A program made the position numbers and the translations under genes. DNA of 37,471 bases, from the NCBI GenBank assembly GCA_937870685.1, contig CALMZX010000138.1:1-37471 (forward strand). The letters run 5' to 3'. Of the stretch, positions 1-37,471 are shown in pieces (positions within the stretch are counted from its first letter, which is position 1; each line of letters begins with the position of its first letter). This DNA is from an uncultured Alphaproteobacteria bacterium (GTDB taxonomy: Bacteria; Pseudomonadota; Alphaproteobacteria; Rhizobiales; Aestuariivirgaceae). Under the pieces are notes generated by a model. The model made no database searches and was not told where the DNA came from. It was given only the letters and a program-made list of their open reading frames with translations.

Positions 1-451
1 CACAGACCAGCGCTGAATAGAGGGCAACATGGGCCCACGGAACCGTGTGGCCACGCACGGCCCCATAGGCCACCGCAAACAACAGGGCAGCCAGTATGGG
101 CAGGATGATGAGGAGAAGCCTGCCTGCGAACTTGCCCCAATACCAGTGTGAGAGCTGCATGGGAAACGCCAGCATGTATTCCAGATTGCCGGCCTCGCGG
201 TCTCCGACCAGCGAGCGCGCTGTGGTCACCAGGATGAAGAGGGGCAACACCGCCATGGTGATCTGGATATAGGTCACCAGCAGGCGTGAAAGGCCGGTAA
301 ACCCCAGGACGCGTGATTCAGAAATACCCGTGAGCGCCAGCAGCAGCATCAGGCCGAAGAACACCGCGGCATAGAGAAAGAACCAGCGGGCCCTCAGCGA
401 CTCCTGCACTTCAAGGCGCGCGGCCACACGAAAGCCAGACGGGCGGCTCAT
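1..451 (-). CDS. nosY: NosY, ABC permease of the nos system (partial, C-terminus beyond the left edge)
   Basis: Membrane permease that works with NosF and NosD in maturation of the CuZ site of nitrous oxide reductase. I translated it by hand from the ATG at 451: the first 150 residues show a short cytoplasmic N-terminus (SRPSGFRVAARLEVQESLR), a hydrophobic segment at about residues 22-43, a second at about 60-82, then the NosY/ABC-2 permease hallmark region with GDREAGNLEYMLAFP at about 86-100 and a third hydrophobic segment near 115-130. The start overlaps the stop of nosL by four bases (ATGA). The gene is cut by the window edge, so the C-terminal half is unseen. Family and role rest on position next to nosF and nosL and on the GDRE..G..E motif. 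Confidence 0.88.
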   Translation of the reverse strand, partial: MSRPSGFRVAARLEVQESLRARWFFLYAAVFFGLMLLLALTGISESRVLGFTGLSRLLVTYIQITMAVLPLFILVTTARSLVGDREAGNLEYMLAFPMQLSHWYWGKFAGRLLLIILPILAALLFAVAYGAVRGHTVPWAHVALYSALVC

Positions 452-924
452 GCGTTGCTCTCCTTGGGTGGCGGGCACCGGCTGGACAACCCCATGGCAA
501 GAACGGCTGCCTTCATCCTGTTGTAGTCAGAAGCACCATCGCGAAGCTCCCTGATCGCGGCATGGCCATAGTCCATGGGCGAAACCACGCCACCAAGGTA
601 GGCGGCCTTGCGCGCCTCCAGCCAGGTCGTGCCGTCTTCCGAATCCATCACCCAGAACTCGGCAATGGCAGTGTCATCCCACTTTGCATTGTCCAGCCAG
701 TGGATGGCACAGCCGATATCATCAAACTTCACGAGGGCCTTGTCGGTGGCTCCCCTGATCTCCGCGGCATAGTGCGCATCGGAAATGATCATCCCGCACA
801 TGGCGCAGGTTTCGCGGCCGTAGTGAACGGTCTCCGCTCCCTCGGTCTGCTTCATGCAGCCCGCGAGGCTGAAGACGGCGAGCGGCAACAGGCCGATGAC
901 GGAGCGCCTTGTGCAGGAACACAT
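448..924 (-). CDS. nosL: NosL, copper-delivering lipoprotein of the nos system
   Basis: Outer-face lipoprotein that binds Cu(I) and hands it to the NosDFY machinery for CuZ assembly. The 158-residue product has a lipoprotein signal with lipobox LAGC at 20-23, and the family signature C-A-M-C-G-M at 40-45, whose cysteine and methionine residues bind copper in characterised NosL proteins. The start is the ATG at 924, two bases after the nosF stop; the stop overlaps the nosY start. Here nosL sits between nosF and nosY, whereas nosF-nosY-nosL is the commonly described order. Confidence 0.95.
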   Translation of the reverse strand: MCSCTRRSVIGLLPLAVFSLAGCMKQTEGAETVHYGRETCAMCGMIISDAHYAAEIRGATDKALVKFDDIGCAIHWLDNAKWDDTAIAEFWVMDSEDGTTWLEARKAAYLGGVVSPMDYGHAAIRELRDGASDYNRMKAAVLAMGLSSRCPPPKESNA

Positions 925-926
925 GC

Positions 927-1793
927 TCAGCTTCCTTTCCGTGGATGGCTTTCGACACCCATCGAGAATTTTTCAACCAACCCCGCGTAACGTGAGAGCA
1001 TGGAGAGAAAGCGGAAGCTCTCCGCCGCGGGAACCTGTCCGGTGAATGTCAGGTCGCCCTTCGCCGTCATGCCCCATGACAGGAAAGCGCGGGCCATTGG
1101 CTCATGCATCTCGCGCAGCACCACCACACAGGCATGCTGCTCGCCAGCCGACAGCCGGTCAGCAACCGCATCGTCCAGAACCACCTTGCCACGGTCAAGT
1201 TCGACCACGCGGTTGACCAACGGTGCAACCTCTTCGAGCCGGTGGCTTGCAATCAGCATGGCACAGTTCTGCCGCGCCGCCAGCAATTCGATGAAGGCCG
1301 CGCGCGCCGCAGGATCAAGATTGGCTGAAGGCTCGTCGAAGATCAGAAGGCTGGCCTCGCGCGCCAGCGCGATGGTGACAAGGATCTTCTGCTTCTGGCC
1401 ACCCGAAAGCCTGTAGAAGGGTTGGGACGAAACGGCCACAAGATCAATGCCGAGCTTGGCCGCCACATCCTGCATCGTGCTGTTGGCCGCGCCCGCTGTC
1501 TCCCGTGCGAACCGCAGGAGTTCACCCACGGGCATGCGCAAGGGGGGAGGCAGCTGCGGCACGAACGCCACCTTCGAGAGCAACTCCGGTTCCCTGCGGC
1601 GGGAGGATTCCCCGTTGATGGAGATGCTGCCTTCATAGGCATAGTGGCCAAGCAGGCAGCGGAACAGGGTGGTCTTGCCCGCCCCGTTGGATCCGACCAG
1701 CGCGATGCGGTCGGAATCGGCGATGCGCAGGCTCAGTGCATCCAGCACGGCGCGCTCGTCAAACCGCTTCGTCAGTTGGCTGATCTCGATCAT
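927..1793 (-). CDS. nosF: NosF, ABC transporter ATPase of the nos system
   Basis: Cytoplasmic ATPase partner of NosY; ATP hydrolysis powers CuZ maturation together with periplasmic NosD. The 288-residue protein has Walker A GSNGAGKT at 34-41, the ABC signature LSGGQKQ near residue 128, and Walker B LLIFDEPSANLDP followed by the switch histidine in ASHRLEE. A C-terminal region of roughly 80 residues follows the nucleotide-binding domain, usual for NosF. The start is three bases downstream of the nosH stop, so the two are almost certainly co-translated. Confidence 0.93.
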   Translation of the reverse strand: MIEISQLTKRFDERAVLDALSLRIADSDRIALVGSNGAGKTTLFRCLLGHYAYEGSISINGESSRRREPELLSKVAFVPQLPPPLRMPVGELLRFARETAGAANSTMQDVAAKLGIDLVAVSSQPFYRLSGGQKQKILVTIALAREASLLIFDEPSANLDPAARAAFIELLAARQNCAMLIASHRLEEVAPLVNRVVELDRGKVVLDDAVADRLSAGEQHACVVVLREMHEPMARAFLSWGMTAKGDLTFTGQVPAAESFRFLSMLSRYAGLVEKFSMGVESHPRKGS

Positions 1794-1796
1794 GCG

Positions 1797-2774
1797 TCAG
1801 ATCACCTTGTCCAGCCCGCGCACCTTGAACTTCAATGCTCCTTGCGGGCAGGCATCAATGCACATGCCGCACCGCGTGCAATCCGCGCCAATATACTCGA
1901 ACGTGTCGCTGGCGTAACCCATCTTCGTTACCTCAAGGACATGCGGCACCATGCAGACTTTTCGGCATTCCCCCTCATGCAGGCAGAGTTCCAGGTTGTA
2001 TTCGACCTGGACCGGTGAAAGCGCGCCGGCAACGCCATAGCTCAGGCCCATGGGGCAGACATAGCGGCACCAGAAGCGGCGAGAGTAGAACACCTCGATT
2101 CCCAGAAGGAACAGGACCCAGAACAGGGCAATGGTCGGTCCGTAGATCAGCGCCCTTGAGACGATGCCCACGGGATTGATGTACTCGTAGATCGTATATC
2201 CGGTCAGGAACGCAAGCGAGAGGAACAGGACCAGAAGGACTGTCCGCAAGCCCCGGTGGTACACGTGATCCTTGGCAAGCCCAAGCCGCGCCAGCTTCAG
2301 GTGAATCATTTCGGCCCATTCCGCCAGCAGGTGGTAGGGGCAAATCCAGGAGCAGAACGCCCGCCCGCCCACCAGCCACCAGGCGATAACAACGGTCATC
2401 GTGCCGATCACCAGATTGAGCATCACCTCCTTGAAGGCAAGCATCACCTGGGCGGCACTGAAGAGATCGGCCATGTGGAAGCCAAAGAAGCGGGACGCCG
2501 TGAGCGCTCCCTCGACCAGCTGCACGTCGAACCAATACGAGACCACGAAAAGCAGGTTCAGGATGATGATCGAAGCCCAGCGCCGGTTCCGCCACTTGTT
2601 CGACACAACCGGAAACTCGTGCTCCTCGGCGATCTTCTGCTTCCGGATCTTCACCTGGTCCGGCAACTTCTTGAACTTCATCATGGTGCGGGCGGCGTCC
2701 GTCACCTCATCTTCGCCCGGTTTTCGCGGTGCCGTTCCGAACATCATGCCGATGGAATGCAGGAACCACTTCAT
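1797..2774 (-). CDS. nosH: NosH, NapH-type polytopic iron-sulfur quinol dehydrogenase subunit
   Basis: Membrane ferredoxin-like protein that with NosG is thought to take electrons from (mena)quinol and pass them to periplasmic cytochromes for N2O reduction. The 325 residues show four to five hydrophobic helices, the two NapH/NosR-type motifs CSWICP (141-146) and CRYVCP (236-241), and a C-terminal double [4Fe-4S] region. The second cluster is regular (C299, C302, C305, C309). The first reads C264-x2-E267-x2-C270-x3-C274, so the second cysteine of the usual CxxCxxCxxxCP is a glutamate. It overlaps nosG by four bases and lies three bases before nosF. Confidence 0.9.
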   Translation of the reverse strand: MKWFLHSIGMMFGTAPRKPGEDEVTDAARTMMKFKKLPDQVKIRKQKIAEEHEFPVVSNKWRNRRWASIIILNLLFVVSYWFDVQLVEGALTASRFFGFHMADLFSAAQVMLAFKEVMLNLVIGTMTVVIAWWLVGGRAFCSWICPYHLLAEWAEMIHLKLARLGLAKDHVYHRGLRTVLLVLFLSLAFLTGYTIYEYINPVGIVSRALIYGPTIALFWVLFLLGIEVFYSRRFWCRYVCPMGLSYGVAGALSPVQVEYNLELCLHEGECRKVCMVPHVLEVTKMGYASDTFEYIGADCTRCGMCIDACPQGALKFKVRGLDKVI

Positions 2775-3571
2775 GGCATGCGCTCCTTGTGCACCTTTGG
2801 GTCAATCACGATGGCCGCAGGTTCCGCCGGGCAGATCATTTCGCAAGTGCCACAGCCGACGCAAGCATCGTGCACGACGGGCATGCGGCGCCTGTCGTTC
2901 GAATCCGCACTCACAGGTTCCAGCGAGATGGCACCTTTGATCGGGCATTCACGCACGCAGAGATCACAGAGCTCAAGATCGTAGGGATGGTCCGCGACGC
3001 GCAGCGGCGTCCAGCGGTCAATGTCCTCATAGCGCAGCAGGCCCTGAAAAAGGTCGCCACGGGCCAGCCCCTTGAAGCCCTGCCCCTTCATGGCAAGGCA
3101 GGCATCCGGCCGCGCCAGGCGGGCCACGCCCATTCTGACTTCTTCCTTCTTGCTGATTGTGTGGCTCAGCGCGCCTGTGGGACAGGCGAGGACGCACTGC
3201 ACCGCATCGCAGGAGAAGTCACAGGCCTGCTCGCGAGCATCAATATAGGGCACGCCCAGGCCATAACCCTCGTCGCCATCAGCAAGCTTGATGGCCTCGA
3301 CCGGGCACACCTGTACACATTGCCCGCACTTGATGCAGGCAGCCAGAAACTCGTCCTCCTCAAGCGCCCCCGGCGGACGCAGACGTTCGAAGAGGTGTTT
3401 CAGGACCGGATAGAATCCGACAAGCGACAGGCCGACGAGTGTCACCCCCGCACCGATGGAGCGCAGGAACATCCGGCGCTTTTCCAACTCCCTGCGGGTG
3501 AGTCTGGGTTTTGGTGCCTGTGGCAGGATGCCCTCATCATCGGGCATTGATTTTGGCGGCACGTCAGTCAT
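2771..3571 (-). CDS. nosG: NosG, NapG-type periplasmic ferredoxin
   Basis: Periplasmic protein with four [4Fe-4S] clusters, partner of NosH in a quinol dehydrogenase unit typical of clade II nos operons. The 266 residues start with a basic stretch containing a twin-arginine motif KRRMFLR at about 31-37 and a hydrophobic segment (40-52), consistent with Tat export or a membrane anchor. Cysteine motifs follow: C79-x2-C82-x2-C85-x3-CP, a second group around CDFSCDAVQCVLACP, a third LCDLCVRECP, and a last VGCGTCEMICP. ATGA overlap with both nosD upstream and nosH downstream. Confidence 0.92.
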   Translation of the reverse strand: MTDVPPKSMPDDEGILPQAPKPRLTRRELEKRRMFLRSIGAGVTLVGLSLVGFYPVLKHLFERLRPPGALEEDEFLAACIKCGQCVQVCPVEAIKLADGDEGYGLGVPYIDAREQACDFSCDAVQCVLACPTGALSHTISKKEEVRMGVARLARPDACLAMKGQGFKGLARGDLFQGLLRYEDIDRWTPLRVADHPYDLELCDLCVRECPIKGAISLEPVSADSNDRRRMPVVHDACVGCGTCEMICPAEPAAIVIDPKVHKERMP

Positions 3572-4842
3572 TGCAGCAACATCTCGAGAGCATCCTTCGG
3601 CTTCGCGGCCTCGGCAAGAACTGGCTCCTGCATCAGGGGGTTCTTTTCTTGCAGCAAGAGTTTTGGCTCGCTGAAAGGCGCCAATCGTTCGATGAAGTCG
3701 AGCGCCTCAAGGGCAAATCCGCCGCGGAAGAAGTTGGCCGCCCGGTTCTCCATCCAGATCTGGTCGGCATAGCTGTAGATTTCGTAGGGGCTGTCGCCGC
3801 GCCTGTCGCCGTCTCCGTCAAACCCTGCGAAATCATCCCAGAAGTTGCTGTCCCATATCTCGCGCAGCGCTGTCCCGCCACCCCGTACGGCAATCTGGGT
3901 GAAGTTGGAACTGAAGCTGTTGCCCTTGAAGATGTTGCCTTCCCAGTCAGTATGAAATTCCACGCCAATGCCATTGTAACCGATCTGGTTGTCAGAAAAA
4001 ACGTTGGTGGAATCGGGATCATAGGGCGAGATATCGAGAAAGATGCCGACAGCGTTTCCGACGATGGCGTTGCGGGCGATCTTCACGCCACTCGACTCCT
4101 TGAAGCCAACCCCCATGCCGGAAGCGCCCCAGGCGCGCAGCAGCCGGTTGTCCTCAACCGTGATGTCGTTCGAGTACATCAGGAAGACACCCACCACGCA
4201 ATCGGCGATCTCATTGCGCGACATGTGGTTGTCGTTGGCATACATGAAGTGGATGCCGTATCGGTTGCCCCGAATCCGGTTTCCCGTGAATGTGTTGCCG
4301 TGCGAATACCAGACGGCAAAGTCGCGGGAGTGGCTGATCTCGTTGTCCTCCAGCCTGTTGTCGTGACTGTACCAGAGCCGGACCGAATCTCCACGCAATT
4401 CAAGCGGCATGTCCTTCGAGGAAATGGACGTGCGGCGGATCACATTGTTGTCGGCTTCGTGCAGGTCCAGGCCGAACAGGGAGTCCTCAATGCGGATATC
4501 CTTGATGACGTTGAAATCACCCTTGACGCGAAGTCCGGCATCAAGCGCATTGTGCAGCCGGCCGGAATTGCGGATGGTGATGTTGCGAAGAGTGCTTTTG
4601 TCAGCGGCAAGTTCGACAACAGTACCCTTGCCGCCGCCATCAATGATCACCCCGTTGGAACCATCGAGTTCAATGGATTTGGTCACAACAATGTGCTCGT
4701 CGTAGACACCGGCCGGCGGCTTGACCACACCACCTTCCGGCGCCGCATCGATCATGTCCTGCAGCGGGCCGGCCATCGCCTGCGTGGCGGCAACAAGCGC
4801 CGCCATGCAGATGCAAAGCGATTGCACTGCCCGGCGGGTCAT
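3568..4842 (-). CDS. nosD: NosD, periplasmic beta-helix protein for CuZ assembly
   Basis: Periplasmic partner of the NosFY ABC complex needed to assemble the copper-sulfur CuZ centre. The 424-residue product has a Sec signal peptide ending near residue 25 (AMAG) and then repeated short beta-strand turns rich in N-x-I and G-N-x-F/I patterns (for example NAIVGNAVGIFLD and NRIRGNRYGIHFMYAND), the right-handed parallel beta-helix (NosD/CASH) fold. The length fits the family. The ATG at 4842 overlaps the stop of the upstream membrane protein gene by one base (TGATG). Confidence 0.95.
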   Translation of the reverse strand: MTRRAVQSLCICMAALVAATQAMAGPLQDMIDAAPEGGVVKPPAGVYDEHIVVTKSIELDGSNGVIIDGGGKGTVVELAADKSTLRNITIRNSGRLHNALDAGLRVKGDFNVIKDIRIEDSLFGLDLHEADNNVIRRTSISSKDMPLELRGDSVRLWYSHDNRLEDNEISHSRDFAVWYSHGNTFTGNRIRGNRYGIHFMYANDNHMSRNEIADCVVGVFLMYSNDITVEDNRLLRAWGASGMGVGFKESSGVKIARNAIVGNAVGIFLDISPYDPDSTNVFSDNQIGYNGIGVEFHTDWEGNIFKGNSFSSNFTQIAVRGGGTALREIWDSNFWDDFAGFDGDGDRRGDSPYEIYSYADQIWMENRAANFFRGGFALEALDFIERLAPFSEPKLLLQEKNPLMQEPVLAEAAKPKDALEMLLQ

Positions 4843-6023
4843 CAGCTCCGCTCCGCTTTCTCGCCCGAGAGTGCAAGCTGCTTCCGCCGGATCAGCGCGG
4901 CAAGCGCAAGCAACAGGCTGGAAGCCACCATCAGGCCAAATCCATAGTGCGGATAGGAATGGGTGGTGAATTGCGCCACCTTGCCGTCACCAAAGACGGT
5001 CGGCATGAAGGGCTTGAGCGTGAAGGCGCCCATTTCATTCAGCCGGTGGCCATACCACCAGAGCCATGCCGAGTACTCCGCGATGAAGCCCAGCGGCAGC
5101 ACCATCGGGAGCAGCACCAGCAGCCAGTAGAACACGCTCCGTACGCTCCATGCCGCGTAAACGAGCAGGCACATGCCGGCGACGATCACGGCTGCAAGCA
5201 TGACGGAAATCGAATCCATCATCTCCGCAAGCGGCAGATTGCGTTCAGGCATGTTGAACCAGCGGCTCAGGCTCTTGTCGTAGTGCCAGACCATCACCTG
5301 GTGACCACTGCCATTCCACTGCAGCTGGCTGGAGGCAGGTTTCTTGTTCTGGTCGAGAACGAAGTTTGCGCGCAGGTTTTCGATCAGGGCCTCGCGCGAT
5401 CCGGAGGCGACAACAGCGTCCTTCTCCTTTCTCTCGATGTCAGCCATGGCCTCCTTCAACTGCCTGACAATCGGGTTCATCGTGTTGTCATCCACCTTGT
5501 CGGCCGTGTCCTGGCCGAGCGAGTTGACCAACCCTTCGAGGTAACCCTTGGACTGGTAGGCCACCCCACCCGGTGTGAACATGGTGACACCCATCCAGAC
5601 GGCGATTGCCGTGTAACCCGCAACGGAAACCGCAAGACGGGACTTGCGGCCGGGAGCTGCGAAGGCCAGAAGCATCACCACCATGAGGGAGAAAAGGAAG
5701 GGTGCATAGGCCTTCTCAACCGGTCCGCCGGAAGCGATCGGATACATTCCGACATAGTGGTTGATCGTATCCATCTCGTGGACACAATCCAGCGCCTCCT
5801 TTTCTTCCACTTCCTGCGAGGTCCGGATCGAACAGCCGTTGCGCACACTGTCCATATAGAAATCAATGCGGATACCATCGGGGAATGTCGCTTCCGGATA
5901 GTTGGGTGCCTTCAATGCCACCCACCAACCGGGTGCAAAGAAGGACGCGGCAATGAGCCCCGCCGCGATGACGGTGAGCACGCGATAGACAATGGCTCTG
6001 CGATCAGGTGACGAGGTGGTCAT
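4842..6023 (-). CDS. nosB: NosB-like polytopic membrane protein of clade II nos operons
   Basis: A 393-residue membrane protein between the cytochromes and nosD. NosB is known as a membrane protein of unknown function that accompanies clade II nosZ; position and architecture fit, but I recognise no catalytic motif. Visible are a hydrophobic helix at about 13-32, a large periplasmic loop with two cysteines (VRNGCSIRT and LDCVHEM), helices near 107-125 and 131-152, a second long charged loop (about 155-265) with coiled-coil-like KEAMADIERKEKD, then three more helices near 270-292, 294-318 and 360-382. The start ATG at 6023 is 39 bases after the stop of the cytochrome gene. The symbol is assigned by context. 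Confidence 0.7.
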   Translation of the reverse strand: MTTSSPDRRAIVYRVLTVIAAGLIAASFFAPGWWVALKAPNYPEATFPDGIRIDFYMDSVRNGCSIRTSQEVEEKEALDCVHEMDTINHYVGMYPIASGGPVEKAYAPFLFSLMVVMLLAFAAPGRKSRLAVSVAGYTAIAVWMGVTMFTPGGVAYQSKGYLEGLVNSLGQDTADKVDDNTMNPIVRQLKEAMADIERKEKDAVVASGSREALIENLRANFVLDQNKKPASSQLQWNGSGHQVMVWHYDKSLSRWFNMPERNLPLAEMMDSISVMLAAVIVAGMCLLVYAAWSVRSVFYWLLVLLPMVLPLGFIAEYSAWLWWYGHRLNEMGAFTLKPFMPTVFGDGKVAQFTTHSYPHYGFGLMVASSLLLALAALIRRKQLALSGEKAERS

Positions 6024-6062
6024 CCCGCATTCCTTCTTTCAGGTGTTTCAGTTGGCAGTTGC

Positions 6063-6788
6063 TTACTGGAAGTCGGGGTTTTCCCAACCCGGCTCGCCAA
6101 GGCGTTCTTTCGGGGGCTTCATGCGCGACACGAAGTCGAGCACGGCAACGGTGTCCTCGTCGGTGAAGGTTTGGATCTGCTTCACCATGTCAGGGTTGGC
6201 ATTGCGGCGCTTGCCCTCCTTGATCCACTTGTACTGGCGCAGCAGATACTCATAGTGCTGGCCATAGATCGCGGGATAGAATTTCTCGTTGTTGCCATCG
6301 CCCGCCTCGCCATGGCAGCGCACGCAGTTGTCGGCATAGAGCTGCTTGCCCTTGTCAAGCATGGTGCCCGGCCCCACGCCATTCTCGGGATTCATGGGGA
6401 GTTGGGAAATGTAGGCGGCAACGTCTGCAATGGCCTGCGGTCCACCGATTTCGGAAGGCAGGGCAAACGGATACATGGTGGGGTTGTCGCGGTTGAGGGC
6501 GCGGATGTCGGCCAGCTGCTTGATCGCCACCTTGGCATGCTGGCCCGCGATTTGCGGAAAGGTTCCGTCCGGCAGTCCCCAGCCATTGATGCCGTGGCAG
6601 GCCGAGCAGACTTCGTAAACATCCTTGCCGTTTTCAAGATTGGGCGTGAGATGAAGCGCTTCATCCTGTTCTCCGCCGCCTTCGTTCCAGGTCTTGGGAG
6701 CCGTGGCAGGCGCATCTTCGGCAATGGCGAGCGGAGCCAAGACCACTCCGGCAATCAGGGCAAGGGTGGCAATTTTCAGAATGTTCAT
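6063..6788 (-). CDS. Dihaem c-type cytochrome (c4-like) of the nos operon
   Basis: Periplasmic electron carrier, probably between NosGH and NosZ, corresponding in position to the NosC1/NosC2 cytochromes of clade II operons. The 241 residues begin with a Sec signal ending near AIAED (20-24). Two haem-binding motifs are present, CSACH at 61-65 and CVRCH at 155-159, in two class I cytochrome domains of roughly 90 residues each, each with downstream methionines that could be axial ligands. The layout resembles cytochrome c4 rather than a single-haem carrier. A 20-base gap separates it from the next cytochrome gene upstream. Confidence 0.88.
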   Translation of the reverse strand: MNILKIATLALIAGVVLAPLAIAEDAPATAPKTWNEGGGEQDEALHLTPNLENGKDVYEVCSACHGINGWGLPDGTFPQIAGQHAKVAIKQLADIRALNRDNPTMYPFALPSEIGGPQAIADVAAYISQLPMNPENGVGPGTMLDKGKQLYADNCVRCHGEAGDGNNEKFYPAIYGQHYEYLLRQYKWIKEGKRRNANPDMVKQIQTFTDEDTVAVLDFVSRMKPPKERLGEPGWENPDFQ

Positions 6789-6808
6789 GGTTCAAATGTC
6801 CTCTGCAG

Positions 6809-7456
6809 TTACTTGGCAGACCGGTCGATCTGCGAGAGATAGGTGGCCATGGCTTGGATGGCGGCGTCGTCCGCCTTCTTGATGATGTTGAGCATGAGTT
6901 TTGACTGGCCATTGACACGCAGTCCGTCCCGCATGTCGGTCATCTGGCGGACAAGGTAGTCCCGCTGCAGCCCTGCCAGATTGGGATAGGTCGGCACACT
7001 GGCCTTCTTGCCGTCAACGCCATGACACGCCACACAGCCAAGTTTCTTGTAAGTGGCCGCACCGTTGGCAAGGTCTTCCGCACTTGGCGCTGGCTCGATT
7101 GCCTTCGGCTTGGCAGGCGGTTGCGCCGCGAGGTACTTGGCGATCTTCTTGAGATCATCGTCCGTGAGAATGTGCATCACGGCGGCCATGCCTTCCGTAT
7201 AGGGATGTCCTGTCGCGGGATCCTTGCTCGCCACGCGCTTGCCTGACTTGATGTCCTGCAACTGGGTAAGAATGTACTTTTCGTTCTGCCCGGCAACGGC
7301 CGGGTAGCTCTGGATGGGCCGTGCGCCCTTGGAACCATGACAAGCCATGCAAGTCTTGGTCTTGTAGAGCTTCTCACCGTCGGCAACATCATCTGCAGCT
7401 GCCGAAACCGCGAACAGCGCCAGGCTGGCGAATGCGGTGAACAATAGTTTTCTCAT
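6809..7456 (-). CDS. Second dihaem c-type cytochrome (c4-like) of the nos operon
   Basis: A 215-residue periplasmic cytochrome with a Sec signal (MRKLLFTAFASLALFAVSAA) and two haem motifs, CMACH at 36-40 and CVACH at 141-145, each heading a class I cytochrome c domain with the c4-like phrase QNEKYILTQLQDIKSGKR. I chose the ATG at 7456 rather than upstream in-frame starts because the signal peptide begins exactly there. It directly follows nosZ, so it is the best candidate for the direct donor to the CuA site. A paralogue is the next gene downstream. Confidence 0.9.
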   Translation of the reverse strand: MRKLLFTAFASLALFAVSAAADDVADGEKLYKTKTCMACHGSKGARPIQSYPAVAGQNEKYILTQLQDIKSGKRVASKDPATGHPYTEGMAAVMHILTDDDLKKIAKYLAAQPPAKPKAIEPAPSAEDLANGAATYKKLGCVACHGVDGKKASVPTYPNLAGLQRDYLVRQMTDMRDGLRVNGQSKLMLNIIKKADDAAIQAMATYLSQIDRSAK

Positions 7457-7480
7457 GGAATGGTTCCCTGGTTTGAGGAC

Positions 7481-7502
7481 CGGGCGGCCCGCAGGCCGCC
7501 CG
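7481..7502 (-). other. Nine-base-pair GC hairpin between nosZ and the first cytochrome gene
   Basis: Perfect inverted repeat CGGGCGGCC / GGCCGCCCG with a CGCA loop in the 56-base gap between nosZ and the cytochrome gene. No T-run follows on the minus strand, so it is not a classical terminator. It could be a processing or stabilising element that sets the nosZ to cytochrome mRNA ratio. The function is an inference. Confidence 0.6.
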
Positions 7503-7512
7503 GCATGTGTCG

Positions 7513-9810
7513 TCACTGCACCTTCTTGGCGCCGTTCTGTTCGAGATAGGTCTTCACGCGCAGACCAATGTCTGCCGCCTTGACCTGGTACTGCCACCAC
7601 TGGCCAGCCCACAGGGTGGCATTCTGCCAATCCTGCTTCTTGGCGAAGTCTTCAGCCTTGGCCTTGGCCTCGCCGGCAAACTTCAGCTGGTCGGTCGCGT
7701 CTTCGACCAGCGCCACCGCATCCGGGAAGTCCTTGAAGTTCATGCTGGTGATGTAAGTCACCACGCTGTCAATGACGGCCTGGGTATCAGTGTTGGTCTT
7801 GAACTGCTTGTCGTAGTCAGCCTGGGTATAGGCTTGGCCTTCGGCACCCGTCGAAGCCTGTTCGACGAAGCCCTTCGGCTTGACCACCAGGAAGCCCGTC
7901 ATCTCGAGATGCAGCGCCGAGCAGAACTCGGTGCAGTAGTACGAGAAGACGCCTGGCTTGTCGGCCTTGATCTTGGCCGTTGCGGTCTTGCCAGGTTCAA
8001 GCGACAGGTTCACGCCGTAGGTGGAGATGGCGAAGCCGTGGGTTTCATCCTGGGCGCGTTCCGAGTTCGTGATCACGAACTCGACTTCGTCACCCTCTTC
8101 GACCTCAACGATTTCAGGCGTGAAGTGCGACCGGATCGCGGTCATGTAGACCTTGACCTTGTTGCCGTTACGCTCGACCTTTTCGCTGCCCGGACGCACC
8201 GCGTCCGGATGCTTTTCGCCCGTGCGGCTGTCGGTGCCGTACTTGTAGCGCACCAGCGGCTTCAGCTTGTCTGCGGCGATTGCTGTCGCATAATGCGGTT
8301 CGCCCAGCGGCAACGGCATGTCGTACAACAGCTCCATCTTCTCGCCGGAGATGTCGATCAGCTGGTGGTTCTGCGGATGCAGCGGGCCCACCGGGTTGAA
8401 GCGGTCAATGGCGAGCTTGTTGAGGGCAATGAGATACTTGCCAGCGGGATGGACGGTTTCGCCTTCCATCGCAACGAGGTGGCCGATATTGTAGTGCACG
8501 GAAATCTTGTCCAGCACCTTGCCTTCGCAATAGTCCCACTTCGCCACCTGGCTGTCGACGTAGAGCGAAGTGTAGACGACACACGGCTTGGAGTCATACT
8601 GCGAGTGCAACGGGCCAAGACCAAGTGGCACCTGCTTGTGCAAGGCATCTTCAAGCGCGATGATTGGCACGCCATAGGCGTCCTTGCCGGCAAACTTCTT
8701 GGCATCAATGGCTGCCTTGATCTTCTCGAACGAGTAGACCGACGCCTGCGTGTCAAGCTTGCCGCCAACCACGATGTACTTACCATCCGGAGAGACGTCG
8801 ACGCCATGTGGTGACTTCGGCTCGGCAACGAGCGCCAGAACACCTTCGTCAATCAGTGTCTGCATCGAAATCACGGCATGGTCATTGATCTTGCTGAACT
8901 TGCCAGCCTTGTAGAGTTCTTCCGCCTTCTTCCAGTTGATGATGTGGAGATAGTCGGTGTCGTTCTGCGAGCAGCCTGCTTCAAACGGGGGACGGCCGCG
9001 TTCGATGCCGCCGACATAGCGTTCCGAACAGAAGGAGTTGGTGAATGACCAGCCGTCGGAGACTAGCTTGCCGGCATCACTGAGGTCCTGCGTGTAGGGT
9101 GGCAGTTCAACCGAGAAGGAGTTTTCCGGTTCGATGCGACCCTTCTCGCGGTTGAACTTCCAGTAGGTAACGGCACCCCGGAACTTCTCGTTGAACTCCG
9201 AGAGCGGCGCAAAGCCGCGGCCAAGCACACCCGGATACTGCGCGGCTTCGATCACATACTCGCTGTTCGGCGTGACAAAGGCGCCACCATGCTCCGACTG
9301 CATGATCGGGTTGACGACGATCTGCTGCGTTTCGAAGTCATGCAGCGAGATGACGGCAATGCGCGGGGCGGACTTGTCGTTGATGAACAGGTACTGCCCG
9401 TCTTGGTCGCCATTGGTTTCGGTGATGGCGGGATGGTGGGTATCACCCCACGGCACGTCACGGCCATCGATCTTGCCCTGGGCAAGCACCTTCTTGGATT
9501 CTTCGTCATAGCCGTAGCCCTGCCAGGGTTCCGGCGTGAACACGGCGATGTACTTGAGAATGCGCATGGACGGCACGCCATACACGATGACCTGGCCGGA
9601 CTGGCCGCCGGACGAGAATACGATGAATTCGTCACGCTTTCCCGTGGGCGTGTAGGTCTTGGCGGCCGCGAGGAGGTCTTGTTGCGACAGGCCGCGGCGG
9701 GCCAGGACCTCATCAAGTGTTTCTGCCGAAGCCGTGCTGCCCGCCAGAATCAGGCCAAGTCCCGCGACGCCTGTTGCGGCGAGAAGGCCTTTGCGAAGGA
9801 TTTTATACAT
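7513..9810 (-). CDS. nosZ: Nitrous oxide reductase, clade II (Sec-exported) type
   Basis: Catalyses N2O + 2e- + 2H+ to N2 + H2O in the periplasm. The 765-residue protein has a plain Sec signal (no twin arginine) cleaved near ASAE (27-30), the mark of clade II. Seven candidate CuZ histidines lie in a seven-bladed propeller: H125/H126 (GDTHHP), H174 (EHGG), H335 (PHGV), H402, H444 (GHLV) and H506. The CuA cupredoxin domain has H591, C626, C630, H634 and M637 (CTEFCSALHLEM). After the CuA domain comes an extension of about 115 residues, mostly helical, with no CXXCH. An FNR-type box lies 126 bases upstream of the ATG at 9810. Confidence 0.97.
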   Translation of the reverse strand: MYKILRKGLLAATGVAGLGLILAGSTASAETLDEVLARRGLSQQDLLAAAKTYTPTGKRDEFIVFSSGGQSGQVIVYGVPSMRILKYIAVFTPEPWQGYGYDEESKKVLAQGKIDGRDVPWGDTHHPAITETNGDQDGQYLFINDKSAPRIAVISLHDFETQQIVVNPIMQSEHGGAFVTPNSEYVIEAAQYPGVLGRGFAPLSEFNEKFRGAVTYWKFNREKGRIEPENSFSVELPPYTQDLSDAGKLVSDGWSFTNSFCSERYVGGIERGRPPFEAGCSQNDTDYLHIINWKKAEELYKAGKFSKINDHAVISMQTLIDEGVLALVAEPKSPHGVDVSPDGKYIVVGGKLDTQASVYSFEKIKAAIDAKKFAGKDAYGVPIIALEDALHKQVPLGLGPLHSQYDSKPCVVYTSLYVDSQVAKWDYCEGKVLDKISVHYNIGHLVAMEGETVHPAGKYLIALNKLAIDRFNPVGPLHPQNHQLIDISGEKMELLYDMPLPLGEPHYATAIAADKLKPLVRYKYGTDSRTGEKHPDAVRPGSEKVERNGNKVKVYMTAIRSHFTPEIVEVEEGDEVEFVITNSERAQDETHGFAISTYGVNLSLEPGKTATAKIKADKPGVFSYYCTEFCSALHLEMTGFLVVKPKGFVEQASTGAEGQAYTQADYDKQFKTNTDTQAVIDSVVTYITSMNFKDFPDAVALVEDATDQLKFAGEAKAKAEDFAKKQDWQNATLWAGQWWQYQVKAADIGLRVKTYLEQNGAKKVQ

Positions 9811-9929
9811 TGTTTGCCCTCAAAATGGGGTCTGGATACGTGATTGTGCCCGGAACACCCCTTGGCGGCGTCAGGTCTTGCCACCCACCACCGCACGGTC
9901 CTCATCGCACTGCAGCAACATTCCCCGCC

Positions 9930-9943
9930 TTGACTTTCGTTAA
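9930..9943. promoter_or_regulatory. Imperfect FNR/DNR-type box between nosZ and the copper genes
   Basis: TTGACTTTCGTTAA, an imperfect version of TTGA-N6-TCAA (one mismatch in the right half-site). Its centre lies 126 bases upstream of nosZ and 72 bases upstream of the divergent DUF2946-like gene. The remainder of 9811-10008 shows no other clear palindrome. A Crp/Fnr-family gene with the matching recognition helix is encoded nearby. Confidence 0.6.
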
Positions 9944-10008
9944 GGTGGACAGCCCGCAAGCTTGGCAAATGTGACGCAGGCTGATTTCCCGTCAGCCGGA
10001 CCAGACTC

Positions 10009-10434
10009 ATGAATTGTCACATTGCCACATTCAGAAAACCGGCCATTCGCGCGCTGATCAGCCGCGTCGTGGGCGTGTTTTTGGTGTTGCAGGCCCTCAT
10101 CCCCGGAGTCCTTGCCTACTCCGCCGCGGAAGACGGCTTGTGGTGCCGGTCTGTGGCCACGGCAGTGCCTAGCGGTACGTCTCCTTCCGCCGGGCTGGAA
10201 CCCTGCCTTGTCTGTGTCGTCATGGCGTCCGGAAATGCGCCCCTGCCCGCCACCGCGCCGGAGTTTCCAGCCCCAGTGGTGGCGGCAGCGGCTGTCATTC
10301 CCTGCAATGCTGCCCTGAGCCTGCCGCAGCACGCGGCAGGAAGTTCGCCGCCCATTCGCGCACCACCCGCAGTCGCGATCGCCCAAACCGGTTTCAGGCC
10401 GGATTCCGGCATCGGCGGGTGTGCCCTCACCTGA
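10009..10434 (+). CDS. DUF2946-like secreted small protein next to a copper chaperone
   Basis: A 141-residue protein with one N-terminal hydrophobic segment (about 19-37, VVGVFLVLQALIPGVLAYS), a conserved-looking cysteine (LWCRS) and a CxxC pair in EPCLVCVVMASG, followed by a proline/alanine-rich tail. This arrangement (helix, Cys, then CxxC before a low-complexity tail) resembles the DUF2946 family, which is often found beside copper-handling genes; the biochemical role is not known. It is transcribed away from nosZ and sits 70 bases before the PCuAC gene, so both probably form one transcript controlled from the box at 9930-9943. No strong ribosome-binding site precedes the ATG. Confidence 0.65.
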   Translation: MNCHIATFRKPAIRALISRVVGVFLVLQALIPGVLAYSAAEDGLWCRSVATAVPSGTSPSAGLEPCLVCVVMASGNAPLPATAPEFPAPVVAAAAVIPCNAALSLPQHAAGSSPPIRAPPAVAIAQTGFRPDSGIGGCALT

Positions 10435-10504
10435 CCACACCGCCGGGAACCGGCCTGTCTCGTCAGCACCATTTGACCATCCAAAACCTGAAGGACTTTC
10501 GATC

Positions 10505-10960
10505 ATGAAACGCCGTACGTTTCTGCTGGCTGCAGTGTCTTGCGCCATGTTGCCCACACTTCCCGCCGTTGCGCAGGATGCATCTGCCGGTGGTCTCACA
10601 ATCACGCAAGGCTTTGCCCGTTCATCACCCATGATGGCCAATGCCGGAGCCGGATTCCTGACAATCACCAACGCCGGAGCCGCGGACAGGCTGCTCGCCT
10701 TCAAGACGGAGGCCTGCGAACAGCCGGAACTGCACACGCACATCGAGCAGGACGGCATGATGGCCATGCGCAAGGTTGACGCCATTGATGTGCCAGCCAA
10801 CAGCCAGACGGTCCTGGCCCCCGGTGGACTGCACCTCATGTTCATCGGCCTGAAGTCGCCGCTGCAGGAAGGCGGCCAGGTCGCCGTGACACTCGTCTTC
10901 GAAAAGGCTGGCGAAATTGCCGTTTCTCTGCCCGTCAAGGGCCCCGGTGCCATGAACTGA
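10505..10960 (+). CDS. PCuAC-family periplasmic copper chaperone
   Basis: Periplasmic Cu(I) chaperone (PCuAC, DUF461) that supplies CuA sites. The 151-residue product contains the exact family spacing H77-x10-M88-x21-H110-x-M112. The N-terminus MKRRTFLLAA carries a twin-arginine-like motif ahead of a hydrophobic core that ends in AVAQD. The start at 10505 is supported by an AAGGA ribosome-binding site 8-12 bases upstream; longer in-frame extensions lack one. Context (nosZ, SCO, NosL) suggests that it feeds the CuA site of NosZ. A close relative elsewhere could serve cytochrome oxidase instead. Confidence 0.93.
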   Translation: MKRRTFLLAAVSCAMLPTLPAVAQDASAGGLTITQGFARSSPMMANAGAGFLTITNAGAADRLLAFKTEACEQPELHTHIEQDGMMAMRKVDAIDVPANSQTVLAPGGLHLMFIGLKSPLQEGGQVAVTLVFEKAGEIAVSLPVKGPGAMN

Positions 10961-10983
10961 AAAAAGTCGACATCGCACAAGAA

Positions 10984-11024
10984 AAGCCCGGTTCGCGATT
11001 GCCCCGCGGGCCGGGTTGACTTTT
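10984..11024 (+). terminator. Possible weak terminator after the PCuAC gene
   Basis: An imperfect hairpin (AGCCCGG pairing with CCGGGTT, loop about 18 bases) followed by GACTTTT, 24 bases after the PCuAC stop. It merges into the regulatory palindrome for the next gene, so the T-run may simply be part of that box. Confidence 0.35.
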
Positions 11025-11029
11025 GTCAA
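11016..11029. promoter_or_regulatory. Perfect FNR/DNR-type box ahead of the four-cysteine secreted protein gene
   Basis: TTGACTTTTGTCAA is a perfect TTGAC-N4-GTCAA palindrome. Its centre is 66 bases upstream of the ATG at 11089, a usual distance for activation by an FNR/DNR-family protein. Confidence 0.8.
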
Positions 11030-11088
11030 TGCTGTCACAGTCCCGGCTACCGATAAGTGTCGCAACGCCACCCGACGGGAACCATGCC

Positions 11089-11511
11089 ATGAAACGCCTC
11101 GCCACGCTCTGTCTCGCCACTCTCCTGTTGATGTCTGCAGCACATGCCGAGGATGAATTCTTTGATCCAGACTACCAAGGCAGCGAAGTTGTCTCCGATG
11201 GCAAGGGGCAAGTGCATGTGAAGGTCGTCTTCTTCCCGAATGAAGATTGCTGGTCATTTGCAGGCCTGCGCGAAGGCGTGCCGGACAAGGTGGCGGACCA
11301 GCCCACCGAGCGGCACCTCTATGTCACTGTGAACGTCGCCAAGACAAAGCCGGACTGTCACCTCACCAGCGCTTTCCTGCAGGATCAGATCGTGATCCCT
11401 GACAGGAAGGGCAAGATCAGCCTGGACATCTTCTTCCTGGATGAGCGGGGCGTGCTGGTGCGTTCGCAGCGCCATCGCATCCAGAGGGACACCTGCACGG
11501 CGTCATGCTGA
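11089..11511 (+). CDS. Unknown secreted four-cysteine protein, probably in the denitrification regulon
   Basis: I do not recognise the family. The 140-residue product has a clear Sec signal (MKRLATLCLATLLLMSAAHA, cleavage after residue 20) and a mature part of about 120 residues rich in beta-strand patterns (QVHVKVVFFP, HLYVTVNVA, KISLDIFFLDERGVLVRSQ). There are four mature cysteines: C54, C90, C136 and a C-terminal C140; C136-x3-C140 is the last motif. An immunoglobulin-like or cupredoxin-like sandwich is possible but unproven. The start is supported by GACGGGA ahead of the ATG and by the signal peptide. The stop abuts the menA stop on the opposite strand with no gap. A perfect FNR-type box lies 66 bases upstream. 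Confidence 0.85.
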   Translation: MKRLATLCLATLLLMSAAHAEDEFFDPDYQGSEVVSDGKGQVHVKVVFFPNEDCWSFAGLREGVPDKVADQPTERHLYVTVNVAKTKPDCHLTSAFLQDQIVIPDRKGKISLDIFFLDERGVLVRSQRHRIQRDTCTASC

Positions 11512-12429
11512 TCAGCGGGCCGTGGCTCCGGACAGGGCCAGTGCCAGAAACAGGGCGAACTGCAGCAACACCGTCAGGGGCAGAAAGCGGTTGATCCCGG
11601 CGGATACAGGCGTGCGCCACACCCCCACCGCAAGAAACACCGCTGCAAGCATCGCCACGGCGCCAAGAGTGGCTGCCAGCGGTGACAGGCGCACAATCAC
11701 AGGCAGCATCGCCACAGCCGCGGCCACGAGTGCAGCATAAAGGAACCGCGCACCGCTTGTGCCCACAAGAATGGCCAGCGTTCGCCGTCCGGCAGCCGCA
11801 TCTGTCTGCCGGTCTCTGTGATTGTTGAGAAGAAGAACGGCGCCGGAGGGAAGTCCCATCATCACGCCAGCAAGAACGCCCTGCCATGACGGGAAGGCCC
11901 CGAGAACATGCGCCGTGCCCATCACTGCAATGACACCGAAGAATGCAATGACGATCACTTCTCCCAGCGGTGTATGTGACAGTGGCACCGGACCCATGGA
12001 ATAGGAATAGCCGAGCAGAAGGGCGAGCAGACCGATGACAACGATCGGCCAGCCACCCGCAACAACAAGCGGCAGGCCCGAGGCCACCGCAGCCGCAAAG
12101 GCAAGGGCAGCCCCCCGTTTCACAGTTGATCCATCAAGCAGGCCAAGTGCCGTCATGCGCGGCGGTCCAAGCCGTTCAGCCGTATCCGTGCCACGCTCGG
12201 CATCAGCCGCGTCATTCCAGAGATTGGTGCCAACCTGGATGCCAACCGCCGACAAGGCGGCAAGCACGGCAAGCCACGGATCAACAGGAACCGACTGCGC
12301 CGCAACCCAGGTGCCGCACATGACTGGCGTCACCGAGAGACCAACGGTTTTGAAGCGTGCCGCGATCACCCAGCGGAGCGGCGCTGGCAGCCGGGCCAGT
12401 TTCTCAATCACATCGGTCTGGCTGCTCAT
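11512..12429 (-). CDS. menA: MenA-type 1,4-dihydroxy-2-naphthoate polyprenyltransferase
   Basis: Integral membrane prenyltransferase that attaches the polyprenyl tail to 1,4-dihydroxy-2-naphthoate, giving demethylmenaquinone. The 305-residue protein has about eight hydrophobic helices, the first Asp-rich motif NLWNDAADAERGTDT (69-83), the MenA phrase LGEVIVIAFFG (155-165), and the second motif LLNNHRDRQTDAAAGRRTL (200-218), which is distinctive for MenA rather than UbiA. The length matches MenA. The ATG overlaps the menG stop (ATGA). Context with menG and the respiratory genes supports menaquinone synthesis. Alternative: another UbiA-superfamily enzyme; I judge that unlikely. Confidence 0.88.
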   Translation of the reverse strand: MSSQTDVIEKLARLPAPLRWVIAARFKTVGLSVTPVMCGTWVAAQSVPVDPWLAVLAALSAVGIQVGTNLWNDAADAERGTDTAERLGPPRMTALGLLDGSTVKRGAALAFAAAVASGLPLVVAGGWPIVVIGLLALLLGYSYSMGPVPLSHTPLGEVIVIAFFGVIAVMGTAHVLGAFPSWQGVLAGVMMGLPSGAVLLLNNHRDRQTDAAAGRRTLAILVGTSGARFLYAALVAAAVAMLPVIVRLSPLAATLGAVAMLAAVFLAVGVWRTPVSAGINRFLPLTVLLQFALFLALALSGATAR

Positions 12430-13199
12430 GCGCGCGCTTCCGCCACATGCAGAGCGGCAACACCAAACATGAAGCGGCGCACCGTCACATCGGCGAACCC
12501 CGCGGCCTGAAGCTCCCGCGTGATGCTGTCGGCATCCGGGAACAGGCGGATCGATTCCACCAGATAGCGATAGGCCCCGCGGTTTCCGGACACGGCCGCT
12601 CCCAGCGCCGGAATGGCAAAGCGGGAAAACAGGTCATAGAAGGGGGCAAACCATGCACTTGGCTTGGAGAACTCAAGCAGGATCAGATGGCCGTCGGGTT
12701 TGAGAATGCGCGCCACTTCCCGCAGGGCCTGCGGCGGGTCAGTCATGTTGCGCAATCCAAAGGACAACATGACGGCCTCTGCCGAACCTGAGCCAAATGG
12801 CAGATCTTCTGCTTCCGCCACGATGCACTCGAAACCGCCTTTGGCGCGCTCCTTCGCCACCGAAACCATGCCGGGGCTTGCATCAGCAAGAATGATCCGT
12901 GCGTGAGGCAGACGGTGCCGCAAAGCAAGGGCGAGATCCCCTGTGCCTCCAGCAAGGTCAATCACGGTTCCTTCCTCAACTCCGGGTGCCGACGCAGCGG
13001 CAAGAACGGCGGCACGCTTCCACAATCTGTGCAGCCCGAAACTCATCAGATCATTCATGAGGTCATAGCGCGGCGCCACGCGGTCGAAGAGGTCACGCAC
13101 AAATGCCTTCCGCTCGGCACGCTCGGCACGTGCGGCCCCAATGGTACCGCCAAGGGGGGCGAGCGAATCGAGACGTTTCAGGGCGGGATCTTCACTCAC
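12426..13199 (-). CDS. menG: UbiE/MenG demethylmenaquinone methyltransferase
   Basis: SAM-dependent C-methyltransferase that converts demethylmenaquinone to menaquinone (and, in dual-function UbiE enzymes, also acts in ubiquinone synthesis). The 257 residues show the UbiE entry motif FDRVAPRYDLMNDLMSFGLHR, SAM motif I DLAGGTGDLAL, the phrase FGLRNMTDPPQALREVARIL and the C-terminal YRYLVESIRLFPD. Translation probably starts at GTG 13199, overlapping the sco stop (GTGA); its stop overlaps the menA start. The neighbours favour the menaquinone role, hence the symbol, but sequence alone cannot separate MenG from dual UbiE. Confidence 0.87.
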   Translation of the reverse strand: MSEDPALKRLDSLAPLGGTIGAARAERAERKAFVRDLFDRVAPRYDLMNDLMSFGLHRLWKRAAVLAAASAPGVEEGTVIDLAGGTGDLALALRHRLPHARIILADASPGMVSVAKERAKGGFECIVAEAEDLPFGSGSAEAVMLSFGLRNMTDPPQALREVARILKPDGHLILLEFSKPSAWFAPFYDLFSRFAIPALGAAVSGNRGAYRYLVESIRLFPDADSITRELQAAGFADVTVRRFMFGVAALHVAEARA

Positions 13200-13774
13200 T
13201 TCAGCACGGCCTGGAGTTTCGCCAGCATGGCCTCCGGCGTGGCGTTGTGGGTGAATTGTGTCACGAACGCGCCATCACGGTTCATGACATAAACCACCGA
13301 AGTGTGATCAATCGCATAGTCATCACGGCTGGTGTCTCCGGCAATCCGATAGCGTGCGCCATAGGCCTTCGCCACAGCATCAATCTGTTCTCGCGGGCCC
13401 GTCAAGCCTGTGATCAGGGGATGGAATGCGCTGCCGTATTCCGAAAGCCGCGCACCATGGTCGCGTTGCGGATCGACCGAGATGAAGACGACGGCGAGTT
13501 GGTCAAGCTGCGCCTTGTCGAGACGGTCAAGCACGGACGACAGTTTGCCCAGCGCCGTGGGGCAGACGTCCGGGCAGAACGTATAACCGAAATAGACCAG
13601 CAGGAAACGCCCGCGAAAATCGCGGTCACTGACAGGATTGCCCTTGCCATCCAGGAGGGCAAAGGGCCCACCAATCCGAGGCTCGGGCGCACGTGACCAC
13701 CACCAGCCTCCAGCCGCGGCTGCGAGAGCGAGTGATGTGACGGCGAGATGGCGTCTTGTGATGGGTGGCGACAT
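13196..13774 (-). CDS. SCO1/SenC-family copper protein
   Basis: Membrane-anchored periplasmic thioredoxin-fold protein that inserts copper into CuA sites or reduces their cysteines. The 192-residue form starting at the ATG at 13774 has an N-terminal segment with TRRHLAV and a hydrophobic stretch to residue 26, then the copper-binding C67-P-D-V-C71 and the third ligand H157 (AIDHTSV). In-frame sequence further upstream is low-quality and runs over the regulatory box. It heads an operon with menG and menA. In this setting the likely client is the CuA site of NosZ, although cytochrome oxidase is possible. Confidence 0.92.
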   Translation of the reverse strand: MSPPITRRHLAVTSLALAAAAGGWWWSRAPEPRIGGPFALLDGKGNPVSDRDFRGRFLLVYFGYTFCPDVCPTALGKLSSVLDRLDKAQLDQLAVVFISVDPQRDHGARLSEYGSAFHPLITGLTGPREQIDAVAKAYGARYRIAGDTSRDDYAIDHTSVVYVMNRDGAFVTQFTHNATPEAMLAKLQAVLK

Positions 13775-13825
13775 GGCGGATTCTGTGTGTTCCCCCCACA
13801 TTATGCCGGGCTCCACAGCCCTGAA

Positions 13826-13839
13826 TTGACCAAACTCAA
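13826..13839. promoter_or_regulatory. FNR/DNR-type box between sco-menGA and the regulator gene
   Basis: TTGACCAAACTCAA matches TTGA-N6-TCAA. Its centre lies 58 bases upstream of sco on the minus strand and 57 bases upstream of the regulator gene on the plus strand, so one site could serve both, including autoregulation. Confidence 0.7.
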
Positions 13840-13889
13840 ATTGCCCCACCCCCTCAAAACCTCTATGCGGAAGTCCCCTGGAGCCCCCC

Positions 13890-14612
13890 ATGCAACTTTC
13901 GATTTCCGCGCCGGAATTCAAGATCATCCGCGAGACCGCCCTGCTCGGCGGCCTGTCGGACGCGGCCCTGCGCAACATCATCAGCGACTCGACCATCCAC
14001 CAGTTCGCGCGTGGCCAGTCCCTCTTCACGCAAGGCGATCAGGCGGACGCATTTTTTGTCGTGCTGGATGGCTGGATCAAGCTCTTCCGCTTGACCAGCA
14101 GCGGCACCGAAGCGGTGATCGGCATCTTCACCAAGGGCCAGAACTTCGCGGAAGCGGCAGCCTTCACAGGCGGCGTCTATCCTGTCAGCGGGGAAGCTGT
14201 CACCGATGCCCGCCTGTTGCGTGTCTCCGCCCGCAGGCTGTTCGACCGCATCCGCGAGTCGCCGGAAATCGGCCTTGCCATGCTGGCCTCCACCTCGCAG
14301 CACCTGCATCTTCTGGTGCGCCAGATCGAGGCGCTCAAGGCCCACACGGGCGCGCAGCGCATAGCGGAATTCCTGCTTGAACTGGCCCCCAAGGGGGAAC
14401 GCAAATGTGTTGTTGATCTGCCCTATGACAAGGCATTGATTGCCGCGCGCCTTGGCATGAAGCCGGAAAGCCTGTCACGCGCCTTCAACCGCCTTGCTGA
14501 CTATGGTGTTTCCATCGTGCAGCGTCAGGCCGTGATTGACGATCTCGACCGCCTGCAGGACTTTGCCGAACGCGAGCGGGCCGAGATCATGCGCGGACGC
14601 AGCGACGACTGA
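13890..14612 (+). CDS. Crp/Fnr-family transcription regulator, DNR/NnrR-like
   Basis: Regulator of denitrification genes. The 240 residues comprise a cNMP-type beta-barrel (about 20-120), a long dimerisation helix (125-150) and a winged helix-turn-helix. The recognition helix reads KPESLSRAF with E193, S196 and R197, the ExxSR signature that reads TTGA half-sites in FNR-type proteins. No N-terminal cysteine cluster exists (the only cysteine is near residue 173), so it is not an oxygen-sensing FNR; the NO-responsive DNR/NnrR group fits. Four matching boxes lie in the window, one 57 bases upstream of this gene. Its stop is two bases from the convergent norF stop. Confidence 0.9.
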   Translation: MQLSISAPEFKIIRETALLGGLSDAALRNIISDSTIHQFARGQSLFTQGDQADAFFVVLDGWIKLFRLTSSGTEAVIGIFTKGQNFAEAAAFTGGVYPVSGEAVTDARLLRVSARRLFDRIRESPEIGLAMLASTSQHLHLLVRQIEALKAHTGAQRIAEFLLELAPKGERKCVVDLPYDKALIAARLGMKPESLSRAFNRLADYGVSIVQRQAVIDDLDRLQDFAERERAEIMRGRSDD

Positions 14613-14614
14613 AC

Positions 14615-14866
14615 TCAGGCCATGGCGGCCAGCGCGGCCATGACCAGAAGCAGCGCGACAAGTGCCGCCATGGCGCCCACACGCCACTCATCCGCATGGC
14701 GCAGTTCGAGATAGTCGAGAAGGACCAGCCGCGCCTTGACGAAGGACGCGGCCATGATGAGGACAAGCCACACGGGGCGAGGCAGCCCGGGCGCAACCGC
14801 GAGCACCAGCGCCACGGTGATGACAACCATGGACATCACCAGCCAGCTTCGTGTCAACTGCGTCAT
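14615..14866 (-). CDS. norF: NorF-like small membrane protein (cytochrome oxidase subunit IV family)
   Basis: An 83-residue protein with three hydrophobic helices (about 8-27, 29-46 and 62-82) and the conserved-looking phrase LVLLDYLELRHADEWR, as in prokaryotic COX4/NorF proteins that accompany cNOR operons. Overlaps the norE stop by four bases. The exact role in nitric oxide reductase activity or assembly is not settled for the family. Confidence 0.8.
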   Translation of the reverse strand: MTQLTRSWLVMSMVVITVALVLAVAPGLPRPVWLVLIMAASFVKARLVLLDYLELRHADEWRVGAMAALVALLLVMAALAAMA

Positions 14867-15402
14867 CTCGGCACCAGATAGAGAACGGGAAAGACCAGCA
14901 CCCAGACCAGATCGACCATGTGCCAGAAGGCAACCGAAGGCTCGACATGTTCAAGCGTCGGGCGCAGCGACACGACAAGCAGCAGGCCAGTGCCAAACGC
15001 CACGTGGGCCGCATGAAAGCCGGTGATCAGTGCATAAAGCGTGAAGAACTGGCTGCCTTCGAATGCGACCCCCCTGTTCCAGAGGTCACTGTACTCCATG
15101 GCCTTCAGGGCGAGGAACAGCACGCCCAGCAAGGCGGCAAGAATCAGGAGAAGACGGCTTCTGCTTTGTCCGCCTTGTTGTGAGTTGGATTGCGCGATGG
15201 CAGCGAGATATCCGCTCGTCAGGAGAAGTGCCATGGAGAGCGTTCCGGCACCGGCGTGCAACAGGTGGGAAGCTGCCTGAAACTCCCGCAGGTGCAGCAG
15301 GCGCATCACCAGAAACGCCACCAGCCCCAAGGCAAAGACAAGCACCTCCGACACGATGAGAATCCAGATCAACGAATTGCCCGGCAGTCCCTTTTTCGCC
15401 AT
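14863..15402 (-). CDS. norE: NorE, cytochrome oxidase subunit III-like membrane protein
   Basis: A 179-residue membrane protein with five predicted helices. The haem-copper oxidase subunit III pattern is visible: WILIVSEVLVFALGLVAFL at the start, a middle ALKAMEYSDLW, and the family motif YALITGFHAAHVAFG near 122-136 plus SVAFWHMVDLVWVLVFP at the end. NorE accompanies NorCB and improves nitric oxide reductase function in denitrifiers. Starts immediately after norD (the ATG shares bases with its stop). Confidence 0.88.
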   Translation of the reverse strand: MAKKGLPGNSLIWILIVSEVLVFALGLVAFLVMRLLHLREFQAASHLLHAGAGTLSMALLLTSGYLAAIAQSNSQQGGQSRSRLLLILAALLGVLFLALKAMEYSDLWNRGVAFEGSQFFTLYALITGFHAAHVAFGTGLLLVVSLRPTLEHVEPSVAFWHMVDLVWVLVFPVLYLVPR

Positions 15403-17333
15403 CAGCTGACCAGATGCCGGTAGATTCCGGGCAGCGCTTCCGCCAGCCGCGACGGGTGGCTGACGATATGGAAGCCGTTGCGGCCAAAGATGTGCGGCAC
15501 GTAGGCTTCGGCGCGGCGGTCGATGGTGATCGCAAACACGGCAAGCCCCGCCATGCGGGCCTCCAGAACCGCGCGGCGCGTGTCCTCGATGCCGAAGCGT
15601 CCTTCATAGTGGTCGATGTCGTTTGGCTTTCCGTCAGTCACGACCAGCAGCAGGCGGCGGAGCGCACCGTGGCTGCGCAGGTCCTGTGTCGCCTGGCGGA
15701 TGGCTGCACCAAGCCGCGTGTAATGCCCCGGTCTCAGCGCAAGAATGCGCTCCAGTATTGCGGGTGAGAGCGCTTCTCCAAAACCCTTAACCCGGTCATA
15801 GAAGACCCTGTCGCGCCGGACCGACGAGAACGTGGCAATGGCATGGGCATCACCCGTGGCGGCGAGGCCATGCGCCATCGCCAGCAGCGTTTCCCTGGCG
15901 ATGTCGATGATGGAGCGCTCCTCCGCCACGCCTTCGGTCGAGCGGGAGACATCGGCCAGCGTCAGCACCGCGAGATCCCGCGCCACCGGGCGGAGCGCCT
16001 TGAAGATCCGGCCGTCATTGGCAACGCCTGCGCGGGTATCGGCCGCCATGCGCAGGGCACCATCGAGATCAAGTTCGCTGCCCGCATCTTCTCCCGCCTG
16101 CAGGGCATGGCGGGGAATGAGCGCCTCAAACTGGCGGCGCACCCGCGCAACGAGCCGCCCCTGGGCGGGGGACAATTGCGGCGGCGTACCGCTTTCCGCG
16201 CCCTTGGCCAGACCTGCGAGCACGCGCACATGGTCTGGCAGATAGCTGTTGCTGCGCCAGTCCCATTCGGGAAACAGGTTGCCGTCTGTCAGCGTGGCAC
16301 GATCAAGTTCCTGGGGCGAGAGATCAAGGTCAAAGGCAATCCGAGAAGACGGTTTCGCATCCGTGTCAGCGAGACCCAGTTCGTCCTGGTCATCGGCGGC
16401 CTTTCGCGCCGTTTCGCCATCGTCATCCTCCACCTTCCGGCCCAGGTTGAACATTTCGGCCCAGGTCTTGATGGTTTCGAAACGGTGCAGGATCAGCGGA
16501 TCGCGCCTCCGGGCCTGGTCAGATGCCTTGCGGCGTGCCCGCTTGCGTGGACCCTGCTCCTGTGATTTGGCTCCCGCCGGAGCAGCATCATCTCGTGGCG
16601 CGGCCTCGCCGGCGGGCCGTAGCGACCACTGTGGCCAGTGTGGCACTGGCGCATGGGGACAGTAGCCGGATGGAGCCCGCACGCTGCCGTCCAGCACCGT
16701 GTCACCGGTCACAAAGTTCCACCAAGGCTCTGGCGTGGTTTCATCAGCGCCCAACAGGCGGCGGATGACACGTTCAACATCCATCTCAATGGGCGGCAGT
16801 TGGGCAACACGCCTGCCAGTCAGCGCCGCCGCATCGAGTACACGCCCGACCGCAGTGAGACCCGGCGCGCACCTCTCCATCATCTTCGTGCAGCGCCACG
16901 CCTGCCGAAGCGCATGAAGGTCTCGCCGCAGCGGATCAGCTTCCAGGTCCCGTGCCTCATAAGACGCGGCCCAGGCCGCAAGCCAGAGATAGGCCGCCTC
17001 GTTCAGCGCAGCATCACGGCTGAAGGCCATGGCCTCTGGAACGTTCAATGTCTCACCGTCCCACGTCGGCTGCAGGATTCTTTCACCGGCATGGCCAATT
17101 CTCTGCAGGAAGCGGCGGCGGTGCTGGGTCTGGCTGGCCTGCAGGGCCGCAAATCCGGCACCCGGCTCCCCCCCAAGGCCACGCATCACGATGCCCATGC
17201 GAGGACGCATGTGTTCAAGCGTCGCTGCGGCGGGATTTTCGGCAGATGATGGGTCACGGTCACCGACCAGCCGGTGCCACAGCGAGCCGATCGCTTCCTC
17301 TGGTTCCCAGGGTTTGGGATGAAGCTCTGCCAT
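15402..17333 (-). CDS. norD: NorD, VWA-domain protein for nitric oxide reductase activation
   Basis: Cytoplasmic MoxR-partner protein needed to assemble or activate NorCB, perhaps by inserting the non-haem iron. The 643 residues have a long N-terminal helical part, a charged middle linker (about 255-320, with RKRARRKASDQARRR), and a C-terminal von Willebrand A domain from about residue 450 with MIDAS motif LADVSRSTEG and a second motif VTDGKPNDID. The size matches NorD. It lies five bases after norQ, the usual AAA-ATPase partner. Confidence 0.93.
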   Translation of the reverse strand: MAELHPKPWEPEEAIGSLWHRLVGDRDPSSAENPAAATLEHMRPRMGIVMRGLGGEPGAGFAALQASQTQHRRRFLQRIGHAGERILQPTWDGETLNVPEAMAFSRDAALNEAAYLWLAAWAASYEARDLEADPLRRDLHALRQAWRCTKMMERCAPGLTAVGRVLDAAALTGRRVAQLPPIEMDVERVIRRLLGADETTPEPWWNFVTGDTVLDGSVRAPSGYCPHAPVPHWPQWSLRPAGEAAPRDDAAPAGAKSQEQGPRKRARRKASDQARRRDPLILHRFETIKTWAEMFNLGRKVEDDDGETARKAADDQDELGLADTDAKPSSRIAFDLDLSPQELDRATLTDGNLFPEWDWRSNSYLPDHVRVLAGLAKGAESGTPPQLSPAQGRLVARVRRQFEALIPRHALQAGEDAGSELDLDGALRMAADTRAGVANDGRIFKALRPVARDLAVLTLADVSRSTEGVAEERSIIDIARETLLAMAHGLAATGDAHAIATFSSVRRDRVFYDRVKGFGEALSPAILERILALRPGHYTRLGAAIRQATQDLRSHGALRRLLLVVTDGKPNDIDHYEGRFGIEDTRRAVLEARMAGLAVFAITIDRRAEAYVPHIFGRNGFHIVSHPSRLAEALPGIYRHLVS

Positions 17334-17338
17334 GGGCG

Positions 17339-18151
17339 TCAGCCCAGGGTGGCCGAGACCAGGTCGCGCAGCCCCTGCATCACCGCCGTGTCGTCACTCA
17401 GCGGCTGCAGCATCGCAATGTCGATGGCCCGCTCCAGACTCATGCCGTCCACGATCAGTGTCGCGGCATAGATCAGAAGCCGCGTCGAAGCCGCCTCCTC
17501 CACGTCCCTTCCGCGCAGGGCGCGCAGGCGTGTTGCCACCTGCACCAGCAGCTTGGCCCGCTCGATCGGAAGGCCACTCTCTGCGGAGACGATGGCCGCC
17601 TCGCGTTCCTCGCGCGGGAAGCCGAACTCGATTCCGACAAAGCGCTGCCGTGTCGAGGGCTTCAAGGCCTTGAGGACATTCTGGTAACCCGGGTTGTAGC
17701 TGGCGACCACCATGAAGGACGCAGGAGCCACAAGCGTCTCTCCGGTGCGGTCAAGCAGCAGCGTGCGGCGGTCATCGGTGAGCGGATGGAGAACAACGGT
17801 CACGTCCTTCCGCGCCTCCACCACCTCGTCGAGATAGCAGATGCCACCGGCGCGCACCGCCGCAGTCAGCGGCCCGTCGCACCAGACGGTTTCCCCACCC
17901 TTGAGCAGGAAGCGCCCCGTGAGGTCTGCCGATGTGAGGTCATCATGGCAGGCGACGGAGAACAGCGGCAAGCCCAGCCTTGCCGCCATATGGGCGACAA
18001 AGCGGGTCTTGCCGCATCCGGTTGGCCCCTTGAGCAGAAGGGGAAGCCGGTTGCGCCACGCCGCTTCAAAGACGCGGCACTCGTCGCCTGTCGGTGCGTA
18101 GTAGGGCACCGGATGCGAAGCCGTGTCAGGTGTCTTCATGGCATATGACAT
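17339..18151 (-). CDS. norQ: NorQ, MoxR-family AAA ATPase
   Basis: AAA+ ATPase that acts with NorD to mature nitric oxide reductase. The 270-residue form starts at the ATG at 18151; a longer in-frame extension runs antiparallel into norB and is spurious. Walker A GPTGCGKT lies at 42-49, Walker B reads GGICYLDEV, sensor 1 ASYNPGYQ, and the tail has the MoxR-like lid with STRLLIYAATLI. There are 14 bases between the norB stop and this start. Confidence 0.94.
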   Translation of the reverse strand: MSYAMKTPDTASHPVPYYAPTGDECRVFEAAWRNRLPLLLKGPTGCGKTRFVAHMAARLGLPLFSVACHDDLTSADLTGRFLLKGGETVWCDGPLTAAVRAGGICYLDEVVEARKDVTVVLHPLTDDRRTLLLDRTGETLVAPASFMVVASYNPGYQNVLKALKPSTRQRFVGIEFGFPREEREAAIVSAESGLPIERAKLLVQVATRLRALRGRDVEEAASTRLLIYAATLIVDGMSLERAIDIAMLQPLSDDTAVMQGLRDLVSATLG

Positions 18152-18165
18152 GGCGCTTCTTCCCC

Positions 18166-19512
18166 TTACTCGGCGGGTGCTGCTGCCGGGTTGACAGTTT
18201 CTATCACCTCGCGGCGCGGCACGAAGGTGGCATAGATGAAGAGCAGCGCTCCAAGCACCACCACCACGCCCGAGCCGAGGCGCATCCAGTAGAACAGCGA
18301 GAGCTGGTCCTGCACATCCATGAAACCCTGCCCAAGGACGCGCTGCAGATGGGTCTGCACCACACCCGCAAAGGTCAGGGTGAAGGTCATGAAGGACATG
18401 CCCGAAGCCATCAGCCAGAAACTCGCCATGTTCAGAACCTGGTTGTAGGGCCTGCGGCCCAGCAGGTACGGCATGGCATAGGTGATGATCGCGAGGTTCA
18501 TCGAGACATAGGCACCGAAGAAGGCGAGATGTCCGTGCGCCGCTGTCACCTGGGTGCCGTGGGTATAGTAGTTCATCGGTGCCAGCGTGTGCATGAAGCC
18601 CCACACGCCAGCCCCGAAGAAGGCCAGCACCGAGCAGCCGAGCGCCCAGAGCAGGGCGGCCTTGTTGGGATGTTCGCGGCGGCCCTTCCAGACCATCACG
18701 AAGGTAAACATCACCATGGCGAAGAAAGGCAGGATTTCCAGCGCCGAGAAGATGGAACCGATCCACTGCCAGTAGCCCGGCGTACCGATCCAGTAATAGT
18801 GGTGACCCGTGCCGAGAAGTCCGGTGAAGAGCGCAAGCGCCACGATGACATAGAGCCATTTCTCCACGACTTCGCGGTCAACCCCGGTGAGTTTGAGCAT
18901 CATGAAGGCAAGAACCGATGCCATCACGAGTTCCCACACGCCTTCCACCCAGATGTGGACGACATACCACCAGTACATCTTGTCAACGGTCAGGTTGGCC
19001 GGATTGTAGAGGGAAAAGAGGAAGAACAGCGCGATGCCCCAGAGACCGAGCAGCAGCACGTTGGTGATGACGGTCTTGCGCCCCTGCAGCACTGTCATGG
19101 TGACATTGTAGAGGAAGATCAGCGCGGCAACCACAATGCCAAGCTTGACCCACAAGGGCTGTTCAAGGAACTCGCGGCCTTCATGGATGCGAAAGAGATA
19201 GCCGATCACCGCCGCACTGGCCCCCACCATCAGAAGAACCAGCTGGATGTAGGCCAGCTTGGGTGAGTGCAGCTCACGTTCCGTCTCTTCCGGGATGAGA
19301 TAGTAGGACGCGCCGAAGAAGCCGAGCAACAGCCAGACCACCAGCGCATTGGTGTGAATCATGCGCGCGATGTTGAACGGCAGCAGTTCCGACAGGAAGT
19401 TCGGTGCGACGTAGATGTATCCCAGCACCAGTCCGAATGTGACTTGTGCCGCGAACAGGATCATGGCGCAGGCGAAATATGCGAGTGCGACTTTTTGCGA
19501 TTGGTATTTCAT
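18166..19512 (-). CDS. norB: NorB, catalytic subunit of cytochrome c-dependent nitric oxide reductase
   Basis: Reduces 2 NO to N2O in the cytoplasmic membrane with electrons from cytochrome c via NorC. The 448 residues have about 12 helices with all key ligands visible: H53 (low-spin haem b), H186 plus E190 and E194 (HIWVEGVWE, FeB site), H237/H238 (GTGHHYYW, FeB), H326 and H328 (AAHGHLAFFG, haem b and b3). The absence of an N-terminal extension with a quinol site marks it as cNOR, as does the adjoining norC. The start at 19512 has an upstream GGGAGG-type ribosome-binding site. Confidence 0.97.
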   Translation of the reverse strand: MKYQSQKVALAYFACAMILFAAQVTFGLVLGYIYVAPNFLSELLPFNIARMIHTNALVVWLLLGFFGASYYLIPEETERELHSPKLAYIQLVLLMVGASAAVIGYLFRIHEGREFLEQPLWVKLGIVVAALIFLYNVTMTVLQGRKTVITNVLLLGLWGIALFFLFSLYNPANLTVDKMYWWYVVHIWVEGVWELVMASVLAFMMLKLTGVDREVVEKWLYVIVALALFTGLLGTGHHYYWIGTPGYWQWIGSIFSALEILPFFAMVMFTFVMVWKGRREHPNKAALLWALGCSVLAFFGAGVWGFMHTLAPMNYYTHGTQVTAAHGHLAFFGAYVSMNLAIITYAMPYLLGRRPYNQVLNMASFWLMASGMSFMTFTLTFAGVVQTHLQRVLGQGFMDVQDQLSLFYWMRLGSGVVVVLGALLFIYATFVPRREVIETVNPAAAPAE

Positions 19513-19526
19513 GATTGCCTCCCTTC

Positions 19527-19979
19527 TCAGCCGCTGTCCTTGGGCGGCCAGCCCTGGGTGTTGATTTTGCTGACCCATTCAAGAAAGTCCGCGAGGTCAT
19601 TGAGTTCGGGATCGGTCAGTTGGAAATTCGGCATCTGGCGGCGCCCGGGAATGCCCGACGGCTGGCTGGTCATCCACGCCTTGATGGCTTCCTTGGCGCC
19701 GGCCGGATCATCCTTGCCGCCGTAGCGGACGAAGACATTGCCAAGTTCGGGCGCGTAGTAGGCGCCTTCACCGAGAATTGTATGGCAGTTGATGCACGCA
19801 TGCTTTTCCCAGATGCGTTTGCCCCGGACGACGGCGTCCGTCAGGTTCTGCGCGTTGGTGGATTTGCTCACGGCATAGTAGTGGCTGTGGCCCGTCAAGG
19901 CCGCAAAGACCACAAAGAAGAACAGTGAACCGCCGAAGAAGATGTTGCGCGCTTGGGATTTTGTCAGGCCTTCACTCAT
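19527..19979 (-). CDS. norC: NorC, membrane-anchored cytochrome c subunit of nitric oxide reductase
   Basis: Electron-entry subunit of cNOR. The 150-residue protein has one N-terminal membrane anchor (about 14-35, FFGGSLFFFVVFAALTG), the haem motif CINCH in HACINCHTILGEGAYYAPEL, and a distal methionine in GRRQMPNF for axial ligation. The ATG at 19979 is preceded by a strong GGGGAGGAGG ribosome-binding site. A perfect FNR-type box is centred 73 bases upstream. Confidence 0.96.
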   Translation of the reverse strand: MSEGLTKSQARNIFFGGSLFFFVVFAALTGHSHYYAVSKSTNAQNLTDAVVRGKRIWEKHACINCHTILGEGAYYAPELGNVFVRYGGKDDPAGAKEAIKAWMTSQPSGIPGRRQMPNFQLTDPELNDLADFLEWVSKINTQGWPPKDSG

Positions 19980-20045
19980 GGCTGTATTGCCTCCTCCCCA
20001 CATGTTTCGCCCAGTGTCAGTTAAGCTGACGGGGCAAGGGAAGAC

Positions 20046-20059
20046 TTGACGATGGTCAA
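20046..20059. promoter_or_regulatory. Perfect FNR/DNR-type box in the norC promoter
   Basis: TTGACGATGGTCAA, a perfect TTGAC-N4-GTCAA palindrome centred 73 bases upstream of norC. It is the expected site for the NO-responsive regulator encoded at 13890-14612. Confidence 0.82.
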
Positions 20060-20082
20060 GGCCGACAACCGGCCGCAGACAT

Positions 20083-20385
20083 TTATGTGCTGATCAGTTC
20101 CACGCCGGCGGCGTGGGCCGGGCAATCGTCATCTCCGGATGGCGGCATTCCGGCGACGCGGTCATCCAGCCGCTTGCGGCAGGACGCGATCGGCTGCTGT
20201 TTCATGCGCATGGCAATCTCCTCCGGCGAGAGCCCCTTGAGAAGGGGACACAAATCCGGATCAAAACTGCCGTTATCGAGCATGGCTTGGCACATGACAC
20301 GGCGTGTGTAGCGCAACAAGCCGTCATCATCAAATGCCACGCCCATAACCTGAGGTTGTGTTTTCAGAATCAACCCGTGACCCAT
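20083..20385 (-). CDS. Hypothetical 100-residue cysteine-containing protein upstream of norC
   Basis: I do not recognise it. The product has no signal peptide or membrane segment, four cysteines (in RRVMCQAM, DLCPLL, SCRKRL and DDCPAHA), and reads like a real soluble protein: VAFDDDGLLRYTRRVMCQ, then LCPLLKGLSPEEIAMRMKQQ. It lies on the same strand as norC, ending 24 bases before the FNR-type box, so it would have its own promoter. The reverse strand also has open frames here, so coding status is uncertain. Confidence 0.5.
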   Translation of the reverse strand: MGHGLILKTQPQVMGVAFDDDGLLRYTRRVMCQAMLDNGSFDPDLCPLLKGLSPEEIAMRMKQQPIASCRKRLDDRVAGMPPSGDDDCPAHAAGVELIST

Positions 20386-20659
20386 GACAACAAGGAACGG
20401 CCCGCCCGCACGGCTGTGCTATGGGCTTGTGGATGACAGGAGCCGGATGCCACCCAAGCCGAAAGGTGCTTCTGGCCCACTCCCCCAACGTCCATTCAAT
20501 TGTGAGTTCGGCCTGACCATTGTTATTCGGTTCCCAAGCGCAAAATCAGCTGAGACCGGAGCTTTCGGCCGGTTGGCAAGAGCAATGGACTTGCCACTAC
20601 CTTGCGCGGATCCCGTCACGGCAACAGTCTGCGGACTGCCGCGCATGTCCAGGTGTTCT
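20386..20659. other. Gap of about 270 bases between the hypothetical gene and the SDR gene
   Basis: No convincing gene, terminator or palindrome is visible. A 75-residue minus-strand open frame with a GSAQGSGKS stretch is present but does not read like a complete domain. It separates the respiratory island from the catabolic block. Confidence 0.4.
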
Positions 20660-21397
20660 TCACACAGGCAGGCTGAGCTTGGTCATGCGCCCGCCATCGA
20701 CAGTCCAGACCTGCCCCGTCACAAACGCTGCCTCGTGAGACGCAAGCCATGCGACAAGACCCGCAACCTCCTCAGGCTTTCCGGTGCGGCCGACGGGATG
20801 AATCCTCCCGATGTTGCGGCGAAAGAAGGCAGGATCAACTGACTTCTCGATGAATTCAAGATTGAGGTCTGTATCGATCCAGCCTGGTGCAACCGCATTG
20901 CACCTGATCCCCTCGTGGCCGTGGTCGACGGCAATCGCACGCGTAAGGCCGTGCAGTCCCGCCTTGGAGGCGCTATAAGCGGCATGTCGCGGGTTGCAGC
21001 CAATGCCTTCTATGGATCCGATGTTGACAATCGCACCCTTGGTGGCTCGCAGATGGGGCAATGCAGCTTGAGTGAGCGCAAAGGGCGTGATGAGATTGAC
21101 CGCGATCGTGCGCGCAAAATCCCCGATCGGCATCTCTTCTGCCAAGGCTTCCTGCATCATGCCGGCATTGTTGACCAGCACATCCAGGCGGCCGGCCCGG
21201 CTGATGACCTTGGCGATCACCGCGGCGGCCTCGGCAGGCTGGGCAAAATCAGCCGCAATCCCTTCAAACTCGGCGTCCGAACCACGCTGGGCTGTAAAGA
21301 CACGTGCACCTTCCGCAGCGAAACGGCGGGCGATGGATTGTCCAATGCCGCTGCGACCACCGGTCACCAGCACCACCATTTCGGTAAAGCGCTTCAC
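20660..21397 (-). CDS. Short-chain dehydrogenase/reductase (second of a pair)
   Basis: NAD(P)-dependent oxidoreductase of the classical SDR family, 245 residues. Motifs: TGGRSGIG cofactor loop near the N-terminus, NNAGMM, the catalytic set S (NIGSIEG), Y-x3-K (AAYSASKAGLHGL), and the C-terminal GQVWTVDGG. Translation probably starts at GTG 21397, which overlaps the stop of the upstream SDR gene (GTGA). The substrate is unknown; its place behind a betaine/proline-type importer suggests a hydroxyl-bearing small solute. Confidence 0.85.
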   Translation of the reverse strand: MKRFTEMVVLVTGGRSGIGQSIARRFAAEGARVFTAQRGSDAEFEGIAADFAQPAEAAAVIAKVISRAGRLDVLVNNAGMMQEALAEEMPIGDFARTIAVNLITPFALTQAALPHLRATKGAIVNIGSIEGIGCNPRHAAYSASKAGLHGLTRAIAVDHGHEGIRCNAVAPGWIDTDLNLEFIEKSVDPAFFRRNIGRIHPVGRTGKPEEVAGLVAWLASHEAAFVTGQVWTVDGGRMTKLSLPV

Positions 21398-22128
21398 GAC
21401 ACAGCCTTGCCGCCATTCACTTCCACCAGTGAACCACACATGTAGCGGGCCTCATCCGACGCCAGGAAGAGCACAACATCTGCAATGTCCTCAGGCTCAG
21501 CAATTCGGCCCAGCGGCACGGTCTTGTCGAGTTCGGCAACGGCCGTGTCAGGATCGAAGCCGCGCTTCGCAAAGCCTGTGCGCAACATCGGCGTATTCAC
21601 TTCGTTGGGGCACACGGCATTGATTCGGATACCCTGGTGCGCGTGGTCGCGCCCCATGCACTGCGTGAGCGACGCCATGGCGGCCTTGGACATGCAGTAG
21701 ATGGCGTGGTTTGTGCCAGGCCTCAGGCCCCAGCAGGAAGCGGTGTTGACGATGGCACCACCGCCAGTCGTTGCCATCAGCGGAATGGCGGCGCGCGAAA
21801 TCCGGAATGGCGCTTCCATGTTGACACCAACAGTCAAGGCCCAGTCATCGTCGCTGGTGCTTGTCACATCTCCACGCGTGATGACACCGGCGTTGTTGCA
21901 CACAATGTCGAGGCGCCCCAGGGCCTGCACAACGGCACGCGGCAAGCCGTCGGCGTAGGACCCGTCCAGCAGATCGCCCGGCAGACGCAGATCGGCATCA
22001 ACCCCCGACACATCCCTGTCAGCAACCGCAACCTTGGCACCTTCTGCACGCAACATCCGGGTGATGGCCGCACCAATGCCGCCCGCAGCGCCCGTGACCA
22101 GGGCCACCTTGCCTTCAAATTTCTTCAT
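21394..22128 (-). CDS. Short-chain dehydrogenase/reductase (first of a pair)
   Basis: Classical SDR of 244 residues with TGAAGGIG (12-19), an acidic ADRD after beta-2 that favours NAD over NADP, NNAGV, catalytic S and Y-x3-K (TASCWGLRPG and AIYCMSKAA) and C-terminal GSLVEVNGG. It is coupled to the second SDR by a 4-base overlap and lies 95 bases downstream of proV, possibly in the same transcript. The substrate cannot be deduced. Confidence 0.87.
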   Translation of the reverse strand: MKKFEGKVALVTGAAGGIGAAITRMLRAEGAKVAVADRDVSGVDADLRLPGDLLDGSYADGLPRAVVQALGRLDIVCNNAGVITRGDVTSTSDDDWALTVGVNMEAPFRISRAAIPLMATTGGGAIVNTASCWGLRPGTNHAIYCMSKAAMASLTQCMGRDHAHQGIRINAVCPNEVNTPMLRTGFAKRGFDPDTAVAELDKTVPLGRIAEPEDIADVVLFLASDEARYMCGSLVEVNGGKAVS

Positions 22129-22223
22129 TGCACACCTTGTTCAAGCGCGGTTCCGGGGTTGATCAATCCTTGCTCGCGGATTCGGGTGACAATGCTGCTG
22201 CAACCTGCTGCAGGATCACAATG

Positions 22224-23264
22224 CTATCCGACATCCTCCGACGCGAGAGCGGCGGTGATCTGTCTGAGGGAGACGATGCCGAGGGGTGCGCCTGCTGCGT
22301 CAGTGACCAGGGCTGAGTCCTGTCCGGCCTTTGAGAGTTCAACAGCGGCCACTTCCAGAGATGTGCCAGACCTGAGCCGTGGCGCGGATTTGGGCGCCTG
22401 CTTCGGCATGGCCTCCATGACCGCGTCCACCTTGATGAAGCGGGCCCGGTTCACGTCCTTGATGAAGCGGCGGATGTAGTCGTCCGCCGGACGCAGCAAG
22501 ATGTCCTGGGCATCGCCCTGCTGGATGATCGAGCCATCGCGCAGGATGACGATGTTGTCGCCAAGCCGCAGCGCCTCGTCGAGATCATGGGTGATGAAGA
22601 CGATGGTTTTCTTCAGTTCCTTCTGCAGGTCAAGCAGCATGGTCTGCATGTCGGTGCGGATCAGCGGATCAAGGGCCGAATAGGCCTCGTCCATGAGCAG
22701 GATGGAGGCATCATTGGAAAGCGCCCGGGCCAGCCCCACGCGCTGCTGCATGCCGCCTGACAGTTCATCCGGATAGCGGTTCTCGAAACCATGAAGGCCG
22801 ACGCGCTCGATCCAGCGCATGCCGGTCTCGCGGGCCCTGCCCTTCTCGACGCCGCGGATTTCGAGGCCGAAGGTGACGTTGTCGATCACCGTGCGGTGCG
22901 GCAGCAGGGCAAAGCGCTGGAACACCATCGCCGTGTTGTTGCGGCGGAACTCGCGCAACTCAAGCTCGTTCATCTCCAGCACGTTCCTGCCGTCGATGAG
23001 GATGGAGCCGGAGGTCGGCTCGATCAGCCGGTTGATGTGGCGGATCAGGGTGGACTTGCCGGAACCTGACAGCCCCATGACAACCTGGATTTTGCCAGCA
23101 GGCATGGTGATGTTGATGTTGTTGAGGCCGAGGATGTGCCCATGCGTCTTGCCCAGCTCGGTCTTGCTCATGCCATTCTTCACGGCACTGACAAAGCGCT
23201 CGGGCGCGCTGCCGAAGATCTTGTAGAGGTCGCGGATTTCGATCGAGGTGCTGCTCTTAGTCAT
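22224..23264 (-). CDS. ProV-like ATPase of a glycine-betaine/proline-type ABC importer
   Basis: Energises import of a quaternary-amine or proline-like solute. The 346 residues contain Walker A GLSGSGKST (64-72), the ProV/OpuAA-specific N-terminal helix region ending in GHILGLNNINITMPAG, signature LSGGMQQRVGLARAL, Walker B ILLMDEAYSALDP, and the ProV-typical FITHDLDEALRLGD. The C-terminus holds only one recognisable CBS-like segment (about 310-345), shorter than the tandem CBS of E. coli ProV. The ATG at 23264 overlaps the end of proW by eight bases. Confidence 0.9.
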   Translation of the reverse strand: MTKSSTSIEIRDLYKIFGSAPERFVSAVKNGMSKTELGKTHGHILGLNNINITMPAGKIQVVMGLSGSGKSTLIRHINRLIEPTSGSILIDGRNVLEMNELELREFRRNNTAMVFQRFALLPHRTVIDNVTFGLEIRGVEKGRARETGMRWIERVGLHGFENRYPDELSGGMQQRVGLARALSNDASILLMDEAYSALDPLIRTDMQTMLLDLQKELKKTIVFITHDLDEALRLGDNIVILRDGSIIQQGDAQDILLRPADDYIRRFIKDVNRARFIKVDAVMEAMPKQAPKSAPRLRSGTSLEVAAVELSKAGQDSALVTDAAGAPLGIVSLRQITAALASEDVG

Positions 23265-24144
23265 GGCGCGCACCCCGGTGCTTCTGCAGCCTGTGGCCAT
23301 AGGCCTGGCTGATGCGGTCAAAGATGATGGCGATGCCGACGATGGCGAAGCCGTTGAAGATGCCTTGCGTGAAATACTGGTTGGCGATGGCCTGCAGCAC
23401 GTTGAGGCCAAGCCCCTGTACGCCGATCATGGAAGCGATCACCACCATGCCCAGCGCCATCATGATGGTCTGGTTGATGCCGGCCATGATGGTCGGCATG
23501 GCCAGCGGCATCTGCACCTTCCACAGCTTCTGCGAGCGCGAGCAGCCATAGGCGTCGGCCGCCTCCAGCACTTCCTTGTCGACAAGCCTGATACCGAGGT
23601 CGGTGAGGCGGATGATGGGCGGGATGGCATAGATGACGACGGCAATGAAACCCGGCACCCGGCCGATGCCGAGCAGCATCACTACCGGAATGAGATAGAC
23701 GAATGGCGGCATGGTCTGCATCACGTCCAGCACCGTCTGCATGATGGCCCCCACCCGCTTGTAGCGGTTCATCAGGATGCCGAGCGGGATGCCGATGGCA
23801 ATCGAGAAGAGCGTGGCGGTGAGCACAAGCGAGATGGTCTTCATGGCGTCCGGCCAGAGGCCCATGAGGCCGATGGCCAGCAGCATCAGGATCACCGCTA
23901 CCACCACCTTTACGCTGCGCGCCGCGAACCAGGCGATGGCCGCCAGCGCCAGCACCACCAGAGGCCATGGCGCGTTGGAGATCACGCGCTCAAAGAAGAT
24001 CAGCACCTGCTGGAGGGGATAGAAGAAGTTCTCGATCGACTGGCCGTAGTTGCGCGTCAACGTCTTCAGCGACCCGTCAATGGCCCGCTTCACCGACAGC
24101 AAAATATCCGGGTCAATCTGCGGAAACTTGAAAAGCCAGTCCAT
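23257..24144 (-). CDS. ProW-like permease of the betaine/proline-type ABC importer
   Basis: Membrane permease of 295 residues with six or more hydrophobic helices. It carries the binding-protein-dependent permease EAA loop (EAADAYGCSRSQKLWKVQMP, near 192-211) and the ProW phrases PPFVYLIPVVMLLGIGRVPG and MMALGMVVIASMIG. The N-terminal tail before the first helices is much shorter than in E. coli ProW. It overlaps proV and is separated from proX by a gap with a terminator hairpin. Confidence 0.92.
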   Translation of the reverse strand: MDWLFKFPQIDPDILLSVKRAIDGSLKTLTRNYGQSIENFFYPLQQVLIFFERVISNAPWPLVVLALAAIAWFAARSVKVVVAVILMLLAIGLMGLWPDAMKTISLVLTATLFSIAIGIPLGILMNRYKRVGAIMQTVLDVMQTMPPFVYLIPVVMLLGIGRVPGFIAVVIYAIPPIIRLTDLGIRLVDKEVLEAADAYGCSRSQKLWKVQMPLAMPTIMAGINQTIMMALGMVVIASMIGVQGLGLNVLQAIANQYFTQGIFNGFAIVGIAIIFDRISQAYGHRLQKHRGARHD

Positions 24145-24282
24145 GTCACGTTGCCCTTGCGCGCGGTTGGATCACCCCGGCACCCAAAGTCGGCGGCGGG
24201 AGGTTGGCACGATGGCGGATATCTCGCGCAATGCAAGCCCCGGCGGGGAGGGAAGCGCGCGCTTAAAGTCACACCGACCCGT

Positions 24283-24317
24283 ACAAAACGGAGGCTCCGA
24301 ATTGCTTCGAAGCCTCC
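24283..24317 (-). terminator. Intra-operon terminator between proX and proW
   Basis: On the minus strand GGAGGCT and AGCCTCC form a 7-base-pair stem around a 14-base loop, followed by GTTTTG. It lies 20 bases after the proX stop. Such partial terminators typically keep binding-protein mRNA in excess over permease mRNA. Confidence 0.75.
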
Positions 24318-24336
24318 GGCCTTGAACCAGTGCTGC

Positions 24337-25332
24337 TTACTGAGCGGCAGCCTTGACCTTTTCGGCCACGTCGGCCGGGACCCACTTGGTCCAGACGTCC
24401 GGCATGTTCTTGATGAACCACTTGGCGCCGTCGGCACCGTTAGCCTGGTTGTCGGTCATCCACAGCATGACGGCGGAGACTTCGGCCTGGGTCCAGCTGC
24501 GCTTGGCGATGTAGGCTGCAGCATCGGGGCCGAGCTTGTCGACAGCGCCTTTGCTGGCCAGCGTCACCATTTCGTCCTGCTTCCAGTAGTTCGGCTTCGG
24601 ATCAGGGCAATCCTGCTTGGTGGTGCAGCGGGCCCACTCGGCGTCATCACGCGCCGGGCCTTCGAGGCGCACCATCTTGTACTTGGCGAGCAGCGAGGTG
24701 GGCGACCAGTACTGGGCGATCATGCCCTGCTTCTGCTCGTAGGCCTTGGAGATCACGCCATCCAGCGCCGCGGCAGATCCGGTGGGCACCATGACGAAGT
24801 TCGGGTTGTTGAGAGCCTTGAAGAGCTGTGCGGTGACGACCGTGTCGCCCCAGCCCTGCGGACCCTGGATCACCGCGCCCTTCGACGGATCTTCCGACGA
24901 CGGGAACAGTTCCGGATGCTTCATCGCTTCCTCGACCGACTTGATCTCGGGGTGAGCGTCAGCCACGTACTGCGGGATGTACCAGCCGGAGATGAGGCCG
25001 TCGCTGATCGCCGTGCCGATCTGGCTGATGCGGCCTTCCTCGGTGCCCTTGGCGTAGACTTCGCCCAGCAGGCTCGGCGTGGCTTCTGAAGCGAGATCCG
25101 GCTGGGCCTTCTCGATCATGGCGGTGATGGTCGGCACCGTGTCACCGGCAACCGTCGTGGCATTGCAGCCATAGCCGGCGCTCAGGATAAGCTGGTCGAC
25201 GTTGGCCATGGCCTCGGCAGACTGCCAGCTGAAAACCGACAGCGAGATGTCGCCACAGGCTGCCTGCGCCGCACCGCTGCTCACGCCAAACAGTGCTGCT
25301 GCAGTGACTGCGGAAAGCAAAAATTTGTTCAT
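24337..25332 (-). CDS. ProX/OpuAC-like periplasmic substrate-binding protein
   Basis: Binds the solute outside the membrane and delivers it to ProWV. The 331-residue protein has a Sec signal (MNKFLLSAVTAAALFGVSSGAAQA), then the OpuAC-type domain with WQSAEAMANVDQLIL, ISQIGTAISDGLISGWYIP, aromatic residues that could form a cation-binding box (for example GQYWSPTSLL-like IAQYWSPTSLL), and a long C-terminal helix region. The ATG at 25332 is preceded by AAGGAGGAAC, a very strong ribosome-binding site. Ligand: a betaine, proline or a derivative is likely; not determined by sequence. Confidence 0.9.
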   Translation of the reverse strand: MNKFLLSAVTAAALFGVSSGAAQAACGDISLSVFSWQSAEAMANVDQLILSAGYGCNATTVAGDTVPTITAMIEKAQPDLASEATPSLLGEVYAKGTEEGRISQIGTAISDGLISGWYIPQYVADAHPEIKSVEEAMKHPELFPSSEDPSKGAVIQGPQGWGDTVVTAQLFKALNNPNFVMVPTGSAAALDGVISKAYEQKQGMIAQYWSPTSLLAKYKMVRLEGPARDDAEWARCTTKQDCPDPKPNYWKQDEMVTLASKGAVDKLGPDAAAYIAKRSWTQAEVSAVMLWMTDNQANGADGAKWFIKNMPDVWTKWVPADVAEKVKAAAQ

Positions 25333-25436
25333 AGATGTTCCTCCTTGTGTCGCGCGGACTTTGTGGTCGAAGGCCGATCCGCGATTGTCGGCAGACCGAA
25401 AAGCAAAAAGACAATGCAGCCATTCCACTTCGATCC

Positions 25437-25470
25437 TTGACTGAGGGTTCTAAGACATGATGTATTATGA
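25437..25470 (+). promoter_or_regulatory. Putative promoter and operator in the divergent gap proX / lyase operon
   Basis: TTGACT at 25437-25442 and TGTATT at 25461-25466 (spacing 18) could be a sigma-70 promoter for the plus-strand operon. The AT-rich stretch ATGATGTATTATGAAT around it is imperfectly symmetric and is a candidate operator for the GntR/FCD regulator of this operon. Weak evidence. Confidence 0.35.
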
Positions 25471-25512
25471 ATCAAGGGGCTTCAATCACTTTGCCTCCAA
25501 ACGGGAGAAAAC

Positions 25513-26409
25513 ATGGCAAAATTCCCATTTTCCGGCTTGAATCTTGCGCTTGCAACCCCGTTTGACCGCGAAGGGCGAATTGATTTCGAAAGGCTTGAGC
25601 AGAACATCGAGAGGTACATCCAGGCCGGGATCAGGAGTTTCCTCGTGAGTTCGGGCACGGGAATTCACGTCTATGTCTCCCAGAACGAGTCACAGGAGTT
25701 GGTGACGCGCAGCTGCAAGATCATCAATGGCCGTGCACGCGTGATCGCGCAAACATCGGCGCTGGTCGTTGACGAAGTGATCGGGCGTACCCGTCATGCT
25801 GCAAAGTGTGGTGCGGATGGTGTCATGGTGTTGCCGCCCTTTTTTGAGGGACCAACCAGCGATGAAGGAATTGCGGCCTTTTACGCCGAAGTGGCCGCCG
25901 TCGGACTGCCGGTGATCGGCTACAACGTGCCAAGGGCCGTTGGCGTCACCATCACACCCGCATTGCTCAAGAGGCTTGCGGCCATTCCGAATTTCTGCAC
26001 CGTGAAAGATTCAAGCGGAGACTTTCCGGGACACATCAATCTGATCCGCACTGGCCATGCCGTGATGAACGGGGCCGACACACTCACGCTTTATTCGCTC
26101 TACGCAGGCTGCAAGGGCTTGATCTGGGGCGGCGCCAACATTGCGCCACGCACCTGTCTTGCCATGGTCGCGGCCGCCGAAGCTGGCCGCTGGGATGAGG
26201 CACGGGTGATCTGGCGGACGCTGGAGCCCATCATGGCCTTCATTGAAGAACAGGATTATGTCAGTTCCGTTTATGCGGCGAGTGAAATCATGGGATACGG
26301 CGCAGGCGTTCCCCGCCGCCCGCTCTCGGCCATGGGGTCCGACAGGATGGGCAGACTGCGCGCCATTCTGGACGACCTGGCGAAGGTCGAACGCGGTGGA
26401 GGTGGGTGA
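25513..26409 (+). CDS. DHDPS/NAL-family lyase or deaminase (first copy)
   Basis: Class I aldolase-type TIM-barrel enzyme of 298 residues. The Schiff-base lysine is K165 (CTVKDSSGD) and the general-acid tyrosine is Y137 (VIGYNVP). The substrate-carboxylate loop reads SSGTGIHVYV rather than the usual G-T-T-G-E, so it is not a standard dihydrodipicolinate synthase. Members of this family include 5-keto-4-deoxyglucarate dehydratase and pyrroline-4-hydroxy-2-carboxylate deaminase. The ATG at 25513 has GGGAG upstream. It is the first gene of an operon with tight overlaps; the specific reaction is unknown. Confidence 0.88.
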   Translation: MAKFPFSGLNLALATPFDREGRIDFERLEQNIERYIQAGIRSFLVSSGTGIHVYVSQNESQELVTRSCKIINGRARVIAQTSALVVDEVIGRTRHAAKCGADGVMVLPPFFEGPTSDEGIAAFYAEVAAVGLPVIGYNVPRAVGVTITPALLKRLAAIPNFCTVKDSSGDFPGHINLIRTGHAVMNGADTLTLYSLYAGCKGLIWGGANIAPRTCLAMVAAAEAGRWDEARVIWRTLEPIMAFIEEQDYVSSVYAASEIMGYGAGVPRRPLSAMGSDRMGRLRAILDDLAKVERGGGG

Positions 26410-27128
26410 TGGATGCAATCGCACCAGAAGGCAAAGCTGCCTGCATTGAAGACCTGAAACGGAGGATTCTCACGCAAGACCTCCTGCCCAGCACCTATCT
26501 TGATGAAGTCGAGGTGGGAGAAACCTACGGCATTTCCAGGCCTCCCGTGAGAGAGGCACTGCGGCAGCTTGCTGGCGAAGGCTACGTCGTGCTGCACCAA
26601 AAGCGCGGCGCCCAAGTGGCGCCCATGACCCACAAGACGTTGCGGAACTTCTTCATCGTTGCCCCCATGATCTATGCCGCCGTTGCCCGGCTTGCGGCGC
26701 AGAATGCCACGGTCTCACAGATCGAAGAGATGAAGAGGATTCAGATGGCGTTCCGTGCCGCCATCCGCAACCGCAATGTCACCGAGCGTGCCCTCATGAA
26801 CGAGCGATTCCATGACGCCATGGGCGAAATGGCAGACAATGAGTTCTTGCTCCCGAGTCTCCGGCGGTTGCTGATCGACCACACGCGGATTGGCATGACG
26901 TTTTACAATCCCCGCATGGCCAGCATGGCCAATGTGCAGGCCATTGCTGCCGACCAGCACGAACAGTTCATCACATTGATTGAGGCAGGTGATGCGGACG
27001 CTGCCGCAGATCTCGCCGTCGCCCATTGGGAGCTTTCCCGCTCGCAAATGGAAAGTTTCATCACACCGGACAGCATCGACATTCCACTCGGTACGCCGCT
27101 GTCCGGCAATTCAAAGGTAAGCGCATGA
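26409..27128 (+). CDS. GntR-family regulator with FCD-type ligand domain
   Basis: Likely local regulator of the catabolic block. The 239-residue protein (ATG at 26409, sharing one base with the previous stop; a GTG at 26406 is an alternative) has an N-terminal winged helix with YGISRPPVREALRQLAGEGYV, and a C-terminal all-helical FCD domain with a metal/ligand pattern including NERFHDAM and DQHEQFITLIEAGDADAA. Its place inside the operon suggests autoregulation by a substrate or intermediate. Confidence 0.92.
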   Translation: MDAIAPEGKAACIEDLKRRILTQDLLPSTYLDEVEVGETYGISRPPVREALRQLAGEGYVVLHQKRGAQVAPMTHKTLRNFFIVAPMIYAAVARLAAQNATVSQIEEMKRIQMAFRAAIRNRNVTERALMNERFHDAMGEMADNEFLLPSLRRLLIDHTRIGMTFYNPRMASMANVQAIAADQHEQFITLIEAGDADAAADLAVAHWELSRSQMESFITPDSIDIPLGTPLSGNSKVSA

Positions 27129-28030
27129 AATTCGAAGGGATCTACACGCCCGTCATCACGCCCCACAAGGACGACGGTTCGATCGACCGCGACGCTTTCT
27201 GCGCCATGGTGGAGTACCTCGTCGCGGCCGGAGTACAGGGCATCATCAATGGTGGCTCTACGGGCGAATACTACGCCCAGCCGATGGAAGAACGCATTGA
27301 ACTTGCGGCCCTGGCGAAGCAGGTGATCGGCAAACGCACGGCGCTGATCATCGGCACGGGTGCCATTCGCCTGCCCGATTCAATCACCATGGCGGAAACA
27401 GCGGCAAAGATTGGCGCAGATGCCATCCTTGTCGGCTCCCCGCCCTATGCCGTTCCGACCGAGCAGGAAAACGCCCTGAACGCTCTGGCGATTGACCGTG
27501 CCGCCGATCTGCCCATCATGCTCTACAACTACCCCGGACGCATGTGCATCAACATGGGTGAGGAATTCCTAGACCGCGTCGGCCGCAGCCAAAACTTCTG
27601 CGCCATCAAGGAAAGCTCCGGCGACATCAACCGTGTGCACCTTCTGGCGCGCGACTACCCGCACATTCAAATGTCCTGCGGCATGGACGACCAGGCCCTG
27701 GAGTTCTTTGCGTGGGGTGCACGTTCATGGGTGTGTGGTGGTTCCAACTTCCTGCCTGCCGAACACGCGGCACTTTACAGGGCATGTGCCGTCAGGGGCG
27801 ATTTCAACAAGGGCCGCCGCATCATGTCGGCCCTGCTGCCGTTGATGCGAGTTCTCGAACAGGGCGGCAAATTTGTCCAATGCATCAAGCATGGCTGCGA
27901 AATGAACGGCCTCAGGGCTGGCCCACCGCGCCCACCCCTCAAGCCCCTGATCAAGGATGACAAGCGCCAGCTTGAACAAACCGTGCGTGTGTTGAAGCGC
28001 ACCATCGCTGACATTGAAGCAGAGGCATGA
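27125..28030 (+). CDS. DHDPS/NAL-family lyase or deaminase (second copy)
   Basis: TIM-barrel aldolase-superfamily protein of 301 residues with Schiff-base K162 (CAIKESSGD), tyrosine Y134 (MLYNYPGR) and a complete carboxylate-binding loop GGSTGE (43-48). The start at 27125 has an AAGG ribosome-binding site and overlaps the GntR stop (ATGA). It is only distantly similar to the first copy in the motifs, so the two probably have different substrates. A role as a deaminase or dehydratase giving 2-ketoglutarate semialdehyde for the following aldehyde dehydrogenase is plausible but inferred. Confidence 0.9.
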   Translation: MKFEGIYTPVITPHKDDGSIDRDAFCAMVEYLVAAGVQGIINGGSTGEYYAQPMEERIELAALAKQVIGKRTALIIGTGAIRLPDSITMAETAAKIGADAILVGSPPYAVPTEQENALNALAIDRAADLPIMLYNYPGRMCINMGEEFLDRVGRSQNFCAIKESSGDINRVHLLARDYPHIQMSCGMDDQALEFFAWGARSWVCGGSNFLPAEHAALYRACAVRGDFNKGRRIMSALLPLMRVLEQGGKFVQCIKHGCEMNGLRAGPPRPPLKPLIKDDKRQLEQTVRVLKRTIADIEAEA

Positions 28031-28032
28031 CC

Positions 28033-29532
28033 ATGACCGGCTTACTCACGACCGAAGAATACAAGTCCATCGCCAAGGGCCTTTCGCTGCCAACGCAGGC
28101 CTTCATTGATGGTGCCTTCCGTCCAGCCCAGTCCGGCAAGACATTTGATACCATCAACCCGGCAACGGGCAAGGTCTTGGCCAAGGTTGCGGCCTGTGGT
28201 GCTGCCGATGTGGATCTTGCGGTCACCAAGGCCCGTGCAGCTTTTGATGATGGGCGCTGGTCCAAACTGCATCCCAAGGAGCGCAAGGAATCGCTCATTC
28301 GCCTCGTCAAGCTGATCAGGCGCAATGCCCGTGAACTCGCCGTGATGGAGAGCCTGGACAGCGGCAAGACGATATTCGACTGTGAAACAGTTGACGTACC
28401 TGAAACAGTCAACTGCCTGACATGGCATGCCGAACTGATCGACAAGATCTATGACCAGGTTTCGCCCGCGTCTGACAATCACATTGCAATGATCGTCCGC
28501 GAACCTGTTGGTGTTGTCGGCCTGGTTCTGCCCTGGAACTTCCCGTTGCTGATGCTGGCCTGGAAGATTGGCCCGGCTCTTGCCGCTGGCTGCTCCGTGA
28601 TCGTGAAGCCTGCGGAAGAAACCTCCCTTACTGCGCTGCGCGTGGCGGAACTCGCCATGGAAGCAGGCATTCCCGCTGGCGTGTTCAACGTAGTGCCGGG
28701 GTCCGGCCCCGACGTCGGTGAACCCCTTGGCCGCCATATGGATGTGGATGCGCTCTCCTTCACGGGCTCCACGGAAACAGGTCGGCGTTTCCTGCGTTAC
28801 GCCGCAGAGTCCAACCTGAAAGAAGTGACGCTTGAAATGGGCGGCAAGAATCCGGCTGTGGTTCTGGATGACGTCGAGAACATTGATCGCGTGGCGGCGC
28901 ATATCGTGAATGGTGCGTTCTGGAACATGGGCGAGAACTGTTCGGCATCCTCGCGGCTGATCGTGCAGAAGGGCGTCAAGGCCGAGCTGTTGAAGTGCAT
29001 CATGGCGCACGCCCGCGAGTGGCCGATGGGCGACCCGCTGGACCCTGTGAACCGGGTGGGCGCATTGGTGTCAAAAGATCACTTCGACAAGGTGTGCGGC
29101 TATCTCGGCAAGGGCACCACCGTGTTGATGGGAGGGAAGGCAAAGGACGGTTATGTCGAGCCGACAATCATGGAAGTCACAGATCTCTCGGCAAGGCAAG
29201 CCCGTGAGGAGATCTTCGGCCCTGTACTGTCGGTCCTGACCGTTGACGGTTTTGACGAGGCCATCGCCCTTGCCAATGATACGGAATACGGTCTTGCAGC
29301 GTCCATATTCACGTCCAATGTGAAGCGCGCACTTCGTGGTGCCCGCGCCATCCGTGCAGGCACTGTGACCGTCAACAGCTTTGGTGAAGGTGACATCTCC
29401 ACACCATTCGGCGGATACAAATCGTCAGGCTTTGGCGGTCGCGACAACGGTATCCATGCCCACGACCAATACACGCAGATCAAGACCATCTGGATCGATC
29501 TGGCGGATGACATCGATCAGGCTGTGACATGA
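28033..29532 (+). CDS. NAD(P)-dependent aldehyde dehydrogenase (PuuC/BetB-like)
   Basis: Oxidises an aldehyde, probably a semialdehyde intermediate of the pathway, to the acid. The ALDH fold is complete: LPWNFPLLMLAWKIGPALAAG, cofactor loop FTGSTETG, general base E270 (LEMGGKNP) and nucleophile C305 in GENCSASSR (numbered from the upstream ATG at 28027). The ATG at 28033 has the better-spaced GAGG site; the ATG at 28027, overlapping the previous stop, would add two residues. Succinate- or 2-ketoglutarate-semialdehyde, betaine aldehyde or gamma-glutamyl-aminobutyraldehyde are all possible substrates. Confidence 0.93.
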   Translation: MTGLLTTEEYKSIAKGLSLPTQAFIDGAFRPAQSGKTFDTINPATGKVLAKVAACGAADVDLAVTKARAAFDDGRWSKLHPKERKESLIRLVKLIRRNARELAVMESLDSGKTIFDCETVDVPETVNCLTWHAELIDKIYDQVSPASDNHIAMIVREPVGVVGLVLPWNFPLLMLAWKIGPALAAGCSVIVKPAEETSLTALRVAELAMEAGIPAGVFNVVPGSGPDVGEPLGRHMDVDALSFTGSTETGRRFLRYAAESNLKEVTLEMGGKNPAVVLDDVENIDRVAAHIVNGAFWNMGENCSASSRLIVQKGVKAELLKCIMAHAREWPMGDPLDPVNRVGALVSKDHFDKVCGYLGKGTTVLMGGKAKDGYVEPTIMEVTDLSARQAREEIFGPVLSVLTVDGFDEAIALANDTEYGLAASIFTSNVKRALRGARAIRAGTVTVNSFGEGDISTPFGGYKSSGFGGRDNGIHAHDQYTQIKTIWIDLADDIDQAVT

Positions 29533-30875
29533 GCGCATACACGGCAAGGCGAACGCCTGCCTTCCGGGGACCAGCGGCCTGGAACGACATTTTGCCGGAC
29601 CAGGACCCTCCCGTCAGGCTTATGGCGGATGAAACCGCTGATGTTGTGATCATCGGTGCGGGTTTCGCCGGGCTTTCGGCGGCCCGGCGACTCACTCAAC
29701 TGAACCCGAAGGCCAAGGTGTTGGTGCTTGAGGCTGCACGCATCGCCGAGAGCACATGCGCCCGCAATGCCGGCTTCATGATAGATCTGCCCCATGAAAT
29801 TGGTGGGCAAGGCTATTCAGGCGATGGCGCGGTGAAGAACAAGGCCATGATCGCACTCAACCGCAAGGCCATCGGCTTTGCCCGTGACATTGTTGAGGAA
29901 TTTGACATCAACCGCCACTGGTTTGACCCTGTTGGCAAAGTGAACGGGGCTGCGACAGAAAGGGCAGACACCCAGAATCAGATTTATGCCGCGGACCTTG
30001 AAGCCATTGGTGAAACCGCCACACGTCTCGACCATCAGGCCATGTTCGAATTGACGGGCAGCCGTCACTACTATTCGGGACTCTACACGCCAGGTGCTGT
30101 GATGATTCAGCCTGCGGGCTACATACGCAGCGTGGTGCGCGGACTTCGCCGGGCCGGAGTCAGGATTTTTGAGCATTCGCCCGTCCTGAAGTTTGAGCGC
30201 ACGGATCAGAGTTGGATTGTGTCCACGGCCACTCACAAGGTCTCCGCTGGAAAAGTGATCCTCGCCAACAACGGACATCTGGAAAGCTTCGGCTTTGCCA
30301 GGCATCGGCTGATGCACATTTTTCTCTATGCATCAATGACCGTTGCTCTTGGCGACGAGCACTTGCGAAGGCTGGGAGGGCAACCACGGTGGGGGGTGAC
30401 ACCATCCGATCCCATGGGCACCACCATGCGACGCATTGATGGCCCCCTTGGCGGCAACCGCATCATCACTCGCACCTGCTTCAGTTTCCTGCCCGGCATG
30501 CTGCCCAGTGAGGCCGCATTGCAACGCACCGCGAAGGTGCACCGTCAGAAATTCGCAGAACGCTTTCCCGATATCGTTGACGTGCCCATGGAATACACCT
30601 GGGCCGGTCATCTCTGCCTCACGCGCAATGGTGTTGCGGTAATGCGCGAGCTTGACCATGGGCTATATTCGGCCTGCGTGCAGAACGGCTTGGGCACGGT
30701 GCGCGGCACGCTCACGGGCATTGGCGCCGCTGAACTGGCCTGTGGCGTGGAAAGCGACATCACGCGCCATTTCACGGCCGAAGCAGATCCAACCAGGCTT
30801 CCTCCGCCCCCCATTTCCACAATCGGGGCCAACGCATATCTGCGTTACAAGGAATGGGCCGCACAGCCAGAATGA
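29529..30875 (+). CDS. FAD-dependent oxidoreductase of the DAO family (PuuB-like)
   Basis: Deaminating or demethylating flavoenzyme, 448 residues. An N-terminal lead of about 36 residues is followed by the dinucleotide motif VVIIGAGFAGLSAARRL (39-55) and the DAO-family phrase ESTCARNAGFMIDLPHE. The C-terminus has GVAVMRELDHGLYSACVQNGLG and the FAD-closing GTLTGIGAAELACG. The ATG overlaps the aldehyde dehydrogenase stop. Relatives oxidise gamma-glutamylputrescine, glycine/sarcosine or D-amino acids; with the neighbours, oxidation of a secondary or cyclic amine is likely. Confidence 0.9.
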   Translation: MSAYTARRTPAFRGPAAWNDILPDQDPPVRLMADETADVVIIGAGFAGLSAARRLTQLNPKAKVLVLEAARIAESTCARNAGFMIDLPHEIGGQGYSGDGAVKNKAMIALNRKAIGFARDIVEEFDINRHWFDPVGKVNGAATERADTQNQIYAADLEAIGETATRLDHQAMFELTGSRHYYSGLYTPGAVMIQPAGYIRSVVRGLRRAGVRIFEHSPVLKFERTDQSWIVSTATHKVSAGKVILANNGHLESFGFARHRLMHIFLYASMTVALGDEHLRRLGGQPRWGVTPSDPMGTTMRRIDGPLGGNRIITRTCFSFLPGMLPSEAALQRTAKVHRQKFAERFPDIVDVPMEYTWAGHLCLTRNGVAVMRELDHGLYSACVQNGLGTVRGTLTGIGAAELACGVESDITRHFTAEADPTRLPPPPISTIGANAYLRYKEWAAQPE

Positions 30876-30972
30876 TCAGATAGTCCCGCGTTCCGCCATT
30901 GCCGCATTGGCGCCATCGCAGTCATTCTGGCCGTAGTGGCCGGACAGGGCGATCACAGCTTGGCCCATGAAC

Positions 30973-31347
30973 TCACCCGAAGGAGAGCGCAGGCCTACCG
31001 AACATGCCCTCTTCAGGAACGACACCAAGTCCTGGACCCTCTGGCAGCTTGATATGCCCGTCCACAATGTCAATGCCGGTCCGCTTGTTGAAATTGCCTT
31101 GAATGTAAGGCTGCGCCAGCCACACGCCTTCCAGAAGGCCCGGCTGAACCGTTGCACCAATATGCGTACACGCTGCGGCAATCACATCGCCACCCCAGGC
31201 GTCGTCGCACGTGTGCGGCAGGGCGCGTGCCTCACGGATATCGCGGAACGTCGCCATGTGACACAACCCACCGATACGTGTGACCTTCATTCCGAAGCCG
31301 TCGCACACGTTTTCCCCGATAGCCCGCAGCACTATCCCGAGGTCAAT
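30973..31347 (-). pseudogene. C-terminal remnant of an enolase-superfamily (mandelate racemase/muconate lactonizing) enzyme
   Basis: The reading frame from about 31347 down to 30973 gives some 120 residues matching the C-terminal part of MR/MLE enzymes: [13 protein letters not shown], then [23 protein letters not shown] and a C-terminal [14 protein letters not shown]. An in-frame stop at 31348-31350 and no catalytic N-terminal two-thirds show that it is truncated. The most similar logic in known enzymes is in proline-betaine epimerases and cis-3-hydroxyproline dehydratases, but the fragment cannot be assigned. It faces the FAD oxidoreductase gene and lies just downstream of the tRNA. Confidence 0.75.
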
Positions 31348-31412
31348 TCAGGGGTGCAGGTCAGCGAGACCATGAGTGGGCTGCTCCTCCCATGGAGCAC
31401 CCTCGCAGCCCA

Positions 31413-31450
31413 ATAAAAAACCCCGCGCAGCAGAGTGTGCTGGCGGGGCT
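31413..31450 (-). terminator. Strong terminator after the initiator tRNA (possibly bidirectional)
   Basis: On the minus strand a stem beginning GCCCCGC and closing GCGGGG with inner CAGCA/TGCTG pairing is followed by TTTTTTATT. On the plus strand TTGTTTTTTT follows it as well, so it may act in both directions. Confidence 0.88.
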
Positions 31451-31458
31451 TGTTTTTT

Positions 31459-31535
<77 letters not shown>

Positions 31536-31867
31536 TCAATGACGCATGATCTGCGGTGAGCGGTATCTATGCGGGCGGCGGCGGCAAAGCAACCCCTTTG
31601 TCACACTATTTTTGCAGTTCTGAGCCGCTTCCGCACAGGGCTGTAACCACTTGTTCATACAAAACTTTGTTTTGGAAACGCTTTCGAAACCGGCGGCAAT
31701 TACTGTCAGTCCCACGACACGCGTAACCCTGAGCGGGGAAGTGTTGCGGATGATCCGGGATTGGGTACTGCGTACCCGGGTCGCCAGTGAGTCATGGGGA
31801 GCCTCCGGCAACGGAAGCTCCCCATTGTTCTTTCAGGGACCGCCAGCAGGCCGGGCCTGCCCTCCGA
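31536..31867. other. Intergenic stretch between tRNA and iolG-like gene with two hairpins
   Basis: No credible gene. It contains a GGGTAC-TGC-GTACCC palindrome at 31762-31776 and a hairpin at 31796-31823 (GGGGAGC pairing with GCTCCCC, inner CCG/CGG) about 45 bases from the stop of the iolG-like gene. The second could be a terminator in the plus direction (ATTGTTCTTT follows), or a 3' stabiliser for the minus-strand gene. The tRNA promoter must also lie here. Confidence 0.5.
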
Positions 31868-32857
31868 TCAGACCTTCACGGGCTTTCCCGTCTTCCAGCT
31901 TTCGGTTGCCGCATCCGCGAGGATCTGCGCCTGCAACCCGTCAAAACCGTTCGGCTTGGGATCGCGGTTGCCGCTCTCGACAGCCGTGATGAAACTGTTG
32001 AGTTCGTTTGAATAGGCCTGGAAGTAGCGTTCGAGGAAGAAGTTCTGGATCGGATCGGCCTGGGTGCCGGCGGCACTGTGCAGTTCCACCGTGGTGTTGT
32101 GGATGTTGCTGGCCGAAAGCATGCCCTTCGCCCCATGCACTTCCATGCGCTGGTCATAACCGTAGGTGGCGCGGCGCGAATTGGTGATGACCGCAATGCG
32201 GCCCGACTTGGTCTGCATCTGCACGGCGGCGGTGTCGACGTCACCCGCCTCGCCGATGGCCTTGTCCACCAGCGACGAACCCAGCGCATTCACCACCACG
32301 AACTCCTCGCCCATCAGGAAGCGGGCCATGTCGAAGTCATGGATCATCATGTCACGGAACAACCCACCCGATCCCTTCACATATTCGGCAGGCGGCGGGG
32401 AAGGATCGCGGCTGATCACCGTCACCATCTCGACATCGCCCACGGCCCCGGCGCGCACGCGGCGCTCCAGTTCGGCGAAGTTTGGGTCAAAGCGGCGGTT
32501 GAAGCCGATCATCAGCGTGGACTTGTTCTTCTCCACCACCTTCAGTGTCTGGTGGATCATCTCCACCGACAGCGACACCGGCTTTTCGCACATGATGGCC
32601 TTGCCGTTGTTGGAGGCGGCCTGGATCTGCGCGGCGTGGAAACCGGTGGGCGAGCCGATGAGCACTGCATCCACATCCTTGGCCTTCATGATCTCATCGA
32701 CCGAGGCAACCTTGGCGCCGTGCTTGGCGGCCAGTTCTTCCGCGGCCTTGGGCATGGCGTCGGCGATGTAGGCCAGCTTTGCCTTGGGGTTCGCGGCAAT
32801 GGTCGCCGAGTGCACTTTGCCGATGCGGCCTGCGCCGATCACGCCAAACTTGATCAT
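31868..32857 (-). CDS. iolG: Inositol 2-dehydrogenase-like oxidoreductase (Gfo/Idh/MocA)
   Basis: NAD-dependent oxidation of myo-inositol to 2-keto-myo-inositol or a related sugar alcohol. The 329 residues have GAGRIG (8-13), the EKP motif (91-93) with catalytic lysine K92, and the inositol-dehydrogenase phrase GGLFRDMMIHDFDMARFL (164-181) with D174 as a probable catalytic residue. It lies 37 bases downstream of a ferredoxin reductase gene on the same strand and no other inositol genes are near, so inositol is likely but other polyols are possible. Confidence 0.85.
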   Translation of the reverse strand: MIKFGVIGAGRIGKVHSATIAANPKAKLAYIADAMPKAAEELAAKHGAKVASVDEIMKAKDVDAVLIGSPTGFHAAQIQAASNNGKAIMCEKPVSLSVEMIHQTLKVVEKNKSTLMIGFNRRFDPNFAELERRVRAGAVGDVEMVTVISRDPSPPPAEYVKGSGGLFRDMMIHDFDMARFLMGEEFVVVNALGSSLVDKAIGEAGDVDTAAVQMQTKSGRIAVITNSRRATYGYDQRMEVHGAKGMLSASNIHNTTVELHSAAGTQADPIQNFFLERYFQAYSNELNSFITAVESGNRDPKPNGFDGLQAQILADAATESWKTGKPVKV

Positions 32858-32894
32858 TGTCTTGTGTCTCCGTTGAACTGTGGTGAAATGTGAT

Positions 32895-34115
32895 TTAGCG
32901 GATCAGCGCCTTGAGTGGCTGGGCGGGGTCGGCGAGCACGTCCTTGGGTGGTTTCACGCCCTTGGCGATCATCATTTCCGCCATCTTGATGTCGCGCGAG
33001 ATGGCATTGCCCGGCCCGATGCCGCTGGCCCCCGTGATCGTGCCGTCTTCGGCAAGGTGGAACAGAACAAGCGTTTCCGGGCTGGCCTGGCGCGCCACTG
33101 TCACCGGCCCCATGTCGGCCATTCCGGCGATCTGTAGCCCGAGTTCATACTGGTCGGACCAGAACCACGGCACGGTAACATTCTGCTTGTCACCGCCCAG
33201 CATGTTTTCGGCAGCCGTCGCCGCCTGGTCCTGGGCCGAACGCCAGGCTTCGAGACGGATACGGCGGTTGCCGAGCTTCGCGTGCACAAACGAGGCGCAG
33301 TCACCTGCGGCGTAAATGTCGGGATCGGAGCTGCACATGTGATCATCGCAGGCAATGCCGTTGTCGATCGTGAGGCCCGCCTCTTTCGCCAGCGTGATTT
33401 CCGGCGAAGCACCAATTCCGGCGATGATGGTGTCGGCGGGCAGCACCCGGCCATCCGCCAGATGAACGGCCTCTGCTGAAAGATGGGACAGCGCCGTTGC
33501 GGTGAGCATGGTGACACCACCCGCCACGTGGCGGTCATGGACGATCTTCGCAATGGCCTCGGGAACACCCCGCATCAGGATGCGGGGCTGTGCCTCCACC
33601 AGTGTCACCTCGCAGCCCTTCTTGGCGGCGGAAGAGGCCAGTTCCAGGCCGATGAAGCCGCCGCCGATGATGACAATCTTCTTGCCGGGCACAAAGCGCT
33701 GGCGCAGCAGCAGCATGTCGTCCTGGTTGCGCAGTAGCAGGGCATGTTCGCCCCCGGGGATGGGAAGCCTGCGTGGCTTCGCGCCTGTGGCGATCAGCAG
33801 TTTGTCATAGGGCAGGACGCGGCCATCGGCGAGCCGGACGGATTTGGTTGCCCGTTCGATGGCCGTTGCGGCAACGCCGCTGATCACCTCGGCCTTGAGT
33901 GAAGCCACAATGCCCTCATCCAGCAGCCATACCGGCTCCGGCGTGCTTTCGGCGAGGATCGAGGCTTTTGACAGGGGCGGACGGTCGTAGGGCAGAAGCG
34001 CTTCGTCCCCCACCAGCGTGATGGCGCCTTCATAGCCGTTGGCGCGCAGATTGATGATGGCCCGGGCACCTGCCATGCCGGCGCCGATGATGACGATTCT
34101 GGAAATGTTGGTCAT
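32895..34115 (-). CDS. NAD(P)H-dependent ferredoxin reductase (FAD, two-dinucleotide-fold)
   Basis: Flavoprotein of 406 residues, of the type that passes electrons from NAD(P)H to a [2Fe-2S] ferredoxin or rubredoxin for oxygenases and cytochrome P450s. FAD-binding VIIGAGMAGARA near 8-19, PYDRPPLSKA typical of this branch, NAD-binding IIGGGFIGLELA near 148-159, and IYAAGDCA near 277. No ferredoxin or oxygenase is encoded beside it. Start ATG at 34115; the 180 bases before the divergent DUF4126 gene hold no recognised element. Confidence 0.9.
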   Translation of the reverse strand: MTNISRIVIIGAGMAGARAIINLRANGYEGAITLVGDEALLPYDRPPLSKASILAESTPEPVWLLDEGIVASLKAEVISGVAATAIERATKSVRLADGRVLPYDKLLIATGAKPRRLPIPGGEHALLLRNQDDMLLLRQRFVPGKKIVIIGGGFIGLELASSAAKKGCEVTLVEAQPRILMRGVPEAIAKIVHDRHVAGGVTMLTATALSHLSAEAVHLADGRVLPADTIIAGIGASPEITLAKEAGLTIDNGIACDDHMCSSDPDIYAAGDCASFVHAKLGNRRIRLEAWRSAQDQAATAAENMLGGDKQNVTVPWFWSDQYELGLQIAGMADMGPVTVARQASPETLVLFHLAEDGTITGASGIGPGNAISRDIKMAEMMIAKGVKPPKDVLADPAQPLKALIR

Positions 34116-34294
34116 GGGCGGCTCATATCGGCCATTGTCCGGTCCGGTTCAACGCATTCCGCTTCCGGTGACGCCGCAGGGGTATCACGAAGTAGAATTA
34201 ACGTTCCTGATTTTGCAGATCATAGAACAATAATTCCACCACATAGTCAAGCCGCTGTTTCCGTTCCACGCGCAAAACGATTATGAGGGATGGC

Positions 34295-34876
34295 ATGACT
34301 GATGTTCTGGCATATGCCCTGCCCGTGGCCCTGGGCGTGGGGCTGGCGGCGGCGGCAGGGTTCCGGGTGTTCCTGCCCCTCCTGCTGATGGGGCTTGCGG
34401 TCAAGGGCGGCTATCTCCCTGTCTCCGGCGACTTCCTGTGGGTCGCCTCCACTCCGGCGCTGATCATGCTGGCCGTGGCCGCTGTCACGGAAGTTTTCGC
34501 CTACTACGTGCCGGTGCTCGACAACCTTCTCGACGGCATTGCCGGTCCAACGGCCGTTGGCGCGGGCATTGCCATCTCTGCCGCCGTCATGGGCGACTTC
34601 CCGCCGATGTTGAAGTGGACTCTCGCCATCATCGCGGGCGGCGGTGCCGCAGCCGCGACCCAAGGCGCCACTACGCTGTTGCGCGGCACCTCGACGGTGT
34701 TGACGGGTGGTCTCGGCAACCATGCCGTGGCGACGGGGGAAATCATCGGGGCCATCGGGATGACGCTGCTGGCGCTGCTTCTGCCCTACCTCGCCGCGCT
34801 GGCGGCGATTGTCTTCATCATCATCGCCTGGCGCATGATCCTGCGGCGCAGGCGCAAGCCGGCGGCACCCGTCTGA
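34295..34876 (+). CDS. DUF4126-family membrane protein
   Basis: A 193-residue membrane protein (197 if it starts at the ATG at 34283) with about five hydrophobic helices and the family phrases GLAAAAGFRVFLPLL, STPALIMLAVAAVTEVFAYYVP and TQGATTLLRGTSTVLTGGLGN. The family is widespread and of unknown function. I chose 34295 because GAGGGA precedes it. It lies five bases before the THUMP methyltransferase gene. Confidence 0.85.
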   Translation: MTDVLAYALPVALGVGLAAAAGFRVFLPLLLMGLAVKGGYLPVSGDFLWVASTPALIMLAVAAVTEVFAYYVPVLDNLLDGIAGPTAVGAGIAISAAVMGDFPPMLKWTLAIIAGGGAAAATQGATTLLRGTSTVLTGGLGNHAVATGEIIGAIGMTLLALLLPYLAALAAIVFIIIAWRMILRRRRKPAAPV

Positions 34877-34880
34877 CCCC

Positions 34881-36032
34881 ATGGCCAAAAACATGACAGC
34901 CCATCCCGCGGCCAAGGGCACAGACGCGTCCTTCGACATCTTTCTGGTCGCCATTCCGGGGCTCGAGCGGACCCTGGAAGAAGAGGCCCGCGCGCAAGGC
35001 TTCCGAGTGGTGAACCGTGAAGCTGGCGGCGTGACGGTGCGCGGGGCTTGGCCGGATGTCTGGCGCGCCAACCTCGTGCTGCGCGGCGCAAGCCGGGTGC
35101 TGGCCCGTATCGAGTCATTCCGCGCGAGCCACCTGGCCCAGCTCGACAAGCGCGCCCGTGCCTTTCCCTGGGGCGATGTCTTGCGCAAGGACGTACCTGT
35201 CTCGGTCGAAGCCAGTTGCCGCAAATCGAAGATCTATCACAGCGGCGCCGCAGCCCAGCGCATCGCCACCGCCATTCATGAGGAGCTGGGCGCAACGATC
35301 AGCGATGACGCAGACGTCGCCGTGAAGCTGCGCATCGACAAGGATGTCTGCACCCTGAGCCTTGATACCTCTGGCGGGCTTCTGCACAAGCGCGGTTCCA
35401 AGCAGGCCATGGCGAAAGCACCCTTGCGGGAAACCATGGCCGCACTGCTGCTGCGCGAATGTGGCTTCCGTGGTGCCGAACCTGTTCTTGACCCCATGTG
35501 CGGCTCCGGCACCTTTGTCATTGAGGCCGCGGAATGGGCATTGGGACTTGCAAGCGGGCGCAACAGGCTTTTCGCATTCGAGCAACTTGCGGGCTTTGAT
35601 CCGCTGGCGTGGCAGGCCATGAAGGCGGCACACGCGGGTGTGTCTTCCTCCGCACTCCTGTTTTGCGGCTCGGACCGTGACGCCGGTGCCATCTCTGCGT
35701 CACAGGCCAACGCCGAACGTGCAGGCGTTTCCGCCAACACACGATTCGTGCAGCGCGCTGTCAGTGAGATTGCGCCTCCCGATGGGCCCCCCGGACTCGT
35801 GATGATCAATCCGCCCTACGGCCTGCGCATTGGCGACAGGGCGGCGCTGACCGATCTCTACACCGCCCTGGGTCGGGTTCTGCGTGAGCGCTTCTCGGGC
35901 TGGCGGGTTGGCCTCTTCACGCCGGATGAATCACTCGCCCGCGCCACGGGACTGCCGTTCAAGGGAAAGCCGCTCACGGTCAATCACGGCGGCCTGCGCG
36001 TCCGGCTGTGGCGGTCAGAAACGCTTTCGTAA
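34881..36032 (+). CDS. THUMP-domain class I RNA methyltransferase (RlmL N-terminal-like)
   Basis: SAM-dependent methyltransferase of 383 residues. The first 170 residues contain a THUMP RNA-binding domain; motif I-like DPMCGSGTF lies at 204-212, and the catalytic MINPPYG (308-314) is the signature of N6-adenine or N2-guanine base methylation. The arrangement matches the N-terminal half of RlmL (23S rRNA m2G2445) or archaeal tRNA m2G6 enzymes. Its stop lies four bases before the convergent lipase gene. Confidence 0.9.
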   Translation: MAKNMTAHPAAKGTDASFDIFLVAIPGLERTLEEEARAQGFRVVNREAGGVTVRGAWPDVWRANLVLRGASRVLARIESFRASHLAQLDKRARAFPWGDVLRKDVPVSVEASCRKSKIYHSGAAAQRIATAIHEELGATISDDADVAVKLRIDKDVCTLSLDTSGGLLHKRGSKQAMAKAPLRETMAALLLRECGFRGAEPVLDPMCGSGTFVIEAAEWALGLASGRNRLFAFEQLAGFDPLAWQAMKAAHAGVSSSALLFCGSDRDAGAISASQANAERAGVSANTRFVQRAVSEIAPPDGPPGLVMINPPYGLRIGDRAALTDLYTALGRVLRERFSGWRVGLFTPDESLARATGLPFKGKPLTVNHGGLRVRLWRSETLS

Positions 36033-36036
36033 AACG

Positions 36037-37242
36037 TCACGGACAGGAACGCGGCACGCCAGCCCCTGCCAGACGCTCAGCGATCCATGACACCGCGCTG
36101 GCCGATCCGAACTTCGCCGAGGTGCCGTGCCCGCGGCCTGGCAATGTCACGTACTTGATGCGCGCGCCCCTGGCGCAGCCATTGGCGATCACCTGCCGCG
36201 TTACTGCCGGCCTGACGATGTCGTCGGACTCACCCTGCACGATCAACAGCGGCACGGAGGTTGACGGCACGGTGATGGAGTTGTCGCGCATGGCTGCATC
36301 CCACCCCCTGACCTTGCCTGGATCATTCAGCAGGAATTGCCGGCCCAGCTTCTTCTGGGCCTTGAGCACAGCGATCTGCCCCTCCACGGTATCAATGCAC
36401 TGGCGGTTGATGGTGAGTATGGCAGCAAGCGAAGCTTCGCTTGCAATGTCACGCAACGACAGTCCGTACTTGACGGCCCATGATTGCAAGGTGAAGGCGG
36501 CCAGAACGCGGCCCTCAACCGAATCGATGTCGGCCAGCAACAGGCGCCGCAAGTCCGTCGGAGGTGCGATGGCCGCAGCACCCTTGATCTGCAGTTCCGG
36601 CGCATAGCGGCTCGCGATTTGCGCCGCGAAGAGGGCTGCATGCCCGCCCTGGGAGTAACCCCACAGTGCAACATCGTTGCCGGCACCCGCTGCCGGAATG
36701 TTCCGTGCTGCCCTTGCGGCGTCGAGCATGGCATGGGCTTGCCCTTTGCCAACCAGGTATCCGATGGGCCCCGGCGTGCCGAGACCGGGATAGTCGGTGG
36801 CAACTACCACATAGCCAAGTCCGACCAGCTCATTGATGCCGAGAATGGATGAGTGGGGCCGCGCCTGTAGTGAGGGAGCACAACGGCGGGCCGTACCCAC
36901 GGTTGGATGGGCCCAGCTGACAATCTTGCGGGCGGAGGGCTGTGCCGTGGCAACGGTCGACGCAATGACCATGCCCGAACTGACGATGGGGCGGCCTGCA
37001 ACATCCCGGGTGCTGTAGAGAATGCGCCACGCCCTCGCGCGGTAGAGGGGCGGCATCGACAGGCTTTCGACCTTGAGGAGCGTGCCGGGAGGCCGCGCCG
37101 CATCCGCAAGGGAGGCATCATAGAACGAGGCCTCCGGTGGTTTCGCCACAGAGGTCGTGGCAGCCATGGGCAGGACGCAGAGAATGAAGGCGTAAAGCCA
37201 TTTGATCATCCATGACGGCGGCGCGGCGTTTCGTCGTGTCAT
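36037..37242 (-). CDS. Secreted lipase-like alpha/beta hydrolase
   Basis: Probable exported esterase of the secretory-lipase (LIP) family. With the first codon taken as the GTG at 37254, the nucleophile is S201 in GYSQGGHAA, the acid D344/D345 in QGESDDIV, and the histidine H376 in GRGHGTS. A hydrophobic N-terminal segment ending AATTSVA indicates secretion. I list the ATG at 37242 (401 residues); ATG 37209 and GTG 37254 are alternatives, and none has a perfect ribosome-binding site. The substrate is unknown. Confidence 0.83.
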   Translation of the reverse strand: MTRRNAAPPSWMIKWLYAFILCVLPMAATTSVAKPPEASFYDASLADAARPPGTLLKVESLSMPPLYRARAWRILYSTRDVAGRPIVSSGMVIASTVATAQPSARKIVSWAHPTVGTARRCAPSLQARPHSSILGINELVGLGYVVVATDYPGLGTPGPIGYLVGKGQAHAMLDAARAARNIPAAGAGNDVALWGYSQGGHAALFAAQIASRYAPELQIKGAAAIAPPTDLRRLLLADIDSVEGRVLAAFTLQSWAVKYGLSLRDIASEASLAAILTINRQCIDTVEGQIAVLKAQKKLGRQFLLNDPGKVRGWDAAMRDNSITVPSTSVPLLIVQGESDDIVRPAVTRQVIANGCARGARIKYVTLPGRGHGTSAKFGSASAVSWIAERLAGAGVPRSCP

Positions 37243-37298
37243 GTCGAAGTGCACTTCCCCGCTGATCTGGCCCGATGATCTGGATGGCCAAGACTACC

Positions 37299-37427
37299 AT
37301 GCCCCTTTTCGGGCGGGGGAGGAAGGACCCCGGGAAACACAAAGGCAAACACAAGGACAAGCGCAAGGGCAAACACAAAACCCGCCGTGCATCTCTGCAG
37401 CGGCGGGTTTCGGGAGTTCGTGAATGA
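37299..37427 (+). CDS. Tiny lysine/histidine-rich open frame (doubtful)
   Basis: A 42-codon frame starting MPLFGRGRKDPGKHKGKHK and continuing KDKRKGKHKTRR. The repeats come from a 12-base tandem-like unit and the frame runs through the terminator of the rRNA operon; no ribosome-binding site is visible. Basic KHK-repeat proteins do exist, but this could equally be repeat DNA. Confidence 0.25.
   Translation: MPLFGRGRKDPGKHKGKHKDKRKGKHKTRRASLQRRVSGVRE
37335..37380. repeat. Imperfect 12-base tandem repeat
   Basis: Three to four degenerate copies of a unit like ACACAAGGGCAA (seen as ACACAAAGGCAA, ACACAAGGACAA, GCGCAAGGGCAA and a partial ACACAAAAC). It lies directly against the terminator hairpin downstream of the 5S rRNA. 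Confidence 0.7.
37378..37410 (-). terminator. Terminator of the rRNA operon
   Basis: On the minus strand AAACCCGCCG pairs with CGGCGGGTTT around a 13-base loop and is followed by TTTTGTGTTTG. It lies about 37 bases after the 5S end with no tRNA between. Confidence 0.88.
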
Positions 37428-37446
37428 AGTTTGAGCTGTCTTTCGC

Positions 37447-37471
37447 AGGCCTGGCAGCGACCTACTCTTCC
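37447..37471 (-). rRNA. 3' end of 5S rRNA (partial, continues beyond the right edge)
   Basis: The last bases on the minus strand read GGAAGAGTAGGTCGCTGCCAGG, the conserved 3' end of bacterial 5S rRNA. The exact 3' boundary is approximate. Confidence 0.82.

Follow-up and report, generated by a model that had tools for sequence, protein, structure and literature searches.

A menG-menA pair beside clade II nos genes in an alphaproteobacterium and a candidate importer for a menaquinone precursor

The electron path to clade II NosZ, the enzyme that removes N2O, is unsettled. In the window, i.e. the whole stretch of 37,471 nucleotides analysed here, two genes read as the last two steps of menaquinone synthesis lie between nosZ and the nor genes. 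Comparative genomics here links the electron path to menaquinone genes, and it does so in a group whose usual quinone is ubiquinone. What is such a pair doing in a nos cluster, and where would its substrate come from?

The sco-menG-menA operon and the nos cluster

The sequence-only reading had described sco, menG and menA as overlapping by four bases each, placed between nosZ and nor and next to an FNR-type box. The open reading frames (ORFs), the protein families and a box search all confirm this. Both junctions have a 4-base overlap in the ORF coordinates, with nosZ (7513-9810) on one side and the nor genes (14615-20003) on the other. The features are as follows.

2..526, minus strand: nosY, N-terminal portion, truncated at the end of the contig (aligned to nosY of locus L215)
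927..1793, minus strand: nosF, ABC ATPase, named from position (PF00005)
1797..2774, minus strand: nosH, NapH-like quinol-dehydrogenase ferredoxin (TIGR02163 232.9 bits, cut-off 213.05)
2771..3571, minus strand: nosG, NapG-like ferredoxin (Fer4 domains; under cut-off with the NapG models)
3568..4842, minus strand: nosD (PF05048)
4842..6023, minus strand: conserved protein of the nos cluster at the NosB position, kept beside nosZ in relatives
6063..6788, minus strand: second cytochrome c of the nos cluster (PF00034)
6809..7630, minus strand: cytochrome c of the nos cluster (PF00034; start as listed, the real one probably lying downstream)
7513..9810, minus strand: nosZ, Sec-dependent (clade II) nitrous oxide reductase (TIGR04246 875 bits, cut-off 625)
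10421..10960, plus strand: pcuAC copper chaperone (PF04314), near menA in many relatives
11512..12429, minus strand: menA, 1,4-dihydroxy-2-naphthoate prenyltransferase, UbiA superfamily (TIGR00751 over cut-off, PF01040)
12426..13199, minus strand: menG, UbiE/MenG-type quinone methyltransferase, the genome's second copy (TIGR01934 over cut-off)
13196..13774, minus strand: sco, SCO1/SenC copper chaperone (PF02630 152.3 bits)
13826..13839, no strand assigned: FNR/NnrR-type box TTGACCAAACTCAA between sco and crp (TTGAN6TCAA site search)
13890..14612, plus strand: Crp/Fnr-family regulator (PF00027 and PF13545)
14615..20003, minus strand: nor operon, read as norF, norE, norD, norQ, norB, norC (PF03626, PF00510, PF08406, PF00115, PF00034)

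NosZ is placed in clade II by the TIGR04246 score together with nosG and nosH in the cluster, nosH scoring over and nosG below the model cut-offs. The protein at 4842..6023 has no Pfam or NCBIfam match, and we take it to be NosB from its position. The nor domains are COX4_pro, COX3, NorQ-type AAA, COX1 and cytochrome c; the norD ORF has no NCBIfam match, and its name and those of the single nor genes are partly presumed from gene order. The sco start used is an internal ATG within a longer ORF.

The box follows what we take to be the FNR/NnrR-type consensus. The window has three TTGAN6TCAA sites where 0.53 would be expected; of 100 shuffles, 3 had at least three. Similar boxes precede sco or menG in L012, L013, L014, L015, L017 and L018, and L011 and L016 have none there. 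No RNA element at 9800-15500 reached its gathering score.

From their family scores, the pair look like a real MenA and MenG/UbiE, with DHNA prenylation as the predicted reaction. MenA obtains 127.9 bits with TIGR00751 (cut-off 102.15) and remains below the cut-off of the equivalog model NF004751 (215.4 vs 264); MenG obtains 230 bits with TIGR01934 (cut-off 158.35) and does not reach the equivalog-model cut-offs. MenA has both Asp-rich motifs and the invariant MenA residues: R25, Q65, N69, N72, D73, D76, R91, N202, N203, R205, D206 and D210 are identical in 31/31 orphan MenAs, i.e. MenAs of genomes without MenD, and in 13/13 rows from genomes with MenD. The sequence-only reading had considered that MenA might fall in a non-quinone UbiA group. 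It does not, since orphan MenAs mix with those of MenD-bearing species; the MenA of Rhodobium, for example, nests among them in a quick tree. This tree omits loci L049, L067, L070, L082, L106, L107 and L112, and the G494 and G665 MenAs and the second one from G448 are absent too; G665, whose MenA obtains 107.9 bits, is counted as an orphan and may not hold a MenA. A different UbiA-family enzyme in place of MenA is disfavoured, as the protein scores as MenA. Two other UbiA-family genes in the genome have higher PF01040 scores than menA. The second ubiE, which the earlier reading had suggested looking for, is present on another contig (G000:C56).

Linkage to nos and the search for a DHNA route

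Among 297 genomes of the same order, in which members of one genus do not count as independent, MenA occurs in 19/20 with clade II nosZ vs 13/277 others (p=1.5e-20), and 15 of these 19 have no MenD. It occurs in only 2/46 genomes with just low-identity nosZ, called clade I-like because they show 35-44% identity with the NosZ of the window, and not from a model. One clade II genome (G525, 88% complete) has neither MenA nor the transporter described below. Given the resemblance of the pair to real MenA and MenG, the second UbiE and the co-occurrence in 19 out of 20 clade II genomes, a link of clade II Nos to quinone is likely.

In seven of the eight loci first listed (L012-L018) menG-menA lies beside nos genes, and in the eighth, L011, near cbb3 oxidase genes. 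Because the pair recurs beside nos genes in relatives, its position is not due to chance. In L018 (Aliiroseovarius) it adjoins a clade I nosR-nosZ, which weakens NosGH dependence as the sole reason for the linkage. None of the four clade II genomes of the order sample with both MenD and MenA has menA at nos. Menaquinone genes adjoin nosZ in other ways: G652 carries menF-D-B-C together with menE next to it, and in Rhodobium menG lies 0.8 kb upstream of it. We rejected a plasmid origin: the plasmid MenA matches (30 records) are all below 60% identity, none with 80% coverage, and the island DNA matches plasmids over 57 bases in one record.

In the window's genome (G000, 92% complete) MenD and MenB score below cut-off and MqnA/D have no match. 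MenD is over cut-off in 6 of 18 genomes and MenB in the same six, of 20 genomes; neither is ever so in G000-G008. The MenB search among the orphans of the order sample covered G000. MqnA/D were found in 0/18 genomes, and the futalosine route is rejected from the absence of any match over cut-off in sets of 18 and of 29 genomes, with one weak match below cut-off in G653. G000 thus has the gene content of DHNA salvage, MenA and MenG with no DHNA-forming genes found, and not that of de novo synthesis (MenD and MenB, or MqnA/D).

The earlier proposal of a respiratory module that carries or controls its own quinone is therefore retained in part. The quinone link to Nos is likely, but the module holds the last two steps only and does not carry its own quinone, since the genome search turned up no known DHNA route. 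Of the observations named there as speaking against the proposal, the one on the upstream pathway was made, as none was found, and the placement of MenA in a non-quinone group was not.

A transporter that tracks menA

In the window's genome a BASS/SBF-type transporter gene, probably the piece that the module lacks, is located outside the window on contig C93 (1396-2298, minus strand), near trx and sco. The three genes adjoin the other, C-terminal, half of the split nosY: compared with nosY of L215, residues 1-175 are in the window and 167-303 on C93. The adjacency of C93 and the window rests on the split nosY, as they share no exact DNA overlap above 8 bases.

The protein matches PF01758 (81.5 vs a cut-off of 24.3), remains below the NCBIfam TIGR00841 cut-off (121.9 vs 326.3 bits) and also matches the PanS model below cut-off. 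Homology to the ASBT_NM structure 3zux is near full-length (E 2.4e-24), and the Na+-site positions, in what we take to be the residue list for 3zux, align, so that Na+ coupling is probable from the residues. Compared with ASBT_NM and PanS, the near full-length homologue here nevertheless belongs to a menA-linked clade of its own. BASS proteins carry many anions, which speaks against reading one substrate from the sequence.

In the same order sample, which is evenly drawn (separate earlier BASS controls were hand-picked), the BASS profile matches 23/24 orphan genomes vs 18/265 without MenA (p=7e-22), and 5/8 with MenD. With the genera that supplied the profile excluded, it is found in 9/10 orphans. 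In a quick tree, one clade (SH-aLRT 96) unites two Rhodobium rows with 29 orphan rows, the latter from 28 of the 32 BASS-positive orphan genomes; it contains 0/18 BASS rows of MenA-less genomes. Orphan genomes G546, G636, G670 and G693 and MenD-bearing G505 and G535 are not in this tree, and the second BASS of G516 was assigned to no group. For 28 genomes the MenA tree and the BASS tree, like all trees here quick or FastTree ones, have 17 of 25 splits in common; one groups Rhodobium with G448, without G413, which is of Rhodobium's genus.

The gene is on a nos-gene contig or beside menA in 28/32 orphan genomes and unlinked in G008, G010, G448 and G693; in L018 it is on another contig, and in L011 BASS-menG-menA form an overlapping operon. 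BASS tracks menA rather than nos. Seven genomes of genus g344 have menA and BASS together without any nosZ match and without an adjacent menG, and therefore the module is not only for Nos; the MenD-bearing clade II genomes G563 and G652 have no BASS. Neither has G665, with its weak MenA. Rhodobium has MenD and MenB, yet a same-clade BASS lies about 6 kb from its menA.

Proposed DHNA salvage and alternative explanations

Of the readings considered we favour, with somewhat better than even confidence, that menG-menA is part of a DHNA-salvage module (import, prenylation, methylation) tied to clade II nos. DHNA released by neighbours would be imported by the BASS/SBF Na+ symporter (on C93 in the window's genome), prenylated by MenA and methylated by MenG. 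The resulting menaquinol or demethylmenaquinol would be oxidised by NosGH, passing electrons through the nos cytochromes c to NosZ, while sco, a TlpA-like protein and PCuAC would supply its copper. From the gene content, linkage and co-occurrence, the lack of a known DHNA route and the conserved MenA motifs we infer DHNA as the BASS substrate, menaquinone as the product and NosGH as the consumer. Against this reading, Q-10 is what has been described for Paracoccaceae (PMC11092380), a family that includes some orphan genomes; that description is probably based on aerobic cells.

The wider claim stands, to us, at an even balance: that a dedicated Na+ symporter family imports DHNA and travels with menA-menG in the clade II nos cluster of otherwise ubiquinone-reliant Alphaproteobacteria, N2O reduction then depending on a vitamin-K precursor shed by neighbours. 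If true, cross-feeding would govern a greenhouse-gas sink, and the predicted dependence would matter for culture media, bioaugmentation and emission models. BASS is a testable importer candidate for a menaquinone precursor.

DHNA salvage itself is already known, in Streptococcus agalactiae too; what appears new is the candidate importer and the connection with N2O respiration. Wolinella succinogenes makes its own menaquinone, unlike what is proposed here. Its clade II nos cluster resembles the present one, with two nosC downstream of nosZ, nosG and nosH, and its NosGH is described as a quinone-oxidising module (PMC3475470). In Porphyromonas pasteri, growth tests support DHNA salvage with MenA and MenG only: the two DHNA-to-menaquinone genes are kept and the five earlier ones missing, as here, and DHNA stimulates growth of that species (PMC9704088). 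In that species, however, menaquinone and not ubiquinone supports growth, and the excerpted account names no importer, whereas the present pair is linked to nos and has a transporter candidate. For gut bacteria with incomplete Men pathways, where the early steps are missing and MenA/MenG kept, precursor exchange was proposed, with transporters still to be predicted in 2016 (Ravcheev and Thiele 2016, PMC4746308); here there is an importer candidate, in a different group and setting. In titles, abstract openings and selected passages of open PMC papers we found no description of menA/menG or BASS in nos clusters; the legend of one scheme of electron shuttling and denitrification has DHNA and demethylmenaquinone among its abbreviations (PMC12480950).

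An unrecognised third DHNA route in the strain is improbable, though it deserves the first hearing; MenA and MenG would then make menaquinone for Nos and BASS would carry something else. Several orphan genomes bear isolate strain names, which argues against strict dependence on neighbours, and the searches bear on known DHNA routes only. However, the neighbourhood clusters listed for 27 loci, with only some unlabelled clusters identified, hold no candidate DHNA route, and the co-occurrence of BASS with MenA and the agreement of their trees would be left unexplained.

We consider it slightly less probable again that MenA and MenG use another aromatic acid, imported or internal, to form another lipoquinone or lipid used by Nos. 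This would fit the NF004751 score under cut-off, the match of the UbiE-like protein to the methyl-plastoquinone MpqE model (also below cut-off) and the failure to find a DHNA source in the genome; against it, the MenA motif residues are common to MenAs of MenD-bearing genomes, Rhodobium's MenA nests among the orphans, and G652 has men genes beside nosZ.

Salvage could also be real and serve other anaerobic enzymes, such as periplasmic nitrate reductase via NapC/NapGH, the nos linkage being a by-product of anaerobic gene clustering. A NapC-type cluster is among the clusters listed in 9/27 loci, with Pfam-checked NapC-type genes in L147, L149, L158, L161 and L165, NapA in L147 and molybdopterin-domain homologues in L149 and L158; the nos-free menA and BASS of g344 and the L011 operon near cbb3 oxidase genes point the same way. 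As the other 18 loci show no NapC-type cluster among those listed, and MenA follows clade II nosZ and not the clade I-like genomes, we hold this to be unlikely.

That the genes are functionless relics or mis-binned is very improbable: the assembly is MAG-like and internal stop codons appear in the BASS matches listed for G616 and G495, but the G616 frame is nonetheless open over 300 residues, the MenA matches listed have no internal stops, the motif residues are conserved in 31 orphan proteins, the genes overlap in operon-like fashion, and single-contig genomes (G516, G572, G594, G616) are among the orphans.

The sco-menG-menA operon and the missing route to DHNA

According to the sequence-only reading, sco, menG and menA form an operon inside a denitrification island, and the reading frames, overlaps, flanking genes, Fnr-type box and MenA and MenG models all confirm this:

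13196-13774, minus strand, sco (open reading frame)
12426-13199, minus strand, menG (passes TIGR01934)
11512-12429, minus strand, menA (passes TIGR00751)

Both junctions are four-base overlaps, the nosZ cluster lies on one side and the nor operon on the other, and a divergent crp/fnr gene and a TTGAN6TCAA box (13826-13839) adjoin the operon. With 875 bits against TIGR04246, the window NosZ belongs to the Sec-dependent type (clade II); NosH is above the NapH/MauN model cut-off. The window proteins fall short of the stricter equivalog models for MenA and MenG. A second UbiE, which that reading had proposed to look for, is found in the same genome (G000, contig C56) and scores better, 281.7 bits vs 192.2. 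Fnr-type boxes also precede sco or menG in other loci: counted from the first part of the gene that aligns, the distance is at most about 80 bases in L012, L013, L014, L015 and L017; in L018 (Aliiroseovarius) it is about 0.55 kb. None was found upstream of sco/menG in L011 and L016. A second box in the window (11016-11029) lies beside a small protein (11023-11511) that looks secreted, has no family match and is conserved in L012.

G000 contains two further UbiA-family genes besides menA. Judged by sequence, a non-quinone UbiA, which was named as an outcome that would overturn the reading, is unlikely for MenA of the orphans (genomes with MenA but without MenD), because twelve MenA motif residues are identical in 31/31 orphan and 13/13 MenD-positive rows and a quick tree intermixes orphan with MenD-positive MenAs.

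The suggestion that the module carries its own quinone fails for the known routes to DHNA (1,4-dihydroxy-2-naphthoate), the substrate of MenA: a genome-wide search of G000 (92% complete) gave no MenD, MenB or MqnA/D over cut-off. MenD and MenB over cut-off are also absent from the first-listed MenA genomes, G001-G008 (one Hyphomicrobiales MAG, three uncultured Alphaproteobacteria MAGs, Sinirhodobacter sp., Defluviimonas nitratireducens, Sedimentimonas flavescens and Aliiroseovarius crassostreae), and MqnA/D from all 18 genomes searched, these included. MenD was found in six of the 18 and MenB in the same six, of 20 searched, among them Rhodobium orientis (G009) as positive control. MenD-like matches below cut-off (at most 94 bits) are present in the 18 genomes; we take these for different members of that large enzyme family. 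An assembly gap is an unlikely cause of the missing route, since the relatives are also orphans. A Gammaproteobacteria MAG (G010) has an orphan menA too, a few kb from nos genes.

MenA and clade II nosZ across the order

MenA is rare in the class (5/385 genomes at E 1e-15, two of the five weak). We searched 297 genomes evenly drawn from the window's order, some of them MAGs and many from the same genera, for MenA (own profile, E 1e-30), clade II nosZ (at least 69% identity) and MenD (limit E 1e-60); the MenB search among orphans of this sample covered G000 alone. MenA was found in 32 genomes and clade II nosZ in 20. Nineteen of these 20 have MenA, vs 13 of the 277 others (Fisher p 1.5e-20); the 20 span 12 genera, none of which lacks a MenA-positive member. 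Where nosZ is of lower identity only (35-44%, clade I-like), MenA occurs in 2/46 genomes. G525 is an exception to the pattern, having clade II nosZ but neither MenA nor BASS. The eight other sampled genomes of the window's genus have neither nosZ nor MenA.

The 19 genomes with both genes divide into 15 without MenD and four with it. In 13 of the 15 orphans, the window included, menA and nos genes share a contig and lie within about 10 kb of each other; the remaining two (G461, G693) have nosZ on another contig. The four MenD-positive genomes (G459, G495, G563, G652) have menA and nosZ on separate contigs. G448 has a second menA copy away from nos genes (contig C64, L150).

The BASS transporter gene and menA

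The missing part of the orphan module is probably a transporter. Neighbourhood clustering showed a gene of the SBF/BASS family (PF01758) adjoining menA in several families, and in L011 its reading frame overlaps the start of menG, so that BASS, menG and menA form one operon, with fnr-like and cbb3 genes nearby (names read from translations). A profile built from seven menA-linked proteins matched 26/26 orphans, 2/5 MenD-positive genomes and 1/15 hand-picked MenA-less controls. In the order sample it matched 23/24 orphans, 5/8 MenD-positive and 18/265 MenA-less genomes (orphan vs MenA-less, p 7e-22), and 9/10 orphans when the profile-source genera are left out (p 2e-9). G665, counted as an orphan on a weak MenA match, gave no BASS match.

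In the window's own genome the gene is on a 3,903-base contig:

G000:C93 1396-2298, BASS gene (neighbours: sco, a TlpA-like gene, nosY C-terminal part)

C93 is very probably the continuation of the nos cluster in the window, because nosY is split between the two contigs (residues 1-175 at the window's left end, 167-303 on C93); exact matches between their ends do not exceed 8 bases. The protein aligns nearly full-length with ASBT_NM (3zux, E 2.4e-24) and keeps the residues at what we take to be the Na+-site positions of that structure.

Of 32 orphan genomes with a BASS match, 28 have the gene linked to nos genes or menA. Besides G000, it ends the order nosY, TlpA-like, sco, BASS at the nos cluster end in 11 (G001-G007, G413, G484, G653, G685), lies upstream of nosZ in four (G428, G534, G562, G646) and adjoins menA in G415, G423, G461, G494 and eight genomes of genus g344. 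No linkage was found in G448, G693 (contig edge), G008 and G010. BASS was near menA in none of 71 further MenA loci (L020-L090; flanks at most 10 kb, often shorter), nor was it seen in the fetched MenA flanks of G014, G015, G060 and G187, which have MenA but no MenD or MqnA/D and, where it was searched for, no MenB. G060 (L145) and G187 (L146), two genomes of another family, lack all three, and one of them, of about 0.9 Mb, is listed as 100% complete.

BASS travels with menA, not with nos: menA and BASS stand together in seven g344 genomes without a nosZ match, and in an eighth (G482) with low-identity nosZ only, whereas G563 and G652, which are MenD-positive and carry clade II nosZ, gave no BASS match. 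The g344 loci (L155, L156, L163, L170-L174) have no adjacent menG, and most have pcuAC.

In a quick tree, one clade (SH-aLRT 96) unites two Rhodobium rows with 29 BASS rows of orphans, which represent 28 of the 32 that gave a match. All 18 MenA-less rows fall outside it; the MenA-less G471 is its sister, and BASS of the MenD-positive G429 groups among MenA-less rows. Rhodobium is the exception, as it has MenD. FastTree trees of MenA and BASS from 28 genomes have 17/25 splits in common, with a distance correlation of 0.56 (0/2000 permutations as high). Shared species history would account for part of this agreement, but hardly for the fact that both trees pair Rhodobium with G448 and leave out G413 of Rhodobium's own genus.

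Menaquinone genes at nos clusters and a proposed route

In G652 the 8 kb beside nosZ are filled by sco and de novo menaquinone genes; menF, menD and menB exceed their cut-offs, whereas menC and menE fall somewhat short of theirs. In Rhodobium (G459, taken to be the genome G009), which has MenD and MenB, a menG/UbiE gene precedes clade II nosZ by 0.8 kb:

L248 (G652:C46) 9781-17040 and 17922-20000, menC, menB, menD, menF, sco and menE up to clade II nosZ
L252 (G459:C62) 11543-12310, menG/UbiE

Counting the orphan menA, this order thus shows three separate arrangements in which clade II nos meets menaquinone genes, which is the strongest argument for menaquinone as the product and Nos as the user. 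L018 (9204-17152) is a clade I exception: menG-menA lies near nor and a TAT-type nosR-nosZ there, which looks like a replacement of clade II nos.

We propose that BASS would import DHNA, MenA would prenylate it and MenG would methylate the product; NosGH would then oxidise the resulting quinol and pass electrons over nos cytochromes c to NosZ. Both the BASS substrate and the quinone identity are inferred. NosGH has been described as a quinone-oxidising module (PMC3475470) and DHNA salvage is documented in Porphyromonas pasteri (PMC9704088); one account lists transporters of soluble menaquinone precursors as still to be predicted (PMC4746308).

Nitrate reduction may share the quinone with Nos, because nitrate reductase genes adjoin menG-menA in three loci:

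L147 2513-8436, periplasmic nitrate reductase genes (napA, napC)
L149 1-5131, periplasmic nitrate reductase genes (by domains)
L158 12025-17836, periplasmic nitrate reductase genes (by domains)
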